Assembly: GCA_028284065.1 (NCBI GenBank)
Contig: JANQSJ010000014.1
Location: 1-64,000, forward strand
Direction of reading: 5' to 3'
Source: Parvularculaceae bacterium
Lineage (GTDB): Bacteria > Pseudomonadota > Alphaproteobacteria > Caulobacterales > Parvularculaceae
Length of the DNA stretch: 64,000 nucleotides
Part shown: piece after piece, positions 1 to 64,000 of the stretch
Position numbering within the stretch: the first letter of the stretch is position 1
Layout: the number at the start of each line of letters is the position of its first letter
Made by a program: the position numbers and the translations under genes
The notes under the pieces: generated by a model
Databases searched by the model: none
Told to the model about the DNA's origin: nothing
What the model saw: the letters and a program-made list of their open reading frames with translations, nothing else

Positions 1-2
1 AG

Positions 3-854
3 AATGATCCGCAAGATCGCGCGTTGCAAATGAACCTCAAGTCGATGCGTCGTCTCGCGGAGAAAGAGCGCATCGCTCTTGAGGAGGCAGCGGCTCGACG
101 TTCAGTCGAGATTTGCCGTTATCGCATTATACCGTATAGGGAGTATAATTATCCTCTGCTGGGAATTGCCGAGTCTCTATCTCGGTTTCAACAGTTGTTC
201 AGCCAAATCTACGATGCAAAAATTGGGGGTGCTCGGGAAAGGGCGCGCATACGGCACGATCTTCTAGAAAAGAGCATGCTGAACCTAGGCTACACCTACA
301 CAGGCTCACTAGGCATTACCTTGCTAGTCCAAGGGGAGCGCGGTTTTTTTGAGGGGACTTTCGATTCTTCGATAGACGCCCTCTATGATGTTTTGGAAAT
401 TGAGAGCGCTGATGCTGTTCGCGACTTAGCTCATTCTCTAGGAAGAGCCGTCGTTAAACGAATCTATGACTGGGCGGCGATTAATGGATCTAGCCAATTA
501 GGAACCGACATCGGCTGGACACGATCGGATGGCCGCCTCCTAGGCCAAGTGATTGATCATAATAAGTATAATTTCATCAAAAATATAATTACTGAAAGTG
601 AAGAGAGGTCTGAAAATGACGTTACTGTGAGAGGAATATTAGTTTCGGGAAACCTACAAAGGCAAAGATTTCAAATCAGTGTGCCAGACGGCGAGACCTA
701 TTCGGGCAAATTTGACGATGATTTTGTCAGGCCCGACATGACTCTCGGGAAGCTGTACGATGCGCGGATAAAAGTGACACGGACATATGTATATGCTCAA
801 GACAAAAGCGAAGAAGAATTTACTCTTCTTCGCTTGGAAGAGACTGATTCTTAG
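3..854 (+). CDS. Hypothetical protein, 5'-partial, low-GC accessory gene
   Basis: I do not recognise a functional family. The frame is open to the left edge, so the gene probably begins outside the window; internal starts are TTG at 24 and ATG at 30. The visible ~283 residues are soluble, with an Arg/Glu-rich helical start, a middle part around LLEKSMLNLGYTYTGSLGIT, and a C-terminal part rich in predicted beta strands. No membrane segment or signal peptide is seen. It resembles hypothetical proteins found in alphaproteobacterial genomic islands, but this is memory of a pattern, not a search. Base composition is clearly lower in GC and codon use differs from everything after 2246, which suggests acquisition by transfer. 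Its 3' end overlaps, tail to tail, the last 35 bases of the IS-encoded small protein. Confidence 0.6.
   Translation, partial: NDPQDRALQMNLKSMRRLAEKERIALEEAAARRSVEICRYRIIPYREYNYPLLGIAESLSRFQQLFSQIYDAKIGGARERARIRHDLLEKSMLNLGYTYTGSLGITLLVQGERGFFEGTFDSSIDALYDVLEIESADAVRDLAHSLGRAVVKRIYDWAAINGSSQLGTDIGWTRSDGRLLGQVIDHNKYNFIKNIITESEERSENDVTVRGILVSGNLQRQRFQISVPDGETYSGKFDDDFVRPDMTLGKLYDARIKVTRTYVYAQDKSEEEFTLLRLEETDS
806..835 (-). terminator. Intrinsic terminator of the IS1595 transcript
   Basis: A perfect 12-bp inverted repeat (806-817 and 824-835) surrounds a 6-base loop. On the minus strand the second arm runs into TTTTGTCTT, as expected for a Rho-independent terminator. The stop codon of the small IS protein (820-822) lies in the loop. 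The same bases encode the C-terminal residues of the convergent plus-strand gene. Confidence 0.6.
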
Positions 855-1005
855 GCCCGCCCCTCAGTAGCGCCTCTAGCCTTTCGGAGCCGTCGGTGAG
901 GTCTAGGTCGCCATCGGCTTCGAGTTCTTTTGCAAGGTTTTTGAACCTCTCCGATTGCTCCTTGTCGGTCTTCGCCGGCTTTTTCGGTTTCGGCTTTTCT
1001 ACCAT
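820..1005 (-). CDS. Small IS1595-associated protein of unknown function
   Basis: This is a 61-residue, highly charged protein with a Lys/Pro-rich start (MVEKPKPKKPAKTDKEQSER) and an acidic C-terminus. Short proteins of this type, with a KxDKxQSERF-like core, commonly follow ISXO2-like transposases. I chose ATG at 1005 because it overlaps the transposase stop (ATGGTAG), suggesting translational coupling; an in-frame upstream ATG at 1032 would extend it by nine residues into the transposase. Its role in transposition is not known. The last codons fall in a terminator hairpin shared with the convergent gene at 3-854. Confidence 0.6.
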   Translation of the reverse strand: MVEKPKPKKPAKTDKEQSERFKNLAKELEADGDLDLTDGSERLEALLRGGPKNQSLPSEEE

Positions 1006-1973
1006 TCGGCCCATCCGGCGCGCCGTTTCCATGCATCGGCGCGTCCTTTGCTACGAGTTGTTTCGTAGGTAAGCCGCTTGCCGACGACGCCGTCAAGGAT
1101 GCGGCCAGCGCGTTCGCTGTCGTCGCACCCGGTTTTGACGCGATTGGTGTAGCGGAAATCAAATTCCGCCATGTAGCGGTGCAGATGGCGCTGGTCGCAG
1201 TGCTGATAGACGCCCCGCATGCCGCGTTTGAAAATCGAGTAGTAGCCTTCGATGGTGTTGGTGTGGATGGTGCGATCGGCCTTGCTGACATATTCATCCT
1301 TTGAATGGGCGACGACGCCATGATCGGCGAAGTTCCAGCCGATGCTCTGATAGTGCGCCGCCTCGTCAGTCATCAGGCGCGCCTCGCGCGAGATGTTCGC
1401 TTCCAAGATGGGAAGAATGGTCCTTATGCGAAGGTCTTTGACCACATAACTGCGCACCGCGCCGGAATCACGATCAAGCAGCGAAAGCACCTTGTTCTTA
1501 TGCGCCGATCGCGCGTTCTTGACCGGCGGGTTGTGCCGGTCGCGGCCGATAAAGGTTTCGTCCGCCTCGACGGCGCCACCGGTTGAGCCGAAAGGTGCAA
1601 GATTGCCTGAGCGCATCTCCTCGCGAATGCGGTGCGACATGAACCATGCGGTTTTGAGAGTGCAGCCAAGCATGCGGTGGAGCTGATTGGCGCTAATGCC
1701 CTTCTTGGAAGCGCTCATCAGGAAGATCGCTTGCAACCAATGCCGCATCGGCACGTGCGACTTCTCAAAAACGGTGCCGACCTTCACGGTAAAGGGCTTG
1801 CGGCAGTCGTAGCACTTGTAGGTGCCGATCCGGGTGGACTTGCCTTTCAGCTTTCCAATCCGATCAACGCCGCCGCAATGCGGGCAAACCGGACCGTCAG
1901 GCCAAATGCGCGCCTCAACGAAGCGGTAGGCGGCTTCTTCGTCGTGAAAATGCTTGGCGTCTAGGATCGACAT
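999..1973 (-). CDS. IS1595-family transposase (ISXO2-like DDE)
   Basis: A 324-residue transposase of normal length for the family. The N-terminus carries a zinc ribbon (CPHCGGVDRI, then YKCYDCRKPF) followed by the conserved TVKVGTVFEKSHVPMRHWL segment. The ISXO2-like catalytic domain shows the expected acidic residues: Asp in VEADETFIGRDRHNPP, Asp in RLMTDEAAHYQSIGW, and Glu in NTIEGYYSIFKRGMRGVYQH. A strong Shine-Dalgarno (AGGAG) lies eight bases before the ATG. No frameshift or internal stop is present, so the element could still be active. It is read toward the low-GC gene at the left edge. Confidence 0.92.
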   Translation of the reverse strand: MSILDAKHFHDEEAAYRFVEARIWPDGPVCPHCGGVDRIGKLKGKSTRIGTYKCYDCRKPFTVKVGTVFEKSHVPMRHWLQAIFLMSASKKGISANQLHRMLGCTLKTAWFMSHRIREEMRSGNLAPFGSTGGAVEADETFIGRDRHNPPVKNARSAHKNKVLSLLDRDSGAVRSYVVKDLRIRTILPILEANISREARLMTDEAAHYQSIGWNFADHGVVAHSKDEYVSKADRTIHTNTIEGYYSIFKRGMRGVYQHCDQRHLHRYMAEFDFRYTNRVKTGCDDSERAGRILDGVVGKRLTYETTRSKGRADAWKRRAGWAEW

Positions 1974-1995
1974 GGCTATAACTCCTTATAGCGCC

Positions 1996-2024
1996 AATAT
2001 GAATCACTAAATTGGGTACGTCAA
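1996..2024 (-). promoter_or_regulatory. Transposase promoter
   Basis: On the minus strand, TTGACG (2024-2019) and CATATT (2001-1996) are separated by exactly 17 bases. They lie 23 bases upstream of the transposase ATG, a good match to a sigma-70-type promoter. Confidence 0.5.
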
Positions 2025-2169
2025 GTATAATATCGCCGAGTCCATGGCGCGGGAGGCATGTGCGGCCGCCGGCAGGCGCCCGGCAGCGCCACGGCGGCGC
2101 CACGCGGCGGCGTGCGCGCTCCTGAAGCGCCTCTTGGCGCGCCGGTCAAAGGTAAACGAATCATTGATA

Positions 2170-2198
2170 TTGGCCGAATGATGTACACAGTAATAATT
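2170..2198 (+). promoter_or_regulatory. Candidate promoter of the giant adhesin gene
   Basis: The stretch 2025-2245 has a GC-rich half (2040-2150) and a markedly AT-rich half before the adhesin start. TTGGCC (2170-2175) and ATAATT (2193-2198) with a 17-base spacer give a weak sigma-70-like match. GAGG at 2236-2239 is a good ribosome binding site for ATG 2246. The promoter call is tentative. Confidence 0.25.
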
Positions 2199-2245
2199 AA
2201 TTTAATATTTTTCAGATATTTATAGTAAAGACGATGAGGTAATGA

Positions 2246-5200
2246 ATGATTAGTTTTTTACGCTCTTCATTAAAGCTCGCGCCGCAGAAAAACCCGCCGC
2301 AGGGGGCGTCGCCGCTGGCGCTTCGGGCGCTGGAGCCGCGCATCCTGCTCGACGCCGCAGGGGCCGCGACCGCCGCCGAGGGCCTTGCTGACGAAGCCGC
2401 TTCGCAGCAAGCCGACGCGGCGCTCGACCTATCGGGAGCGCCGTCCAATTCGCCGGCGGCCGTCCCAGACATCGATCTCCTCGCCGAGGCGGGCGCGCCG
2501 CCCCATGGCGCGCGCGAAATCGTTTTCATTGATGCCGGGGTCGCGGACCCGGCCGCCCTCCTTGAAGGCGTCAGTCCCCATGCGGACGTTCATTTCCTGA
2601 ACGCGGACGAGGACGGCGTCACCCAGATCGCGGACATTCTGGCGCAGTACGAAGACATCGGCGCGGTCCATATCCTCGCCCATGGCGATCAAGGCCGCCT
2701 TATCCTCGGCGACGCCGTCCTCGACCTCGCCAGCATGACCGGCGAGCACGCGGATGAGCTCAGCGCCATAGGCGCCGCCATAGGGATTGACGGCGACATA
2801 CTTATCTATGGTTGCGACTTCGCCGGCGGCGAGGCGGGCCTTGAGGCGGCGATGCTCCTCAGCAGGCTGACGGGCGCCGACGTCGCCGCCTCCACAGACG
2901 ATACCGGCCATGCCGACCTTGGCGGCGACTGGGATCTTGAAGCGGAGATCGGCGCGATCGAAACGCTCGGGATTGCGGTGAGCGGGTGGAGCGGTCTCCT
3001 GGCGCCGACGAATATCATCGTCAATGGCGATTTCTCGTCGGGGACCGCCGGATGGACCGTTACCGGCGACGGCGGCGTCGGGAGCGGTATATTTATTTGG
3101 GGCACGGACGGCGGCGCCGGGACGCTTACCTATGATGCGCCGCTGACCGGCCTGCAAACAGGTCCGGCGGCGAGCGGCGCCGCGCAGATCCAGCTCGACG
3201 TCGCCTGGAACAATGGCCAGCCGGATCTCACCGGCACGCACACGCTCGACATTCAGATCGGCGGCGTCACCTACGCCCGACTGACGACCGGCGGCCAGAA
3301 CGGATCGACGGCGACAATCGATTACCTGAACGGCGCCGCCGGTTCGCCGTCGACGGCCGCGGTGAGCCCGGCCTTCGTTAGCAGTCCGGGGACCATCTAC
3401 ACGTCCGTCACGATTGATCTGCCGAGCACAGTCGCAGATACGGGAACGCTTCAGTTCGTCTCGTCGGCGGGCGGCTCGCGCGACGACATCGGCATCGACA
3501 ATGTTCAGGTCATCGTCGAGAGCAACACGCCGCCGACAGCCGCCGACGACGCCTACACAGTGCGGCCCGGCCAGGCGCTCACCATCGATCCCGTCGGCGA
3601 CAATGACGCGGACCCCGATCCCGATACGCTGACGATTACGCAGATTATCGACCCCGCGGACGTCGCCAATCCGATCACGCCCGTCGCCGGCGCGCCGATC
3701 ACGCTGACGTCCGGGACGCAGGTGACGCTGCGCGCCGACGGCGGGCTTGACGTCGTTACGCCCGCCGGCCTGTCGCCGAGCGACGCGTTCGATTATGTCG
3801 TTGAAGACGGCGCGAGCGGTTCGGCCCAGGCGACGGTGACGCTAAATGTCGACACTGATGGCGACGCCGTCATCGACGCCGCCGACATCGACGACGACAA
3901 TGACGGTATTCTTGATACGGAGGAGGGTTTCGTAGAGAGCGGCGACATCACGACCGCCACCTCTGACGGGGGCCTCGATATTTCCGGCGAAGCCTCCGCG
4001 CCGACCGGCGCCACCTTCAGCGCCGATGGAACCAAGTTCTATGTCATCAGCGCCTTCAACGACGACGCCGTCTTTCAATACGCACTGGCGACGCCTTTCG
4101 ACATAACCTCGGGCGTTACGTTCGAGACCTCCTTCGGGATCGCCGACGACAACCCGACGTCCGTAACGTTCAGCGCGGACGGATTGCGCATGTTCATCCT
4201 CGGCGCCGATAGCGACCAGATTGTTCAGTACCGTCTGGACACGAATTTCGACCTCAGCGGAACGGTCACGAATGAAGGCGCGCTGGTCATCGCCGGCGAC
4301 ACAAGCGCGCCCACCGGAATCCATTTCAGCCCCGACGGGACAAAGCTCTATATCTCTGAGAGCCAGGGCCCGATTCACGAGATCCTTGAATACGACGCCG
4401 CCGCGCCGTTCAATATTCTGCCGGCGACGGGCGGCGGCATAAGCCTGGTCAACAGGCTTGACGTCCACGCGACGCAAAACACGCCCCATGGCGTCAGCCT
4501 GTCGCCTGACGGCGCACGCCTCTACATCGCCGGCCTCAGCGACGACACGATAGATATTTTTGACCTCGCGACGCCCTTCGATATCTCAACTGCCTCGGCG
4601 ACGCCAAGCGCAACGATTGACCCCGGCTTTATTAATCCGTTCGATGTTTGGGTTCGTCCCGACGAGACTGGGTTCTACGCCGTTGACGCCAGTGGCCTAG
4701 AAATTGTTCAGTTTACGGTTAAATCCGGCGCCCGCGACACCGACGGCGACGGCGTTTTCGACCATCTAGACATCGATTCAGACAATGACGGGATCACCGA
4801 CAATGTCGAGGCGCAGGCGACAAACGCCTATGTGGCGCCGAGCGGAAATGACGCCGATGGCGACGGCCTCGACGCCGTCTATGAAGGCGCGGGTGACGAA
4901 GGCCTGACGGCCGTCGATACGGACAGCGACGGAACTGCGGACTATCTCGACGAAGATAGCGACAATGACGGCCGACTTGACATCGCCGAGCGCGGCGATA
5001 GCGGCCCAACGGCGAACCCGACATTCGAAGACGCCGACTTTGACGGCCTGGACGACGACTTCGAAGGCGCCGACGCCAATGATGGCTATGACGTCAATGA
5101 CGAAAATGTTTCGACCGCCTCGGGCGACGCCATTGGGACACTTGCCGAGTACAATCTGAGCGCATCGCCTCTGCTCGCAAGCGACTTTTCGAACTATTCG

Positions 5201-8200
5201 GCCGGCGCGACCGACCTCAGCTTCAGAAGCGCCGACATAGACGGTGACGGCGTTCGTGACGACATTGACATCGACGACGATAATGACGGTATCCGCGATA
5301 CGGATGAAGTGATCGCGGCGATAACCGAAGCCGAACTTGATGGATCGCTTGACGTCTCCGGCGACGCCGACTTTCCACAGGACCTCGCCTTCAGCAGCGA
5401 CGGATCGCGGCTTTACGTCCTTAATCTGACGACGGACACCATATTCCAGTATGAGCTGACGACGCCATTTGACATAGACGGCGGCGCAACGCTTCAAGGC
5501 TCTTTCGTCGTCACCAGCCAGGAACCGACTCCGAACGGCCTCACTCTTAGCGACGACGGAACGAAGCTATTCATTAGCGGCAACACCGGCCGCGTCAATC
5601 AATACTCCCTGACGACCGCGTTTGACGTCACGTCAGGCGTTTCCCATGACGGCGACTTTTCGCTGCCTGCCGGCGAGAACCGCCCGAATGGACTGGAGTT
5701 CAGCGAAGACGGCCTTAGCGTCTTTGTGATCGGCGAAGACAATGAAGTCGTGCACCAGTATAACCTTAGCGCGCCGTTCGACATAACCGCCGGCGTGACG
5801 CTCGTCCACACACTGAACATCTCCGCGCAAGACCTCGAAGCCGAAGGGATCGCTTTCAGCAATGGCGGAAGATTGATGCACATTGTCGGACGCGGCGCGG
5901 GCGCGGTCCACACATATGAATTGTCAACACCCTTCAATCTGACGACAGCCGCGTTCCGCTCGACGCGTTCAGTGATCGCCGATGCGACCAGCCCCCGCGG
6001 CGTCGCGTTTACGCCGGAGGGCGAAAGCTTCTTTGTCGTCGATGGCGCGACAGGGGTAGTCTTCGAGTACAATACCGATACGGACCGTGATGGGGTCGCA
6101 AACTATCTCGACATCGACAGCGACAATGACGGAATCACCGACAATGTGGAGGCGCAGGCGACGAATGCCTATGTCGCGCCGTCCGGCAACGACGCCGACG
6201 GCGACGGCCTCGACGACGTCTATGACGCCGACGACACGGATATCGATCCGGCCGCGTCCGCCGGCCTGACGCCGGTAAACACGGATAGCGACGCAACTGC
6301 CGACTATCTTGATACGGACAGCGATAATGACGGCCGACTTGACATCGCCGAACGCGGCGATGGCGGGCCGACCGCGAACCCGACCTTCGAGGACGCCGAC
6401 GGCGACGGCCTCGACGACGACTTCGAAGGCGCCGACGCCAATGATGGCTATGACGTCAATGACGAAAACGTCGCGACCGCGCCAGGCGCGACGGTGGCCA
6501 ACCTCTCCGAATACGCGCTTAGCGCCGATCCGTCGTTGACCGACGACTTTTCAAACATCGCAGCCAGATCAATCGACCTCTCCTTCCGCGACGCCGACGC
6601 CGATAATGATGGCGTGGCGGACGCCGACGACATCGATGATGATAATGATGGCGTTCGTGATACGGACGAAGGTGGTGATTACGGCTTCTCCGACGAGGGA
6701 GCGCGGGCGGTTTGGTGGCCAACGAATGGCGGCAACGGCGCGTCGGCCGTCGTGATCAACAGCGATGTAGTCGCTTCCGCTGAGGACTTTGTCGCCGGCC
6801 CAGGGATGACCGCCACGACGGGCACTGGCGATACGGCGCTGACGGGCGTCGACCAACCCGACTTCGCCGGCGCCCTCGCAGATGGCGACTATCTCCAGTA
6901 CGAGTTCACCACTGTGTTCGGCGGTGACTTCCTTGGCGTCGATATGCGCGGAGGCGGACAAAATGTGGGCCGTGACATCACAGTCGTCATTTCGAACGAC
7001 GGGTTCGCCACGTCGGAAATCCTGCTTCAAGACGCGAACCACATCAATGACGCTGTTAACCTGGGAAGCAACGCCCAGGGTCACGAATTCGACCAACCCT
7101 ATGCGCTCGATCCTAATACGACGTATTCCGTGCGGATTTATCACTATAACTCGACCATTGGGACGGATATCCGCGTCGACAACGTCAGCTTCCGGATTAA
7201 TCCGTTCGTCGACACAGACGCGGACGGCGTCGCCGACCGCCTCGACCTCGATTCTGACAATGACGGGATCGCCGACAATGTGGAGGCGCAGGCGACGAAC
7301 GCTTATGTCGCGCCGTCCGGCAATGACGCCGACGGCGACGGCCTCGACGACGTCTATGACGCCGACGACGCGGATATCGATCCGGCCGCGTCCGCCGGCC
7401 TGACGGCGATCGACACCGATGGCGATGCAATAGCAGATTATCTTGATACGGACAGTGATAATGACGGCCGACTTGACATCGCCGAGCGCGGCGATGGCGG
7501 TCCGACGGCGAACCCGACATTCGAAGACGCCGACGGCGACGGCCTCGACGACGACTTCGAAGGCGCCGACGCCAATGACGGCTTCGACCCCAATGACGAA
7601 AACATCGCGACCGCGCCAGGCGCGACGGTGGCCAACCTCTCCGAATACGCGCTTAGCGCCGATCCGTCCTTGGCCGACGATTTCTCAAACATCGCAGCCA
7701 GATCAATCGACCTCTCCTTCCGCGACGCCGACGCCGATAATGATGGCGTGGCGGACGCCGACGATATTGACGACGACAATGACGGAATTCAGGACGTTCT
7801 GGAACGGGGAGCGACAGTTCTTAGTACGCCCGAAGACGCGTCTTCGTCCGACCCAGAATTAGCTAATCTTCAGAGCACCCGCGACGGCACGACCGCGGGG
7901 CCGTCCTTCGCAATTGACAACGCCAATGACGACGGGCCGATTTCCGATGTCACGTACACCTATGCGACGCCACTCGATGGCGTAACGTCGGTCGTCATCT
8001 GGAACAATGGCGGGGACGTGTTCACCGATGGTCAGAGCATTGGCGTTATCGGCCAACTGACCTTACGCAATTCGCTTGGCGATGTCGTCTTCACTACGAC
8101 GAATGTCGCCATTCCGGAGGGCTCAGCCGGAGATCCCTTCACGCTAGACCTTCCGGGTACATATGACAACGTCGCATCCATGGAATGGCTGTCGATAGAC

Positions 8201-11200
8201 GGCCCAGCGGGCGGCCTCGAAGGGGTCGCGTGGCGCGAGGTGGCGTTAGCGAGTTTGCCGGCTCGCGATTCGGACAACGACGGCGTCTTTGACCATCTCG
8301 ACCTCGATTCGGACAATGATGGGATCACCGATAATGTGGAGGCGCAGGCGACGAACGCATATATTGCGCCGAGCGGAAATGACGCCGACGGCGACGGCCT
8401 CGACGACGTCTATGACGCGGACGACGGGGACGTCGATGCTGCGGCGTCTGTTGGCCTTGCGCCAGTCGACAGCGATGTCGACGGAATGGCCGACTATCTT
8501 GATACGGACAGCGACAATGACGGTCGGCTCGACATCGCTGAGCGCGGCGATGGCGGCCCGATGGCGAACCCGGCGTTCGAGGACGCCGACGGCGACGGCC
8601 TCGACGATGATTTCGAAGGCGCCGACGCCAATGACGGCTACGACGTCAATGACGAAAATGTCGCGACCGCGGCGGGGGCGACGGTGGCCAACCTCGTCGA
8701 ATACGCACTCGGCGCCGATCCGGCGCTCGCCGCCAGCCTGTCGAACTATGATCCGTTAAGCGACGGCGCGCCGACGATCGATCTCCTGTTCCGCGATGAC
8801 AATGTCGCGCCCGTTGACGGCGACGAAGCCGTTGCGACGGCCGAGGACACGGCCCTGAATGTTATCGACGGGTCGGCGGGCGATCTCCTCGCCAATGCGA
8901 CGGACGCTGACGGCGATGCGCCTTTCATCCTCGATTTCACCGTGGGCGGCGCGACCTACGCCGCCGGCGCGACGGCGACCCTCGCCGAAGGGACGCTCAC
9001 CATCAATGCGAACGGGTCGTATACGTTCATTCCCGCCGCCAACTTCAACGGCGCCGTTCCGCCGGTCGCCTACACAGTATCGGATGGAAACGGGGGAACC
9101 GACGCCTCAACGCTTACGATCGCCGTGACGGCCGCCGGCGATCCGCCCGCCATCAATCTCAGCGGGTCCGCCGATGTTGAAAATCTCACAAACTTCGCGC
9201 CGACGACCCTGGTCTTCACGACGCCGACGATCATCAATGCAGGGCAAACCGAAGCGGACGATGGCGTCGGCAATGGCGAAACGCTCATCTACGCAAATGC
9301 GGGCGTCATTGGCGGAACGCCGATCGACATCGTTGCGACAATCATCTCAAACACAACGAACACAGCCTTTCAAGCGGATGTCTCGAGTGGCGCCCTTGCC
9401 TATTCGGTGCGTTGGGACGGCGATGTCACTGTTCGGTTTGACGTCGTTGAAGCGGGCTCAATGACCCAGATTCAAGGCGATTTCGCGTTTCAGTCGAGCG
9501 ACCTGGATGGGGCGAGACGGGTTGAAAGCCTCATTTTCGACACCGACGACCTCGCCTTTTATCGCCTGAACGCGGATACCTCGATCACCGTTTCGGAGGC
9601 CGACGGCCGGACGACATTCCGGGGCGGGACGAATGGTCCCGCCACCAACCCAGGCACATCCCTGGAGTTCGGCCTGGACGACGTTTCCGGCTTCACCCTA
9701 ACGTTTAGGCAGGACACATCGCTAACAACGCCTGGTGGGCGGACGATTTTTCTCGATGGCGACTTTACGTCAATCTTAACCACTCCTGTCATGGCGCTGG
9801 GGAATGTCGACTATGCAACCAGCTTCACCGAGGGCGATGCGCCCGTGGCTGTCGCCGACTCCGACGCGGACGCGTTCGATGCGGATGACGACATCGTCTC
9901 GCTTGCGATTGTCGCCGGCGGCATCGCGGATGGCGCGGCGGAACAGCTGACGCTCGCCGGCGCGATCTTCGACCTGTCCGTTGACGGCGCGGCAAGCGGC
10001 GTCGCAATCGGCGGCGGCACGCTCGATATCTCCTATGTCGCCGCAACCGGCGCATTTGCGGTGACAAATGCGATGGGCGCATCCATCCCCATGCCCGACG
10101 CCGCCCTCGACGCGCTTATTCGCTCAATCGCCTACGAGAACGCGTCCGAGGACCCGACGCCGGGCGATCGCGCGTTCGTCTTTACCGCGACGGACGCGGA
10201 AGGCGCATCGTCCAACCCCGCCACGACTATCGTTTCGGTCACGCCCGTAAATGATGCGCCCGTCGACGGCGACGAAACGGCCTCGACGGCGGAAGACACG
10301 CCGCTGACCGTCGCCGACGGCGCGCCCGGCGATCTCCTCGCCAACGCATCGGATGTCGACGGCGGCCCGCTGGCGATTGTCGACTTTTCGGTCGGCGGGA
10401 CGACCTATGCTGCGGGCGTCACGGCGACGCTGCCTGAGGGCGACTTGACCGTCAACGCCAACGGCTCCTTTACATTTATTCCCGCTACGGATTTCGCCGG
10501 GACCGTTCCGCAGGTCTCCTACGTCGTCTCAGATGGCGCGGGCGGGCTCGATGTCTCCACCCTCGCGATATCCGTGACGTCGTCGAATGACGGCCCCATC
10601 GCGACGGACAACGCCTACGCGACCGAGGAGGACGTAAGCGTCGCCGGGAACGCCATCCTCGACGCGCCCGCCGACAGCGACGCCGACACAAGCGTTTTGA
10701 GCCTCGCGGCAGGATCGATCGGAACGTTCGCCACCGCCGAAGGCGGCGCGATCGCGCTCAACCCAGACGGCGCCTTCGTATACGCGCCGCCAGCGAATTT
10801 CATCGGGACCGACACGTTCGATTACACCGTCACCGACGGGGCGCTCACCGACGTCGGCCGCCTGACCTTCACCGTCAGTCCGGTGAACGACGCGCCCGTC
10901 GCTGTGGCGAACGTCTATGAAACCACCGAGGATACTGAAGTTCTTGGAAATCTCATCGGCGACGACACCGGCGCCGGCGCCGACTTCGACGTCGACCTCG
11001 ACGCGCTTCAGATCAACGCCGGGTCGATAGGCGCTTTTGTCACGACGGCGGGCGGCGCCATTTTCATCACCCCCGATGGCGCCTTCGCTTATGCGCCGCC
11101 GCCTGACTTCAATGGGACCGATACGTTCGATTACGTCATTACCGACGGCGCGCTGACGGCGAGCGCCACTGTGACGTTTTTGGTCAACGCCGTTAATGAC

Positions 11201-13225
11201 GGACCGGTCGCCACCGACAACGCTTATCAGACGGATGAAGACGTTGCGGTGTCAGGCGACGCAATTCTCGACCTCCCCGCGGACCGCGATATCGACACGC
11301 CGTCCCTCAGCCTCGCCGCCGACTCGATTGGGACTTTCGCAACGAGCGAGGGCGGCAGGATCACACTCGCCGCCGACGGCTCCTTCACCTATGCGCCGCC
11401 AGCGGATTTCGTTGGAACGGACACGTTCGACTATACGGTGACCGACGGCGCGCTCACGGACGTCGGCAAGCTGGCCTTTACGGTCGGCGCAGTGAATGAC
11501 CCGCCTGTGGCGATCGCCAATCTTTACGCCACGCTTGAGGATTCTGGGGTCGCCGGCAATCTCATCACGGATGACACCGGCGCCGGCGTCGACTTCGATG
11601 TCGATCTCGACGCGCTCCGTATTCCGCCGGAATCGGTCGGGACCTTCGCCACGCCGGCGGGCGGCGCGATCACGATCGCCCCGGACGGCGCGTTCACTTA
11701 CACGCCGTTGGCTAATTTCCACGGGGAAGATACGTTCGTCTACGTCATTACCGACGGCGATTTGTCCGCCTCGGCGGCCGTCTCATTCCAGATCAGCCCC
11801 TTGCGCGATGCGCCGACCGACGGCGACGAGGCGATCGCCATCGCGGAAGACACACCGGCGCGGGTCAACGCCGGGACGGATAGCGGCCTCCTCGCCAACG
11901 CCGCCGACGCTGACGGCGACGCGCTCTTCATAGTGGATTTTTCGGTAGGCGGAGGCACCTACGCGGCCGACGAAACCGCTTTCCTTCCACAGGGCGCGCT
12001 CACCATACGCGCAGACGGGTCTTACGAATTCGTTCCGGCTCCGGACTTCAATGGTCCCATTCCGCAGATCGCCTATACCGTTTCGGACGGCTTCGGCGGC
12101 GCCGATACGTCAACGCTCGACATCACGGTGACGCCAGCGAACGATGCGCCGCGCGCCGCAGCGGGGGGCGCCCTCGGCGACAGGGCGAACGCAGTAGACG
12201 ACCCGGTGTCCGCGCAGACGTCGGACGCATTCACAGACGTCGACGGGGACGATTTGACGTTCTCTGCGGATGGACTGCCGCCGGGCCTCGCCATTGACGC
12301 CGCGACCGGCGTCATATCAGGCGCGATCGCGCCGGAAGCCGCCTTGATCGCGGCCTATGAGGTTACCGTGACAGCGCGCGACGAGACTGGCGCCAGCGTC
12401 TCGCTGACCTTCGTCTGGCGGATCACCGACGCGGCGGCAGCAGACATTGAGACCATAATCCGGCTTGGCGGCGGTCCCGGCGGCGACGAGACGAATGCGA
12501 CGGACGCCGATAGTCCGTATATCGAGCTCCCAGAAACCCTTTGGGCGCAGGCGCGCGCCGCGGCCGGCATTGACGCGGACGGCGCGGTTATAGCGGCGGC
12601 AAATGCCGCGTCTCACCTGGAAGGGTTGACCGCGATCGACGCCGAGCCTTCGGTTCTCGCCGCGGTCAATGGCGCCGACCCGCTTGGCGGGCTTTCCCCG
12701 GAGCCGATTAGCGACGCGCGCGCGCATGCGCTTATCGCAGACGCGCAGGCGCGCTTTGGCGGCGGCGATGCGTCCATCGACTTGCTTCAGGTCCGCGGCT
12801 TCTCCTTAGCCGGGTCCGGCTCTGGCGCGTTCGCGATCGACAGCGTATCGCGAGGCGGCGTCGTCTATCTAAGGGCGTACGACGCCTATTCGTCTTCACA
12901 AAAAAGCGCCTACACGGATTTTAATGTCACCTTGGGCGATGGACGCGCGACGCCGCGGTGGATTTCGACATCGCCGGACGGGCTAGTTGTCATCGACCGC
13001 CCAGCGAACGTGGAAACGGTCGTCCTCAAGATTGTAGGTATACGGAACGGAGGCGGAACCGATGCGCGCCTGGTTGAAATCGACACGCTGACCGGAGAGA
13101 TCCTTCGCCGTGAGGCGGCGAACCGCGCCTATGGGCCGAGTTTCTCCGAAGCGGTCGAGCGCGCCGCGTCGGCCGGGGCCGCCCATGAAGAAAGCGTCAA
13201 CAAACTGCTAGACATTGAACGGTAG
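2246..13225 (+). CDS. Giant LEPR-XLL/DUF4347 calcium-binding surface adhesin
   Basis: A 3,659-residue modular protein, probably exported and involved in attachment or biofilm. It has no Sec signal peptide; instead the LEPR-XLL motif (LEPRILLDAA, residues 29-38) sits near the N-terminus. DUF4347 follows (~91-251, with H146 and C190), then a jelly-roll-like domain (~253-427). Acidic thrombospondin-3 type calcium repeats (DxDxDG) alternate with beta-propeller-like stretches (~585-830, ~1040-1275) and two other globular inserts. Cadherin-like NDAPV...EDT modules lie at ~2185-2300 and ~2670-3300, a putative Ig module at ~3310-3400, and a unique C-terminal region at ~3410-3659. I see no RTX nonapeptide. 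Export genes follow 76 bases downstream. ATG 2246 has GAGG six bases before it. Domain names are established families; the adhesin role and export route are inferred. Confidence 0.85.
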   Translation: MISFLRSSLKLAPQKNPPQGASPLALRALEPRILLDAAGAATAAEGLADEAASQQADAALDLSGAPSNSPAAVPDIDLLAEAGAPPHGAREIVFIDAGVADPAALLEGVSPHADVHFLNADEDGVTQIADILAQYEDIGAVHILAHGDQGRLILGDAVLDLASMTGEHADELSAIGAAIGIDGDILIYGCDFAGGEAGLEAAMLLSRLTGADVAASTDDTGHADLGGDWDLEAEIGAIETLGIAVSGWSGLLAPTNIIVNGDFSSGTAGWTVTGDGGVGSGIFIWGTDGGAGTLTYDAPLTGLQTGPAASGAAQIQLDVAWNNGQPDLTGTHTLDIQIGGVTYARLTTGGQNGSTATIDYLNGAAGSPSTAAVSPAFVSSPGTIYTSVTIDLPSTVADTGTLQFVSSAGGSRDDIGIDNVQVIVESNTPPTAADDAYTVRPGQALTIDPVGDNDADPDPDTLTITQIIDPADVANPITPVAGAPITLTSGTQVTLRADGGLDVVTPAGLSPSDAFDYVVEDGASGSAQATVTLNVDTDGDAVIDAADIDDDNDGILDTEEGFVESGDITTATSDGGLDISGEASAPTGATFSADGTKFYVISAFNDDAVFQYALATPFDITSGVTFETSFGIADDNPTSVTFSADGLRMFILGADSDQIVQYRLDTNFDLSGTVTNEGALVIAGDTSAPTGIHFSPDGTKLYISESQGPIHEILEYDAAAPFNILPATGGGISLVNRLDVHATQNTPHGVSLSPDGARLYIAGLSDDTIDIFDLATPFDISTASATPSATIDPGFINPFDVWVRPDETGFYAVDASGLEIVQFTVKSGARDTDGDGVFDHLDIDSDNDGITDNVEAQATNAYVAPSGNDADGDGLDAVYEGAGDEGLTAVDTDSDGTADYLDEDSDNDGRLDIAERGDSGPTANPTFEDADFDGLDDDFEGADANDGYDVNDENVSTASGDAIGTLAEYNLSASPLLASDFSNYSAGATDLSFRSADIDGDGVRDDIDIDDDNDGIRDTDEVIAAITEAELDGSLDVSGDADFPQDLAFSSDGSRLYVLNLTTDTIFQYELTTPFDIDGGATLQGSFVVTSQEPTPNGLTLSDDGTKLFISGNTGRVNQYSLTTAFDVTSGVSHDGDFSLPAGENRPNGLEFSEDGLSVFVIGEDNEVVHQYNLSAPFDITAGVTLVHTLNISAQDLEAEGIAFSNGGRLMHIVGRGAGAVHTYELSTPFNLTTAAFRSTRSVIADATSPRGVAFTPEGESFFVVDGATGVVFEYNTDTDRDGVANYLDIDSDNDGITDNVEAQATNAYVAPSGNDADGDGLDDVYDADDTDIDPAASAGLTPVNTDSDATADYLDTDSDNDGRLDIAERGDGGPTANPTFEDADGDGLDDDFEGADANDGYDVNDENVATAPGATVANLSEYALSADPSLTDDFSNIAARSIDLSFRDADADNDGVADADDIDDDNDGVRDTDEGGDYGFSDEGARAVWWPTNGGNGASAVVINSDVVASAEDFVAGPGMTATTGTGDTALTGVDQPDFAGALADGDYLQYEFTTVFGGDFLGVDMRGGGQNVGRDITVVISNDGFATSEILLQDANHINDAVNLGSNAQGHEFDQPYALDPNTTYSVRIYHYNSTIGTDIRVDNVSFRINPFVDTDADGVADRLDLDSDNDGIADNVEAQATNAYVAPSGNDADGDGLDDVYDADDADIDPAASAGLTAIDTDGDAIADYLDTDSDNDGRLDIAERGDGGPTANPTFEDADGDGLDDDFEGADANDGFDPNDENIATAPGATVANLSEYALSADPSLADDFSNIAARSIDLSFRDADADNDGVADADDIDDDNDGIQDVLERGATVLSTPEDASSSDPELANLQSTRDGTTAGPSFAIDNANDDGPISDVTYTYATPLDGVTSVVIWNNGGDVFTDGQSIGVIGQLTLRNSLGDVVFTTTNVAIPEGSAGDPFTLDLPGTYDNVASMEWLSIDGPAGGLEGVAWREVALASLPARDSDNDGVFDHLDLDSDNDGITDNVEAQATNAYIAPSGNDADGDGLDDVYDADDGDVDAAASVGLAPVDSDVDGMADYLDTDSDNDGRLDIAERGDGGPMANPAFEDADGDGLDDDFEGADANDGYDVNDENVATAAGATVANLVEYALGADPALAASLSNYDPLSDGAPTIDLLFRDDNVAPVDGDEAVATAEDTALNVIDGSAGDLLANATDADGDAPFILDFTVGGATYAAGATATLAEGTLTINANGSYTFIPAANFNGAVPPVAYTVSDGNGGTDASTLTIAVTAAGDPPAINLSGSADVENLTNFAPTTLVFTTPTIINAGQTEADDGVGNGETLIYANAGVIGGTPIDIVATIISNTTNTAFQADVSSGALAYSVRWDGDVTVRFDVVEAGSMTQIQGDFAFQSSDLDGARRVESLIFDTDDLAFYRLNADTSITVSEADGRTTFRGGTNGPATNPGTSLEFGLDDVSGFTLTFRQDTSLTTPGGRTIFLDGDFTSILTTPVMALGNVDYATSFTEGDAPVAVADSDADAFDADDDIVSLAIVAGGIADGAAEQLTLAGAIFDLSVDGAASGVAIGGGTLDISYVAATGAFAVTNAMGASIPMPDAALDALIRSIAYENASEDPTPGDRAFVFTATDAEGASSNPATTIVSVTPVNDAPVDGDETASTAEDTPLTVADGAPGDLLANASDVDGGPLAIVDFSVGGTTYAAGVTATLPEGDLTVNANGSFTFIPATDFAGTVPQVSYVVSDGAGGLDVSTLAISVTSSNDGPIATDNAYATEEDVSVAGNAILDAPADSDADTSVLSLAAGSIGTFATAEGGAIALNPDGAFVYAPPANFIGTDTFDYTVTDGALTDVGRLTFTVSPVNDAPVAVANVYETTEDTEVLGNLIGDDTGAGADFDVDLDALQINAGSIGAFVTTAGGAIFITPDGAFAYAPPPDFNGTDTFDYVITDGALTASATVTFLVNAVNDGPVATDNAYQTDEDVAVSGDAILDLPADRDIDTPSLSLAADSIGTFATSEGGRITLAADGSFTYAPPADFVGTDTFDYTVTDGALTDVGKLAFTVGAVNDPPVAIANLYATLEDSGVAGNLITDDTGAGVDFDVDLDALRIPPESVGTFATPAGGAITIAPDGAFTYTPLANFHGEDTFVYVITDGDLSASAAVSFQISPLRDAPTDGDEAIAIAEDTPARVNAGTDSGLLANAADADGDALFIVDFSVGGGTYAADETAFLPQGALTIRADGSYEFVPAPDFNGPIPQIAYTVSDGFGGADTSTLDITVTPANDAPRAAAGGALGDRANAVDDPVSAQTSDAFTDVDGDDLTFSADGLPPGLAIDAATGVISGAIAPEAALIAAYEVTVTARDETGASVSLTFVWRITDAAAADIETIIRLGGGPGGDETNATDADSPYIELPETLWAQARAAAGIDADGAVIAAANAASHLEGLTAIDAEPSVLAAVNGADPLGGLSPEPISDARAHALIADAQARFGGGDASIDLLQVRGFSLAGSGSGAFAIDSVSRGGVVYLRAYDAYSSSQKSAYTDFNVTLGDGRATPRWISTSPDGLVVIDRPANVETVVLKIVGIRNGGGTDARLVEIDTLTGEILRREAANRAYGPSFSEAVERAASAGAAHEESVNKLLDIER
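4769..8802 (+). repeat. Four near-identical TSP3 cassettes inside the adhesin gene
   Basis: Four ~500-560 bp copies occur at about 4769-5307, 6110-6670, 7244-7792 and 8300-8802. Each encodes SDNDGI.DNVEAQATNAY, then a run of DxDGD calcium loops, then SDNDGRLDIAERGD and DDDFEGADANDG. Copies 2 and 3 are almost identical in DNA over long stretches. Copy 1 is shorter in the middle and copy 4 lacks the final DNDG loop. Different globular modules lie between copies, so this is a cassette-and-spacer layout rather than a simple tandem array. Confidence 0.85.
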
Positions 13226-13301
13226 AATTTTCATTTCGTTCACCATATTTCAACCACTCATCATTATGTTTTATTACGGTTAACTATTTGGAGCTTCAAG
13301 A

Positions 13302-14846
13302 ATGAAGAAGCTGCTTCTTGTCATGGCGACTCCATTTCTGCTGACGGCATGCGTCGTCTCGCCTCGCCCGTTCACCGCCGAGGAGCTCGACGCCAAGGGC
13401 AGTGAGCGGATCAACGCTTTTCTGTCCGACCAGGAGGCGGTGACGAAGCCGATCACGCTCTATGAGGCGATGGCGCGGGCGTTGAAATACAATCTCGACT
13501 ACAAGGTGGAGCTGATGGACGCGGCGTTGAGGCGCCGTGAGCTGGACCTCGCCCATTTTGAGCTGCTGCCGGACCTCGTTGCAGGCGCGGGCTATGCGGG
13601 GCGCAATAACTTCAGCGGCGCAAGCTCCAGCCAGCTGCTTGGCGATCGCACGGTCGGGCCGCAAACGCTCGTCGCGTCGACGTCCGCGGAACGGCGCATC
13701 CTGACGGACGATTTGACCATCAGCTGGGACGTACTTGATTTTGGCCTCTCGTACGTTCGCGCCCGGCAGAAGAGCGACGAAGTTCTGATCGCCAATGAAC
13801 GGCGGCGAAAGGTCGCCAGCCGCATCATTGAAGACGTACGCACGGCGTACTGGCGCGCGGTCAGCGCCGAGCGCCTGATCGACAAGCTGGCGCCGCTCGA
13901 GGCGGAAATTGACGACGCGCTCGCCGCCTCCAGGCGCGCCTACCGCAGACGCAACGCCGCGCCCCTTACGGCGCTCACTTACCAACGCGAGCTTCTCGGC
14001 GTGCGCGAGGAGATCCAGCTTCTGCACCAGGAGCTCAGCGTCGCGAAGCAACAGCTCGCCGCGCTGATGAACGTCGATCCCGCGACGCCATTCGAGCTCG
14101 TCATGCCGAATCGCGACGATTCCTCCATCGACGTCGATGTCGACCCGGCGACGATGATCGAGATTGCGCTCATGCTGCGGCCGGAGCTGCGCGAGATATC
14201 CTACCGCCAGCGCATCAATGAGAAGGAAGCGACCGCCGCGCTCCTCGACCTCTTGCCGAGCCTGAGGGCGTATGGCGGCTTCAACCACGACAGCAATGAT
14301 TTCCTGTTCAACAGTTATTGGGCGGGATGGGGCGCGCGCGCCAGCTGGAACCTCGTCAACGTCTTTCGCTACCCAGTGCGCAAGAAGACAGTGGAGGCGC
14401 AGCAGGATCTCTTGGACCAGCGCGCGCTCGCCCTCACCATGGCCGTCGTGACGCAAGTTCATGTGAGCGCTACTCGTTTCGCCATCGTCAAACGCCGTCT
14501 CGACACCCAGCGAGGCGGCCACGACGTCCAGTCGAAAATTCTCCGCCAGATTGATTCAGGCTATAAGGCGGGGCGGATCAGCCGTCAGACATATATCCGT
14601 GAAAAGATGAACGGCATCGTCGCGGAGGCGAAATACGACATCGCCCTCGCCGAACTTCAGAACGCCTTCGCCAACATCCAGGCGTCCATGGGCGTCGACC
14701 CGATCAACGCCGAGATCGACGCGGAGGAGAACGTCGAAACGCTCGCCGCGCGGCTACAGGCGCACTGGGAACGGCGCGGCGACCGGACCGTCTATGGCGA
14801 TGCGACGGGAACGGCGAAGCCCGTCGCCGTAGCGGAGCTGAACTGA
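13302..14846 (+). CDS. TolC-family outer membrane lipoprotein
   Basis: A 514-residue outer-membrane efflux protein. The N-terminus is a lipoprotein signal with lipobox LLTAC, making Cys17 the predicted lipidated residue. Two TolC-type halves follow, with long helical stretches (for example LIDKLAPLEAEIDDALAASR) expected to form the periplasmic tunnel. It starts 76 bases after the adhesin stop, in an AT-rich gap, with GGAG eight bases before ATG. Its TGA overlaps the next ATG by one base, so it is co-translated with the HlyD-type adaptor. TolC proteins form the outer-membrane exit duct of type I secretion and efflux systems. Here the adjacent giant protein is the obvious substrate, which is an inference from context. 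A general efflux role is the alternative. Confidence 0.88.
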   Translation: MKKLLLVMATPFLLTACVVSPRPFTAEELDAKGSERINAFLSDQEAVTKPITLYEAMARALKYNLDYKVELMDAALRRRELDLAHFELLPDLVAGAGYAGRNNFSGASSSQLLGDRTVGPQTLVASTSAERRILTDDLTISWDVLDFGLSYVRARQKSDEVLIANERRRKVASRIIEDVRTAYWRAVSAERLIDKLAPLEAEIDDALAASRRAYRRRNAAPLTALTYQRELLGVREEIQLLHQELSVAKQQLAALMNVDPATPFELVMPNRDDSSIDVDVDPATMIEIALMLRPELREISYRQRINEKEATAALLDLLPSLRAYGGFNHDSNDFLFNSYWAGWGARASWNLVNVFRYPVRKKTVEAQQDLLDQRALALTMAVVTQVHVSATRFAIVKRRLDTQRGGHDVQSKILRQIDSGYKAGRISRQTYIREKMNGIVAEAKYDIALAELQNAFANIQASMGVDPINAEIDAEENVETLAARLQAHWERRGDRTVYGDATGTAKPVAVAELN

Positions 14847-15637
14847 TGCCGCGCGCGCGCCGCACGCTCGCCGCCACAGGTCTGACAGTCGTTGGACTCG
14901 CAGGCCTCGCCGCGCTGGCGCCCGGCGCAACGATGGCGCAAGACGCCGCGGCGCAAGACAGGACTGCGGCGGCCGACATTATTCGCGGCGTCATCAAGGC
15001 GCGGCGCGAAGCAGTCATCCAGTCGGACCTCAGCGCGCCGGTTGCGGAAGCGCCCAAACGCACCGGCGACGCTTTCAAGAAGGGCGACTTGTTGCTGCGC
15101 TTCGAGTGCGAAGCGCAATTGGCCGAGGCGGCCGCGGCCGCCGCCGCCTACCGCGCCGCCAGAGCCCGCCATGACAGCGACGTTGAAATGAAGGCCCATG
15201 ACGCGGCGGGGCGTTTCGACGTCAGCCTGTCGAAGGCGGATATGGAGGAGGCGGACGCCCGCGCCCGCGCCGCGCGCGCCCGCGCCAAACGCTGCGATAT
15301 CCTCGCGCCTTATGACGGCAAGGTGGCGGAGCTCTGGATCAATCCCCACGAAACGCCGCGCGTGGACCAGCCGCTCATCAAGATCGTCGGCGTGGAGGAG
15401 ATGGAGCTGCGCCTCATCGTGCCGTCGGCCTGGCTTGTCTGGCTGCAGCCGGGAGAGGCCTTCAACTTCGCGGTCGATGAGACAGGCGAAACCCTCGCCG
15501 CCACGGTGGACCGCATCGGCGCGGAGGTGGACGCCGTCAGCCGCACCGTCCCCATCATCGCGCGCGCCACAGCGCCCGCGGGCGCCATCCTTCCCGGCAT
15601 GAGCGGGTCGGCGACCTTCCGGCGGCCGGCGGGATAG
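14846..15637 (+). CDS. Periplasmic HlyD/RND-type adaptor protein
   Basis: A short (263-residue) membrane-fusion protein. The N-terminus looks like a cleavable signal peptide ending near ATMAQ. A split lipoyl-like domain can be seen (AVIQSDLSAPVAEAPKRTGD and later CDILAPYDGKVAELWINPHE) around a short Ala/Arg-rich hairpin, then a beta-barrel region ending in LPGMSGSATF. It overlaps the TolC stop by one base and is followed by the next adaptor after 4 bases. It most likely bridges the inner-membrane components and the TolC duct. The hairpin is much shorter than in HlyD itself, which suggests a compact contact with TolC or a dependence on the other two adaptor-like proteins encoded downstream. 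Confidence 0.82.
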   Translation: MPRARRTLAATGLTVVGLAGLAALAPGATMAQDAAAQDRTAAADIIRGVIKARREAVIQSDLSAPVAEAPKRTGDAFKKGDLLLRFECEAQLAEAAAAAAAYRAARARHDSDVEMKAHDAAGRFDVSLSKADMEEADARARAARARAKRCDILAPYDGKVAELWINPHETPRVDQPLIKIVGVEEMELRLIVPSAWLVWLQPGEAFNFAVDETGETLAATVDRIGAEVDAVSRTVPIIARATAPAGAILPGMSGSATFRRPAG

Positions 15638-15641
15638 ACCA

Positions 15642-17060
15642 ATGACGGTCGCCGCCAGACTGTCCGCATGCGCGTCGGGCGCCGCAAATGCGCCAGCCGC
15701 AAACGGCGCGCGCGGCGCGGCCGGCGGAACGGCCGAAAAATTAGCGTACGCCGCATCCATGCTGACGTTCGAAAGCAAGGTGCGCACACTGAACGATGAG
15801 CGGGAGCTTTTCGCCAGCCTCTGCAATGAGACCCGCGCCTTCCTGCCGTTCCGCCAGGCTTTTCTTCTGAAGCGCGGGACCGTTCGCGACGACATGGAGA
15901 TCATCGCCGCATCGAGCCTCGCCGTCATCGACCGCGACGCGCCGTTCGTGCGTTGGCTGGAGAAAATCGCAAAGCGAATGGGAGAGGACGCCGGCGCGGA
16001 CCGTCAGCAATTCTTCAGCCTGCCCGCCTATTGCGACGACGCGGACGAAGAACGCCTCACCTATCCGTTTCCGGAATTTCTCTGGACCCCGTTGAAGGAC
16101 GGCGATGCGGTGATCGGCGGCTTCATCGCCACGCGTGAAACGGTATGGCAGGAGGCGGACGCCGCGGCGGCCGACCGACTGGCGGCGCTATATGCGCATG
16201 CCTGGCGCTCCATAAAGGGCCGCGGCCGGATCGCCGGCCGGAGGCTCGTGACGCCCCCGCGCGCCATCGCCGGCGCGCTTCTCGCCGCTGCGATCTCTCT
16301 CTGCCCCATTTCGATCACTTCGCTCGCGCCGATGGAGATCGCGCCGAAAGACGCGTTTGTCGTCGCTGCGCCGTTCGACGGGGTTGTGGAGGACATCCTC
16401 GTCGACCAGGGAAAGGAGATAGCCGCGGGAACGCCGGTCATCGCCTTCGAAGACGTTCTTTATAAAAATGACTTCGAGATTGCGGATCGAAATGAAGCGG
16501 TGGCGAAGGCGCGGCTGCTCCGCGCGTCGCAAGGGGCAATCGGCGATCCAGAGGCGAAACGCGATCTCGCCGTCGCCAGCGCCGAGCACGCGCTTGCGGA
16601 AGCCGAACGCGCCTATGCGAAGGACCTCCTCGACCAGACCGTCATCGCCGCGCCCCATGGCGGCGTCGCCATTTACACCGACAAGCGCGACTGGGCCGGT
16701 CGCCCCGTCGCCGCCGGCGAGGCGATCCTGCAGATCGCCGACCCGGGCGAGACACGCATCTCAATCGACCTGCCGGTGAAGGAGAGCCTGGAGATTGACG
16801 CCGGCGCAAGGGTCAAGGTCTTCCTTGATTCCAGTCCGCTGCGGCCATTCGAGGCGACGCTCGTCGAGATCGGTTATTCCGCCCGCGCCGACAAGCGGGA
16901 CGTCCTCTCCTACCGTCTTTATGCGGAGTTGAGCGATCGCACGGCGGCGCCGCGGATCGGCGTTCAGGGAACCGCCCAGGTCTTCGGCGGCCGTGCGCCG
17001 CTCATTTACGTCGTCCTGCGCCGTCCCCTCGCGGCCCTTCGGCAGCTAACGGGCTGGTGA
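15642..17060 (+). CDS. Membrane HlyD-type adaptor with GAF-like N-terminal domain
   Basis: A 472-residue protein with three parts. Residues ~33-195 look like a GAF-type cytoplasmic sensor (ERELFASLCNETRAFLPFRQ, then PLKDGDAVIGGFIATRE). A single membrane segment follows at ~207-229. A periplasmic HlyD-type part begins with the lipoyl-like segment VVAAPFDGVVEDILVDQGKE, continues through a short helical hairpin (AVASAEHALAEAERAYAKDL) and ends in a beta-barrel. The predicted topology puts the N-terminal domain inside the cell. Genes with a GAF-like part fused to an adaptor are uncommon. The fold assignment of the N-terminus is by pattern only and less certain than the HlyD part. It lies four bases after the previous gene and three before the protease gene. 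Confidence 0.78.
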   Translation: MTVAARLSACASGAANAPAANGARGAAGGTAEKLAYAASMLTFESKVRTLNDERELFASLCNETRAFLPFRQAFLLKRGTVRDDMEIIAASSLAVIDRDAPFVRWLEKIAKRMGEDAGADRQQFFSLPAYCDDADEERLTYPFPEFLWTPLKDGDAVIGGFIATRETVWQEADAAAADRLAALYAHAWRSIKGRGRIAGRRLVTPPRAIAGALLAAAISLCPISITSLAPMEIAPKDAFVVAAPFDGVVEDILVDQGKEIAAGTPVIAFEDVLYKNDFEIADRNEAVAKARLLRASQGAIGDPEAKRDLAVASAEHALAEAERAYAKDLLDQTVIAAPHGGVAIYTDKRDWAGRPVAAGEAILQIADPGETRISIDLPVKESLEIDAGARVKVFLDSSPLRPFEATLVEIGYSARADKRDVLSYRLYAELSDRTAAPRIGVQGTAQVFGGRAPLIYVVLRRPLAALRQLTGW

Positions 17061-17063
17061 GCA

Positions 17064-19184
17064 ATGGCCGCGACGCGCCTCACGCCCGAATCGCGCCTGC
17101 CGGCATTGCGCGAGGACTTGCAATTGCTGGAGGGCGCGCGGCGGCCGGACGGATCGGCAGGCTGGCTCGTGTTCGACCCCGTCCGGCACCGATACTTCGA
17201 GATCGACCGGAAAAGTGAGCTGATGCTGCGACATTGGCGCGCGCACAGCGTCGGCGACCTGCTCGCGTCCGTCGGGCCGGACACGGAGCTGTCGCTCGAC
17301 GCCGTCGATGCGCTCCTGCGCTTCCTCTTCGCCAATTCCCTCACCGAGGCGCCGCCCGACGGCGACTTCAGGAACTACGCCGTCCAGGCGAATGCCGCAA
17401 AGCGCTCCCTCCTGAAATCGGCGCTCCACAATTATCTCTTTATACGGATTCCACTCGCGCGGCCCCACGCCTTCCTAAAGCGGACGCAACGACTGACCGC
17501 GCCCTTCTTCACCGCGCAATGGTGGGCGTTCATAGGCGTCGTCGCCGCCGCCGGCCTTTACCTCGCGTCGCGGCAGTGGGACCAGTTCGTCCATACATTT
17601 CTGTACTTCTTCAATCTTCAGGGGCTTGCGTTTTACTTTCTAGCGCTTGGCGCCGTGAAGATCGCTCACGAGCTTGGCCATGCCTACGCCGCGACCCGCT
17701 ATGGCTGCCGCGTCACAACCATGGGCGTCGCGTTCCTGGTCATGTTCCCCGTTCTCTATACGGATACGACCGACAGCTGGAAGCTCGCCTCGCGCCGCAA
17801 ACGCCTCGCGATCACGGGCGCCGGCGTCGCCGTTGAGCTTATGATCGCCGCCGTCGCGACTTTTCTTTGGGCGTTTCTGGATGACGGCCCGGCGCGGAGC
17901 GCGGCGTTCTTCCTCGCGACCGTCAGCTGGACCATGAGCCTCGCCGTCAATCTCAATCCGCTCATGCGTTTCGACGCCTATTACTTTCTGAGCGACGCCA
18001 TCGGCGTCCAGAACCTGCAGGCGCGTTCCTTCGCCCTCGGACGATGGGCGCTTCGGGAAGCGCTTTTCGGCTTCGGCGATCCGCCGCCGGAGGCGATGGG
18101 CGGGCGCCGGCGCGCCGGCCTCATCGCCTTCGCCTGGGCCGCCTGGGTTTACCGCTTTTTTCTCTTTGTCGGCATCGCGCTCCTCATCCACCATTTCTTC
18201 TTCAAACCGCTGGGCGCAGCGCTTCTTGTAGTTGAGCTAGGCTGGTTCATTGGCGCGCCAGTCATAAATGAGATGAATGAGTGGCTTGGGCGCGCAGACG
18301 CCATGCGCCTCAATCCACGCACGCTGCGCGCAGGCGCCTTCGCCGCAATTGCGCTGGCGCTGACGGCGTTACCCTGGCGCACGGACGTGCGCATTCCCGC
18401 CGTACTCGAAGCGTCTGGCCATATCAGCCTCTACGTGCACCGACCGGCCATCGTGGCCGCCCGCCACGCTGCGTCCGGCGACACGGTGTCGACAGGCGAC
18501 ATATTGTTCGAGCTGCGCTCGCCAGCGCTTGAGTTCGATATCGCGCAAACGCGCCGCCGCATCGGCGCCGTGCGCGCACGGCTAAGCCGCATCGCTGCGG
18601 ACGCCGGCGACCGCGGCCAGACAATCGTGCTCGGCCGCGAGCTTCAAAGCCTTCAGAGCCGCCTCGCCGGTCTCGGAAAGGAGCGCGCGCTCCTCACCGT
18701 CCGCGCCCCTTTCGACGGCGTCATCGTCGACATGAAGTCGACGCTGGCGCCCGGGCGCTGGGCGCATGACGGCTCGCCGCTCGCCGATATCGTCTCAACA
18801 GAGGGCGCGCGCATTCGCGGGCTCGTCCGCGCCGACGACGTTTCGCGCATAAGGCCCGGCGCGAGAGCCGTCTTCGTCCCCGATCTGATCGAACGTGCGA
18901 AAGTGCCGGGCGCGATCGCCGCCATCGACGGCGCGAACGCGCCTGTCGTCGCCATGCCGGCGCTGGCGTCTCGATATGGCGGTCCGGTTGCGGTCTCCGA
19001 GGTCGCGCAATCCCTGACGCCCTTGGGCGCATGGTACCCTGTGACGATGACGATAGACGGCGTGGCGGCGGCGCCGACCCAGACCGTTCGGGGTGAAATT
19101 CGAGCTCGAGGCGAGGCGGAAAGCGCCGCCGTGAAAATCTGGCGGCGGATCGTCCATGTACTGATCCGCGAAAGCGCGCTCTAA
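17064..19184 (+). CDS. Site-2 type M50 metalloprotease with PqqD-like and HlyD-like parts
   Basis: A 706-residue polytopic protein. Residues ~25-105 resemble the PqqD/RRE winged helix that binds leader peptides (GWLVFDPVRHRYFEIDRKSE). The membrane core has about eight segments. The zinc motif HELGH (202-206) lies in or beside one, and the second M50 motif NPLMRFD (N298, D304) lies in a later one, so the expected metal ligands are present. From ~460 on there is a HlyD-like part: a lipoyl segment, a helical hairpin (SRIAADAGDRGQTIVLGREL) and RAPFDGVIVDMKSTLAPG, then a barrel. This is the last gene of the operon. M50 enzymes cleave membrane-embedded or membrane-near peptides; cleavage of the adhesin N-terminus is a proposal, not shown. 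Similar multi-part M50/HlyD proteins occur in peptide export loci. Confidence 0.85.
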   Translation: MAATRLTPESRLPALREDLQLLEGARRPDGSAGWLVFDPVRHRYFEIDRKSELMLRHWRAHSVGDLLASVGPDTELSLDAVDALLRFLFANSLTEAPPDGDFRNYAVQANAAKRSLLKSALHNYLFIRIPLARPHAFLKRTQRLTAPFFTAQWWAFIGVVAAAGLYLASRQWDQFVHTFLYFFNLQGLAFYFLALGAVKIAHELGHAYAATRYGCRVTTMGVAFLVMFPVLYTDTTDSWKLASRRKRLAITGAGVAVELMIAAVATFLWAFLDDGPARSAAFFLATVSWTMSLAVNLNPLMRFDAYYFLSDAIGVQNLQARSFALGRWALREALFGFGDPPPEAMGGRRRAGLIAFAWAAWVYRFFLFVGIALLIHHFFFKPLGAALLVVELGWFIGAPVINEMNEWLGRADAMRLNPRTLRAGAFAAIALALTALPWRTDVRIPAVLEASGHISLYVHRPAIVAARHAASGDTVSTGDILFELRSPALEFDIAQTRRRIGAVRARLSRIAADAGDRGQTIVLGRELQSLQSRLAGLGKERALLTVRAPFDGVIVDMKSTLAPGRWAHDGSPLADIVSTEGARIRGLVRADDVSRIRPGARAVFVPDLIERAKVPGAIAAIDGANAPVVAMPALASRYGGPVAVSEVAQSLTPLGAWYPVTMTIDGVAAAPTQTVRGEIRARGEAESAAVKIWRRIVHVLIRESAL

Positions 19185-19285
19185 AGCGTTTCCAGGGCAA
19201 GTGCGTGCGGTTGGCCGTTCGGGAACGCGCAAGAACGCAGACTTAACGCATCGTCCCAATCCCGATTGAAGCGGCGACGCTTTGG
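19183..19285 (+). repeat. Intergenic repeat, copy A
   Basis: This ~105-bp sequence begins at the stop codon of the M50 gene and fills most of the gap to fghA. Its reverse complement matches 36311-36416 over nearly its full length, including a shared TTGGCCGTTCGGGAACGCGC. Conserved blocks begin with AAAGCGT and include GACTTAA followed by GC.TCGTCCC. It sits between convergent genes and may end both transcripts. I see no long T-run. Confidence 0.7.
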
Positions 19286-19308
19286 ATAAGCTCAGCGGCG
19301 CCCCCACG

Positions 19309-20151
19309 TCACAAGCGTGAAGCGTGCCAGCGCAGATGGTCGGAGATAAACGTGGCGACGAAATAGTAGCTGTGGTCATAGCCCGGCCGAAGACGCAGTT
19401 GCATCTTGATCCCCGCGGTTTCGCAGGCCGAGGCGAAACGCTCGGGCCGCAGCTGCGACTCCAGGAACTCGTCCGCTGCGCCCTGATCAATAAGTACGGC
19501 GTCAACGTGCGGACTGAACCGGGCGCCGTCCGCCACGAGCGCCGTCGCGTCATAGCGCCGCCAATGCGCGCGATCAGAACCCAGATAGGCCGCAAACGCT
19601 TTTTCGCCCCACGGAACTTCCGACGGCGCGACAATCGGCGCCAGCGCCGAGACGCTGCGGAAAATATCCGGGTTCCGCAGCGCCATGGTGAGAGCGCCAT
19701 GGCCGCCCATGGAATGTCCGCTGATCCCGACGCGAGAGGGATCGACGCCGAGGCGATCGATCGCGAGGGGCAGGAACTCCTTCTCGATATAGGTCTGCAT
19801 GCGGTAGTTGCGGGACCAGGGCTCTTCGGTCGCATCCACGTAGAAACCGGCGCCGAGGCCAAGGTCATAGGCGCCGTCAGGCGCATCCGGAATATTGTCT
19901 CCTCTCGGGCTCGTGTCGGGAACCAAGAGCGTCAGCCCGAGTTCGCTCGCGACGCGCTGTGCGCCCGCCTTCATGATGAAATTCTCATGCGTGCAGGTGA
20001 GGCCAGAGAGCCACAACAGCGCCTCGCCCGTCGCCCGCTCGCGCGGCGGCGCATAGACCGCGAAACGCATCGCGCAGCGGCAGGCGTCGCTGTCATGTTC
20101 GTAAACGGACTGAACGCCGTCAAAAGACCGGGCGTCGCCAAGCTTCTTCAT
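19309..20151 (-). CDS. fghA: S-formylglutathione hydrolase
   Basis: A 280-residue esterase-D-type hydrolase of normal length. It hydrolyses S-formylglutathione to formate and glutathione, the second step of glutathione-dependent formaldehyde detoxification in the cytoplasm. The nucleophile elbow GHSMGGHGA gives Ser147. The likely acid is Asp227 in DQGAADEFL and the likely base His260 in GYDHSYYF. The oxyanion-loop segment LSGLTCTHENFIMKAGAQ is conserved. GGAG lies upstream of the ATG. It is downstream of frmA and a GNAT gene on the same strand with short gaps, so the three are probably one transcript. Confidence 0.95.
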   Translation of the reverse strand: MKKLGDARSFDGVQSVYEHDSDACRCAMRFAVYAPPRERATGEALLWLSGLTCTHENFIMKAGAQRVASELGLTLLVPDTSPRGDNIPDAPDGAYDLGLGAGFYVDATEEPWSRNYRMQTYIEKEFLPLAIDRLGVDPSRVGISGHSMGGHGALTMALRNPDIFRSVSALAPIVAPSEVPWGEKAFAAYLGSDRAHWRRYDATALVADGARFSPHVDAVLIDQGAADEFLESQLRPERFASACETAGIKMQLRLRPGYDHSYYFVATFISDHLRWHASRL

Positions 20152-20193
20152 TCTCGCGCTCCGTGATCGGGGCCGGGCCGCCGGCCTGCGCCG

Positions 20194-20682
20194 TCAGCAA
20201 AGATCAAGCTCCATATAGACGACATCCGGTTCGGGGTTCTGATAATATGCCCCGATCGATCGAAACCCGAGGTCGCGATAAAGGCCAAGCGCAGCCTCAA
20301 GCCGGGGAAGCGTATCGAGCCGCATAGTCTTGTACCCGGCGCCGGCCGCCTCTCGGATCAGCGCTTCCGCAAGCCGCCGGCCAAGCGAAATGCCTCGATA
20401 GGCCTTGCGGACATAGAGCCGCTTCATTTCGCATTTGCCTTCGCCCAGGGGCTTCAGGCCGACCGCGCCTGCGGGCGCGGCGTCGACGCGGGCAAGGAGC
20501 AGGCGCTCATAGGTCGCCGGAAACGTCGCCATTTCCTCGTCAAAGCCCTGGAAGCAAAGGTCAACGCCAAGAAACGCTGCGTATTCCTGGAAAAGAAGCT
20601 TCACCTCGCCCACATCGGTATCCGAGACGGCCCGTGAAACCGTGACGCCCGGGGAAAGTTCGCCTTTCACGCTTGCGGCCAT
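20194..20682 (-). CDS. GNAT-family N-acetyltransferase
   Basis: A ~162-residue single-domain GNAT enzyme. The acetyl-CoA binding region is clear: CEMKRLYVRKAYRGISLGRR (motif A, with R-x-x-G-x-G/A-like spacing) followed by LAEALIREA and the C-terminal LYRDLGFRSIGAYY. The acceptor substrate cannot be told from sequence. A TTG at 20703 directly abuts the frmA stop; I prefer the ATG at 20682, which has a GAGGGG-like site before it. Its position between frmA and fghA suggests co-expression with formaldehyde detoxification, but a functional link is only inferred. Confidence 0.85.
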   Translation of the reverse strand: MAASVKGELSPGVTVSRAVSDTDVGEVKLLFQEYAAFLGVDLCFQGFDEEMATFPATYERLLLARVDAAPAGAVGLKPLGEGKCEMKRLYVRKAYRGISLGRRLAEALIREAAGAGYKTMRLDTLPRLEAALGLYRDLGFRSIGAYYQNPEPDVVYMELDLC

Positions 20683-20703
20683 AACCGCCTGCCCCTCAAG
20701 CAA

Positions 20704-21813
20704 TCAGTATACGACGACGCTGCGGATGCTCTCGCCCCGATGCATAAGGTCGAAGGCCTCATTGATGCGATCGAGAGGCATGGTGTGGGTGATCATGTCG
20801 TCGATATTGATGCGGCCCTCCATATACATATCGACTATTTTAGGCACATCCGTACGCCCGCGCGCGCCGCCGAAGGCCGATCCGCGCCACACCCGGCCGG
20901 TTACGAGCTGGAACGGTCTGGTTGAGATCTCCTGCCCGGCGCCGGCGACGCCGATGATGACGCTCTCGCCCCAGCCCTTGTGGCAACACTCAAGCGCGGC
21001 GCGCATTGTCTCCACCCTGCCGATGCACTCGAACGAATAGTCCGCGCCGCCGCCCGTCAGCTCCACCAAGTGGCCGACGATATCGCCCTCAACCTCTTTC
21101 GGATTGACGAAATGCGTCATGCCGAATTGCTCGGCGAGGTTGCGTTTGTCCGGGTTCACGTCGACGCCGACGATCATCCGGGCTCCCACCATCTTTAAGC
21201 CTTGCACTACGTTTAGGCCGATGCCGCCGAGGCCGAAGACGACGCACGCGCTATTCGGCTCCACCTTGGCGGTGAACATCACCGCGCCGATGCCGGTCGT
21301 CACGCCGCAGCCGATATAGCATACCTTGTCGAAAGGCGCGTCCTTGCGGATCTTCGCAAGCGAAATCTCCGGCAGGACGGTGTGATTCGCAAAAGTCGAC
21401 GTGCCCATATAGTGCAGCACTTTTTCGCCCCTGTAGGAAAACCGGGATGTGCCGTCGGGCATCAGGCCCTGACCTTGGGTCGCGCGCACCTTCTGGCAGA
21501 GATTCGTCTTCGGATGCAGGCAGTATTCGCACTCGCGGCATTCCGGCGTGTAAAGAGGAATGACGTGATCGCCCGGCGCGACGGATGACACGCCCGGCCC
21601 CACGTCAACGACGACGCCGGCCCCTTCATGTCCCAGGATCGCCGGAAAAGCGCCCTCCGGATCCTCGCCCGACAGCGTGAACGCGTCGGTGTGGCAGACG
21701 CCCGTGGCCTTTATCTCCACCAGGACTTCGCCGGCTTTCGGGCCTTCAAGATCGACCTCGTCGACGGTTAGCGGCTTGCCGGCTTCCACGGCGATGGCGG
21801 CGCGGGTCTTCAT
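20704..21813 (-). CDS. frmA: S-(hydroxymethyl)glutathione dehydrogenase / class III alcohol dehydrogenase
   Basis: A 369-residue zinc alcohol dehydrogenase that oxidises S-hydroxymethylglutathione with NAD+. Class III features are clear: [14 protein letters not shown] (catalytic zinc Cys), the GHEGAGVV motif, the structural zinc cysteines in [16 protein letters not shown], and the cofactor fold [15 protein letters not shown] chose ATG 21813 ([15 protein letters not shown]) because it gives the standard family length; an upstream in-frame start would add 12 residues. It heads the minus-strand group frmA-GNAT-fghA, and the 133-base gap to glcB should hold the promoter. Confidence 0.96.
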
Positions 21814-21918
21814 GGCGTGACGCTCCAGGCGAATTGGCGATAGCCGCATCCTAGCGCGCGTTGGCGCACCCGCAAACGACCTAGGCTCGACGCGACGGCT
21901 TACGGGGGCCGAACCTAA

Positions 21919-21936
21919 AAGAGGCCGCCATCTCTT
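21919..21936 (-). terminator. Possible weak terminator after glcB
   Basis: Ten bases after the glcB stop, on the minus strand, AAGAG and CTCTT enclose an 8-base loop and are followed by TTA. The stem is short, so the call is weak. Confidence 0.3.
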
Positions 21937-21946
21937 GTAACCGCCT

Positions 21947-24085
21947 TTACCGCCCCGCCTTAAGCTTCAACCGATTGGCGTGGAGAAGCGGCTCGGTATA
22001 GCCGTTCGGCTGCGCGGTCCCTTCGAACGCAAGCGCGCGGGCGGTCTGATAGGCGATCGACGCGTCAGGGTTCGGCGCCATCGGCCGATAGGCGGGATCG
22101 CCCACGTTCTGCGCGTCAACCTTTTCGGCCATTCTCAGAAACGCCGCGTTCACCTGTTCTTCGGTGACGACGCCATGATGCAGCCAGTTGGCGATATGCT
22201 GCGAGGAGATGCGCAAGGTGGCGCGGTCTTCCATGAGGCCGACGTCATTGATGTCCGGCACCTTTGAGCAGCCGACGCCCTGATCGACCCAGCGCACCAC
22301 ATAGCCGAGAATCCCTTGCGCATTATTCTCAAGCTCTTCGGTCAGTTCGTCCTCAGACCAGTTTCGGCCTTTCGCCAGCGGCACGGTGAGGAGCTTATCG
22401 AGTCCTGGCGTTCCCGCCGCCGCGATCTCCTCCTGGCGCGCGAAGACGTCCACGTCGTGATAGTGCAGCGCGTGCAGCGTCGCGGCGGTGGGGCTTGGCG
22501 TCCAGGCGGTATTGGCGCCGCTCATCGGGTGCCCGGTTTTCTGCTCCAGCATGTCGGCCATCCGGTCCGGCGCCGGCCACATTCCCTTGCCGATCTGCGC
22601 CTTGCCCGAAAAGCCGCTTTTGAGGCCGATCGCCACATTGCGGGCCTCGTAGGCGGCGATCCAGTCCGTCCCCTTCATATCGTTCTTGCGGATCACCGGC
22701 CCGGCCCGCATGGACGTGTGAATCTCATCGCCGGTGCGGTCGAGAAAGCCCGTATTGATGAAGACGATCCGATCTTTGACCTCGAAAATGCACGCCGCGA
22801 GATTGGCTGACGTGCGGCGCTCCTCGTCCATGACGCCGACTTTCAGCGTATGGCGCGCCAGGCCCAGCATGTCCTCCACCGCGTCGAAGAGATCGTTCGT
22901 GAACGCGCATTCGCGGGGCCCATGCATTTTCGGCTTGACGATGAAGACCGACCCTTCGGTCGAATTGCGATAGCGACCAAGTCCCTTAAGGTCATGGCAG
23001 GCGATGAGGCTCGTCACGATCCCGTCAAGAATGCCCTCGAACGCTTCCGAGCCGTCCTCAAGGCGGACCGCGGGCGTCGTCATCAGGTGCCCGACATTCC
23101 GGACCAGAAGTGTCGAGCGGCCTTTCAATGAAAACGGGCCGCCGTCCGGCGCGACATACTCACGGTCCGGATTGAGCCCGCGGGTGACGGATTTCCCGCC
23201 CTTGTCGAACGTCTCCTCAAGGTCGCCGCGCATCAGGCCGAGCCAGTTCGAGTAGGCGAGCGTTTTGTCCTCGGCGTCGACCGCGGCGACGGAATCTTCA
23301 AGGTCGACGATTGTCGAGAGCGCCGATTCAAGGACTATGTCGGCGACTCCGGCGGCGTCGTCCTTGCCCACCGGATGCGCGCGGTCGATCGCAATCTCGG
23401 CGTGAAGGCCATTATTCCGCAGGAGGATCGCGTCCGGCGCGCCGGCCTCGCCGCGATAGCCCACGAACTGCGCTGGGTCTTTCAGGACCGGCGTCAGGCG
23501 CCCGCCTTTGACCGCATAGCCGGCGACATCGACATGGGAGCCCGCCTCAAGAGGAAACGCGTCGTCGAGAAACGCTTTGGCGCGGGCGATGACCTTGGCG
23601 CCGCGCGCCGGGTCATAGCCGGGCTTTTCCGCGCCCGTGAACGGGATCGCATCGGTCCCGTAAAGCGCGTCATAGAGGCTGCCCCAGCGCGCGTTCGCGG
23701 CGTTCAGCGCGTAACGGGCGTTCAGGGACGGCACGACAAGCTGCGGCCCGGCGAGCCGCGCGAGCTCGTCATCCACATTTCGCGTGCCTATTGAAAAAGG
23801 CTCCGGATCGTCGACGAGATAGCCAATGTTGCGAAGCAGGGCGCGGTATTCGTCCGGGTCAATCTCGCCCGGATGGCTGTCGTGCCAGGCGTCGATGCTG
23901 GACTGAAGCGCGGCGCGCTCGGCGAGCAGGTCGCGATTTCGCGGCGTGAACGTTGCGAAAACGCCCGCCGCGCCGCGCCAGAACGCCGCCGGCTCGATGT
24001 CGATCCCGTCAAGCGCGCGGCCTTCGATAAAATCGGCCAGCTCCGTCGCGACCCCTAGTCCTTCCCGGTCGACATAGTCGGCCAT
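21947..24085 (-). CDS. glcB: Malate synthase G
   Basis: A 712-residue enzyme of the standard isoform-G length. It condenses glyoxylate and acetyl-CoA to malate, as in the glyoxylate shunt or glycolate use. Diagnostic segments include [14 protein letters not shown], the [11 protein letters not shown] stretch, [20 protein letters not shown], and the C-terminal [28 protein letters not shown] lies just before the ATG. No isocitrate lyase gene is in the window, so the source of glyoxylate is not shown here. The gene stands alone between the frmA group and a small Sel1 gene on the same strand. Confidence 0.97.
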
Positions 24086-24190
24086 GCGCTCTCCTTTCGC
24101 CTTTTTCGGAGAAACGCTTAGCGCGTCGCATCCGTGCGCGAAAGGGAGGGGGCCGCCGGCTCAGGCGGCGAGCAGCGGCGAAAGCCGACG

Positions 24191-24466
24191 TTAGATCGGG
24201 CGCCGCTCTGAGAGATACTCGCGCGCGCGGCGCTGCGCTTCGGCGATCTCGTCCTGGCTCATTTCCAGCGCCAGCTCCTTGCGATAGGCGCGGGCCTCCA
24301 CATGGCCCTGCATGGCGGCGAGGTTGAACCATTTGTGCGCAACGACAAGGTCAAGACCGTCATCCTGTTCGCCGATGGAGGCGGCTAGCCCGAGACGGTA
24401 CATTTCGTCGCTTGAAAGAATGGCTTCGGCGCCACTAAGCGCGGCGGCTTCGAGGGTGATCGACAT
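24191..24466 (-). CDS. Small Sel1-like repeat protein
   Basis: A 91-residue protein holding one Sel1-type repeat (YRLGLAASIGEQDDGLDLVV followed by AHKWFNLAAMQGHVEA). The tail MSQDEIAEAQRRAREYL is typical of short alphaproteobacterial Sel1 proteins. Sel1 repeats are alpha-helical protein-binding units, but the function of this single-repeat subgroup is unknown. The 172-base gap upstream (24467-24638) is AT-rich relative to its surroundings and probably carries its promoter, though I could not pick convincing boxes. Confidence 0.8.
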   Translation of the reverse strand: MSITLEAAALSGAEAILSSDEMYRLGLAASIGEQDDGLDLVVAHKWFNLAAMQGHVEARAYRKELALEMSQDEIAEAQRRAREYLSERRPI

Positions 24467-24638
24467 GGTTTCCAGCCCCTGGACATCAACATCTGCTGGC
24501 CGGCGGCCTCACGCCCCGACGCATCGAATGTTGAAATCCTGAAAGCTAAAACACCGTAAACAAACGGTTTCTGAAACCTTACCGAAGCAAGCTATGTCGG
24601 CCTCAGCGACATCCTTAACAAAGTATTGCCGCAGCCGC

Positions 24639-25061
24639 CTATTCCTCCGTAGGCTTCTCTTTTAGTCGGAGCTCCTTGAAGACGCCAAGTCCGCAAGAGC
24701 CGCCAGCAATGTTCGTGGTGTTGTCTACGACCGTCACGATCTCATTCGCGCACAAGCGATTCTGCGGAACGATGTATTGAATTCGGTTGAGCGGCAGGGT
24801 CGCGCCTATGCATCGGCCGCCGGTCTCGTTGAGGTAATAGTCATTGAGCCCGACCTGGACGAGGAATTTCGTCTCCGTCGCGGCCCTTATGGAAGAGACG
24901 CTCCGTAGGGGAAGACACGAGCGCTCCTCACCTGTCAGTTCATACTTCTCAAGTTGTGCGGCGACGCGCTTGTCGACGCGCTCTTCCGTCGTTGCGCAGC
25001 CGGCGGCCGCGATGGCGATCGCGGCGCCCGCGCAGGATGCTCTCAGCGGGTTGACGTTCAT
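24639..25061 (-). CDS. DUF6491-like lipoprotein
   Basis: A ~140-residue predicted lipoprotein. The signal peptide is followed by a lipobox (IAAAGCATT). The mature part has the pattern CLPLRSVSSIRAATETKFLV followed by YLNETGGRCIGA, which resembles DUF6491 proteins common in Caulobacterales-like bacteria; this match is from memory. Four further Cys residues could form disulfides in the periplasm. I chose ATG 25061 because GGAGGA lies six bases before it; the longer open frame reaching 25148 has no such site. It follows gatB on the same strand and may be its last cotranscribed gene. Function is unknown. Confidence 0.7.
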   Translation of the reverse strand: MNVNPLRASCAGAAIAIAAAGCATTEERVDKRVAAQLEKYELTGEERSCLPLRSVSSIRAATETKFLVQVGLNDYYLNETGGRCIGATLPLNRIQYIVPQNRLCANEIVTVVDNTTNIAGGSCGLGVFKELRLKEKPTEE

Positions 25062-25147
25062 TTTCTTCCTCCGCATTAGACCTTCACCCCACAATCGCCA
25101 AAATGACCGAGGATTGAGGCGAGGCCAAGGCGACGGACAGCGGCGCA

Positions 25148-26644
25148 TCAGTCGATCCCGAGCTTTTCCTTCAGGATTTTGTTCACAAGCGCGGGATTGG
25201 CCTTGCCGCCGGTGGATTTCATCACCTGCCCGACAAACCAGCCGAACGTCTTCGGCTTCTCTTTCACCTGCTCGACCTGCTTCGGGTTCGCGGCGATGAT
25301 CTCGTCGACGGCCTTTTCGATGGCGCCGGCGTCGGAGACCTGTTTCAGGCCCTTTTCTTCGACGATCGCTTCCGGATCGCCGCCGCCTTCGAACATGATG
25401 GCGAAGACGTCCTTGGCGATGCGGCCAGAAATGACGCCCTCGGAGATAAGATCAATAAGCTTGCCAAGCGCCGGCGCCTCGATCGGCGAGGCGTCGATGT
25501 CGAGGCCCGCCTTGTTGAGCGCGCCGAAAAGCTCTGTCGTCACCCAGTTTGAGGCGAGCTTGCCGTCGCGGCCATTTGCAACCGCCTCGAAATAATCCGC
25601 CTTCGCGCGGTCCTGGGAGAGAACGCTGGCGTCATAGACCGAAAGCCCGAATTCCGCCGCGAAGCGCTTGCGCTTGTCGTCGGGCAGCTCAGGCAGCGTC
25701 GCGCGGATTTCCTCAACCCACGCCGGATCGATCTCGAGCGGCAGAAGGTCCGGGTCCGGAAAATAGCGGTAATCGTGCGCATCCTCTTTCGAGCGCATGG
25801 TGCGCGTCTTCCCCGTCGCAACGTCGAAGAGGCGAGTTTCCTGATGGATTTCACCCTGGCCTTCAATGATCTCTATCTGCCGGCGGGCTTCATAGTCGAC
25901 GACCTGTTTAACGTACCGGATCGAGTTGACGTTCTTCGTCTCCGTCCTGGTGCCGAGATGTCTGAAGTCGCCCGTTTCGCGGAATTTCGCGTAACTCCCG
26001 GCGGGGCACACCGACACATTGACGTCCGCGCGCATGGAGCCCTCCTCCATGTTTCCGTCGCAGGCGCCGAGATACCGGACGATGGTGCGTATCTTGGAGA
26101 AATAGGCGGCCGCCTCCTCCGCGGAGCGGATGTCCGGCTTCGAGACGATCTCCATCAGCGCGACGCCGGACCGGTTGAGGTCCACATAGGACTCCTTCGG
26201 CGCAAGGTCATGGATCGACTTGCCGGCGTCCTGCTCCAGATGCAGGCGCTCGATGCCAATCGTCACGATCTCGCCGTCATCAAGCGCAACCTCGATCTCG
26301 CCTTCGCCGACGATCGGGTCCTTGTACTGGGAGATCTGATAGCCCTGCGGAAGGTCCGGGTAGAAATAATTCTTGCGGTCAAAGCGCGACCAGAGATTGA
26401 TCTTCGCGTTGAGGCCGAGCCCCGTCCGGATCGCCTGCTCGACGCAATACTTGTTGATAACGGGCAGCATGCCGGGGAACGCCGCATCGACGAGACTGAC
26501 ATTCTCGTTCGGACCTGCGCCATAGGTCGCCGGCGCGCCGGAGAAAAGCTTCGCGTTGGAGGCGACCTGGGCGTGCACTTCGAGGCCCACAACCACTTCC
26601 CAGTCGCCGGTCGTTCCCTGCAGGAGATTGCGCGTCTCGGTCAT
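25148..26644 (-). CDS. gatB: Asp/Glu-tRNA amidotransferase subunit B
   Basis: A 498-residue subunit that binds mischarged tRNA and carries the kinase step of the GatCAB amidotransferase. The signature region [18 protein letters not shown]-like (here [20 protein letters not shown]) and [11 protein letters not shown] are present, as is the [10 protein letters not shown] segment. The C-terminal helical and YqeY-like tail ([20 protein letters not shown]) is complete. Its ATG overlaps the stop of the upstream hydrolase by four bases (ATGA). gatC and gatA lie ~2.6 kb upstream on the same strand, split from gatB by ggt and the hydrolase. Confidence 0.97.
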
Positions 26645-27444
26645 CGTTCCACTTCCTTCGCGGGGGCGCCGGCGCGATCGGTCGCCTCGGCCCGCGCGAT
26701 AACGCCCTTTATCGCGCCATAAACCGTCCGGGGATTCAACAGCTCCAGATAATGGGTGCCGCCCGAGACAGGCTGATAGACGACGTCCGCGTCCGGGGCA
26801 AAGTACTTCCTCAAGACTTCCGCGTCGCTCTGGCCGACGAGCAAATCGACATTCCCATGCATGATCGTCGCCGGCCGGTCGAAGTCCTTGAGGCGGTCAA
26901 AGACGGCGCCGACCTGCGCGCGCCGGCCGTCCACCTCAGCGCGGGCGTTGTGGAGATAGCCGGGCAGCGCGGCGCGCACCGGCGGCAGCTCCGCGATCGG
27001 GAGAATCTTCTCGATCCAGGACAGAGGCTCGGTCACCAGCGCCGCCACCGTTACGACGCCTCTGATCCTGTCCGGATGGTCGAGCGCCGCCTTCAGCGCA
27101 AGCGCGCCGCCATATGAGACGCCCACCACAACCGCCGGCCGCTCGTCCGCCTCAATCAGAGGCGCGATCGCGGCGATCTGGTCATCGAAGGACAAGACTG
27201 GCGGCCGCCGGCCCTCCCCATACATGGGTCCGCCATAGCCCGCGCGATTGACCGCCGCGACATCGAGGTCATCCGGCGCAAGGCGCACGAACCGCGACCA
27301 CATGTGCGGCCGCGAGGGCGTTCCCGGAATCGCGATAACGCGCCAGGGCGCATCCGGCGCCGGCGCGACCTGCGCAGACATCTCATAGCCGCCGAGGATG
27401 GGGGCCTTGTAATCGATGCGTTGAACGCGCGCCCGCCCGGCCAT
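26641..27444 (-). CDS. Alpha/beta-fold hydrolase
   Basis: A 267-residue hydrolase. The oxyanion-side HG-like segment [11 protein letters not shown] and the nucleophile elbow GVSYGGALA (Ser) are visible. The acid is probably the Asp in [10 protein letters not shown], and the His in [11 protein letters not shown] the base. The substrate is unknown. It may act as an esterase or lactonase in the cytoplasm. The gene overlaps ggt by one base (TAATG) and gatB by four, so it is tightly coupled to both and almost certainly in one transcript. Confidence 0.85.
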
Positions 27445-29213
27445 TACTCCGACGCCGTCGCGCCTTCCCCGTCGGACACCCCGAACACGAACGACGCCCC
27501 GCGATTGCGCGGGTCATGGGCCGCTTCGACAACGCCGTCATCGACCGTGATGGCGTGGACGTCGCCGTAACCGCTGGCCCGACGGAGCTTGTAGCCTTTC
27601 GCCTCCAGTTCGGCGGCGACCGCGTCGGCGTTCCGGATGCGCGATTCAAAGAGGAGCGAGTCCTTCGGCAGAAGCTGGTGGTGGAAGCGTCCTGCGGCCA
27701 CCGCTTCCTTTACGGGAAGTCCGTGATCGAAGCGATTGACGATCGCCTGAAAGACGCTCGTGAAAATTGTCGGGCCGCCGGGCGTGCCGACGACCATCGC
27801 GACATCGCCGTCCTCCAGAACGAGACTCGGGGTCATGGAGGACAGCATCCGCTTGCCCGGCGCGATGGCGTTGGCGTCGGCGCCGACGACGCCGTAAAGG
27901 TTCGGCGCGCCGGGCTTGGCCGAGAAGTCGTCCATTTCGTTGTTGAGGAGATAACCTGCGCCCTCGACCACGACGCCGGAGCCGAAGCTCGCGTTCAGGG
28001 TGGTCGTCACCGAGGCGGCGTTGCCATCGGCGTCGACAATCGAGAAGTGCGTCGTCTGGAACGACTCCTGAAGCCCCGGCTCGACGCCGTCGGTTTCGGA
28101 AATCGCGTCCGGGTTCACTTCCGCGGCGCGCGTTTCAATGTATGCCGGGTCGATGAGCCGATCAGTCGGCACGTTGTAGAAATCGGGGTCGCCCAGATAC
28201 TCCGCCCGGTCTGCGAAGACGCGCTTTTCCATTTCCGCGATCAAGTGGATGTACCGCGCATCGTTGCGGTCAACGCCTTCGAACTTGTCGGCGAGGGCTT
28301 CCTTCATGAGAAGCAACTGAGCGAGCGCAATGCCGCCGGAGCTCGGCGGCGGTGCCGAAACGACAGTGCGGCCGCTCCATTCAAATGCAATCGGCTCACG
28401 CCACACCGCCTGGTACGCCGCGAGATCCGTCATGGCGATCAGTCCGCCAACCTTTTCCATATAGGCGGCGGTTATTTCGGCGGTCTCGCCGGTGTAGAAT
28501 TCCTCCGGCCCAAGATTGGCGATCCGCTGGAGCGTCTCGGCGAGTTCGGGTTGCTTCAGAACGTCTCCGGCTTCGCCGGAGAAATAGGCGGAGAAATTCG
28601 TCTCATCGCCATAAAAGCCGGCTTTGCGGGCGATCGATCGGGCGAGCTTGTCGGGAATCTCAAAGCCGTCGCGGGCGAGCGCGACCGCCGGCTCGACGAG
28701 CCTCCGCCAGGGCAGGCTCCCATATTTCTCGTGCGCCGCGGCGAGGCCGCGCACTGCGCCCGGCGTTCCGGCCGCCAGGGGGCCGACCTGCGCGCGCCGC
28801 GAGACGAACTCTCCCGCCTCGTCGAGATACATGTCGCGGTCCGCGCGCGCCGGCGCGGTCTCGCGGTAATCGACGAAGTCCGTTTCTCCGTCTACGAACA
28901 GGGTCATGAACCCGCCGCCGCCAATATTGCCCGCCTCCGGCAGCGTCACGGCGAGGACGAAGGACGCGGCCACCGCCGCGTCGACGGCATTGCCGCCTTC
29001 CTGCAGGACGGCGCGCGCGACTTCAGCGGAATGAACATCCGGCATGGCGACTGCGGCAAGCCGCTCCTCGACCGCCGCCGCCGTCGGCGCGACTTCCGCC
29101 GCCGCCAGCGCCTCCGGCGTCTCGCCGCCACAGGCGGCGAGGAATGCGAACGAGGCGATTGGCCCGGCGACGCGGGCTGCGAAGCTGCTTCGGTGTTCTT
29201 TCGTGTCGCGCAT
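27444..29213 (-). CDS. ggt: Gamma-glutamyltransferase (lipoprotein)
   Basis: A 589-residue Ntn-hydrolase that cleaves gamma-glutamyl bonds of glutathione and related compounds. The N-terminus has a lipoprotein signal with lipobox LAACGG (Cys28), so it is likely anchored in the periplasm. The conserved large-subunit segments GGNAVDAAVAASFVLAVTLP and IGGGGFM are present. Self-cleavage should occur at the Thr of TTHFSIVDADGNA, making it the N-terminal catalytic residue of the small subunit. SSMTPSLV and GTPGGPTI further support the call. I chose ATG 29213, twenty bases after gatA, because GGAGAGG precedes it; the longer open frame would start inside gatA. Confidence 0.94.
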   Translation of the reverse strand: MRDTKEHRSSFAARVAGPIASFAFLAACGGETPEALAAAEVAPTAAAVEERLAAVAMPDVHSAEVARAVLQEGGNAVDAAVAASFVLAVTLPEAGNIGGGGFMTLFVDGETDFVDYRETAPARADRDMYLDEAGEFVSRRAQVGPLAAGTPGAVRGLAAAHEKYGSLPWRRLVEPAVALARDGFEIPDKLARSIARKAGFYGDETNFSAYFSGEAGDVLKQPELAETLQRIANLGPEEFYTGETAEITAAYMEKVGGLIAMTDLAAYQAVWREPIAFEWSGRTVVSAPPPSSGGIALAQLLLMKEALADKFEGVDRNDARYIHLIAEMEKRVFADRAEYLGDPDFYNVPTDRLIDPAYIETRAAEVNPDAISETDGVEPGLQESFQTTHFSIVDADGNAASVTTTLNASFGSGVVVEGAGYLLNNEMDDFSAKPGAPNLYGVVGADANAIAPGKRMLSSMTPSLVLEDGDVAMVVGTPGGPTIFTSVFQAIVNRFDHGLPVKEAVAAGRFHHQLLPKDSLLFESRIRNADAVAAELEAKGYKLRRASGYGDVHAITVDDGVVEAAHDPRNRGASFVFGVSDGEGATASE

Positions 29214-29233
29214 TGGACCCTCTCCTTCGAACG

Positions 29234-30718
29234 TCAGGCCGCCCACCAGTTCTCCGGTTGGCATTGCTGGCCGGCCGCCGCCTCGAGCGCGGCGAGGCCC
29301 TTGAACAGCGTTTCCTCGTCAAACGGCCGCGCCAGCAATTGCAGGCCAAGCGGCAGGCCGGCGGCGTCGAGACCCGCAGGGACCGACCCGCCCGGCAGCC
29401 CGGCGAGGTTGCCCGTCACCGTAAACACGTCGTTCAGATACATCTGAACAGGGTCAGCCATTTTTTCACCGAGTCCAAACGCGGCGGACGGCGTCGACGG
29501 GGTGAGAATAAGGTCGACAGACTTAAACGCCTCGACGAATTCGTCAAAAATCTTTTTACGGACCTTCTGAGCTCGTAGATAGTAGGCGTCGTAATAGCCG
29601 GCGGAAAGCACATAGGTGCCGATAAGCACGCGCCGCTTGACTTCATCGCCGAAACCCTCGGCGCGGGTGTTTTCATAGAGAGACGTAATATCCGTGAACT
29701 CTTTTGCGCGATGCCCGTATTTCACGCCATCATAGCGCGCGAGGTTGGAAGAGGCTTCGGCTGGCGCGACGATGTAGTAAACGGGCAAGGCGTACTTCGT
29801 CAGCGGCAGGGAGATGTCTACGACCTCCGCGCCCGCTTCCTTCATCCACTGAACGCCAGTCGACCACAGCGCTTCGATCTCATCTGGCATGCCGTCAAGT
29901 CGGTATTCCTTTGGCACGCCGACTTTCAGGCCCTTCACCGATCCGCCGACCGCCGCCTCATAGTCAGGCACCGGACGATCGATGGAGGTTGAGTCCTTTG
30001 GATCATGGCCCGCCATCGAGCGCAGCATAATAGCCGCATCTCGAACGTCCTGGGCGATCGGTCCAGCCTGATCGAGCGAGGAAGCGAACGCCACGATGCC
30101 CCAGCGCGAGCAGCGGCCATAGGTGGGCTTGACGCCAACGGTGCCGGTGACCGACGCAGGCTGACGAATGGAGCCGCCCGTATCGGTGCCCGTCGCGGCC
30201 GCGCACAGGCGCGCCGCAGTCGCGGTCGACGAGCCGCCGGACGAGCCGCCGGGCGTGAGCGCGGCGTTCGATCCGTCATTGCGCCGCCAGGGATTGATGA
30301 CGGGTCCGAAATAGCTGGTCTCATTTGACGAGCCCATGGCGAACTCGTCCATGTTCAGCTTGCCGAGCATCACCGCGCCGTCACGCCAGAGCTGCGACGT
30401 CACCGTCGACTCATAAGTCGGGACGAAACCTTCGAGAATGCGCGACCCGGCCGTCGTCTGCACGCCTTCGGTGCAGAACAGGTCCTTGACGCCAAGGGGG
30501 ACGCCTTCGAGCGGCCCGCCCTCGCCCTTGGCGAGACGCGCGTCGGCCGTATCCGCCATCGCGCGCGCCTTGTCGGCGGTCACCTCGACGAAGGCGTTGA
30601 GGGCGTCCGCCTTTTCTATACGTGAAAGATAGGCGTCCGTCGCTTCGCGCGAGGAGACTTCTTTTTTCGTGAGGGCGTCGCGCAATTGCGCGAGCGTCAG
30701 GTCGGCAGGGGACGTCAT
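29234..30718 (-). CDS. gatA: Asp/Glu-tRNA amidotransferase subunit A
   Basis: A 494-residue amidase-signature enzyme that releases ammonia from glutamine for transamidation of mischarged Glu-tRNA-Gln or Asp-tRNA-Asn. The Ser-cis-Ser-Lys machinery is visible: Lys in [17 protein letters not shown], and the serines in [16 protein letters not shown] and [12 protein letters not shown]. The ATG directly follows the gatC stop, so subunits C and A are translationally coupled. Normal length, no anomalies. Confidence 0.97.
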
Positions 30719-31018
30719 TTACTCCACCACCTTCGGCACGACGAAGAAATTATCCTCCGTCTTCGGCGCATTGCCGACAATATTGTCGGGCTGGCCGCCG
30801 CCGGTCGGCCCTTCGGCCGTCTCGTCGGCGCGCATGGGCAAGGCGACGTCGACGGTCGAGGCCATCGCCTCGACGCCCTCTATGTCGACTTCGTTCAATT
30901 GCTCGATCCAGTCGAGAATGCAGGAAAGCTCGCCGGCGAGCGGCTCAAGTCGCTCCTCCGGCACATTGATCCGCGCCAGATGCGCAACCTTGCGAACGGT
31001 GTCTTTGTCTACCGACAT
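30719..31018 (-). CDS. gatC: Asp/Glu-tRNA amidotransferase subunit C
   Basis: A 99-residue subunit that stabilises GatA and links it to GatB. The N-terminal pattern VRKVAHLARINVPEERLEPL and the C-terminal FFVVPKVVE are typical. It is immediately upstream of gatA with no gap. A metalloprotease-like gene on the same strand ends 68 bases before its start. Confidence 0.95.
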   Translation of the reverse strand: MSVDKDTVRKVAHLARINVPEERLEPLAGELSCILDWIEQLNEVDIEGVEAMASTVDVALPMRADETAEGPTGGGQPDNIVGNAPKTEDNFFVVPKVVE

Positions 31019-31086
31019 GCTGCGTCCAAAACTCTTGCTTACGATACGCGGCCTGTCGGCGCGCGCCCGTTAAGCCGGCAGGCGTA

Positions 31087-32499
31087 TCAATGGTCCCCGG
31101 CCTTCGCAATAGAGCCGGCGGCGCTCCTTGTGGCCGATCGCGAGTCGAGCGCCGCCTCCACTGCAAGTAGCGCCTCCGACGGCCGCGCCTGGGGCAGGAT
31201 GGCGAAGCGGCGAAGCGCGTCGGCGAATTGCGGCCCGCCATGCTCGCCGGCCACCTCGAAAAAAAGGTCGGCGTCGTAGCCTCCCTCGGCTCTGGCGCGC
31301 GAAATGAAGTCCTTCCAGAAACCGATCGCGCCCTCAGGATGCGCACGCGCAGCGAGATCGTTGATCGTCTGGCCGCAATCATAGGACGCGGCGATTTCTC
31401 CACGCGCCTCCAGCGCCGGCAGCGAGACCCCCCGCAACATGCGAAAGCAGGCCGCCTTGGCCATATGGCGACGGCGCCTAAGGTCCTGAGCGCCCCACCA
31501 GCCTAGCGCCACGAGCGTTTCAGCGGCGATTGAGTCCGCCCCGCCCTCGTGAATCCAGTCAGGCGCATCTTCGCTAAATGGCCGCGCCGCCGTCTGCCAA
31601 AGGTGCGCCGCCTCATGCGCGACGCCGGCCCGCAGGATATGTTCCGCGAACGGCGAGCGCCGCTCCCATGCCCCGCCCCTGAGGCCAATGCGGAACTGCG
31701 CCGGCAGGGCGTCGCCCTCGAACATCGCCCGCCCCGGCGTCTCGTCGCCGCCATAGGAAACGAACAGGTTTGGCGTCGCCTGCAGCGTCCAGCCGAACCG
31801 CGCGCTGAGATAGCCAATGACCTCCGGCGCAAATGCGCCAACCTCCTGCGCGACCCAGTCCGGCGTCGCCGAATCCACGACGCCGACAAGCCCCGGGCCG
31901 CGCATGGACGGCGCGTCGCCAATGTAGAGAAATGCAGGGTTGTCGAAGCGGCTGCGCCAGTTTTCAAGCCGCGGCGTGACCTCGTCGAAGACAGAAACGA
32001 ACCTGCCGTCCAGCGGCTCGACATTGAACGCGATCGGACGGCGCGCGCCGTCGCCGCTCCATGGCTGGAAATGACCTGTAAAGATAAGCGCGCCGTTCGC
32101 CCCTAGTGGCGTGAACGTCTCGTAGACGCGCGGCAAGCCGATAGCCGCCTTCGATACGTCAAAACTTATCGTGTTAAATCGCCGACGACGGTCAATCGGC
32201 CGGACGACGTCCCGGCCCTCTTCGACCGCGATCTCCACGCCCCCTGTCCGCACGCGCCACGCCCGTGCGCGGTAATCGCCAAAATTGGGTCCGAGGTCGA
32301 GTTGCGCGACATCGCGCGGAAGGTCGTATGTCACGCGCCAGGCGCCGCCCGGCAGTTCGCGCAATGTCACCGCGGCTTGGGAGGAGCGCGTGCCGCCGGC
32401 GCTTTTAGCGCGGCCGACCTGAAGCGCGGCCAGCGCGACGCAGACGGCGACGGCGAACGCAAACGCTACCGACCGAACAACCGATTGAGACAGACCCAC
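31087..32499 (-). CDS. Secreted gluzincin-like (peptidase MA-like) protein
   Basis: A ~470-residue exported protein. The N-terminus (start GTG 32499, with GAGGA before it) has a hydrophobic signal (SVAFAFAVAVCVALAALQVG). The C-terminal half contains HEAAHLWQTAARPF, a canonical HExxH zinc motif, followed 20-some residues later by IHEGGADSIAAE, which supplies the third zinc ligand as in M1/MA-clan peptidases. The N-terminal half is beta-rich and resembles the N-terminal part of M1-like proteins. Family-level function is a periplasmic or outer aminopeptidase-like enzyme; the substrate is unknown. An alternative upstream GTG at 32529 would add ten residues. It lies divergent to ruvX and upstream of gatC. 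Confidence 0.7.
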   Translation of the reverse strand: MGLSQSVVRSVAFAFAVAVCVALAALQVGRAKSAGGTRSSQAAVTLRELPGGAWRVTYDLPRDVAQLDLGPNFGDYRARAWRVRTGGVEIAVEEGRDVVRPIDRRRRFNTISFDVSKAAIGLPRVYETFTPLGANGALIFTGHFQPWSGDGARRPIAFNVEPLDGRFVSVFDEVTPRLENWRSRFDNPAFLYIGDAPSMRGPGLVGVVDSATPDWVAQEVGAFAPEVIGYLSARFGWTLQATPNLFVSYGGDETPGRAMFEGDALPAQFRIGLRGGAWERRSPFAEHILRAGVAHEAAHLWQTAARPFSEDAPDWIHEGGADSIAAETLVALGWWGAQDLRRRRHMAKAACFRMLRGVSLPALEARGEIAASYDCGQTINDLAARAHPEGAIGFWKDFISRARAEGGYDADLFFEVAGEHGGPQFADALRRFAILPQARPSEALLAVEAALDSRSATRSAAGSIAKAGDH

Positions 32500-32556
32500 G
32501 CGTCCTCGCCCCGCCGTTACCGTGCGCACACGCCCCGGTTCGACTATGTTGCCGCA

Positions 32557-33027
32557 ATGGCGATGGAATTTGAACAGGAGGCCGAGGCGTTCGGCATGTC
32601 CGGCGCGCTTCTCGGCCTAGATCTTGGCGAAAAGACCATCGGCGTTGCGTCCTGCCCGCCTGATCGCGTGGTCGCGACGCCGGTGGAGACGATCCGGCGC
32701 GGCAAGCTGACAAAGGACGCGGAGCGGCTCGCCATGCTTGCCGCGGAGCGCGCGGCGGTCGGCCTCGTCATCGGGCTGCCTCTGAACATGTCCGGCGAGG
32801 AAGGTCCCCGCGCGCAGTCGACGCGGGCGATCGCCGGACATCTGCGCCGCCTGCTCAGCTTGCCTGTCGCGTTTTGGGACGAGCGGCTTTCCACCGCCGC
32901 CATCGAACGCGACCTCATCGCGCTCGACGTATCGCGCGTTCGCCGAGCCGAGCAGATCGACGCCTCAGCCGCAGCTTTCATCCTGCAGGGCGCCATTGAC
33001 CGGCTGCGCTCGCGAAGCGCCGTTTGA
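32557..33027 (+). CDS. ruvX: RuvX/YqgF-family nuclease
   Basis: A 156-residue RNase H-fold protein, assigned to Holliday-junction resolution and pre-16S rRNA 5'-end maturation. The family motifs are clear: LLGLDLGEKTIGVA (first catalytic Asp), VIGLPLNMSGEEGPRAQ, and FWDERLSTAAIE, with a late Asp in RAEQIDASAAAFILQ. I chose ATG 32557; the longer open frame upstream is antisense to the metalloprotease gene. It leads the plus-strand group with pyrB, plsY, dprA and topA. Confidence 0.92.
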   Translation: MAMEFEQEAEAFGMSGALLGLDLGEKTIGVASCPPDRVVATPVETIRRGKLTKDAERLAMLAAERAAVGLVIGLPLNMSGEEGPRAQSTRAIAGHLRRLLSLPVAFWDERLSTAAIERDLIALDVSRVRRAEQIDASAAAFILQGAIDRLRSRSAV

Positions 33028-33498
33028 CGCGTTGCAATTGCGTTGCGGGCGGTACGGACGATCGCCTCAATACGCTGTCCTGCCTGAATAATTGCGCGAC
33101 GGCGCGCCGCACGCTCACCACGACATACATGTCGCGAACAAACAGCTGACGTTGAGCGCGCGGCGACGTTGCAGGCGCCAATTGCGCCAATGCTCGCGTG
33201 CGCGTACAGTAACGCTTGAAGCATCGCAGCAAACGCGTGGAACGCGCGGAAACGATACCGACCGCATATGGTCTGATACTGAGATACGACACTGACGTCC
33301 GACGCTGAGGTCCGATATTGGGGTCCGACACTGGAGTCCGACACTGGAGTCCGACAAAGCGCCCGACTGAAGACTCCGCAAAGGGCGCCAACACAGTCCG
33401 GCGCGGGTTTCGAACAAGTTCGACTTTGGGCTCATCTGAGAGCCGGCGCACAACGGACCGCAGACTGGAAATCGCAAACTGGAAACTGCAAAGCGAAA
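33028..33498 (+). other. Unusual 471-base gap between ruvX and pyrB
   Basis: No convincing gene is seen. The gap contains a 14-bp palindrome CGACATACATGTCG (33121-33134), seven 13-bp tandem repeats (33270-33360) and three 14-bp repeats running into the pyrB start (33459-33500). Open frames on both strands here are periodic products of these repeats. Confidence 0.7.
33270..33360 (+). repeat. Seven 13-bp tandem repeats
   Basis: Seven consecutive 13-base units starting at 33270, 33283, 33296, 33309, 33322, 33335 and 33348. The best-conserved unit is GGTCCGACACTGG; the two central copies at 33322 and 33335 differ in one base, and the outer copies diverge. The core GTCCGAC recurs in most units. 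Confidence 0.85.
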
Positions 33499-33500
33499 AT
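33459..33500 (+). repeat. Three 14-bp repeats abutting the pyrB start codon
   Basis: Units at 33459, 33473 and 33487 follow the pattern CGCAAACTGGAAAC, the last more diverged (TGCAAAGCGAAAAT) and ending in the first two bases of the pyrB ATG. They occupy the place of a Shine-Dalgarno sequence. Confidence 0.65.
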
Positions 33501-34506
33501 GACGGCGACGCAAAGCACCATCGAAAAGTTCAGGCGGCCCGATAACGGACGCCGCCCGACGCCGCCGCCGGGCGGCTTCGCAGCGCGCAGCCTGGTGAGC
33601 GTCGACGATTTATCGCGGGACGACATCGAGTACGTCCTTGCGCTGACCGAGTATTACGCAAGCTATCTGAAGATGGGCGCGCGGCCGGCGCAGCGGCTCG
33701 CCGGCAAAACCCAGATCAATCTTTTCTTTGAGAGCTCGACCCGCACGAACATGTCGTTCGAGCTCGCCGGCAAGAAGCTCGGCGCCGACGTCATCAATGT
33801 CCCGGTGGCCGCCTCATCGGTAAACAAGGACGAAAGCCTCCTCGACACCGCGCAAACTCTCGCCGCCATGGCCGCGCACGTCATGATCCTGCGCCACCGC
33901 CAGCCGGGCGCGCAAGCGACGCTCCGGGACCGGCTGCCCTGCCCGATCATCAACGCCGGCGACGGCGCGCGCGAACACCCGACGCAGGCCCTCCTCGATG
34001 CGGCGACAATTCGCTCCGCCTTCTATGAGACGGAGGGTCTGACGGTGGCGATCTGCGGCGACATCGCGCATTCGCGGGTCGCGGCGTCGGACGCGAAACT
34101 TCTCCACCGCCTCGGCATGAACGTTCGCTTTGTCGGCCCCGAGAGCTTGATGCCGGCCGAAGGCGACATGTCGTTTGCGCCGCGTTTTCACTCGCTCGAA
34201 GAGGGCCTCGCCGGCGCGGACGTGGTTATGGCCCTGCGCATGCAGTTTGAACGTATGGACGCGGACGAAGCGGAGCGCGCCGACCGCGCGACCTATTTCG
34301 AGAAATTCGGCCTGACCCACGAGACGATTGAATTCGCAGAACCTGAAGCGCTGGTGATGCATCCCGGGCCGATGAACCGCAATGTGGAAATCTGCGGCGA
34401 CCTTGCCGACGACCCGACCCGGTCTCTGGTCTTGACGCAGGTCTATTACGGCGTTCCGACCCGCATGGCGTGCCTCGATGCGATCATGAACCGGCAAGGC
34501 GACTGA
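33499..34506 (+). CDS. pyrB: Aspartate carbamoyltransferase catalytic subunit
   Basis: A 335-residue enzyme of pyrimidine synthesis that joins carbamoyl phosphate and aspartate. Substrate-binding motifs are present: FFESSTRTNMSFE (phosphate loop), ILRHRQPGAQA, and INAGDGAREHPTQALLDA, with MHPGPMNRNVEI near the C-terminus. The N-terminus has a ~25-residue Pro/Arg-rich extension before the conserved LVSVDDLSRDDIE. No clear Shine-Dalgarno precedes the ATG, whose leader is occupied by short repeats. plsY follows four bases after the stop; in related genomes pyrC usually sits between, but it is absent here. Confidence 0.96.
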   Translation: MTATQSTIEKFRRPDNGRRPTPPPGGFAARSLVSVDDLSRDDIEYVLALTEYYASYLKMGARPAQRLAGKTQINLFFESSTRTNMSFELAGKKLGADVINVPVAASSVNKDESLLDTAQTLAAMAAHVMILRHRQPGAQATLRDRLPCPIINAGDGAREHPTQALLDAATIRSAFYETEGLTVAICGDIAHSRVAASDAKLLHRLGMNVRFVGPESLMPAEGDMSFAPRFHSLEEGLAGADVVMALRMQFERMDADEAERADRATYFEKFGLTHETIEFAEPEALVMHPGPMNRNVEICGDLADDPTRSLVLTQVYYGVPTRMACLDAIMNRQGD

Positions 34507-34510
34507 GCGG

Positions 34511-35101
34511 ATGCTCGGCGTCATCGCTGCGGCGGCGCTCGGGTATCTGTTCGGGTCAGTTCCCTTCGGTCTCGTGATCGCGCGGGCGGCGGGACTTGGC
34601 GACATTCGCAAGATCGGCTCCGGCAATATCGGCGCGACAAACGTCCTGCGCACAGGCCGCAAGGATCTGGCGCTTGCGACGCTCGCTCTCGACGCCGGCA
34701 AGGGCGCGATCGCCGTTGGAGTTGCGCATCTGTTCGACTGGCGGCCGGAGGTCGCGGGCGCAGCGGCGTTCCTGGGACACTGCTTCCCGGTCTGGCTCGG
34801 GTTCAAGGGCGGCAAGGGGGTCGCCACCTTCCTCGGTACGCTGATCGCGATCTGGTTCTGGGCGGGGCTGGCGGCCTGCGCGGCGTGGCTCGCCGTCGCC
34901 GCCGCGACGCGCTACTCGTCGCTTTCGGCGCTGGTCGCGGCGGCCGGCTCGCCGCTCATCATGTTTGCGATGGGACGGCCGGCGGCGGCGGCGGCGGCCC
35001 TCGCCATGACGGTCGTCATATTCATTCGCCATCGCGCAAACATCGACCGACTCATAAATGGCGTCGAACCGAAGATCGGCGCCGGGAAGGCGCCGGCGTG
35101 A
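34511..35101 (+). CDS. plsY: Glycerol-3-phosphate acyltransferase PlsY
   Basis: A 196-residue inner-membrane enzyme that transfers an acyl group from acyl-phosphate to glycerol-3-phosphate, the first step of phospholipid synthesis. Family motifs are present: YLFGSVPFGLVIARA, KIGSGNIGATNVLRTG, AFLGHCFPVWLGFKGGKGVA and the terminal RHRANIDRLINGVEPK. About five membrane segments are expected. Its stop overlaps the GTG start of dprA (GTGA). Confidence 0.96.
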   Translation: MLGVIAAAALGYLFGSVPFGLVIARAAGLGDIRKIGSGNIGATNVLRTGRKDLALATLALDAGKGAIAVGVAHLFDWRPEVAGAAAFLGHCFPVWLGFKGGKGVATFLGTLIAIWFWAGLAACAAWLAVAAATRYSSLSALVAAAGSPLIMFAMGRPAAAAAALAMTVVIFIRHRANIDRLINGVEPKIGAGKAPA

Positions 35102-36273
35102 CGGCGCTCAGCGCCACGGAACGCGTCGACTGGCTGCGGCTCATTCGCAGCGACGGGATCGGCCCGATAACGTTCCGACGTCTCATGGAGCGGTATGGCT
35201 CCGCCGCAGCGGCGATCGAGGGCGCGCCGGACATTGCGAGACGGGCCGGCGGCGGCCTGAAGATTTCCTCTCGCGCGGCCGCCGAAGACGAACTGGCGCA
35301 CGCCGAACGCCTCGGCGCGGACGCGATCGCAGCCTGCGAGGCGGAATATCCCACGCTGTTGCGCGCAATCCCCGACGCCCCGCCGATCCTCTATCGCATC
35401 GGCGACGCCAATATCCTCCGGCGCCCGGCGATCGCCATCGTCGGCTCGCGCAACGCCTCGCTCGCAGGCCACAAGATGGCGGCGCGGCTCTCAGGAGATC
35501 TCGGCGCCGCCGGCTTCGTGATCGTTTCGGGCCTCGCGCGGGGCATTGACGGCGCAGCCCATGAGGCGGCGCTCCCGACCGGGACGATCGCGGTCGTCGC
35601 CGGCGGAGTCGACGTCATTTATCCCCCCGAACATGCCGACCTGACCCGCGCCATAGCCGACGGCGGCGTCATCCTGTCGGAACGTCCGCCAGGCGCCGCC
35701 CCGGCGGCGCGCGACTTTCCCCGGCGCAACCGGCTGATTTCAGGCCTTTCACAGGCGGTCGTCGTCGTCGAGGCGACGGCGCGATCCGGCACCCTCATTA
35801 CCGCTCGGCAGGCGCTCGATCAGGGGCGCGAAGTGTTCGCGATGCCAGGATCGCCGCTTGATCCGCGCGCGGAAGGGGCGAACAGGCTGATCAAGCAGGG
35901 AGCGGGCGTCGTCACCTGCGCGGACGATCTCATCGAAGCCCTCACCGCCGCGCCGACACGGCTGGGGGAGCCGTCAACGCCCAGTTATGGTCAGGCCGGC
36001 CCCAAGAGCGATGGAGGCTTGGACGGACCTTCCGCAGTTACTGATGATATCGCCGCTGACTCGGCGGTTGCGACGACGGAGCCACCCGCGGGCGAACCGG
36101 CAAGCGTCAAGTCCGCCCTGCGCGAGCTCCTGGGCGCGACGCCCGTCAGCAAGGACGATCTAATTCGAGCGGTCGGCGCGCCTACCCCGGCCGTGCTGGA
36201 CGCGCTTTGCGAACTCACAATCGAGGGGGAAGCCGCCGAACGCGATGGCGGCGGATTTGTGAGAACCTTCTAA
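35098..36273 (+). CDS. dprA: DNA-processing protein DprA
   Basis: A 391-residue protein that loads RecA on incoming single-stranded DNA during natural transformation. The central Rossmann-like DprA domain shows IAIVGSRNASLAGHKMA, VSGLARGIDGAAHEAAL and NRLISGLSQAVVVVEA, with SGTLITARQALDQGREVFA. A helical SAM-like start and a C-terminal winged-helix (DDLIRAVGAPTPAVLDALCE) are also present. I chose GTG 35098, overlapping the plsY stop, because it gives the usual length; upstream in-frame ATG starts would lie inside plsY. A diverged intergenic repeat with a hairpin follows. Confidence 0.93.
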   Translation: MTALSATERVDWLRLIRSDGIGPITFRRLMERYGSAAAAIEGAPDIARRAGGGLKISSRAAAEDELAHAERLGADAIAACEAEYPTLLRAIPDAPPILYRIGDANILRRPAIAIVGSRNASLAGHKMAARLSGDLGAAGFVIVSGLARGIDGAAHEAALPTGTIAVVAGGVDVIYPPEHADLTRAIADGGVILSERPPGAAPAARDFPRRNRLISGLSQAVVVVEATARSGTLITARQALDQGREVFAMPGSPLDPRAEGANRLIKQGAGVVTCADDLIEALTAAPTRLGEPSTPSYGQAGPKSDGGLDGPSAVTDDIAADSAVATTEPPAGEPASVKSALRELLGATPVSKDDLIRAVGAPTPAVLDALCELTIEGEAAERDGGGFVRTF

Positions 36274-36310
36274 GCCGAGGCAAATGAGGCGGAATGCGCC
36301 AATCGCCCCA

Positions 36311-36416
36311 CTTAAGGCGTCGTCGATCCAATCGGAGTCGGGACGACGCTTTAAGTCTTTGTTTTCGCGCGTTCCCGAACGGCCAAGCGCGTAGACTTGG
36401 CATGGAGACGCTTTAG
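36311..36416 (-). repeat. Intergenic repeat, copy B
   Basis: This is the reverse-complement counterpart of 19183-19285, with a shared stretch GCGCGTTCCCGAACGGCCAA. It contains an internal hairpin, GCGTCGTC paired with GACGACGC (36317-36349 region), followed on the plus strand by TTTAAGTCTTTGTTTT. It could act as the dprA terminator. Confidence 0.7.
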
Positions 36417-36420
36417 CCGA

Positions 36421-36609
36421 TCAATCGGACGATTCATCGGCGGCGGTCGGCGCGCGGGCCTCATCCAAAGCGCACCGGAGGAAATAGCGCAGCCGGGCGC
36501 GGCCCAGCCTTTCCGCCATTTCGTCCATTTCGATCAGGAGATCGCCAAGATAGGCGAGCATTTGCGCTTCGGAAACTTCCGTTCCGGCGCCGATGGAGGG
36601 AGCGCCCAA
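36421..36609 (-). CDS. Small conserved-looking hypothetical protein
   Basis: A ~62-residue helical protein with the core MLAYLGDLLIEMDEMAERLG followed by RARLRYFLRCALDEA. Similar short proteins with a YLxDxxxEMxxMAxR pattern occur in alphaproteobacteria; this is recall, not a search. The open frame has no good ATG before this core: TTG at 36609 and a CTG at 36633 (giving xTSADEIKLG) are the possible starts. The function is unknown. It reads toward dprA, and its 3' end lies just beyond repeat copy B. Confidence 0.5.
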   Translation of the reverse strand: MGAPSIGAGTEVSEAQMLAYLGDLLIEMDEMAERLGRARLRYFLRCALDEARAPTAADESSD

Positions 36610-36983
36610 TTTGATCTCGTCGGCTGATGTCAGCTAAGGGGGCCGCCCATTATTCATGCGCCGCCCCGACTATGAACGGCAAGCGTCCCGACGACTTTTG
36701 AATTCATCATCTCCCTCTCCCAGGTCGCATGTTTAGCATTTCCACCCCATATCCGTGGTATTTTTGGTTTAATACGCCACAATACGCCGCTGCGTTAACT
36801 TTTTCCACGATAAGAGCCTCGATTCGACCTTAACGCGTATATTTAGTGACAGATATATTAAAAGTAGTTTCAGCTCAACCTGGTCGGAACGACATTGTTG
36901 ACACGCGGCGCGGGTCCGACGCAGGGTCGCGCGCCAAACTGGACAGGCTCCCCTTCCTCTTTGTACGGAGAACCCAGGCGCGC
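36610..36983 (+). other. Gap before topA, AT-rich, no gene
   Basis: About 370 bases between the small minus-strand gene and the topA ATG, AT-rich around 36720-36850 with runs such as TGGTATTTTTGGTTTAATA. It should hold the topA promoter, but I could not choose boxes with confidence. An in-frame extension of topA to 36846 exists but does not look like protein of this family. Confidence 0.5.
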
Positions 36984-39632
36984 ATGCAGGTCGTCATCGT
37001 CGAATCGCCGTCAAAAGCGAAGACAATAAACAAGTATCTTGGCTCGGGGTATAAAGTGCTCGCCTCGTTCGGGCACATTCGCGACTTGCCGTCGAAAGAC
37101 GGCTCGGTCGACCCCGACCGTGATTTCGCCATGACCTGGGAGCTCGATGCGGGGTCAAAGAAGCGCGTCAACGAGATCGCCTCGGCCGTGAAGGAGGCTG
37201 ACAGGCTGATCCTCGCGACCGACCCGGACCGCGAAGGCGAAGCGATCTCATGGCATATCCTTGAGGTGCTCGCGCAGAAAAAGGCGCTGAAGGACAAGCC
37301 CGTCGAACGGGTCGCGTTCAACGCCATCACCAAGACCGCCGTCAAAGAAGCGATCGCCTCCCCCCGCGAAATCGACCAGGACCTTGTCGACGCCTATCTC
37401 GCGCGGCGCGCGCTCGACTATCTCGTCGGCTTTACATTGTCCCCCATCCTTTGGCGCAAGCTGCCGGGCTCCCGCTCGGCTGGCCGGGTGCAGTCCGTCG
37501 CGCTGCGGCTCATCTGCGAGCGCGAAATCGAAATCGAACGCTTTGTCCCGCAAGAGTACTGGACAGTGGCGGCGAGCGTCTCTTCGGACGGCGGACCGGC
37601 CTTTCTCGCGCGCCTCACCGTGCACCAAGGCGAGAAGCTGAAGAAGTTCTCCCTTGGCGCCGAAGCCGCCGCCTTGGCGGCGAAGCGGGCGATCGAGGCG
37701 GCGTCGTTTGCGATTGAGGCGGTCGAGGCGAAGCCGACGCGGCGCAACCCGCCCCCGCCCTTCACGACCTCCACCATGCAGCAGGAAGCCGCGCGCAAGC
37801 TCGGCTTCGGCGCAAGCCGCACCATGCAGACCGCCCAGCGGCTTTACGAAGGCATCGACATCGGCGGCGAGACGACGGGCCTTATCACCTATATGCGGAC
37901 CGACGGCGTCGACATGGCGCCGGAGGCGATGCATGAGGTGCGCGACGTCATCAGCGGCGCCTTCGGCGACGCTTATGCCCCCGACAAACCGCGCATCTAT
38001 AAATCCAAGCAGAAGAACGCTCAGGAAGCGCACGAGTGCATCCGGCCGACGAGCTTTGCGCGCACGCCGGACGAGGTTCGCGGGCGCCTCGACGACGGAC
38101 AGGCGCGCCTTTACGAACTCATCTGGAAGCGCGCCATGGCGAGCCAGATGAGCGAGGCCCGCCTAGAGCAGACGACGATTGACGTTTTGTCCTCGGACAA
38201 AAAGACCGGGCTCCGCGCCACCGGTTCGGTGGTTTTGTTCGACGGCTTTCTGAAGCTCTACGAAGAAGGCAAGGACGATCAGGAAGCGGAGGACGGCGCC
38301 GGCGTCCTGCCTAAGGTGGCGCAAGGCGCGAGCGCGGACGCGAAAGACGTTAATGCCGAGCAGCATTTTACCCAGCCGCCGCCGCGCTATTCGGAAGCCT
38401 CGCTCGTCAAGAAGCTCGAGGAACTCGGCATCGGGCGGCCATCCACCTACGCCTCGATCCTGTCCACGCTGCAGGATCGCGGATATGTGGCGCTGGAGAA
38501 AAACCGCTTCATTCCGGATTCGAAGGGCCGCATCGTCACGGCGTTTCTGGAGAACTTCTTCCGCCGCTATGTCGAGTACGACTTTACGGCGAACCTTGAG
38601 GAAACCCTCGACGAGATATCCAATGGCGACGTCGACTGGCGCAAATTCCTCGCCGAGTTCTGGCGCGACTTCCATGCGACCGTGGAAGAGACGAAGGATC
38701 TGCGCATTTCAGAGGTTCTCGACGCGCTGAATGAGGCGCTGGGGCCGCTCATTTTCCCGGACAAGGGCGACGGCTCGGACCCGCGCAAGTGCCCGGCGTG
38801 CGACAACGGGCGGCTGTCGCTCAAGACCGGCAAATTCGGCGCCTTTATCGGCTGCTCGAATTATCCGGAATGTCAGCATACGCGCCAACTTTCCGCCAAT
38901 GAAAACGAAGCGGAAGCCCAAGGCGATCGCGAACTTGGCCTTGACCCGCAGAGCGGCCTTGCGGTCCTGCTGCGCATCGGCCGGTTCGGGCCTTACGTAC
39001 AGCTCGGTCCGGAAGACAAGGAATCGAAAGAAAAGCCGCGACGCACCGGCCTTCCGCGTGGCTGGAAGGTGGAAGACATCACCCTTGAAAGCGCGCTGAA
39101 GCTCCTCCGCCTGCCGCGCGTTGTCGGTCAGCATCCGGAGGATGGCGAGGATATCGAGGCCAACCTCGGCCGCTACGGCCCTTACGTGCGGCATGGGAAA
39201 GTCTACGCCAATGTGCCGGACGTCGAAGAGCTCTTCGAAATCGGCATCAACCGTGCCGTCGCTCTCATCGAAGAGAAAAAGGCCAATCCCGGCCGGGGCC
39301 GAGGCCAGGCCGCGAAGCCCCTGAAAGAACTCGGCGAGCACCCGGAAACCGGCAAGCCGGTCAACGTCATGGACGGGCGCTATGGTCCGTATGTCAAGCA
39401 CGAGAAGACCAACGCGACCCTGCCCAAAGGGACCGATCCGGAAAGCGTCACGCTGGAGCAGGCGATTGAACTGATCGCCGAGCGCGAGAAGAAAAAGCCG
39501 ACCAAGAAGAAAGCCGCCAAAAAGAAGACGGCAAAGAAGGCGACAAAGAAAGCCGCGAAGAAGGCCACGAAAAAGGCCGCCAAGAAAACCACTAAGAAGA
39601 CCGCGAAAAAGACCGCCGAGCCGGCCGAATAG
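36984..39632 (+). CDS. topA: DNA topoisomerase I
   Basis: An 882-residue type IA topoisomerase that relaxes negative supercoils. The TOPRIM domain starts at once (VVIVESPSKAKTINKYLG, later ATDPDREGEAISWH). The active-site Tyr303 is in GLITYMRTDGV. A zinc-ribbon module (CPACDNGRLSLKTGKFGAFI then GCSNYPEC) and two further C-terminal repeats (RFGPYVQLG, RYGPYVRHG, RYGPYVKHE) follow. The last ~45 residues are a Lys/Ala-rich, histone H1-like tail that should bind DNA. I chose ATG 36984 (MQVVIVESPSKAK), the usual family start. Confidence 0.97.
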   Translation: MQVVIVESPSKAKTINKYLGSGYKVLASFGHIRDLPSKDGSVDPDRDFAMTWELDAGSKKRVNEIASAVKEADRLILATDPDREGEAISWHILEVLAQKKALKDKPVERVAFNAITKTAVKEAIASPREIDQDLVDAYLARRALDYLVGFTLSPILWRKLPGSRSAGRVQSVALRLICEREIEIERFVPQEYWTVAASVSSDGGPAFLARLTVHQGEKLKKFSLGAEAAALAAKRAIEAASFAIEAVEAKPTRRNPPPPFTTSTMQQEAARKLGFGASRTMQTAQRLYEGIDIGGETTGLITYMRTDGVDMAPEAMHEVRDVISGAFGDAYAPDKPRIYKSKQKNAQEAHECIRPTSFARTPDEVRGRLDDGQARLYELIWKRAMASQMSEARLEQTTIDVLSSDKKTGLRATGSVVLFDGFLKLYEEGKDDQEAEDGAGVLPKVAQGASADAKDVNAEQHFTQPPPRYSEASLVKKLEELGIGRPSTYASILSTLQDRGYVALEKNRFIPDSKGRIVTAFLENFFRRYVEYDFTANLEETLDEISNGDVDWRKFLAEFWRDFHATVEETKDLRISEVLDALNEALGPLIFPDKGDGSDPRKCPACDNGRLSLKTGKFGAFIGCSNYPECQHTRQLSANENEAEAQGDRELGLDPQSGLAVLLRIGRFGPYVQLGPEDKESKEKPRRTGLPRGWKVEDITLESALKLLRLPRVVGQHPEDGEDIEANLGRYGPYVRHGKVYANVPDVEELFEIGINRAVALIEEKKANPGRGRGQAAKPLKELGEHPETGKPVNVMDGRYGPYVKHEKTNATLPKGTDPESVTLEQAIELIAEREKKKPTKKKAAKKKTAKKATKKAAKKATKKAAKKTTKKTAKKTAEPAE

Positions 39633-39636
39633 AGCC

Positions 39637-39651
39637 TGCCGCCAGGCGGCA
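39637..39651 (+). terminator. Hairpin after topA
   Basis: TGCCGC and GCGGCA form a perfect 6-bp stem with a 3-base loop, four bases after the topA stop. No T-run follows, so it may be only part of a termination or mRNA-end structure. Confidence 0.35.
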
Positions 39652-39685
39652 TTGACACCGCGCCGTCGCGATCGCACAAATTGAC

Positions 39686-39860
39686 GCAGGCGGTGCCGCG
39701 CGGACAACGCGGTGAAAAAGGGAACCCGGCGCGAATCCGGGACTGTGCCCGCAACTGTGAGCCGGGAGCTATCGGCCTTCACGCCACTGGGACTTCTTCG
39801 GAAGGCCTGGGAAGGCGGCCGGGACGCGACGATCGGCGAGTCAGGAGACCTGCCGCCTGC
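39686..39860 (+). promoter_or_regulatory. Cobalamin riboswitch
   Basis: The core AAGGGAACCCGG.GCGAATCC, then GGGACTGTGCCCGCAACTGT, and the B12 box GAGTCAGGAGACCTGCCGCC (39838-39857) are all present in order. The outer P1 stem pairs GCAGGCGG (39686-39693) with CCGCCTGC (39853-39860) perfectly. It lies upstream of the vitamin B12 receptor and ABC transporter genes and should turn them down when adenosylcobalamin is plentiful. Confidence 0.95.
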
Positions 39861-39909
39861 AGTCGTTCGCCTCTCGGCCGGGATCAGCCGACGCGGCGGG
39901 AAAGCGTTC

Positions 39910-39935
39910 AGGCGGACCGCCTCTTCTTTCCTTTG
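39910..39935 (+). terminator. Candidate riboswitch expression-platform terminator
   Basis: AGGCG and CGCCT enclose a 3-base loop and are followed by CTTCTTTCCTTTG. It lies 50 bases after the riboswitch aptamer and 148 bases before the btuB start, so regulated transcription termination is plausible. The stem is short. Confidence 0.4.
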
Positions 39936-40082
39936 AAACGACGTCAGACCGGCGGAGCCCCGCCCGCGCATCCGGCCGCGGTGGGGCGTTTAAACATGAC
40001 GCCATTGATGAAACCAGCGCTCGTGGACCGGGGGGTCGGGCTAAGGACCGGGCGGGCGCTAAGAGAAGAAGCGAAACCAGTG

Positions 40083-41984
40083 ATGAACACTTTCCGAAAT
40101 CGCACAGTTGCGGCGTCATCCGTATGCCTCGCCGCGCTCCTAGCCGCCGCGCCTGGCAACGCCCAAACCGCGGACGTGGACGAGATAATCGTCGTCGGCG
40201 TCCGTCCTGTCGCGGTTGAGGACATCACCGCAAGCGTCACGGTGCTGACCGCCGAGGATCTTGATATCCGCGCCGCGCCCTTTCTCGCGGACCAGTTGCG
40301 CGCAGCGCCCGGCCTCGCCATTTCGCGCACCGGCGCTCGCGGCGGCCTCACTCAGATCCGGACCCGCGGCGCGGAAGGCAACCATACGCTCGTCCTCATC
40401 GACGGAATTGAAGCGTCCGACCCAATCACGGGCGAGACCGATTTCGGCATCTGGGCGGGCGTTGACGCCGAGCGGGTCGAAATACTGCGCGGCGAACAAT
40501 CAGCGCTATACGGCACCGACGCCATCGGCGGCGTCATCGGCATACGCACCAATCGCGAGACCGGCGTGACGGCGGCGCTTGAAGGCGGCAGCGTCGGAAC
40601 GATTCGCGGATCTGGCCGCGCCGGGATAGGCGATGGGGAGACCTACGCCAGCCTCAGCGCTTTCGGCTTCGCCACCGACGGCGTCGACACCTCAGGACCC
40701 CTCGGCGGCGGCGGGGATGGCGAGCGCGACGGCTCGACGTCCATCGCCCTCGCGGCCAATGGCGGCGTCGCGCTAGGGGGCGACTGGACCCTTTCCGGTC
40801 TCGCTCGTTATTCGCTTAACAAGGTGGAGTTCGATTCCGATGTGGACTTTGACGGCCGCCCGGACGACACGGATCGCCGCACCGTCAGCGATCAGTGGCT
40901 TGTCGGCGGCGTGCTCGAAGGGTCCGCCCTCGGCCTCGACCACACGCTGCGGGCGAGCTATGGCCGCGTCGACCGTGAGAATGAAGCCGACGGCGTCTTT
41001 GACGGCCGCACGGTCGGTGAACGGACGAAAATAGTCTACTCGCCAGGCTGGTCGGGGACGTTCGGCGAGCTTGGGCTCTCGGTCAGCGCCCTCGCCGACT
41101 ATGAGCGCGAGGACTACCGGCGCGACGCCATCCCCAGCGCATTCGGCGACGCCAGCCAGGATCAAAGCTTCGAGACCTTCGGCGTCGCCGGCGAGGCGCG
41201 CGCGACGCTTGGGCGGTTCTCCCTGAATGGCTCGGTCCGGCGGGACGACAATGACGACCTGTTCGAAAACGCCGTCACCTGGCGGACGGGCGTCGCGTTT
41301 CGGGCCACCGACACGACCAAACTGCGCGCGAGCGTCGGCGAGGGCTTTAAGAACCCAACGTTTACGGAGCTTTTCGGATTCTTCCCGGCGAATTTCGTCG
41401 GGAACCCGAATCTGGAGCCTGAGAAGTCGTTCAGTTTTGAATTCGGCGTCGATCAGCGCATTGGGGCGCTTGAAATCTCGGCGACGTATTTCAATGCGCA
41501 ACTGGAAAACGAGATCTTCACTGTCTTCAATCCGGACTTCACCTCGTCACCGGCGAACCGCGAAGGCGACAGCGATCGTCAGGGCGTTGAGGTGGCGGGC
41601 CGCTGGGCGGTGAGCGACGAGATTTCCGTGAACGGGTCGTACGCATACGTCTCGTCGGAAGATGATGCGGACGCGCAGGAGATTAGAATTCCGGAGCACT
41701 CGGGAAGCTTCTCCGTCGACTGGCGCTCGCTGAAGCGGCCCGGTCTGCGGGCCGGCCTCGCCGTCGACGTCGTCGGCGCCCAGGACGACTTCTTCTTTAC
41801 GTTCCCGAGGGAGAGGGTGAGCCTCGACGCCTACGCGCTCATCTCGGCCACGGCGGAAGTTCCAGTGTCGGATCGCCTGTCTGTCACCTTTAGGGGCGAG
41901 AACCTTGCCGACGCGGAGGTTACGGACGTCTTCGGCTTCGCCCAACAGGGCGCGGCGGTCTTTTTCGGGCTGCGTATCCGATGA
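40083..41984 (+). CDS. btuB: TonB-dependent vitamin B12 receptor
   Basis: A 633-residue outer-membrane receptor. The signal peptide MNTFRNRTVAASSVCLAALL...GNAQ precedes a TonB box (DEIIVVG). The plug domain has TVLTAEDLDIRAAPFLADQL, IRTRGAEGNHTLVLIDGIE and [20 protein letters not shown]-like motifs. The 22-strand barrel follows, with GEGFKNPTFTELFGFFPANF and NLEPEKSFSFEFGVDQRIGA. I chose ATG 40083 because the signal peptide starts there; an in-frame ATG at 39996 would add an untypical leader. The gene is controlled by the cobalamin riboswitch just upstream and overlaps btuF by four bases (ATGA). Confidence 0.93.
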   Translation: MNTFRNRTVAASSVCLAALLAAAPGNAQTADVDEIIVVGVRPVAVEDITASVTVLTAEDLDIRAAPFLADQLRAAPGLAISRTGARGGLTQIRTRGAEGNHTLVLIDGIEASDPITGETDFGIWAGVDAERVEILRGEQSALYGTDAIGGVIGIRTNRETGVTAALEGGSVGTIRGSGRAGIGDGETYASLSAFGFATDGVDTSGPLGGGGDGERDGSTSIALAANGGVALGGDWTLSGLARYSLNKVEFDSDVDFDGRPDDTDRRTVSDQWLVGGVLEGSALGLDHTLRASYGRVDRENEADGVFDGRTVGERTKIVYSPGWSGTFGELGLSVSALADYEREDYRRDAIPSAFGDASQDQSFETFGVAGEARATLGRFSLNGSVRRDDNDDLFENAVTWRTGVAFRATDTTKLRASVGEGFKNPTFTELFGFFPANFVGNPNLEPEKSFSFEFGVDQRIGALEISATYFNAQLENEIFTVFNPDFTSSPANREGDSDRQGVEVAGRWAVSDEISVNGSYAYVSSEDDADAQEIRIPEHSGSFSVDWRSLKRPGLRAGLAVDVVGAQDDFFFTFPRERVSLDAYALISATAEVPVSDRLSVTFRGENLADAEVTDVFGFAQQGAAVFFGLRIR

Positions 41985-42835
41985 GGGCCGGAGCCGCCCT
42001 GTTATCGGCGGCGGCGCTTCTTGGGTGCGCGGAGGATATGGCGCCTGGCGGCGAGCGCGGAACGGCGCGCGTCGTCAGCCTTGACTATTGCGCCGATCAG
42101 TTCGCGCTGAAATTCGTCGAAAAGGATAGGCTCGCAGCCGTCTCAATGGAGGCGGACGCGCCCTATTCCTTTATGCGCGCGACCGCGGCGGGCGTCCGCA
42201 AAGTTCGCCCCGTGGCGGAGGACGTGCTCGCGCTACAGCCCGACGTGGTGGTGCGTTCCTATGGCGGCGGCCCGCGCGCCGCCGCCTTCTTTAAGCGCGC
42301 TGGCGTGAAGGTCGTGCAGATCGGCTACGCCACCGATATAGATGGCGTACGGAAAATCGTGTTGGATGCGGCCGGCGCCCTCGGCGATGCCGAGGCGGGC
42401 CGCCGCACGGTCGCGGAGATGAATGAACGCCTTGCGGCCGTCGCGCCTGACGATGCGCCCGACGCCGCCAAAACCGCCCTTTATGTGACGCCCGGCGGCG
42501 TGACGACGGGACCGGGCTCCATGATCCATGACGCCATGGCTCACGCTGGCTACCGGAACTTCGAGGCGTCGCCCGGCTGGCCGCCCCTGCCGCTCGAGCG
42601 CCTCGCGGCGGAACGCCCGGACGCGGTCGCCGCAGGGTTCTACGATTGGCGCCGCCAGGACCTGAAAGGCTGGACGGCGGCGCGCCACCCGATTGCGCGC
42701 GATCTTTTGGCGACCGCGGAGGCCACCTATCTCGACGCGGCGAACATCGCCTGCGCCGGCTGGTTCATCGCCGACGCCGTGGAGGCGCTTGCGCAGACCC
42801 GTCTGGGCGCCGAGAAAGCCGGGGCCGCGCCGTGA
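41981..42835 (+). CDS. btuF: Cobalamin-binding periplasmic protein BtuF
   Basis: A 284-residue ABC-transporter substrate-binding protein of the cobalamin/siderophore class. A short signal with lipobox LLGCAED (Cys16) suggests a lipoprotein. The fold pattern RVVSLDYCADQFALKFV, LALQPDVVVRSYGGGPRAA and the terminal DAANIACAGWFIADAVEALA agree with BtuF/FepB-type proteins. It is translated directly after btuB (ATGA overlap), and its stop overlaps the btuC start (GTGA). Binding of cobalamin rather than an iron chelate is inferred from the riboswitch and neighbours. Confidence 0.88.
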   Translation: MRAGAALLSAAALLGCAEDMAPGGERGTARVVSLDYCADQFALKFVEKDRLAAVSMEADAPYSFMRATAAGVRKVRPVAEDVLALQPDVVVRSYGGGPRAAAFFKRAGVKVVQIGYATDIDGVRKIVLDAAGALGDAEAGRRTVAEMNERLAAVAPDDAPDAAKTALYVTPGGVTTGPGSMIHDAMAHAGYRNFEASPGWPPLPLERLAAERPDAVAAGFYDWRRQDLKGWTAARHPIARDLLATAEATYLDAANIACAGWFIADAVEALAQTRLGAEKAGAAP

Positions 42836-43872
42836 AGGCGACCGCGCCTGGCATATCCCGAATCGCCGCGCCCATCGCGGCGCCACAGGACGCGCGCCTG
42901 AACCTGTCGCTTGCAGGTATTGGCATTGCGCTGATCTTCGCCGCGTGCCTTCTCGGTTCGACGCCGCTCTCCCCGGTCCGCGTTTTCGCAGGATTGTTCG
43001 GCGCCGGCGCAGAAGCTGACCAGGTCATTGTACAGACCATCCGACTGCCGCGGGCGCTTGCCGCCTACGCCGTCGGCGCCGCGCTCGGCGCCAGCGGCGC
43101 AGCGCTTCAGGGCCTGTTCCGAAACCCGCTCGCGGAACCCGGCATCCTCGGCGTCTCGGCGACGGCCTCGCTCTTCGCCGCCACGGCGATCTATTTCGGC
43201 GTCGCCGACGCCTTCGCCGCCATGACGCCGCTTGCGGCTGTCGCCGGCGCGCTCCTCGCCACCGGATTCTTGTCGCTCGCGGCCGTGCGAACCCGGTCCG
43301 TCACCACGCTCATCCTCGTCGGCGTCGGGATCTCGGCCTTCGCGGGCGCTATCATGGCGCTCCTTCTGAACCTTGCGCCCCACCCCTTCTCCCTCGCCGA
43401 TCTCGTCAACTGGTCGCTCGGATCGGTCGCAAACCGCAGCCTGGACGATATGGCGCTGGCGGGACCATTTATGGCGGCCGGCCTTGTCATTCTCTTCGCG
43501 TCCGGACGGGGACTTTCCGCGCTCGCCCTCGGCGAGGAGGCGGCGCGCGGCCTCGGCCTTGACGTCGCGCGCCAGCGCCTCGCCATCGTCGCAGGGGCCG
43601 GGCTCGCCGCCGGCGGATCGGTCGCGCTCGCCGGCGCCGTCGGTTTTGTCGGCATTGTCGCGCCTCATCTTGTGCGTGCGCGGGTCGATCACGACCCGCA
43701 GCGCACGCTCCTGCCCGCCGCGCTCATCGGGGGCGCAATCCTAGTGGCGGCGGACATCGCCATCCGCCTCGCGCCGACCGCGTCGGAGCTGCGCCTCGGC
43801 GTCGCCGCCGCGCTCATCGGCGCGCCCGCCTTCGTCCTCATCGCGCTGGAGCGCCGCAGTCCCGATGGCTGA
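42832..43872 (+). CDS. btuC: Cobalamin ABC transporter permease BtuC
   Basis: A 346-residue FecCD/BtuC-type permease with about ten membrane segments. Diagnostic stretches are RLPRALAAYAVGAALGASGA, LQGLFRNPLAEPGILGVSA, GAVGFVGIVAPHLVRARVDH and the ATP-binding-protein contact loop GEEAARGLGLDVARQRL. I chose GTG 42832, overlapping the btuF stop, because upstream in-frame starts lie inside btuF. Eight bases of its 3' end overlap btuD. Confidence 0.94.
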   Translation: MKATAPGISRIAAPIAAPQDARLNLSLAGIGIALIFAACLLGSTPLSPVRVFAGLFGAGAEADQVIVQTIRLPRALAAYAVGAALGASGAALQGLFRNPLAEPGILGVSATASLFAATAIYFGVADAFAAMTPLAAVAGALLATGFLSLAAVRTRSVTTLILVGVGISAFAGAIMALLLNLAPHPFSLADLVNWSLGSVANRSLDDMALAGPFMAAGLVILFASGRGLSALALGEEAARGLGLDVARQRLAIVAGAGLAAGGSVALAGAVGFVGIVAPHLVRARVDHDPQRTLLPAALIGGAILVAADIAIRLAPTASELRLGVAAALIGAPAFVLIALERRSPDG

Positions 43873-44650
43873 ACTCGCTGCAAACAACATCAGCGTTCAT
43901 ATCGATGGCGCGACCATCGTCGCTGACGCGAGCCTGACGGTGGCCACTAGCGAGGCGGTCGCCCTCCTCGGACCGAATGGCGCCGGCAAGACCAGCCTCA
44001 TGCGCGCGCTGATCGGCCAGATCGCGCCCGACGCCGGCCATGCGCGGCTCGACGACGAAGAGACGCGCAGCATGCGTCCTGAAGCCCTCGCCCGACGGAT
44101 CGCCTACCTTCCGCAGCGCCGGCCAATGGCCTGGCCGATGCGCGCCCGCGACGTCGTCGCCCTTGGACGGTTCGCCTACGGCGCATCGCCCTCCCGCCTC
44201 GCGCCCGAAGACGCGGCGGCGGTCGACGACGCGCTAGGCGCCTGCGGGCTCGGCGAGTTGGCGGCGCGCCGGATGGACACGCTCTCCGGCGGCGAAGCAG
44301 CGCGGGTGCATGTCGCCCGCGCGCTCGCGAGCGGCGCCGACTTCCTCCTCGCGGACGAGCCGGTCGCCTCGCTCGACCCGCTCCGGCAGCACGAGGTAAT
44401 GGCGCTCATTCGGGACTTTGCCGACAGGGGCGGCGGCGCGCTCGCGGTGCTTCACGACGCCGCGCTCGCCGCGCGCTACGCCGATCGGATCGTCCTGATG
44501 CGCGACGGCCGGATCATTGCGGACGGCCCGCCGCGCGAAGCCCTGACGGCCGCTCGGTTCGAGGAAGCTTACGGCCTGCGGGCCGAGATCACGTTCACGC
44601 CGGGCGGCAATGGCGCAGCGATACGCGTTCTTGATGTCGCAGGCGGCTGA
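43865..44650 (+). CDS. btuD: Cobalamin ABC transporter ATPase BtuD
   Basis: A 261-residue ABC ATPase. Walker A is GPNGAGKTS (36-44), the Q-loop lies in YLPQRRPM, the signature is LSGGEAARVHVARAL, Walker B is FLLADEPVASLD, and the switch His is in VLHDAALAARYADR. It powers cobalamin import through BtuC. It is the last gene of the btuBFCD operon and a terminator hairpin begins at the base after its stop codon. Confidence 0.94.
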   Translation: MAELAANNISVHIDGATIVADASLTVATSEAVALLGPNGAGKTSLMRALIGQIAPDAGHARLDDEETRSMRPEALARRIAYLPQRRPMAWPMRARDVVALGRFAYGASPSRLAPEDAAAVDDALGACGLGELAARRMDTLSGGEAARVHVARALASGADFLLADEPVASLDPLRQHEVMALIRDFADRGGGALAVLHDAALAARYADRIVLMRDGRIIADGPPREALTAARFEEAYGLRAEITFTPGGNGAAIRVLDVAGG

Positions 44651-44676
44651 CCAGCGCCAAGGCCTGGTTTCTTTTT
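44651..44676 (+). terminator. Intrinsic terminator of the btu operon
   Basis: CCAGCGCCAAGGCCTGG (44651-44667) folds with CCAG/CTGG and an inner GC/GC pair step around a 4-base loop, with one bulged C, followed by TTTCTTTTT. It starts directly after the btuD stop. Confidence 0.6.
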
Positions 44677-44733
44677 GGCTTTGCCGCGCTAGGCTTGAAT
44701 TGAGCGGGGCGGGTTTGTGGCGAAGGCGTTGGT

Positions 44734-45339
44734 ATGGGACGCGTGATCTGTCCGCTTACAGCAACTTTGCGCGCCTTGGGGCGCGCTGCGGTGTTGGGCC
44801 TTGTTGCGTTGGCGGGGTGCGCCGCGCCCTCCAAAGATGAAGCGCAGGTCGATTCGGGAATGCGGGCGTTCCATCTCTGCCGCGGCATTCAGGTGTCAAA
44901 CGCGCCCGCCGCAGACGAGGCGCGTCGCATTCGACAGCACTCGCCGACGATCACCGTCAGGAACGTCACGCTTCTAACCGCGCCGACGCGGGGCTGCCTC
45001 TCCGCAGGGTATGGGCGTCGACGCAATCGGGCGCCGCATGAGGGCCTCGACATCTCCACCTTTAAGCCTGCCCCAATCCGCGCCGCCGCGGCCGGACGCA
45101 TCGCGGACGTGCGCCGCTATCGCGGGTATGGGCTGACCGTCGACATCGACCATGGACGGGACGTGATGACCCGATACGCCCATCTTTCACGCCTCGCCGA
45201 TGGGGTCCGCGAGGGCGCGCGCGTCAAGGCCGGCGAGACGATCGGCCTTACCGGCGCGAGCGGCAACGCCACCGGCATTCACCTGCATTACGAAATCCGC
45301 GTCGATGGCCGGCCCATTGACCCGCTTCGCAAGCGGTGA
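44734..45339 (+). CDS. M23-family metallopeptidase lipoprotein
   Basis: A 201-residue LytM-type endopeptidase or its degenerate relative. The N-terminus is a lipoprotein signal (LVALAGCAA, Cys29). The zinc site is intact: H102 and D106 in PHEGLDISTF, H150 in TRYAHLS, and H183/H185 in GIHLHYEIRV. Such enzymes cut peptidoglycan cross-links in the periplasm. It has no LysM or other binding domain. It lies 84 bases after btuD, beyond the terminator, and 79 bases before rnr, so it may be cotranscribed with rnr. Confidence 0.88.
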   Translation: MGRVICPLTATLRALGRAAVLGLVALAGCAAPSKDEAQVDSGMRAFHLCRGIQVSNAPAADEARRIRQHSPTITVRNVTLLTAPTRGCLSAGYGRRRNRAPHEGLDISTFKPAPIRAAAAGRIADVRRYRGYGLTVDIDHGRDVMTRYAHLSRLADGVREGARVKAGETIGLTGASGNATGIHLHYEIRVDGRPIDPLRKR

Positions 45340-45418
45340 CGCGACCGCCGGATCCCTTTCCTCCAACGCGCGCGTCTGACCTGTGCTATGGCGATGCGAG
45401 CGCCTTAATGGAGTTCGC

Positions 45419-47728
45419 TTGACCGACCGACGCCCCGCCGGCCTGCCCTCGAAGCAGGCGATCCTCGACTTTATCAATGACGGCGACGCCGACGCCTCGC
45501 GGCGAGACATCGCACGGGCGTTCGGCGTCAAGGGCGCGGCGCGGGCGGACTTGCGCGCGCTCCTGAAAGAGATGGAGGCGGACGGCCTGCTGGAACGCGC
45601 CGGGGCGAAGCGCTCGCGCCCCGCCGGCCGCATTCCGCCAGTGATGCCGGTTGACGTCGTCGATGTCGATGATGAGGGCGATCTCACCTGCGCGCCCGCA
45701 GTATGGCGGGGCGAGACAAAGCCGCCAGCGATCATCCTGACCCGGAAAGACGCGGGCAAAGCGCGCCATGCGCCGGGCGTCGGCGACAGGCTGCTCGTGC
45801 GTTTGCAACACATAAACGACGGCAAGTACCGCGCGAATCTTATCAAGGCGATCGGAAAGGCGAGCCCACGCGTGCTCGGCGTCTTCCGCAAGACGCGCTT
45901 CGGCGGCGTGGTCGACCCGGTGGATAAGCGGGCGAAGGGCGGGGTCACCGTTGACGCCCATGACGCCATGGGCGCCGACGACGGCGATCTCGTCTGGGTG
46001 GAGATGATCGAACGCCGCGGCTCCTTTTCAAAGCGGGCGCGTGTGCGTGAAATCGCCGGCGCAATGGACGACGATACGTCGTTCTCCCTCATCGCGCTCG
46101 CCAACCACGGCGTGCCCACGGACATGCCGGCCGAAGCCATCGCGGAAGCCGACGCGGCCGAACTTCCCGGCATTGAGGGGCGCGTCGACCTTCGCGAGAC
46201 GCCGCTTCTCACCATCGATCCTGCTGACGCGAAGGACCATGACGACGCCGTGTGGGCCGCGCCGGACGACGATCCATCGAACAAGGGCGGGTACGTCGTT
46301 ATCGTCGCAATCACCGACGTCTCGTGGTTCGTCAGGCCTGGCTCGCGCCTCGACAGGGAGGCGTTGCGCCGGGGCAACTCGGTCTATCTCCCCGACCGGG
46401 TCGTGCCGATGCTGCCCGAGCGCCTGTCGAACGATCTCTGCTCCCTGAGGGAGCGCGAAAATCGACCCTGCCTCGCAGTCCGGATGCGGATCGACGCGCG
46501 AGGGCGGAAGCTTGACCATTCCTTTATGCGCGCGACGATGCGCTCCGCAGCAAAGCTCAGCTATGAGGCGGCGCAGGCGCGCATGGACGGGCCGGCGCCG
46601 GACGCGGCGGACGCCGTGGGCGAGACGCTCCGCCATCTGAGGGGCGCGTACGACGCGCGATGGAAGGAACGGACTGAGCGTGCGCCCCTCGATCTCGACT
46701 TGCCGGAGCGAAAGCTGCTTTTCGGCGAAGACGGCGAGGTGAGCGGCGTTGCGAAGCTGGAGCGCCTCGACGCCCATCGACTGATTGAGGAGTTCATGAT
46801 CCTCGCCAATGTGGCGGCTGCCGAGACGCTGGAGCGGGCAAAGACCGCTCAGATCTACCGCACGCATGATGCGCCGGACCCGGAACGCCTTGACGCAACG
46901 CGCGATCAGCTCGCGTCGCTAGGCTATTCGCTGGTGAAGGGCGGCTCGGTTCGGCCGCGTCATTTCAACCAGCTCCTCAAGATCGCCGGCGAGCGCGACC
47001 AGCGCGAGCTTGTTTCCGAGCTGGTTTTGCGCACCCAGCGCCAGGCGATCTATTCGGATGAAAATGTGGGCCATTTCGGACTCAACCTGGCGCGCTATTC
47101 GCACTTCACCTCGCCGATCCGCCGCTATGCGGACCTGACCATTCACCGCGCGCTCATCAGAACACTGAAGTTCGGGGCTGGCGGCCAAACCGATGACGAA
47201 GCCGCGGCGTTGCCGAAAATCGCAGAGGATATTTCCGATCTTGAGCGCCGGGCGATGGCGGCGGAGCGCGACTCGCGTGACCGGTTCCTGGCGAACTATC
47301 TTCGCGATCGCATCGGGGAGACATTCCAAGGTCGGGTGCGCGGCGTCACGCGCTTCGGGCTCTTCGTATCGCTCGATGAGACTGGCGCCGACGGATTCGT
47401 TCCCATGCGCGCTCTCGGCTTCGAGCGCTTTCGCCATGAGGAGGCGTTGGGCGCGGTAATTGGCGAAACGACGGGTAAAGGCTATCGGCTGGGCCAGGCG
47501 GTGGAAGTCCGCCTTGAGGAGGCCGCGCCCCTCACCGGCGGCATGCGTTTTGACATCTTGTCGGACGCGATAGAGATTGAGGGAGCGCGCGGCCGAAAGA
47601 AATCCGCCCACCGCGCAAAGCCGCACGCCCGAGGAAAAAAACGTTCCGCCACAGCCGGGCGAGGAGCGCGCGGGTCGAAAAGCGGCGCCGGCGCGAAGCG
47701 CGGCCATCCGAAGCCTGGCAGATTTTAG
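45419..47728 (+). CDS. rnr: Ribonuclease R
   Basis: A 769-residue 3'-5' exoribonuclease of the RNB family. It has an N-terminal winged helix (SRRDIARAFGVKGAARADLR), cold-shock-type domains, the catalytic RNB region with TIDPADAKDHDDAVWA, RLSNDLCSLRERENRPCLAV and SHFTSPIRRYADL, and a C-terminal S1 domain (FQGRVRGVTRFGLFVSLDET). A Lys/Arg-rich tail follows. I chose TTG 45419, which has GGAG five bases before it; the GTG at 45383 lacks one. The stop overlaps, tail to tail, the next gene by four bases. Confidence 0.95.
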   Translation: MTDRRPAGLPSKQAILDFINDGDADASRRDIARAFGVKGAARADLRALLKEMEADGLLERAGAKRSRPAGRIPPVMPVDVVDVDDEGDLTCAPAVWRGETKPPAIILTRKDAGKARHAPGVGDRLLVRLQHINDGKYRANLIKAIGKASPRVLGVFRKTRFGGVVDPVDKRAKGGVTVDAHDAMGADDGDLVWVEMIERRGSFSKRARVREIAGAMDDDTSFSLIALANHGVPTDMPAEAIAEADAAELPGIEGRVDLRETPLLTIDPADAKDHDDAVWAAPDDDPSNKGGYVVIVAITDVSWFVRPGSRLDREALRRGNSVYLPDRVVPMLPERLSNDLCSLRERENRPCLAVRMRIDARGRKLDHSFMRATMRSAAKLSYEAAQARMDGPAPDAADAVGETLRHLRGAYDARWKERTERAPLDLDLPERKLLFGEDGEVSGVAKLERLDAHRLIEEFMILANVAAAETLERAKTAQIYRTHDAPDPERLDATRDQLASLGYSLVKGGSVRPRHFNQLLKIAGERDQRELVSELVLRTQRQAIYSDENVGHFGLNLARYSHFTSPIRRYADLTIHRALIRTLKFGAGGQTDDEAAALPKIAEDISDLERRAMAAERDSRDRFLANYLRDRIGETFQGRVRGVTRFGLFVSLDETGADGFVPMRALGFERFRHEEALGAVIGETTGKGYRLGQAVEVRLEEAAPLTGGMRFDILSDAIEIEGARGRKKSAHRAKPHARGKKRSATAGRGARGSKSGAGAKRGHPKPGRF

Positions 47729-48825
47729 CCAAGCTCTTCCGCAGTCAAACCGACTTCCGCGAGGATCGCATCTGCCTCGGCGCCGGTCGGCGCCATAGGC
47801 GTCGGATCGTCCGGACGCGCGCCGTCGAAACGCGGCGCGGCGGCGGCGTGGAGGACGCCGTCTATGTCACGATAAATCTCACGCGCCGCATTGTGCGGGT
47901 GCGCCGCCGCCTCTGAAGGCCTTAGGACGGGCGCGAAGCAGGCGTCGGTTCCTTCGAAGACGTCGCGCCACTCATCGCGCGCGCGTTCTGCGAAAACGGA
48001 CTCCAGCCGTTCTCGGCATGCCGGCCAGTTCCCTTGGGCGAACTGGTCCGTAAACGCCGCATCGCCGTCAAGGCCGAGCTTTTGCAGAAAAAGCGCGTAG
48101 AACTTCGGCTCCAGCGGGCCGACGCTCACAAATTCGCCATCGGCGCACCGATAGACGCCATAGAAATGCGCCCCGTCGAGCATCGATCCGCCCCGCGCCT
48201 CCGGCATGCCGCCCGCCGCTTTCAAAGACAGTAAGAGACCTGTCATATGCGCCGCGCCGTCGACGATCGCCGCGTCAACTGTCGCGCCCTCGCCAGTCTC
48301 GCGCGCTCTCAGGACCCCGGAGAGAATGCCGATGGCGAGGTAAAGCGCTCCGCCCGCGACATCGCCCACGAGAGTCGGCGGCGGCGTCGGGGCGCCCCCG
48401 GCCTCGCCCGCGTGCCAGGCCGCGCCAGACAGGGCGACATAGTTGATGTCGTGGCCGGCGGCGTGAGCGAGCGGGCCTTTCTGCCCCCAGCCGGTGAGTC
48501 GCCCATAGACCAGCCGGGGATTCAACGCGCGCAGGTCATCGGGCCCGAGGCCGAGCCGCTCCATCACCCCGGGGCGCAGCCCTTCGATAATGGCGTCGGC
48601 GCGCGCCGCGATCTTCTTCGCCGCCGCCACATGGGTCGCTTTCTTCAGGTCAAGGACGATCGAGCGCTTGCCGCGATTGAAAACCGCGCCAGGCCCGGAG
48701 GGCGTCGCCGGCGAGCGCGCGACCAACGTCACCTCAGCCCCGAGATCGGCCAGATGCATGCCGCAGAACGGCCCCGGTCCCAAGCCTTCGAACTCGACGA
48801 TTTTCAGGTTGCTCAATATACCCAT
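47725..48825 (-). CDS. CaiB/BaiF CoA-transferase family protein (alpha-methylacyl-CoA racemase-like)
   Basis: A 366-residue class III CoA-transferase family protein. The pattern VEFEGLGPGPFCGMHLADLG, NRGKRSIVLDLK, ARADAIIEGLRPGVMERLGL and RLTGWGQKGPLAHAAGHDIN matches alpha-methylacyl-CoA racemases, which invert 2-methyl acyl-CoA stereochemistry for beta-oxidation. The AGHDINY motif carries the expected catalytic His/Asp. A CoA-transferase role with another substrate remains possible. It converges with rnr. Confidence 0.9.
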   Translation of the reverse strand: MGILSNLKIVEFEGLGPGPFCGMHLADLGAEVTLVARSPATPSGPGAVFNRGKRSIVLDLKKATHVAAAKKIAARADAIIEGLRPGVMERLGLGPDDLRALNPRLVYGRLTGWGQKGPLAHAAGHDINYVALSGAAWHAGEAGGAPTPPPTLVGDVAGGALYLAIGILSGVLRARETGEGATVDAAIVDGAAHMTGLLLSLKAAGGMPEARGGSMLDGAHFYGVYRCADGEFVSVGPLEPKFYALFLQKLGLDGDAAFTDQFAQGNWPACRERLESVFAERARDEWRDVFEGTDACFAPVLRPSEAAAHPHNAAREIYRDIDGVLHAAAAPRFDGARPDDPTPMAPTGAEADAILAEVGLTAEELG

Positions 48826-48870
48826 GCGCGATGCCCAAACGCGACGATGACGCGACTTGCGAAGAGGTCG

Positions 48871-49998
48871 TTACGTCGCCTTCGCCGATACCGCGGTTAC
48901 ATGCGTTGGGCAAGCGGATTGCGGCTTCAGCCCACCTACAAACACGAAGCCTTCAACGCCCGGGACGTAGAGCATGTTGATAAGCCGGCCTTCGAACATG
49001 CGGCACGCGCCGTCGCCGCCTACAAAACAGATGGACTCAATCCGCCGCGCCTCTCCTATTCGCGACAACGACTTGCCGCCGGCGTCCATGAGCATTTGCA
49101 GATCGTCCGGATGCACAATGTCTTTCGTCGTCTTGCGAACGAGCTGCGGCGGCGCGGCGCCAAGGAGGTCGGCGGCCGATGGGCTGACATAGGCGATGCG
49201 GCCGTCTGGGGAGAATATGATGGTCAAGTCGCGGCTGGCCTCGACGAGCGCCCGGAAACGCGCCTCGGACTCGTTCGCAGCGTCGAGGCGCGCCTCAAGC
49301 AGGCTGAAGGCCTTGTCATCGCGGGCCCTTATACGGATCGACCTCAGAATCGTCCGCTCAAGGAACTTCGAAATGAAGCCGAGCGCAACGGCGTAGCAAA
49401 GCACGACGCCAGCGACCGCAATCCCGACGCCTTCGACGAGAACGCCATAGCTGAGGGCGGTCGCAACGAGAAGCGGCGCATTAAATGCGACGACCGATCG
49501 CCAGGACGCCCCGCTTGTCGCGAGCGACATCGCCGAGAGCGCAGCCGCCGCGAACGGAAAGAAAGCCTGCATCCAGAGCCCGCCGGTGACGAAAGCCGGC
49601 GCAATCGCGCCCCAGAGCGCCCCTTTGGCGGCGAGCGCAGCGAGGTTGCGCCGATTGAATCGCCTGAGCGCCGCAGAACCGGCCCGGCGCCGCGTGGCCG
49701 CGCGCCATATCAGCACCCGGAAAATCGAAACGCAAAGCGCGAGGCAGCACCAAACGCCAAGGCTAAGGGCGTCTATGCGACCGAACCCAGCCGCCGCCGC
49801 GACAAGCGCCGAGGCCGCGCCGACAAAAATGTCGAAAGGCGCGCCGCGCAGGACGAGGGCGCGGCGCTCCAGCCGCATCTTCGCCTGGTCGTCCCATCGC
49901 GCGTTCCCACCGGAAGCGCCCTCGCGGCCTGACGTGCGAGCGCGGCCTCCGGAAACAGTCCCGCCCCTCACGGCTGCGGACTGAAGTTCGACGATCAT
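48871..49998 (-). CDS. Membrane PAS-domain protein without output domain
   Basis: A ~375-residue protein. After a basic N-terminus it has five or six membrane segments (from PFDIFVGAASALVAAAAGFG to VGIAVAGVVLCYAVALGFIS), then a short linker helix and a single PAS domain (SRDLTIIFSPDGRIAYVSPS, then LVRKTTKDIVHPDDLQMLMD). It ends about 40 residues after the PAS core with no GGDEF, EAL or kinase domain. Such N-terminal halves normally precede a signalling output, so it may be a stand-alone sensor or a remnant. I chose ATG 49998 because AGGAG lies before it; the longer frame to 50052 lacks such a site. Confidence 0.75.
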   Translation of the reverse strand: MIVELQSAAVRGGTVSGGRARTSGREGASGGNARWDDQAKMRLERRALVLRGAPFDIFVGAASALVAAAAGFGRIDALSLGVWCCLALCVSIFRVLIWRAATRRRAGSAALRRFNRRNLAALAAKGALWGAIAPAFVTGGLWMQAFFPFAAAALSAMSLATSGASWRSVVAFNAPLLVATALSYGVLVEGVGIAVAGVVLCYAVALGFISKFLERTILRSIRIRARDDKAFSLLEARLDAANESEARFRALVEASRDLTIIFSPDGRIAYVSPSAADLLGAAPPQLVRKTTKDIVHPDDLQMLMDAGGKSLSRIGEARRIESICFVGGDGACRMFEGRLINMLYVPGVEGFVFVGGLKPQSACPTHVTAVSAKAT

Positions 49999-50313
49999 GC
50001 GCGCTCCTATGCGCGGCGTCCCGGTCGGGACAGACATCGACCTCGGATCCAATCATAGCCATATGCAGGTACGCAGAAAATAATTTTCATTCAGAGTGGA
50101 GAGCGCCTTTTACGTCCGGATCCTAGAGACCGCTATTAAATACTTGTTCTTGCTAGTATATTTTTGAGCGTTTAGTCATCTCTCAACAGAGTCGCATTGT
50201 GCGGCGCAGCGTGCAAATTTCGTTTGATCGCCAGGCCGGGCCGGCGGATGCGGAGCGCGTTAACGCTCTGAGAACGCACGACCGGCAATCGCCACCTCAA
50301 GAGGATTGTCCGC
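49999..50313 (+). other. Divergent intergenic region, AT-rich, no gene
   Basis: The 315 bases between the PAS gene and the aminotransferase gene are AT-rich at 50075-50190 and probably hold divergent promoters. GAGCG and CGCTC (about 50255-50270) enclose CGTTAA as a small hairpin. I see no ORF. Confidence 0.5.
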
Positions 50314-51504
50314 ATGCAGCGATCGCGCCGCGTCTCGCCATCGCCCACTATTCTCGCCACCCAAAGAGCGCGGGATCTGCAAGCGGCTGGCCGCGACGTG
50401 ATCTCGCTCGCCGCGGGCGAACCCGACTTTGATACGCCGGACCACATCAAGGCGGCGGCGATCGAAGCGGTAAGGCGCGGCGAGACCAAGTATACAGCCG
50501 TGGACGGAACGCCGGAGCTCAAAGAAGCGATCGCGGGCAAGTTCGCGCGCGACAACGGCCTTTCCTTCAGCCCTGCGCAGATCTCCGTCGCGCCCGGCGG
50601 CAAGGCGATCATCTTCAACGCCCTGTCCGCAACATTAAATCCCGGCGACGAAGTGATTATCCCTGCGCCCCACTGGCCGTCCTATCCAGGAATCGCGCTG
50701 CTCGCAGGCGGCAAGCCTGTCATCGTCGAGACGGAAGCGGCGAACGGATTTCTGCTAACGCCGGAGCTGCTGGATAAGGCGATCACGCCAAAGACGCGAT
50801 GGCTGATCCTGAACTCACCGTCCAACCCGACAGGCGCGATGTATGGCGCCGAGGACCTTAAGGCGATCGCAGATGCGCTGCGCCCGCGCCCGCACGTTAT
50901 GACGTTGTCGGATGATATTTATGAGAAGCTTGTATATGACGGAGGGCGGTTTGCGACCATCGCGGGCGAAGCGCCGGACCTTACGAAACGCGTTCTAACC
51001 ATGAACGGCGCGTCGAAGTCGTTCGCCATGACCGGCTGGCGCATCGGCTTCGCCGGCGGCCCGGAGTGGCTGATCGCGGCGATGGCGGACGTCATGTCCC
51101 AGACGACCGGCAATCCATCCTCGATCAGTCAGGCCGCAGCGACGGCGGCGCTGAACGGCGGCCAGGGGTTCCTGGGCGGATGGCGCGCCACGTTCAGCCG
51201 TCGCCGCGATCTTGTCGTGTCCGCGCTCAATTCCGCGCCAGGCCTCTCCTGCGAGGCGCCGCAAGGAGCATTCTACGTGTTTGCGTCCTGTCGGGGCGCA
51301 ATCGGCGCCCGCGCGCCGGCGGACCGCGTCATCTCGTCCGACGCAGACTTCGTCGACGCGCTATTGGAGGCGCAGGGCGTCGCGCTCGTCCCGGGATCGG
51401 CGTTCGGCGCCTCGCCCTATTTCCGGCTGTCATTCGCCGCCGCCGACGACGCCCTTGAAGAAGCATGCCGCCGCATACGTCGCTTCTGCGAAAGCCTTAC
51501 GTGA
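50314..51504 (+). CDS. Class I/II pyridoxal-phosphate aminotransferase (aspartate aminotransferase type)
   Basis: A 396-residue fold-type I aminotransferase, closest by pattern to alphaproteobacterial aspartate/aromatic aminotransferases. Motifs include SLAAGEPDFDTPDHIK, KYTAVDGTPELKEAI, ILNSPSNPTGAMY, SDDIYEKLVYDG and the cofactor lysine in GASKSFAMTGWRIGF, with the substrate-carboxylate Arg in YFRLSFA. Aspartate to oxaloacetate is the most likely main reaction; the precise specificity is not clear from sequence. AGAGGA lies eight bases before ATG. Confidence 0.9.
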   Translation: MQRSRRVSPSPTILATQRARDLQAAGRDVISLAAGEPDFDTPDHIKAAAIEAVRRGETKYTAVDGTPELKEAIAGKFARDNGLSFSPAQISVAPGGKAIIFNALSATLNPGDEVIIPAPHWPSYPGIALLAGGKPVIVETEAANGFLLTPELLDKAITPKTRWLILNSPSNPTGAMYGAEDLKAIADALRPRPHVMTLSDDIYEKLVYDGGRFATIAGEAPDLTKRVLTMNGASKSFAMTGWRIGFAGGPEWLIAAMADVMSQTTGNPSSISQAAATAALNGGQGFLGGWRATFSRRRDLVVSALNSAPGLSCEAPQGAFYVFASCRGAIGARAPADRVISSDADFVDALLEAQGVALVPGSAFGASPYFRLSFAAADDALEEACRRIRRFCESLT

Positions 51505-51728
51505 ATGGCGGCCCTCTCGGCCGCAACGACCGGCTGCGATCGATCGACCCGAAGGGCGCTATCCCGATTATCGATTTGCCGTCATCGGCATCGGCGCCTA
51601 CATAGCGGCTGACAGCCGCCAGGGCGCGCCGAGGCATGAGCATCGCCAGCGCGCCGGCGCCAGGCGCTACGAAGGGCGCGCAGGCGGCGATGCGGTTTTT
51701 CAACACCGGAACACCAAGGGAGATTTCC

Positions 51729-52202
51729 ATGACCGACATAAATATCGGCCTTGACGACAATGCGCGCGGCTCCGTCGCGGATGCGCTGAACGGGGTCCTG
51801 GCGGACACCTATGTGCTCTACATGAAGACCCATTCCTATCACTGGAATGTCACGGGCCCGCAGTTCCACTCGCTCCATAATATGTTCGAGGAGCAGTATC
51901 GGGAAATGTGGGCCGCACTCGATGAGCTCGCAGAGCGGGTGCGCGCGCTCGGACACTTCGCCCCCACAAGCGGCGCGGACTTCACCGAGCGGGCGGCGAT
52001 CAAGAGCGCGGACGCACAGCCGCCGGCGGCGGGCGAGATGATTAAGATCCTCCTCGCCGACCATGAAACGCTGATCCGGCGCGCGCGCGAGGCGCTGGAG
52101 ACAGCGGACGACGCGGATGACGACGCCAGCGAAGACCTCCTCACCCAGCGCATCCAGTCGCACGAGAAGACGGCGTGGATGCTCCGCGCGATGGCCAGCT
52201 AA
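51729..52202 (+). CDS. dps: Dps-family ferroxidase/DNA-binding protein
   Basis: A 157-residue miniferritin. Dps proteins form 12-mers that oxidise and store iron with peroxide and may coat DNA. The inter-subunit ferroxidase site is seen in MKTHSYHWNVTGPQFHSLHN and MFEEQYREMWAALDELAERV. I chose ATG 51729 (MTDINIGL), preceded by AGGGAGA; the longer frame to 51636 is unlike the family. The 224-base gap before it should carry the promoter, but I could not see a clear OxyR or Fur site. Confidence 0.93.
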   Translation: MTDINIGLDDNARGSVADALNGVLADTYVLYMKTHSYHWNVTGPQFHSLHNMFEEQYREMWAALDELAERVRALGHFAPTSGADFTERAAIKSADAQPPAAGEMIKILLADHETLIRRAREALETADDADDDASEDLLTQRIQSHEKTAWMLRAMAS

Positions 52203-52244
52203 GCCTGGTCTTGTCAGGCCAATGCGCCGGATACTGAATAAAAA

Positions 52245-52270
52245 TGGCCGGACCCGTTAAGGTCCGGCCA
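52245..52270 (-). terminator. Strong intrinsic terminator, minus strand
   Basis: TGGCCGGACC and GGTCCGGCCA form a perfect 10-bp stem with a 6-base loop. On the minus strand the stem is followed by TTTTTATT; on the plus strand no T-run follows. It therefore mainly ends transcripts from the minus side, 13 bases after the small ORF at 52284-52406. It may also protect the 3' end of dps mRNA. Confidence 0.8.
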
Positions 52271-52283
52271 GTTGTCGAGCAAT

Positions 52284-52406
52284 TCAGAGGGCGTTGCTTT
52301 TGCTCGAGCGCGCGGCAGTGGGGTTACGCCGCGCGAGGCCTAATGTGCGCTGAAAAATCGCCGGCGCCACGCCCCTTCGCCGCGCCATCTGAACGCCTTG
52401 TCGCAT
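52284..52406 (-). CDS. Possible 40-residue Arg-rich small protein
   Basis: A short ORF from ATG 52406 to TGA 52284 encodes MRQGVQMARRRGVAPAIFQR and a further TLGLARRNPTAARSSKSNAL. It is strongly basic with a short hydrophobic-amphipathic middle. An internal ATG at 52388, with AAGG upstream, gives a 34-residue form. The support is its position: a strong minus-strand terminator begins 13 bases after its stop, and the gene at 52453-53451 lies 47 bases upstream on the same strand. I recognise no family. It could be chance within a 3' untranslated region. Confidence 0.4.
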   Translation of the reverse strand: MRQGVQMARRRGVAPAIFQRTLGLARRNPTAARSSKSNAL

Positions 52407-52452
52407 AACCGGGCTGGCAACGGCTCAAGAGCGAAGGATCGAGGGCGATGCG

Positions 52453-53451
52453 TCAAGGGCGACGGCCCCAGGAGGGGTGCGCCCGCCAGCGCGCGAGCGC
52501 CGCCTCAGCGACCCGGGCGGTTTCGTCGAAAACCGGCGCCTCGGGCAGGGATGGGTCGCCGTCGAACCATTTCGCTGCGCCATGGCCAATCAGCGCGGCG
52601 TGAAATTTGCCCAGCTTGCGCGACGCCAATGGCCTTTGCGAAATCGGCAGGAGGCTCACGGCGCGGCCGGCGGCCGCCGCCTCGCTCGCCATGTTGACGC
52701 TGTCCGCGGTGACAATCACCGCATCGGCCGCGCCGAGAATTCCCGGATAGGGGTTCGGACCTTCGTCGACGCCCTCCAGATGAAGCTGATGCGGCGGCGA
52801 CCGGAATTCATTTGCTATAGCGTCGGACAGGCGGCGCGGCGTGCGGCGCGACGTGGTGATGAACAAGGTCCAACCTTGCTCCGCAATCTTCCTGAGCGCG
52901 GCGATGACCGCATCCTGATCCTGCGCGGAAAACGCATGCGCCTTGCTCGGCCCGCCGATGAGCGCGCACGCGCGCGGCCGCGGCGCATCGCCGAACCGCG
53001 CAGGCAGCGCCGCCGCCGCCTTAGCCACTTCCTCGCGTGTTAGCCGGCCGGGCGCGCCGATCATCTCGATCACGTTCGGACCCGACATCAAGTCGTGCGC
53101 CGGCGGCACAATGAGATCGAACAAATGCGCCGGCGCGCGCGGCCGCTGAATCTGTACGCGAAACGGCGGCGGGGCGAGGCGCCGCGCCTCGATCGTCGCC
53201 AGCGCGGCCTGCCGTCCGCAGCCAATGATGATGTCCGGCAACCCGTTCGCGGCCAGGTCGACAAGCGTCGAGCGCGCGACGCTCGAAGGAGCGAACGCGG
53301 TCGGCGCCCGGCGCCAGGGCTCGGGCAACCGAATCCGATGCGCAATGATCTTGAGGGGCGTTAGGCGCCCGATGGCCTCAGCCAGGCCAAGCGCCTGGTT
53401 CTCGACGCCGGAGCGGCCGTCGCTCAAGGCCCATGCGACCCGTATATTCAT
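52453..53451 (-). CDS. ELM1/GtrOC1-family protein
   Basis: A 332-residue protein of the family annotated as mitochondrial fission ELM1-like. The N-terminal AWALSDGRSGVENQALGLAE and the C-terminal ADAVIVTADSVNMASEAAAA, followed by GRAVSLLPI, are typical, and the latter resembles the nucleotide-sugar region of GT-B glycosyltransferases. In bacteria the family is thought to act on cell-envelope glycoconjugates, but no reaction is established. PNVIEMIGAPGRLT and ALIGGPSKAHAF are further conserved segments. It ends 47 bases before the possible small ORF and lies downstream of a PilZ gene on the same strand. Confidence 0.85.
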   Translation of the reverse strand: MNIRVAWALSDGRSGVENQALGLAEAIGRLTPLKIIAHRIRLPEPWRRAPTAFAPSSVARSTLVDLAANGLPDIIIGCGRQAALATIEARRLAPPPFRVQIQRPRAPAHLFDLIVPPAHDLMSGPNVIEMIGAPGRLTREEVAKAAAALPARFGDAPRPRACALIGGPSKAHAFSAQDQDAVIAALRKIAEQGWTLFITTSRRTPRRLSDAIANEFRSPPHQLHLEGVDEGPNPYPGILGAADAVIVTADSVNMASEAAAAGRAVSLLPISQRPLASRKLGKFHAALIGHGAAKWFDGDPSLPEAPVFDETARVAEAALARWRAHPSWGRRP

Positions 53452-53505
53452 GATTGCGCCCGAAGTCGTCGCGCGGCGCAGCGGCGGCCGGCAAACGCCG
53501 CCGGA

Positions 53506-53871
53506 TCAGACGTAGCTGACGCCGAGACCGCTCGCCGCGCGCCATTTGACGACAACCGGCCGGTCGAACTGAAGCGTCGGCACCCGCAGGCGAAACTCGT
53601 CCGGCGGATCGCCCGATTCAGTGAGTTCAAGGCGCATTCCGGTGTCGCTGAAGTCATGAACGAGGCAGCTTAGCGTCTTGCCGTCAGGTAGAAAAATTTC
53701 GCCGACCTTACGCGTTCGCTGGCGTTTGTTCGAGCGCGGCTTACCCTCAATCGGCGCAGATTCGGCCAAGCTCGTCCTCTTTAGAACGCGCATGCGCTCC
53801 TTCAGGATCAACGCATCGAGCGGATCGCCAGCCTGATCTTCTTTTTTTTTGAAGAAAGGAAGTCTCGGCAT
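53506..53871 (-). CDS. PilZ-domain protein
   Basis: A 121-residue protein with a basic start (MPRLPFFKKKEDQAGDPLDA) and one PilZ domain from about residue 45 (KRQRTRKVGEIFLPDGKTLS, then CLVHDFSDTGMRLELTESGD). The N-terminal RxxxR c-di-GMP motif is only approximate (RQRTRK), and DFSDTGMRL stands for the usual D/NxSxxG. It may bind cyclic di-GMP weakly or not at all. No output domain is present. ELM1 follows downstream. Function is unknown. Confidence 0.8.
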   Translation of the reverse strand: MPRLPFFKKKEDQAGDPLDALILKERMRVLKRTSLAESAPIEGKPRSNKRQRTRKVGEIFLPDGKTLSCLVHDFSDTGMRLELTESGDPPDEFRLRVPTLQFDRPVVVKWRAASGLGVSYV

Positions 53872-54627
53872 TCCGTTAACCCAAATACGCCCGCCACCGA
53901 GCGGGCCTCACTATTCGTCTCCAGAGTTAAAAAATTCATTACCTTAAGGTTGCGGCAAGGTTGCGGCCAGGATCGACGAGGCCGCCCGCGCCTGCGCCGC
54001 GAAGGCCGGGCCCGCCAACCGGATTTCCACACATTACAACCCAGGCGCCCGTTAATCCCCCGCCCTCACGATCAGTTTATCCGATTACAACGCGCAATTC
54101 GCCGTATCCCGCGCAATCGGCCCGATTAGGCGCGCTCCCAATCAGAACCATCCTTAACGCCAGACGAGCGAATGGGAGCGCCGACCTTTTCAATACGACG
54201 CTTGCAATTAACGCGCAGCGCATGCGCCTTCGGCCCGCGCGTCGCGCAATGCAACCGAATTGCTCCGTAAACGCTTTTTGACTAGTCATTATCTCTAGTC
54301 GGACTAGTTGCGTCGTGTTTTTTCGGTTTTTTCATTGCGACACCTAGCAGATCTTTACATTTCCAACTAAGCACTGCGCTTTCGCATTTGCGACTAACGG
54401 CCGTATACGGTCTAATTAAATGCCTGCCGGCCTCAAGACGCTCTACGCGCTTGCAAGCGGCTGCGCCTGGAGCGGTCGGCGACGAAAAAGGCGAGAGGAC
54501 TGAAACAAGAAAAATAGCCGTTGTTCGGCGGAACGCGGCCCATACGAAGCGGAAACGCTAAGGGTTCCATCCCAGCCTCCGCCGGGTCCCGAGTTCGAAG
54601 CGGCGCAAGTCGGAAGGGATTTTAATC
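53872..54627 (+). other. 756-base gap without a clear gene
   Basis: No ORF here looks like protein; the 106-codon plus-strand frame at 53961 is Pro/Arg-rich without recognisable pattern. The left half is GC-rich, the right half (54280-54430) AT-rich with the CTAG palindromes and T-runs (GTTTTTTCGGTTTTTTC at about 54318-54334). An unannotated small RNA or a long regulatory leader of the response regulator gene would fit. Confidence 0.5.
54280..54308 (+). promoter_or_regulatory. CTAG palindrome cluster, possible operator
   Basis: GACTAGTC (54280-54287) is a perfect 8-bp palindrome and CTAGTCGGACTAG (54295-54307) a perfect 13-base one. Three CTAG tetramers in 28 bases stand out. It lies ~320 bases before the response regulator gene in an AT-rich stretch. 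Confidence 0.45.
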
Positions 54628-55347
54628 GTGATGGTCGAATGCGTAGGGTATGAGGCGGGCGCCGCCGGAGAACTCTCGGAGAATCTATCCATTCTTATCG
54701 CTGACGATCACTGGGTCGTCCGATCCGCGACGCGCGCGCTGATAGAACGCGACTGCGGCGCGCAAGTATTCGAGGCTTCGACGGTCGACGAGGCCCTTCA
54801 AATCATCGCCTCCGAAGACGGGCTAAGCCTGATACTGCTCGACCTGCATATGCCAGGGCGCGCGCCACTGGAGTTGATACGGGAGATACGAGACGCCGCC
54901 GGCGACACGCCTATCGCCATTCTCTCCGTAAGCGAAGAAAGGTCGGACGTCCTGCGCTCCCTAGAGCTCGGCGCGGTCGGTTACATCCCAAAAACGGCCG
55001 AACCAGATGTCATATTGTCGAGCATCGCCCAGGTCCTGAAAGGCGAAGTGGCCCTGCCCCAGAGGCTTCTTCAGAAACAGGGCTCGCGCGGCTTTGGCGG
55101 CGCGCTCGGAGCGGACGACGACTTCGCGCAAATAGCCGAGGCGTGCCGGGCGCTCACCCGCCGCCAGTTGCAGGTGTTCGAGCTTCTCGCGTCCGGCGCC
55201 ACAAATCAGGACATCGCGAGCGAGCTTGGCGTCTCGACGAACACGGTGCGCGTCCACCTTCAGGCGATTTCCTCACGCCTGCCCGCGAACAGCCGATCGC
55301 AGCTGGCGCTTTTCGCCTCCAAATGGGTGCAACGCGCCGGTCAATAG
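54628..55347 (+). CDS. LuxR/NarL-family response regulator
   Basis: A 239-residue two-part regulator. The receiver domain (~20-135) has the acidic pair D26/D27 (ILIADDHWVV), the phosphoacceptor Asp72 (ILLDLHMPGRAP) and Lys122 (YIPKT). A LuxR-type helix-turn-helix follows (LTRRQLQVFELLASGATNQD, then IASELGVSTNTVRVHLQAIS). No histidine kinase gene is nearby, so the partner is unknown. GTG 54628 and ATG 54631 are both possible starts, with AAGGGA upstream. A long, partly AT-rich gap with a palindrome cluster precedes it. Confidence 0.92.
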   Translation: MMVECVGYEAGAAGELSENLSILIADDHWVVRSATRALIERDCGAQVFEASTVDEALQIIASEDGLSLILLDLHMPGRAPLELIREIRDAAGDTPIAILSVSEERSDVLRSLELGAVGYIPKTAEPDVILSSIAQVLKGEVALPQRLLQKQGSRGFGGALGADDDFAQIAEACRALTRRQLQVFELLASGATNQDIASELGVSTNTVRVHLQAISSRLPANSRSQLALFASKWVQRAGQ

Positions 55348-55429
55348 CCCGACCGCGCAACGGCGCGCCGCCCGGTCAGAGCGCCTGATCGAAGTCGGAC
55401 ACAGTGCGTTCTGTCGCGAGAACAAGAAA

Positions 55430-55505
55430 TGGTGCCGGCTGAGGGACTCGAACCCCCGACCTTCGGTTTACAAAACCGCGGCTCTACCAACTGAGCTAAG
55501 CCGGC
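55430..55505 (-). tRNA. tRNA-Thr(UGU)
   Basis: The minus strand gives a 76-base cloverleaf with acceptor GCCGGCT paired to AGCCGGC, D-arm GCTCAGTTGGTAGAGC, anticodon loop TTTGTAA with anticodon TGT, T-arm GGGGGTTCGAACCCCT and an encoded CCA. The sequence is of the alphaproteobacterial threonine type. The top pair of the anticodon stem (27-43) appears to be G-A. No integrase gene is adjacent. Confidence 0.93.
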
Positions 55506-55586
55506 CCTGAGGCGACGGCGGCGCGCCGCCTCTCTCCAAGGAGGTAGCGCCTTCCGATGCGAAACGCCAGCGAGCGAAAAATCCGC

Positions 55587-56420
55587 CTAAATGTCCCAGC
55601 CCGGATAATTCCGCGCGAGGCGGCGCATGAGGCCCGGCCAGACGAGATTGTCGCCAATCCCCGGAACGAACGCCGGCGCGCCCTGGGCGTGCACCTTGGC
55701 GCCGATTTCAGGACCTTCCTCCCGCGGCGGGCGAATGTCGGACTGGGCGAGGATCTGAGTCTTGCAGGCCTGTTCCAGAAAATACATCCGCATGAAGGCG
55801 GTGGCGCAGTTAAGGCCCACCGTCAGGGTGCCGTGATTGCGCAGGATCATGAACCCGTGATCGCCGATGTCCCGCACCAGCCGCTCGCGCTCGTCGAGGT
55901 CGGTCGCGATGCCCTCATAGTCATGATAGGCGACATCGTCGTGCACGATCATCGCGAATTGCGTCAGCCGCTTAAGGCCGCCCTCCTGAGCCGACACGGC
56001 GACGCCATAGGGCGTGTGCAGATGAAGAACGCAATGGGCGTCTTCCCGCGCCATGTGAAGCGCGGAGTGGATCGTGAAGCCGGCGGGATTGGTGAAGTAG
56101 GGCGTTTCGCCGACAGGATGGCCGTCGAGGTCCACCTTGATGAGGCTTGAAGCGGTCATCTCCTCAAAGAAGATGCCGTAGGGGTTCAGAAGAAACCTGT
56201 CTTTCCCATCCTCTGACGGCAATCGAACGGAGATGTGCGTGAACACCATGTCCGTCCACCCATAGAGCGCGGCGAGGCGGTAGGTCGCCGCGAGATCGCA
56301 GCGCAGGCCCCATTCCTCCTCGGACACTTGGCCCCGCACCGAGGGCAGGTCCTTCGGGTCCGGCACGTTAAAGCCGCTCGGCTGGGAAATGCCTGGCGCG
56401 GGCTGCTCCTGAGCGTTCAT
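55587..56420 (-). CDS. Class II aldolase/adducin-family protein
   Basis: A 277-residue protein of the zinc-dependent class II aldolase/epimerase fold. Zinc-site and core motifs are visible: DMVFTHISVRLP, LLNPYGIFFEEMTASSLIKV, the HLHTPYGVAVSA histidines, and GFMILRNHGTLTVG. The substrate is unknown; many relatives are uncharacterised. I chose ATG 56420, preceded by AGGGAGGAC; the longer open frame runs antisense-like into egtB. It follows egtB on the same strand after 76 bases, but a role in ergothioneine synthesis is not expected from the family. Confidence 0.88.
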   Translation of the reverse strand: MNAQEQPAPGISQPSGFNVPDPKDLPSVRGQVSEEEWGLRCDLAATYRLAALYGWTDMVFTHISVRLPSEDGKDRFLLNPYGIFFEEMTASSLIKVDLDGHPVGETPYFTNPAGFTIHSALHMAREDAHCVLHLHTPYGVAVSAQEGGLKRLTQFAMIVHDDVAYHDYEGIATDLDERERLVRDIGDHGFMILRNHGTLTVGLNCATAFMRMYFLEQACKTQILAQSDIRPPREEGPEIGAKVHAQGAPAFVPGIGDNLVWPGLMRRLARNYPGWDI

Positions 56421-56496
56421 GTTGTCCTCCCTTTTACGGCGCGGGATGAACGGGCTCCGCGCCCGGCGGAGAGTATGGCGCGCCGGAGGCCGCCGC

Positions 56497-57828
56497 TCAA
56501 AGGTCCCGCGCCAGTCGGAGGCCGGAAAACTGCCAGCGAGCGTGCGGCGGGAAGAAATTCCGATAGGTCGCGCGCACATGGCCGACCGGCGTCGCGCACG
56601 ATCCGCCGCGCAGCACCATTTGCGACGACATGAATTTGCCGTTGTACTCGCCGATCGCGCCGGCGGGCGCGCGGTAGCCGGGATAGGCGACATAAGGGCT
56701 CGCAGTCCATTCCCACACGCCGCCATAGAGCTGAGACACGCCGTCGTCGTCGGCGCGCCGGTCCGCCCTTGGTTCATAGGGGCCGTCGTCATCGAGAAAG
56801 TCGCCGGCGACCGCGCGGCCGCGGGCGGCGTTCTCCCATTCAAATTCGCTCGGCAGCCGGAAACCGGACCATTCTGCGTAGGCGGCGGCTTCGTAATAGC
56901 TGAGATGCGATACCGGGGCGTCAGGATCGACGTCGCGTTCGCCGAAAAGCGTGTAGGCGCGCCACCCGGAGTCGTCCTGGCGCCAGTAAAGCGGCGCGCG
57001 CCAGTTTTCCTGTCGCGACAACGCCCATCCGTCGGACAGCCACCAACGCGGGTCCTCGTATCCTCCGTCCTCCATGAACGCCAGATACGCCGCGTTGGTC
57101 ACAAGCCGCTGGGCGAGCGCATAGGGCTGCAGGAACGCCTCGTGCCGCGGCCCTTCATTGTCGAAGGCCTGCGCGCCGGGCGCCTCCGCGCCGCGCGCGG
57201 CGCCGAAAACGGCGAGGCCGCCGTCATATTCGACCCAGCCATCGCAAGCCTGCGATGCGCCCTGGCCGCCGGGCGCAGGCTCCGGATACACCGCGGGCGC
57301 CGTCGGGTTCTGGAACAGCCCGTGCTTTATGTCGGTGAGCAGAAGCTCCTGGTGCTGTTCTTCATGTGCGCAGCCGATGGCGACAAGCGACAGGATATCT
57401 TCCTCGCCGCCCTCCGGCGCCGATTCGAGGAGCGATTCGATGCGCTCGGTCACATGGCGGCGATACGCAAGGACATCCTCCGCAGACGGACGGGAGATTA
57501 GGCCGCGCGAGCTTCGCGGATGCATCTCCCCGACCTGCATGTAGTAGGAGTTAAACAAATAGCCGAACGCCTCGTCGAAGGGCCGGTAACCGTCAACAAA
57601 GCGTCTGAGGATGAATGTTTCGAAGAACCAGCTCGTATGGGCGAGGTTCCATTTAACCGGGCTTGCATCGGGCATGGACTGGATCATCCAGTCCTCCGGC
57701 GTCAGCGCTGCGGCGAGGCGCTCCGAGCGGGCCCTGACCGCTGCGAACATGCGCTTTAGATCGGCCGCCGGCTCAGCGCCCCGCTCAGGGGCCGCGGCCC
57801 CCGATGAAACAACCTCGTCTAACGGCAT
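56497..57828 (-). CDS. egtB: EgtB-type sulfoxide synthase (ergothioneine biosynthesis)
   Basis: A ~443-residue non-heme iron enzyme. In ergothioneine synthesis it joins hercynine and gamma-glutamylcysteine or cysteine by oxygen-dependent C-S bond formation. The N-terminal DinB part has KWNLAHTSWFFETF and CAHEEQHQELLLTDI (iron ligands), and the C-terminal FGE-sulfatase part has FRLPSEFEWENAARG, LYGGVWEWTASPY and SQMVLRGGSCATP. I chose ATG 57828 because GGAGGAC precedes it; the longer frame to 57948 lacks a site. egtD, the usual partner methyltransferase, is not adjacent. Confidence 0.93.
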   Translation of the reverse strand: MPLDEVVSSGAAAPERGAEPAADLKRMFAAVRARSERLAAALTPEDWMIQSMPDASPVKWNLAHTSWFFETFILRRFVDGYRPFDEAFGYLFNSYYMQVGEMHPRSSRGLISRPSAEDVLAYRRHVTERIESLLESAPEGGEEDILSLVAIGCAHEEQHQELLLTDIKHGLFQNPTAPAVYPEPAPGGQGASQACDGWVEYDGGLAVFGAARGAEAPGAQAFDNEGPRHEAFLQPYALAQRLVTNAAYLAFMEDGGYEDPRWWLSDGWALSRQENWRAPLYWRQDDSGWRAYTLFGERDVDPDAPVSHLSYYEAAAYAEWSGFRLPSEFEWENAARGRAVAGDFLDDDGPYEPRADRRADDDGVSQLYGGVWEWTASPYVAYPGYRAPAGAIGEYNGKFMSSQMVLRGGSCATPVGHVRATYRNFFPPHARWQFSGLRLARDL

Positions 57829-58017
57829 CGCGGCGGTCCTCCGTTTCGCGTCAGGACTGCAAGGCGGCGACGGTTGGCCCGCATCGTGCGCATATGGGAG
57901 GCGGAATTGCAAATCCCCGCCAAACGTTGGCGCCATTGCGCTTGTCATCCCGGCGCGGACGACGCTTAATCCGTCTCTTGCGCTGCGCTCGCCGACGACT
58001 GGAGCGGCCGGAGACCG

Positions 58018-58785
58018 ATGACGACCACCCCCTTTTGCGTTCTGTCGAACGGCAAGGCCGACGCGGAGGCCGCCGCCGCGGATATCCGCGCGCGATACGG
58101 CGACGCGCCGATCGCGGAGGCGACCGTCATCGTCGTCGTCGGCGGCGACGGCTTCATGCTAGAGGCGATGCGGCGCTTCTTCGCAGCCGGCAAGCCATTC
58201 TACGGCGTCAATCGCGGGACCGTCGGCTTTCTGATGAACCCGCTGGACGTCGAGACCCTCGGCGAGCGCATCGCGGCCGCAGAGGGCGTCGAGATACACC
58301 CGCTCTCCATGACCGCCGAGACGGCTGACGGCCGCACAGCCAATGCGCGGGCCATCAACGAAGTCTCGCTTTTCCGCCAGACTAGGCAGAGCGCCAGGAT
58401 CAGAATTTCCGTAAACGGCAAGGTCCGGATGGATTCGCTGACCTGCGACGGGGTCCTGCTGGCGACGCCAGCCGGCTCAACAGCCTACAATCTATCCGCC
58501 CATGGGCCGATCCTTCCCTTGCAAAGCCAGCTTCTCGCGCTCACCCCGATCAGCGCGTTCAGGCCGCGACGGTGGAAAGGCGCTCTCCTGCCCTCAGACG
58601 CCGTCGTCGAATTCGAAGTGCTGGAGCGCGGCGCGCGCCCCGTCTCCGCAGTCGCCGACAACGAGGAAGTGCGAAATATCGCCCATGTGACGGCGCGCGA
58701 GGACCGGTCGGTGGGCATGACGATCCTGTTTGACGCCGGCCACTCACTGGAGGAGCGCATCCTCCGCGAACAGTTCGACTATTGA
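58018..58785 (+). CDS. nadK: NAD kinase
   Basis: A 255-residue kinase that makes NADP from NAD. The GGDG motif (VVVGGDGFMLEAMRRF), the VNRGTVGFLMN segment, NEVSLFRQTRQSA, and TPAGSTAYNLSAHGP are all present. The length is typical of the short alphaproteobacterial form. It is divergent from egtB, and the 190-base gap should contain both promoters. Confidence 0.96.
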   Translation: MTTTPFCVLSNGKADAEAAAADIRARYGDAPIAEATVIVVVGGDGFMLEAMRRFFAAGKPFYGVNRGTVGFLMNPLDVETLGERIAAAEGVEIHPLSMTAETADGRTANARAINEVSLFRQTRQSARIRISVNGKVRMDSLTCDGVLLATPAGSTAYNLSAHGPILPLQSQLLALTPISAFRPRRWKGALLPSDAVVEFEVLERGARPVSAVADNEEVRNIAHVTAREDRSVGMTILFDAGHSLEERILREQFDY

Positions 58786-58948
58786 ACCCGTGGCGACGGC
58801 CAATTGGCCAATTGCGCCGCGGTCGAGGGCGCGGGGGGCGCTTTACCAACCGGTCGGAATCATCCGATTGAGTTTTCTGGGCGCGGTGCGTCCCCGCGTC
58901 GGCTCGCGCGTTCACCCAAAGTTAACCCGCGCCGTCGCCAAAATCGCC

Positions 58949-58969
58949 CGGACAAGCGTCGCTTGTCCG
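58949..58969 (+). promoter_or_regulatory. Perfect inverted repeat before the EAL gene
   Basis: CGGACAAGC and GCTTGTCCG form a perfect 9-bp inverted repeat with a 3-base centre, 67 bases before the EAL protein start. No T-run follows. A perfect 12-bp palindrome GGCCAATTGGCC also occurs at 58798-58809, just after nadK. Confidence 0.4.
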
Positions 58970-59036
58970 TCGTGGAAGGGCGCGTTCACGCGAAGCGGCT
59001 ACCGCGCTTCCGGCGCCGACCAAGGGATTGGACGCC

Positions 59037-61523
59037 ATGGGGGCGCACGCGGTTCGGCTGTCGAACGTCGATATCGACGCGGCCCTTGAGGCGGGCGATT
59101 TCGAAATCCTGTTTCAGCCGATTTTCGATCTTAAAACCGGCTCGCTGGCGCGCATGGAGACGTTCGTCCGATGGCGGCATCGGACGCTCGGGCTCCTGCC
59201 GCCCGGCGCATTCATTTCGTTCTTCGAGACGCAAGGACGGATGAGCGAGCTGACGCGCTACGTCTTGCGCAACGCGCTTGACGCGTACACCGGCTGGCGC
59301 GGCCCAAGCGCGCCGGGGTTCTCTATCAATCTCGCCCTCAGCGACCTGATTGACGAGGCGTTCGCAAACCATTTCACGGTCGCCATGCGCGACCGGGCGT
59401 TCCCGCCGGAGCTGATTACGTTCGAATGCCCAATGCCGCCTGTGGATGCAGACGTCGCCGCAGCGGCTCACAGCTATCAGCGGCTTAAGGAAACCGGCGC
59501 TCGGCTTGCGATCGAGGTGCGCGGGCGCGCGAACGACTTCCTGAAATCGTCCGCCCCCTTTCCCTTTGACGAAATCAAGACCGGCGGCGCGGCTATTCTG
59601 CGCTTCGCCCGAACGGTGCGCGGCCCGGGGCTTTCCGCCATTTCCGAACTTCTGGAGCTCGCCGAACGCCATAAGGCGGCGATCACTGCGGTCGGGGTGG
59701 AGGACCAAGCGTCCCTGATCGCGCTGCGCGGCATCGGCTTCACCGCCGCCCAGGGCAATCATCTCGGGCGGGTCGGGGATCTCTCCGCGTTTACGCCTTC
59801 ACGGGTGAACGATGTGCGGGACCTCCTAGGCCTGCCTGCGTTGTCGTCGGAGGCGTTGGCGGCGCTTTTCCGGGTCAAAAGCGCGGCGGGGGAGGAAGCG
59901 CATGCGGCGCCGACGACCGATCGTCCCATGCCGGCCGCCGAGCTGCGGCGCGCCGCGCTACAGGAGGTCGCCCGCCGCCAGGCCGCCGCGGCGGCCTCGG
60001 CTGCGCCTGAAGACGCGGCCGCCGCGCGCGCCGGGAACGCCGCAAGTCAGGCTGAAGCCCCCGAGAGCGGCGACGCGGAAAAAGAAGACTCTGAGCAAGA
60101 AGACTCTGAGAATTCCGGCGCAGGCGGCCACGACGATCTCATCGACCGCTTGAACGCGCGTATCGCCCGAGAGCTAGGCGAACCTGAACGCGCCGCGGCC
60201 GAGCGCGACGCGGATGCTGGCGAGGGCGACGCCGCGACGGTAGGCTCAGGCGGGAATGAAAGCGCCTCGACCGCGGAGACAATTCTGGCGGACAAACCGA
60301 ATACCCGGCGCGGGTCTCGTCGCAAAACGCGCGCGCGCGGCTCAGCCGCGAAGGCCCCGCATTGGTCGCAAACGCAAGGCGGCGACGCCGATGCCGAGGC
60401 AGTTCGGACCGCCGGGCCGGCTGCGCAAGCTGAGCCGGCGGGGGACGAGACAGAAATCGCCGCGGAAGCTTCCGGCGCCGAGCCGGCGCCGAGCGAGTCG
60501 CAACCTTCGGATGCGCCACAGGGTCGGTCCGCTCAAGAAGAACCTCAGTCTGGTGAAGACGACGCCGCAATCCCGGCCGATTCTGAGAGCGCCTCGAAGG
60601 ACGCTGGCGACGGCGGCCTAGATCAGGACGCGCCGACGCCTTCCGGCGACGGACATCGCGCGGCCCATCCGGAGGTTTCGACCGCTGGCGCGGCGGAGCG
60701 CGCCGACGAGGCCGGCGAAGCAGGTTCGCCCGCGCAACCGGCTGAACAAGACGATGCGGCGCAACCGATCGCGGGTGGCGAAACTGATGCGCCGGAAGCG
60801 AAAGGCGAGCCGCAAGACAAAGCGGAAGAAGCCGGCGAAATGAAGGAAGACGATGGCCGGCCGAGCATAGTGGGTCTGGCGCGCGCAGCGCCCGACAACA
60901 CGATCGGCTGGGACGCATCCGAACCGCCGGGCCGGCCTCCCCCAGCGATGCCCGCGCCGCCCGCAACCAGCCTCATCGCGGCGAAGCTCTCGGTGCGCGA
61001 CGCCATGGCGCATTTTCGCCCCGGCGTGCGGATCATGACGGCAGCGGTGAATGACGCGCCCGCGGCGACGCCCGCGCCCGCCACCCCCTTAGCAAAGGAC
61101 CCCAGCGTCTCCGCCGACGCAGCCGCGCGCGAGACCGCGTTCTGGCCGTGGTCGGACGATGCCGACGCGAGCGATGCCGGGCAGGCTGAACCCGGCAAGA
61201 ATGAAGCGCCAGAGCCAGCAGACGCCGCTCATCGCGACGCTGCGGAGACCGCCGCCGTCGGGGAGTCGGACGTTCATGCGGAAGAGGACGCGGACAGCTC
61301 AAGCGATGGCATGGAAATTCCCGCCGAAGGCATGCGCGAAGTCGACGAGGAAGCCGCGCTCGCCCGTCGGCTGCGCCCGTCCAAGGCAAAGGCGAAGCCG
61401 AAAGGCTTCCTTGCACGGACGGTTATCCCCTATCGCAAGCTGAGGATCACCCATTTTTGGCCAAAGTCATGGTCGCGCAGTGACGGCGAAGCGCGGCGAG
61501 AAGACGAAGACGCCTGGGAATAG
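59037..61523 (+). CDS. Degenerate EAL-domain protein with long acidic tail
   Basis: An ~828-residue protein. Residues ~1-255 are an EAL-type fold (FEILFQPIFDLKTGSLARME, TFVRWRHRTLGLLPPGAFIS, then GFSINLALSDL). EAL is replaced by ETF, keeping the Glu; the DDFG aspartates are lost (IEVRGRAND), as is the first Glu of AEGVE (ITAVGVED). It is therefore probably unable to cleave c-di-GMP. Residues ~260-790 are a low-complexity Ala/Glu/Asp/Pro-rich tail with no recognisable domain. The last ~40 residues are basic (RTVIPYRKLRITHFWPKSWS). ATG 59037 has AAGGG upstream; TTG 59028 is possible. Confidence 0.85.
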   Translation: MGAHAVRLSNVDIDAALEAGDFEILFQPIFDLKTGSLARMETFVRWRHRTLGLLPPGAFISFFETQGRMSELTRYVLRNALDAYTGWRGPSAPGFSINLALSDLIDEAFANHFTVAMRDRAFPPELITFECPMPPVDADVAAAAHSYQRLKETGARLAIEVRGRANDFLKSSAPFPFDEIKTGGAAILRFARTVRGPGLSAISELLELAERHKAAITAVGVEDQASLIALRGIGFTAAQGNHLGRVGDLSAFTPSRVNDVRDLLGLPALSSEALAALFRVKSAAGEEAHAAPTTDRPMPAAELRRAALQEVARRQAAAAASAAPEDAAAARAGNAASQAEAPESGDAEKEDSEQEDSENSGAGGHDDLIDRLNARIARELGEPERAAAERDADAGEGDAATVGSGGNESASTAETILADKPNTRRGSRRKTRARGSAAKAPHWSQTQGGDADAEAVRTAGPAAQAEPAGDETEIAAEASGAEPAPSESQPSDAPQGRSAQEEPQSGEDDAAIPADSESASKDAGDGGLDQDAPTPSGDGHRAAHPEVSTAGAAERADEAGEAGSPAQPAEQDDAAQPIAGGETDAPEAKGEPQDKAEEAGEMKEDDGRPSIVGLARAAPDNTIGWDASEPPGRPPPAMPAPPATSLIAAKLSVRDAMAHFRPGVRIMTAAVNDAPAATPAPATPLAKDPSVSADAAARETAFWPWSDDADASDAGQAEPGKNEAPEPADAAHRDAAETAAVGESDVHAEEDADSSSDGMEIPAEGMREVDEEAALARRLRPSKAKAKPKGFLARTVIPYRKLRITHFWPKSWSRSDGEARREDEDAWE

Positions 61524-61541
61524 GTCCGACGCGGCGGCTCG

Positions 61542-62765
61542 TTACATGAACGCCTGCAGACCCGTCTGCGCCCGGCCGAGAATGAGGGCGTGAATATCGT
61601 GCGTGCCCTCGTACGTGTTGACGGTCTCGAGATTCATCGCGTGTCTGAGGACGTGGTACTCTTCAGCGATGCCGTTGCCGCCGTGCACGTCCCGGGCCTG
61701 TCGCGCAATGTCGAGGGCCTTACCGCAATTGTTCCGCTTCATGAGGGAAATCGCTTCCGGGACATAGGCCCCTGCGTCAAGGAGACGGCCAAGCTGCAGC
61801 GCGCCCTGCAGTCCCAACGCGATTTCAGCTTGCATGTCGGCGAGCTTTTTCTGGACCAGCTGAGTTGCGGCGATCGGTTTGCCGAAAACGATGCGCTCCA
61901 TGGCGTAGTCCCGCGCGGCCACCCAGCAGAACTCCGCCGCGCCCATGGCCCCCCATGAAATCCCGTACCGCGCCTTGTTGAGGCAGGAGAAAGGCCCGCG
62001 CAGCCCTTTCACGTTCGGCAGAAGGTTCTCTTCCGGCACGACAGCGTCGTTCAGGGAAATTGATCCCGTGACCGACGCGCGCAAGGAAAGCTTGCCTTCG
62101 ATCTTCGGCGTCTCAAGACCATCCGTTGACCGATCGACGATAAAGCCGCGGATTTCGTCTTTGCCTTGCCCATCCGCCAGTTTGGCCCAGACGACGGCGA
62201 GGTCTGCGATCGGCGAATTGGTGATCCACATCTTCTCGCCATTGAGGCGGTACCCGCCGTCGACGCGGGTCGCGCGCGTGCGCATGGCGCCTGGGTCCGA
62301 CCCGCCGTCGGATTCGGTGAGGCCGAAACAGCCGACCCATTCGCCGCTTGCGAGCTTCGGCAGGTACTTTTGTTTCTGATCTTCCGTTCCGAACGCCTCA
62401 ATGGGGTACATGACGAGCGACGACTGCACCGACATCGCCGAGCGATATCCGGAATCGACCCGCTCCACTTCGCGGGCGATCAGTCCGTACGCGACATGGC
62501 TCGCACCGCCTCCGCCGTATTCTTCCGCGACCGTTGCGCCGAGGAGGCCCTGGCTCCCGAGCTCCGTCATGATTTCGCGATCAAACCGCTCCTCGCGGTT
62601 CGCCGAGATGACCCGCGGCATCAGCTTGTCCTGACAGTATCCACGAGCGGCGTCGCGGATCATCCGCTCTTCATCCGAGAGTTGCGTTTCCAGCGACAGA
62701 GGATCGCGCCAGTCGAACGCCTTCTTTGCTTTGTCTTTCGTCGCGTTGACGCCGCCATCCGCCAT
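61542..62765 (-). CDS. gcdH: Glutaryl-CoA dehydrogenase
   Basis: A 407-residue acyl-CoA dehydrogenase matching the decarboxylating glutaryl-CoA type, which turns glutaryl-CoA into crotonyl-CoA in lysine and tryptophan breakdown. Family motifs are clear: [36 protein letters not shown], and the catalytic Glu in [15 protein letters not shown]. The conserved Arg in [16 protein letters not shown]-adjacent sequence was not checked. It sits directly downstream of a thiolase gene, consistent with the next steps of the same pathway. Confidence 0.94.
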
Positions 62766-62793
62766 GTCGCCCGATCCTTCTAGTTTACGCGCC

Positions 62794-63984
62794 CTAAACC
62801 AACTCCACCGCGACGCTCGTCGCTTCGCCGCCGCCGATGCAAAGCGACGCGACGCCTTTCTTGCCGCCGGTCGCTTGCAGGGCGTGGAGGAGCGTCACGA
62901 GGATGCGCGCGCCGGACGCGCCAATCGGGTGGCCAAGCGCAATCGCCCCGCCGCGCGCGTTCACCTTTTCCGCCGGAAGCTTCAGCTCGCGCATGGCCGC
63001 CATGGGCACAACGGCGAAGGCCTCGTTGATTTCGTAGAGGTCAACCTCATCCGCCGACCAGCCGACCTTTTCCAGCAGCTTGCGGATGGAATCGACCGGC
63101 GCGGTCGTGAACCATTCCGGCGCCTGGGCGTGGCTCGCATGGCCGACGATGCGGGCGACCGGCGCAAGTCCCTTCGCGTCGACCGCCTGGCCCGAAGCGA
63201 GGACAAGAGCCGCCGCGCCGTCAGAGATGGCCGAGGCGTTGCCGGCCGTCACCGTGCCATCTTTTTCAAACGCGGCGCGCAAGGACGGAATCTTATCCGC
63301 GGAGACAAGGCCGGGCTTTTCGTCGTCGACAACCTCGACGGCGCCTTTTCGTGTCTTGACCTCTACAACGGCGATTTCATCCGAAAACGACTTATCGGCG
63401 ATCGCGCCTTGCGCGCGCGTCACCGAACGCATGGCGTATTCGTCCTGCTCCTCGCGGGAGAATTGCCACTCGCGCGCGCATTTCTCGGCGAAGACGCCCA
63501 TGGCGGTCCGCTTCTGGTAAGCGTCTTCGAGCCCGTCCACCGCCATATGGTCAAGGATTTCCCCGTGGCCGAACTTAATTCCTGAGCGCCCCGTCGGCAG
63601 GAGGTGCGGCGCATTCGTCATCGCCTCCATACCGCCGGCGACGGCGATCTCTGCGCTCCCCGCACGGATGGCGTCGCTCGCCATCATGGCGGTCTTCATG
63701 CCGGAGCCGCACACCTTGTTGACAGTCGCGCAAGGGGTCGCCTCCGGGACGCCGGCGCCAAGGGCCGCCTGGCGCGCCGGCGCCTGGCCAAGGCCGGCGG
63801 GCAGAACGCATCCCATGAGGACTTCATCGACGTCGCCGGCGTCCACCTTTGACCGCTCCAGCGCCGACCTTATCGCCGTCGCGCCAAGGGCGGTCGCAGG
63901 CGTTCCCGCGAACGCGCCATTGAAATTGCCGATCGCGGTGCGCGCGGCGCCGGCGATGAAAACATCCGTAGGGGAATGCGCCAT
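62794..63984 (-). CDS. Acetyl-CoA C-acyltransferase (thiolase)
   Basis: A 396-residue biosynthetic/degradative thiolase of the acetoacetyl-CoA type. The nucleophile is Cys92 in [34 protein letters not shown], the catalytic His in [11 protein letters not shown] and the second Cys in [10 protein letters not shown] are also present. It is complete and starts 16 bases before the right edge. With gcdH immediately downstream it could serve the end of the glutaryl/crotonyl-CoA route to acetyl-CoA. Confidence 0.94.
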
Positions 63985-64000
63985 GTTTCGTTCTCCTGTC

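Follow-up and report, generated by a model that had tools for sequence, protein, structure and literature searches.

A Giant LEPR-XLL Protein and Its Neighbors: A Candidate Tag-Guided Export and Processing Unit with an M50 Protease and No ABC Exporter in the Set

How might a giant putative adhesin reach the surface of a Parvularculaceae bacterium when none of the genes packed beside it encodes an ABC exporter? The window, by which we mean the whole 64 kb stretch of DNA analyzed, carries on its forward strand a LEPR-XLL/DUF4347 repeat protein of 3,659 residues (2246..13225), a putative surface adhesin and the putative substrate of the genes that follow it. Near its N-terminus lies the leader motif LEPRILLD, of a D type discussed below (residues 29-36; 2330..2353), and the giant scores 22.3 bits against the LEPR-XLL profile NF012209, above the cut-off of 17. 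The DUF4347 domain spans residues 92-242 (2519..2971; E 2.7e-48). At the other end is a domain common to the giants of such gene sets (residues 3551-3646; 12896..13183), recognized with a home-made profile built from 25 other open reading frames, which matched the giant at E 1.2e-7 over residues 3551-3616 and, after one further round, at E 1.7e-17 over residues 3551-3646. Because this profile also matches internal repeats, one SAR11 TolC, and SAR11 proteins of 466 residues, part of the domain is a common Ig-like fold. The family profile search of the giant found no RTX match and no RTX array, and a single GGxGxD stands isolated in it. In Vibrio, by contrast, a LEPR-XLL giant with RTX domains at its C-terminus is described in the available passage of PMC10868602, which weighs against the export proposal made below.

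Four tightly packed genes follow on the same strand, the first of them 76 bases beyond the giant. They encode a TolC-family outer membrane protein with a lipobox-like N-terminus (13302..14846; OEP PF02321, E 5.7e-33; LTAC by sequence reading), a small HlyD/RND-type periplasmic adaptor with a signal-peptide-like N-terminus (14846..15637; HlyD_3, 2.9e-15), a protein that joins a GAF-like domain, a membrane helix, and a HlyD adaptor (15642..17060; HlyD_3 and model), and a protein that joins a PqqD-like domain, an M50 intramembrane protease, and a HlyD adaptor (17064..19184). The first two overlap by 1 base, and gaps of 4 and 3 bases separate the rest. HlyD_3 matches all three adaptors, the M50 protein included, and the best-matching model for the small one is RND_mfp (1.6e-25, slightly below its cut-off). 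Two components of type I secretion are thus present, a HlyD-type adaptor and a TolC-type outer membrane duct, and profile search found no ABC exporter in the set. The first-pass annotation had described the giant and the order of its four followers, their tight packing, and a set free of ABC ATPases and RTX nonapeptides, and the reading frames and profile searches bear it out on each count. Pfam GAF did not match the window's GAF-HlyD protein, although 6 of the 46 aligned members did give a match. In the structure model of this protein (mean pLDDT 91), an alpha/beta domain leads through a helix into the adaptor. A fold search with this protein returned adaptors only among the matches listed, which bears on the adaptor part alone.

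The M50 protein matches Peptidase_M50 at 35.4 bits (cut-off 27.2) and has the hallmark of the site-2 type, HExxH plus a distal Asp within membrane helices. Comparison shows the zinc site to be intact: in the HELGH motif (residues 202-206; 17667..17681) and its conserved acidic partner, the positions H202, E203, H206, and D304 are identical in 106/106 aligned M50 sequences. The PqqD/RRE-like N-terminal domain (approximately residues 9-95; 17088..17348) is assigned from the model, in which three strands precede three helices, and from a profile link to a second clade of M50 proteins. Direct Pfam search with PF05402 (PqqD) found no match in the window protein, and PqqD matched 1 of 36 members of its own clade 1, at 0.074. 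In the clade 2 equivalents, PF05402 matched 17 of 21 with E values no higher than 0.1 (2.8e-8 for the best), and the N-terminal profiles of the two clades aligned at 96.2% probability (E 2.6e-9). PqqD was absent among the matches listed when solved structures were searched with the N-terminal profile. The C-terminal part (residues 436-689; 18369..19130) folds like MacA, EmrA, and MexA (219 residues aligned at rmsd 4.1, with Z reaching 15.9); the structure-search matches for this protein are adaptors and bear on the adaptor part, not on the PqqD or M50 parts. Together, the model, the clade 2 profile link, and the fold search uphold the earlier assignment of PqqD-like and HlyD-like parts and support a putative protease whose zinc site is intact and whose N-terminal part is PqqD-like.

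A search with the M50 protein found 232 relatives, and the best 80 were surveyed for their neighbors. Among these best 80 of 232, GAF-HlyD is found in 73 loci, HlyD in 68, and TolC in 42, and a giant was recognized in 56, whether by its LEPR motif, by DUF4347, or by the C-terminal domain that these giants share; many missing partners fall at contig or locus ends. The 24 loci in which no giant was recognized include 11 from Azospirillum, where a long upstream gene begins beyond the locus. Further upstream sequence completes the set in four genomes (a SAR11, a Marinobacterium, and two Marinomonas), with TolC before the giant. Hosts range from soil bacteria to ocean SAR11, the latter contributing 15 of the 80 loci. 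Recurrence in other genomes means that the set is not a product of chance, and comparison shows a conserved unit with no ABC exporter in it, supporting the view that the five genes, LEPR giant included, belong together.

Which feature of the giant goes with the M50 protein? The LEPR motif was surveyed in DUF4347-bearing genomes of two classes. It occurs in 34 of 35 such genomes with M50 and in 1 of 14 without (Fisher p 7e-10, computed ignoring relatedness). By this comparison, the M50 protein is linked to the N-terminal LEPR motif and not to DUF4347. Among these DUF4347 genomes, motif-bearing DUF4347 proteins without M50, whose predominance the first-pass annotation would have counted against itself, are thus largely absent. 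Pairing with DUF4347 was rejected: the DUF4347 proteins of seven M50-negative alphaproteobacteria lack the motif wherever their N-termini were read, and four gammaproteobacterial DUF4347 proteins (G352, G432, G468, and G590) begin with apparently ordinary signal peptides, judged by eye. The exceptions are G388, which has M50 and a DUF4347 protein lacking the motif, and G537, which is the opposite. Left out of the counts were six alphaproteobacteria with weak DUF4347 matches (E 1e-6 to 6e-4; three above cut-off), all M50-negative; G494 and G556, whose DUF4347 is cut by the contig; one G150 frame (L183) and the second G083 copy (L173), whose frames were misread; a single copy from G140; and the second copies of G267, G328, and G563. 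The motifs of G505 and G549 fell outside the first pattern, were read by eye, and are matched by a wider one. G427 was counted as M50-positive because one of its contigs breaks off within an M50 gene, leaving the N-terminus at the edge, and G373 was assigned to clade 1 on the combined scores of its two M50 pieces. As a genome-wide marker, NF012209 was too short at 24 positions: it matched 6 of 241 genomes, two of them with M50 (G000, which is the window genome, and G100), and missed 10 of 12 M50 genomes; the other four were weak matches within frames 32 to 631 residues long.

The pairing extends to motif type. The M50 tree has two clades, with the window protein in clade 1. With clades assigned by tree or profile score, comparison shows that leader type and M50 clade go together: the clade 1 motif is LEPRxLLD(A/G)A, with D in 17/17 genomes, and the clade 2 motif is LEPRxLL(S/A), with S or A in 16/16 genomes with a readable motif. 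Such covariation is what direct recognition predicts. Matched clades can also arise from common history without contact; the presence of both M50 clades within five genomes argues against mere species history and is no proof of binding. The earlier proposal that the M50 protein recognizes the LEPR N-terminus is strengthened as far as the pairing of types goes, and recognition itself remains a proposal. Compared with the N-termini of the TolC proteins in the surveyed loci, most LEPR N-termini have lower hydrophobicity.

Clade 2 also suggests a source of energy. Comparison reveals a second SecA_DEAD copy in 19 of 26 clade 2 genomes, in none of 33 genomes with clade 1 only, and in none of 21 controls, and in 17 of the 19 it adjoins the M50 gene. 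The SecA_DEAD search found no second copy in the other 7 of 26 clade 2 genomes, and a single match, with no secondary copy, in the window genome. A weak partial match in G317 (1.3e-7) was left out of the count, and the proteins matched by the SecA profile in loci L092 and L096 were judged by eye to be DEAD-box helicases. The same search found no SecA whatever in G312, G325, and G432, so some genomes are incomplete. Since the sister form has its own SecA ATPase, SecA is the likely energy source; clade 1 genomes hold just one SecA, and its use there is argued by analogy. The first-pass annotation had left the energy source open, with an ABC protein elsewhere as a possibility, and had overlooked the SecA-bearing sister form.

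We propose, in a judgment evenly balanced between acceptance and doubt, that the five genes form an export and processing unit for the giant that is SecA-driven and tag-guided, with a leader cleaved by M50. On the cytoplasmic side, the M50 protein would use its PqqD-like domain to bind the N-terminal leader with LEPRxLLDAA. SecA would then drive the chain through the inner membrane; for most of clade 2 this would be the dedicated second copy and, by inference from it, the cell's ordinary SecA for clade 1. From there the chain would reach the surface through a duct made of the TolC lipoprotein and three adaptor parts (HlyD, GAF-HlyD, and M50-HlyD). The leader would be cut near the LL-D/S bond by the M50 zinc site, and the GAF domain might set the timing. 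Leader binding, leader cleavage, route, and regulation are what we infer here from the genes and their comparison. SAR11 bacteria are among the most abundant in the ocean. More tentatively, and with belief tipping somewhat toward doubt, the set could represent a separate Gram-negative export pathway in which LEPR leader and PqqD-like domain, SecA, a three-adaptor TolC duct, and M50 trimming meet in the same complex, with two co-evolved leader/protease types, one of which SAR11 uses.

A different role, which we think unlikely, would be retention and release instead of export. The LEPR end would hold the giant in TolC, the GAF adaptor would sense a signal, and M50 would cut the protein free, with export left to Sec or another pump. 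LapG and LapD control LapA in such a fashion, and here a GAF-like sensor adjoins an intramembrane protease, the C-terminal domain is conserved, and the N-terminal motif would be the last end out if the C-terminus leads. However, a set that encodes TolC and adaptors of its own, joined by a SecA in most of clade 2, points to transport.

The export unit could also be a type I-like system that shares an ABC exporter encoded elsewhere, which we find improbable. It resembles type I secretion of giant adhesins of the LapA/BapA kind in its TolC, HlyD-type adaptor, and giant repetitive surface protein, but it has no ABC exporter or RTX array, and it has three adaptor types and an intramembrane protease. 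RTX repeats are usual in type I substrates, not universal, and the genes for a type I system need not lie together; in four set-bearing genomes of Marinomonas and Marinobacterium, ABC_membrane proteins number 6 to 13. In contrast, ten SAR11 genomes with the set hold 0, 1, or 2 each (E up to 1e-8), counts that come from incomplete genomes, three of them with none. Five of these eight proteins were classified (L124, L125, and L134 are outside the five), three best as MsbA, two best as PglK-like, and none as type I, with all calls below curated cut-offs. An ABC transporter fixed elsewhere with the set, which the initial reading would have taken as contrary evidence, was largely not seen, since none of these five is clearly type I. 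Candidates beside the set fared no better: profile search found ABC-domain genes in 5 of 80 clade 1 loci (L053, L069, L076, L092, and L096), all at least 5.4 kb from M50, and the sole ABC ATPase-like reading frame found in the 64 kb (43865-44650) lies about 24.7 kb downstream. Inspection by eye assigned the pattern matches in L047 and L103 to DEAD-box helicases and the one in L059 to an IstB-like transposition ATPase.

Slightly less credible is the idea that the M50 membrane part itself provides the pore through the inner membrane, with SecA driving it; the authors of PMC4452313 suggested this for a SecA-bearing module. In clade 2 sets, M50 and SecA do lie adjacent. Yet proteolysis is the known activity of M50 proteins, 106/106 aligned sequences retain the catalytic residues, and SecYEG is generally present in bacteria. 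Least probable of all is that the cell's RND pump energizes the adaptors and TolC: RND genes occur in 9 of 10 SAR11 genomes, the window genome has 7, and RND_mfp is the small adaptor's best model, but no RND gene was noticed among the set neighbors read, and we know of no RND pump that exports unfolded giant proteins.

The SecA-driven, tag-guided unit has a published relative. Kamneva, Poudel, and Ward described in 2015 a secondary SecA_DEAD/HlyD/M50/GAF module whose biological role they called completely unknown; in the available text of the paper, the terms LEPR and giant are absent from the main text and no substrate is named (PMC4452313). As far as that text describes it, the module resembles the window in bringing M50-HlyD, GAF-HlyD, and HlyD genes together, with no ABC transporter found; it has an OEP sometimes and a second SecA, whereas the window set includes TolC and the LEPR giant, and its clade 1 has no second SecA. 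Methylobacterium extorquens AM1, an example of the clade 2 kind, has a four-gene operon that the paper names. LEPR-XLL is named without a function in the literature passages available, and a search largely outside subscription journals found no link of LEPR-XLL to M50 or SecA among the papers listed. Within that literature, the SecA-bearing module was known in 2015, and the likely substrates, the SecA-less sister form, and the tag-protease pairing are new. The pairing would give the module a role and LEPR-XLL a function. If it holds, giant adhesins of many Gram-negatives, including SAR11, would arrive at the cell surface without an ABC exporter and with an N-terminal tag as guide, and the module's substrates could be predicted from the tag.

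Other systems share single traits with the proposed unit. Accessory SecA2/SecY2 export of Gram-positive serine-rich adhesins likewise has a dedicated SecA, an unusual N-terminal leader, and giant adhesins; here there are two membranes, TolC and adaptors, and a SecA copy in clade 2 only. The M50 core matches the RiPP proteases of daptides (NF041824, E 7.4e-41) and YydH/LiaK epipeptides (NF058609, E 3.2e-6) below their curated cut-offs (140.5 of 300 and 27 of 225 bits), but the likely substrate here is a giant protein and the M50 is fused to an adaptor. PEP-CTERM/exosortase and GlyGly-CTERM/rhombosortase, as presented in the available text of PMC1569441 and PMC3237569, also pair a sorting tag with a membrane protein and were found by co-occurrence; in the window, by contrast, the tag sits at the N-terminus and a single protein combines protease and export adaptor.

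The giant LEPR-XLL/DUF4347 gene and its TolC, HlyD, GAF-HlyD and M50-HlyD companions form an ABC-free unit that is real and widespread, and the giant is its clear candidate substrate. In the window, the giant (2246-13225; 3,659 aa) carries tandem-95 and cadherin-like repeats according to family profiles, and the four genes named follow it in that order at spacings of -1, 4 and 3 bases, as tightly packed as the first-pass annotation had described. Its claim that the set contains no ABC ATPase also stood: neither an ABC nor a SecA gene lies within the set in the 64-kb window, where the closest ABC-like ORF is 24.7 kb downstream. The neighbours are ordinary: downstream come an esterase, then a dehydrogenase and malate synthase, and upstream an IS1595/ISXO2-type transposase (999-1973) separates the giant from the start of the contig. 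GC drops to 0.53 over the first 2 kb. A TSP3-like DxDxD(G/N)xxD pattern was matched 27 times in the giant, which suggests calcium binding.

Scanning of genome contigs gave 232 relatives of the M50 protein, and the best 80 of these were surveyed as loci. The hosts are alpha-, beta- and gammaproteobacteria, Nitrospirota and one Campylobacterota MAG; 15 of the loci belong to Pelagibacteraceae (SAR11). Profile searches of these best 80 recovered GAF-HlyD in 73, HlyD in 68, TolC in 42 and a giant in 56, a giant being counted if the LEPR motif (its N-terminal tag), DUF4347 or a common C-terminal domain was present. Six of the seven GAF-HlyD misses lie less than 1 kb from a locus end, and many gammaproteobacterial and SAR11 loci stop inside the giant. 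Gene order differs from lineage to lineage; in upstream stretches that were fetched, TolC precedes the giant in the SAR11 genome G303 and TolC-HlyD precede it in G308, G309 and G310. No giant was recognised in 24 loci, 11 of them from Azospirillum. The Azospirillum loci (L044, L048, L051, L055 and others) have a long repetitive upstream gene with a Q/G/N-rich end, which starts outside the locus examined and matches neither motif, DUF4347 nor C-terminal domain.

The co-occurrence of LEPR proteins with M50, which the first-pass annotation had named as a check, was examined in a survey centred on DUF4347 proteins, such that the LEPR proteins counted are those with DUF4347. Among 241 alphaproteobacterial genomes, the M50 profile matched in at least 12, DUF4347 in 22 (E up to 1e-20 in 16 of them) and both in at least 9; among 276 Gammaproteobacteria, the class of Marinomonas, the numbers were at least 41, 35 and at least 27, the M50 counts being possibly too low as these large searches scored four candidates per genome. 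The N-termini of the DUF4347 proteins were then read for the motif. It was present in 9/9 alphaproteobacterial genomes with M50 versus 0/7 without, and in 24 of 25 readable gammaproteobacterial genomes with M50 (the exception is G388; G427 was added after a re-search) versus one of seven without. That one clear exception, G537 (L206), has LEKRIVFDAAA ahead of DUF4347 and no M50 protein was found in it. Pooled over both classes of DUF4347-bearing genomes, the motif thus accompanies M50 in 34/35 versus 1/14 without it (p 7e-10, relatedness ignored).

The distance from the called start to the motif is 6 to 95 residues, and to the eye a basic stretch often comes before it. Leader hydropathy over 12 residues peaks at 1.2-1.95 in 35 of 41 cases (five lower, one 2.6) and, by the same measure, at 1.8-3.1 in 29 of 32 TolC proteins; being mostly less hydrophobic than TolC N-termini, the leader looks like a poor ordinary export signal. 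At the other end, the common C-terminal domain was found by profile in 38/80 loci, and a profile built without the window giant matches it at E 1.2e-7, in a region that no Pfam model names; the profile also matches internal repeats and some other proteins. One such match is to residues 527-618 of a SAR11 TolC (L162:4447-6951; 834 aa), which has a long charged repeat tail.

In a tree of 106 M50 proteins (FastTree, midpoint root), one group of 84 rows and one of 22 separate at a local support of 100, and the two clades differ in the leaders that accompany them. Clade 1, which includes the window protein, pairs with LEPRxhhD(A/G)A (40/41 motifs), and clade 2 with LEPRxLL(S/A)(A/G), usually with D next. 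The one motif of the 41 that departs from the clade 1 form belongs to a second giant of Marinobacterium ramblicola, 6.4 kb past the clade 1 M50 gene; its contig carries a clade 2 set as well. Per genome, with several clade calls made by profile score instead of the tree, the pairing held in 17/17 for clade 1 and 16/16 for clade 2. Five genomes (G309, G311, G313, G319, G588) hold both clades, and species alone therefore does not account for the split. In the model of the window M50 protein (mean pLDDT 86.5), residues 20-90 fold as three strands and three helices; membrane helices come next, and last an adaptor part that matches MacA and similar proteins (Z as high as 15.9, 219 residues, rmsd 4.1). 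PqqD matches the N-terminal part of 17/21 clade 2 proteins, with which the clade 1 equivalent aligns in profile comparison. HExxH and D304 are identical in all 106 aligned sequences, and on this basis proteolysis is probably under selection; that the giant is what M50 cleaves, we infer.

ABC-domain profiles matched in 5/80 loci, always at least 5.4 kb from M50. Ten set-bearing SAR11 genomes, all incomplete, hold no ABC_membrane protein in three cases, one in six and two in one. Five of these eight proteins were classified (best model MsbA for three, PglK-like for two), all scoring under curated cut-offs, and a type I exporter was the best match for none of the five. One RND pump occurs in nine of the ten genomes.

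Directly after M50, most clade 2 sets have a gene for a SecA of about 650-730 aa (in G309, SecA_DEAD at 2.1e-70 with SecA_PP_bind and P-loop_SecA matches), followed by HlyD in 11 of 18 such loci. Across 80 genomes searched, a second SecA_DEAD was found in 19 of the 26 with clade 2 and not in the other seven, nor in any of 33 clade-1-only or 21 M50-less genomes. It adjoins M50 in 17 of the 19, lying on another contig in G391 and about 16 kb off in G594; the G021 copy is diverged (3.7e-10). Secondary SecA_DEAD proteins adjoining genes for HlyD, M50 and GAF proteins were described from five phyla by Kamneva and colleagues (PMC4452313), who remarked that an ABC transporter was not found, proposed that SecA is the ATPase and M50 the pore, and called the module's role completely unknown. 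By that account, the clade 2 set is this module or close kin; the window's form lacks SecA and is therefore a sister variant. The substrate link, leader-clade pairing, SecA-less form and occurrence in SAR11 are new relative to that account, and in a partial coverage of the literature no earlier report of them was found. The best fit is a proposed mechanism in which export would be SecA-driven, tag-guided and M50-trimmed. The LEPR motif may serve other routes too, because a Vibrio LEPR-XLL giant with RTX domains is described in the part of PMC10868602 covered here.

Two further gene arrangements were seen beside the set. Directly ahead of the clade 2 GAF-M50-SecA set of Marinobacterium ramblicola (L168:3368-14076) are an FhaC/ShlB-type transporter and a 2,868-aa haemagglutinin-like protein (by eye). 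At L075:12106-14022, a gene of 638 aa that looks histidine-kinase-like by eye overlaps M50 at its end, and L094 and L106 have genes of similar length at the same place.

Follow-up and report, generated by a model that had tools for sequence, protein, structure and literature searches.

A protease–adaptor fusion as the putative leader-reading gate of a proposed, widespread export system for LEPR-tagged giant adhesins

Results

The locus encodes a giant adhesin, a TolC channel and three adaptor-type proteins

The window, by which we mean the whole 64,000-nucleotide stretch of DNA that was analysed, carries a cassette of genes on one strand, with intergenic gaps of 3–76 bases or a one-base overlap (Table 1). 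In order, these genes encode a giant adhesin, a TolC-type outer-membrane channel, a periplasmic adaptor (MFP), an inner-membrane adaptor that we call GAF-HlyD, and, last, a 706-residue protein in which an RRE-like domain, a site-2 protease (S2P) core and a HlyD-type domain are fused. The open reading frame of the last protein is real, and its homologs share 35–51% identity with it along the whole chain. The GAF-HlyD protein is unusual in that a GAF domain is followed by one likely transmembrane segment and then a HlyD domain. Pfam detects the GAF domain in 6 of 43 relatives, and the protein might be a small-ligand sensor that gates export.

The adhesin gene is closely preceded by an IS1595-family transposase gene (999–1973). 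At the ortholog level the cassette is absent from the sampled genomes of the same taxonomic order, which together with the neighboring transposase suggests that it was gained horizontally. The genes adjoining the cassette on the other strand (19309–21849), for an S-formylglutathione hydrolase and a class III-like zinc alcohol dehydrogenase, apparently serve formaldehyde detoxification and are unrelated to it.

Table 1. Coordinates of the cassette genes and of the features within their products.
Feature	Position	Strand	Remark
Giant adhesin, 3659 aa; LEPR motif, DUF4347, cadherin/Ig repeats	2246..13225	+	presumed substrate
LEPR leader motif LEPRILLDA, adhesin residues 29–37, D-type	2330..2356	+	NCBIfam NF012209 over cut-off
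DUF4347 domain of adhesin	2519..2971	+	2e-46
TolC/OEP outer-membrane channel	13302..14846	+	OEP 5.7e-33
RND-type periplasmic adaptor (MFP), signal peptide	14846..15637	+
GAF-HlyD inner-membrane adaptor	15642..17060	+	directly upstream of protease gene
RRE–M50/site-2 protease–HlyD fusion, 706 aa	17064..19184	+
RRE/PqqD-like domain, putative leader-binding, residues about 12–95	17097..17348	+	models, structural matches, profile comparison
Site-2 protease core, seven TM, residues 151–437	17514..18374	+
HELGH, zinc-binding, residues 202–206	17667..17681	+	H, E, H invariant
D304, third zinc ligand, in NPxMRFD	17973..17975	+	invariant
HlyD/MacA-like adaptor domain, periplasmic, residues 438–706	18375..19181	+

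The 706-residue protein joins a predicted RRE domain to a protease and an adaptor

Pfam places Peptidase_M50 at residues 191–292 (9.5e-9) and HlyD_3 at residues 545–624 (7e-11) of the fusion protein. In NCBIfam the protein scores highest against the daptide intramembrane metalloprotease NF041824 (7e-41), at 140.5 bits and under the equivalog cut-off of 300; judged by this score, the protein is not a daptide protease. A weak match to YydH/LiaK (NF058609, 3e-6) is confined to the protease core. The AlphaFold2 model of the whole chain, built with 61 homologs, has a mean pLDDT of 89.8 and contains, in order, an N-domain of three strands and three helices, seven transmembrane helices, and a HlyD domain with a two-helix hairpin.

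Because structure searches with the whole model returned the HlyD part only, the RRE domain was also modelled alone (pLDDT 83). Its predicted fold is winged-helix-like, a three-stranded sheet with three helices. The best VIA-align match is FusB1 (6jx3, Z 9.3, 2.6 Å over 80 residues), and TbiB1 (Z 8.9), CteB (7.7), MccB (7.2), LynD (7.1) and ThcOx (6.7) also rank high, with PqqD (3g2b) at Z 4.7; these six top matches are all RRE domains, the parts of RiPP enzymes that bind leader peptides. GdmN (Z 7.8) is the sole high-ranking match outside RiPP systems. Foldseek, run on this domain alone, returned a similar ranking with E-values of about 0.1. Profile comparison by hhalign aligns the domain in register with the PqqD family (E 3e-5, probability 72%). 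The 706-residue protein itself gives no match to Pfam PqqD; two end-to-end paralogs exceed the gathering score of that family (9.5e-9 and 1.6e-6).

At the other end of the chain, model residues 438–689 resemble MacA, EmrA and MexA with Z-scores of 13–16, and are predicted to form a barrel-sandwich hybrid with a two-helix hairpin (residues 487–542) on the periplasmic side. The first-pass annotation of this DNA had proposed a PqqD/RRE-like domain at residues ~25–105, an intramembrane protease core with HELGH and NPxxxFD motifs, and an adaptor with a lipoyl-like hairpin. All three assignments are borne out, the first with its bounds moved to about 12–95. Predicted structure makes the protein an RRE protein, its motifs and topology make it an M50 protease, and it is a HlyD-type adaptor as well.

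Counted across the 61 homologs, loops 2, 4 and 6 contain 2.3, 6.9 and 4.3 lysine plus arginine residues per sequence, and loops 1 and 3 contain 0.3 and 0. Together with the seven transmembrane helices, these counts place the N-domain on the cytoplasmic side of the membrane and the HlyD part on the periplasmic side, where the earlier reading had also put it. HExxH is present in all 87 relatives and the aspartate ligand motif in 86. H202, E203, H206, N296 and D304 are invariant in the 61-row alignment, and the zinc ligands remain so in a diverged second subfamily (20 sequences; see below). This invariance argues that proteolysis is probably used.

The cassette is shared by distant bacteria

A single-protein scan of genome contigs gave no match; relatives were found by an alignment-based scan. 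The order TolC, MFP, GAF-HlyD, RRE-S2P-HlyD is kept in most complete loci with a giant gene adjacent, and in most of 80 contig loci from Pseudomonadota (including Pelagibacteraceae), Nitrospirota and Desulfovibrio. It recurs on plasmids of E. coli, Kosakonia, Variovorax, Azospirillum, Burkholderia and Niveispirillum. In virtually all complete loci the GAF-HlyD gene immediately precedes the protease gene, and the adhesin gene sits at one or the other end of the cassette, depending on the locus. Some loci have no TolC gene within 10 kb and may use another TolC.

The protease also occurs in Nitrospira and other phyla, and it is plasmid-borne in E. coli, Citrobacter and Kosakonia. Its gene is found in 24 of 5426 complete E. 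coli genomes at identities of at least 99%; no phage was found with the protein. Individual loci illustrate this range. One E. coli record (NZ_CP081687, 2346–22097) holds a whole cassette whose adhesin bears the motif LESRQLFDG. Pectobacterium aroidearum L6 has two cassettes in one genome, with the giant gene upstream in one and downstream, alongside a downstream TolC gene, in the other. Three loci from Pelagibacteraceae and other marine Alphaproteobacteria show that small genomes keep the cassette together with a giant LEPR gene.

Adhesin partners carry an N-terminal LEPR motif

The N-terminus of the window's adhesin scores above the 17-bit cut-off of NCBIfam LEPR-XLL (NF012209), a motif noted before on a giant Vibrio protein (PMC10868602). 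Among 4332 open reading frames in the cassette loci, the motif occurs in 40 N-termini, all of giant or contig-truncated proteins, and never past residue 130 in 1.03 million residues of those frames. The consensus of the form found in the window, which we call D-type, is LExRx[ML][FL]D[AG]A.

The DUF4347 domain has an HG...YGC pair in 31 of 41 motif-bearing partners, and this pair recalls the caspase-like cysteine peptidases of clan CD. The single cysteine in the 3659 residues of the window's adhesin lies at this site. From these residues, DUF4347 could be a self-processing domain.

Protease and motif occur together and vary together

With orthologs defined by E ≤ 1e-150, we find the protease in 75 of the 349 genomes sampled from the phylum, DUF4347 in 89 and both in 69, spanning 25 families (Fisher p 4e-47, kinship ignored). 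The motif follows the same division, being present on 24 of 26 DUF4347 proteins from genomes with a protease ortholog and on 2 of 19 from genomes without one. Of these two exceptions, one comes from a genome that is 57% complete and the other (G513) adjoins a protease of the second subfamily.

A survey of the class found seven genomes with a LEPR match and no protease. The matches of three (G056, G182, G280) were rejected as true leaders, being chance matches beside unrelated genes, and the other four lie in frames of 32–268 residues. Among 13 protease-positive genomes in the same survey, two (G028, G091) carry motif variants missed by the LEPR model, and others have truncated contigs.

Proteases of the second subfamily (A2 E-values 1e-87 to 1e-110) are built of these domains in identical order, and their genes adjoin GAF-HlyD-like, MFP-like and giant genes. 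The partners of this subfamily carry a Ser version of the motif, here called S-type, [LMI]E[PED]Rx[LMF][LF]S[AG], in 9 of 9 cases, these nine being the only ones with readable N-termini. All 64 distinct partners of the first subfamily have Asp at that position, and the split between Asp and Ser is significant (Fisher 1e-11). The motif is nearly invariant inside each subfamily. The first-pass annotation had suggested looking for co-evolution between the PqqD-like part and adhesin N-termini, and it is found here in the form of subfamily and motif that change together. Between the RRE domains of the two subfamilies several conserved positions differ, whereas the catalytic residues are the same, as would be expected if the RRE domain reads the leader.

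Three genomes (G353, G359, G622) contain both subfamilies. In the second-subfamily locus of G622, the LEPR giant gene is separated from the protease gene by a gene for a giant FHA-like protein with a signal-like N-terminus of its own (contigs L237, 13028–19900, and L251, 3–6517).

Discussion

A proposed export route

We propose, with a probability of about 0.68, that the cassette is dedicated to the export of one giant adhesin and that the 706-residue protein serves as the cassette's inner-membrane gate. The first-pass annotation had likewise seen recognition, cleavage and delivery joined in one chain, as would fit such a gate, and the present results support that reading. By its sequence, the adhesin has no Sec-like signal peptide and bears the LEPR leader motif at its N-terminus. 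The cytoplasmic RRE/PqqD-like domain would bind the leader motif, a step that is strongly supported by predicted fold, genomic linkage and co-variation. The leader would then be handed to the seven-helix S2P core and cut within the motif or immediately downstream of it. The daptide leader is reported to be removed by MpaP, which is itself a site-2 protease fused to an RRE domain (PMC10036551), and with the conserved zinc ligands this precedent leads us to infer a similar cleavage here. From architecture and fixed gene order, the C-terminal HlyD domain, GAF-HlyD and the soluble MFP would form a periplasmic adaptor on the cassette's own TolC, through which the adhesin would pass to the surface.

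How the chain would cross the inner membrane is a separate matter. A search for Walker A and signature patterns found no ABC transporter within any cassette of either subfamily, limited flanks included in the search; the same pattern picked up occasional ABC proteins in those flanks. The cassette has no recognisable NTPase. With no ABC protein in any cassette, the chain would either be moved by the gate itself or pass through a general translocon that the system borrows. In its fullest form, the proposal is of a separate secretion system in which a leader-reading intramembrane protease fused to an adaptor takes the place of the type I ABC transporter, recognises and cleaves the N-terminal leader, and by itself provides or opens the path of giant adhesins across the inner membrane; its two subfamilies would use distinct leader codes, D-type and S-type. 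We advance this form only tentatively, at somewhat below even odds.

Alternative explanations

A narrower reading is that the fusion protein is a maturation protease only. A general translocon would carry the adhesin across the inner membrane, leaving it tethered by its N-terminus; the RRE-S2P part would cut the LEPR tether, and the HlyD parts would guide the released protein to TolC. Site-2 proteases have no known role as translocases, which speaks for this reading, as does the restriction of E. coli plasmid cassettes to what the host offers. Entry into the translocon would, however, be hard to explain, since 40 of 41 adhesins lack a Sec-like hydrophobic core near the motif, whereas most MFP and TolC controls have one. 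We regard maturation alone as unlikely, if worth keeping in mind.

It is also conceivable that this is ordinary type I secretion, powered by an unlinked ABC transporter, with the 706-residue protein as an accessory. The TolC and HlyD parts are alike, and ABC exporters are encoded elsewhere in most host genomes. However, the pattern search shows no ABC gene in the cassettes of either subfamily, the cut-off of the type I transporter LssB is reached by just 5 of 15 cassette-bearing genomes or records and by nothing on the E. coli plasmid, and none of 26 complete adhesins has three or more GGxGxD (RTX) repeats. Export of this ordinary kind thus seems improbable to us.

The motif could instead be an inherited part of DUF4347 ancestry, unrelated to the protease, given the homology among the N-termini of the main subfamily's adhesins. 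Its rarity on DUF4347 proteins from protease-less genomes argues against this, and so do G356 and G488, which have no DUF4347 at all and yet carry the motif on their second-subfamily partners. Moreover, the three DUF4347 partners of the second subfamily (G474, G513, G622) are all Ser-type, and therefore the version of the motif tracks the protease rather than the passenger. Shared ancestry is a very poor explanation of these patterns. Hardly credible, finally, is a daptide-like RiPP or peptide maturation system that merely neighbors an adhesin gene: the best NCBIfam match is a daptide protease and the RRE fold is typical of RiPP systems, but in the annotated neighborhoods we saw no RiPP modification genes, and the conserved motif lies on adhesin N-termini and co-varies with the protease.

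Comparison with known systems

The gate protein proposed here most closely recalls the daptide proteases MpaP/DapP (NF041824; PMC10036551), in which an N-terminal RRE domain is likewise fused to a site-2 protease. Those proteins have no reported HlyD domain, act on short peptides and are linked to RiPP modification genes and ABC transporters, unlike the present cassette, in which HlyD is fused to the protease and a giant adhesin is the presumed substrate. The epipeptide protease YydH/LiaK (NF058609) shares an M50 core acting on a ribosomal precursor and differs in that its substrate is a peptide. If the leader is read as we propose, the range of RRE recognition, so far small peptides, would grow to include proteins thousands of residues long.

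Type I secretion, whether by HlyB-HlyD-TolC or by the giant-adhesin variant LapBCE, resembles the cassette in its TolC, its HlyD-type adaptors and its giant adhesin substrate. It differs in having an ABC transporter, absent from the cassette, and RTX repeats, absent from the adhesins examined; in addition, the adaptor here is fused to a protease and the putative signal is N-terminal rather than C-terminal. Because the cassette lacks the defining ABC component, we do not count it among type I secretion systems, although its workings at the outer membrane may well be similar. DDxP proteins were considered as a match for the system and set aside, since they have been assigned to ordinary type I secretion (PMC7730722). 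With no obvious energy source, the cassette raises the question of how a giant protein crosses two membranes.

LEPR-XLL (NF012209), a motif at the N-terminus of giant bacterial proteins, has been named without being explained. In the open literature, a scope that leaves out most subscription journals, we found neither a mechanism for it nor a description of this export system. Here the motif is tied to a dedicated protease-adaptor, which would give it a function and a partner, and the leader code leads to direct predictions within reach of a few point mutations. Set beside these known systems, the data point to an undescribed, widespread bacterial export system for LEPR-tagged giant adhesins, with the 706-residue protein as its gate.
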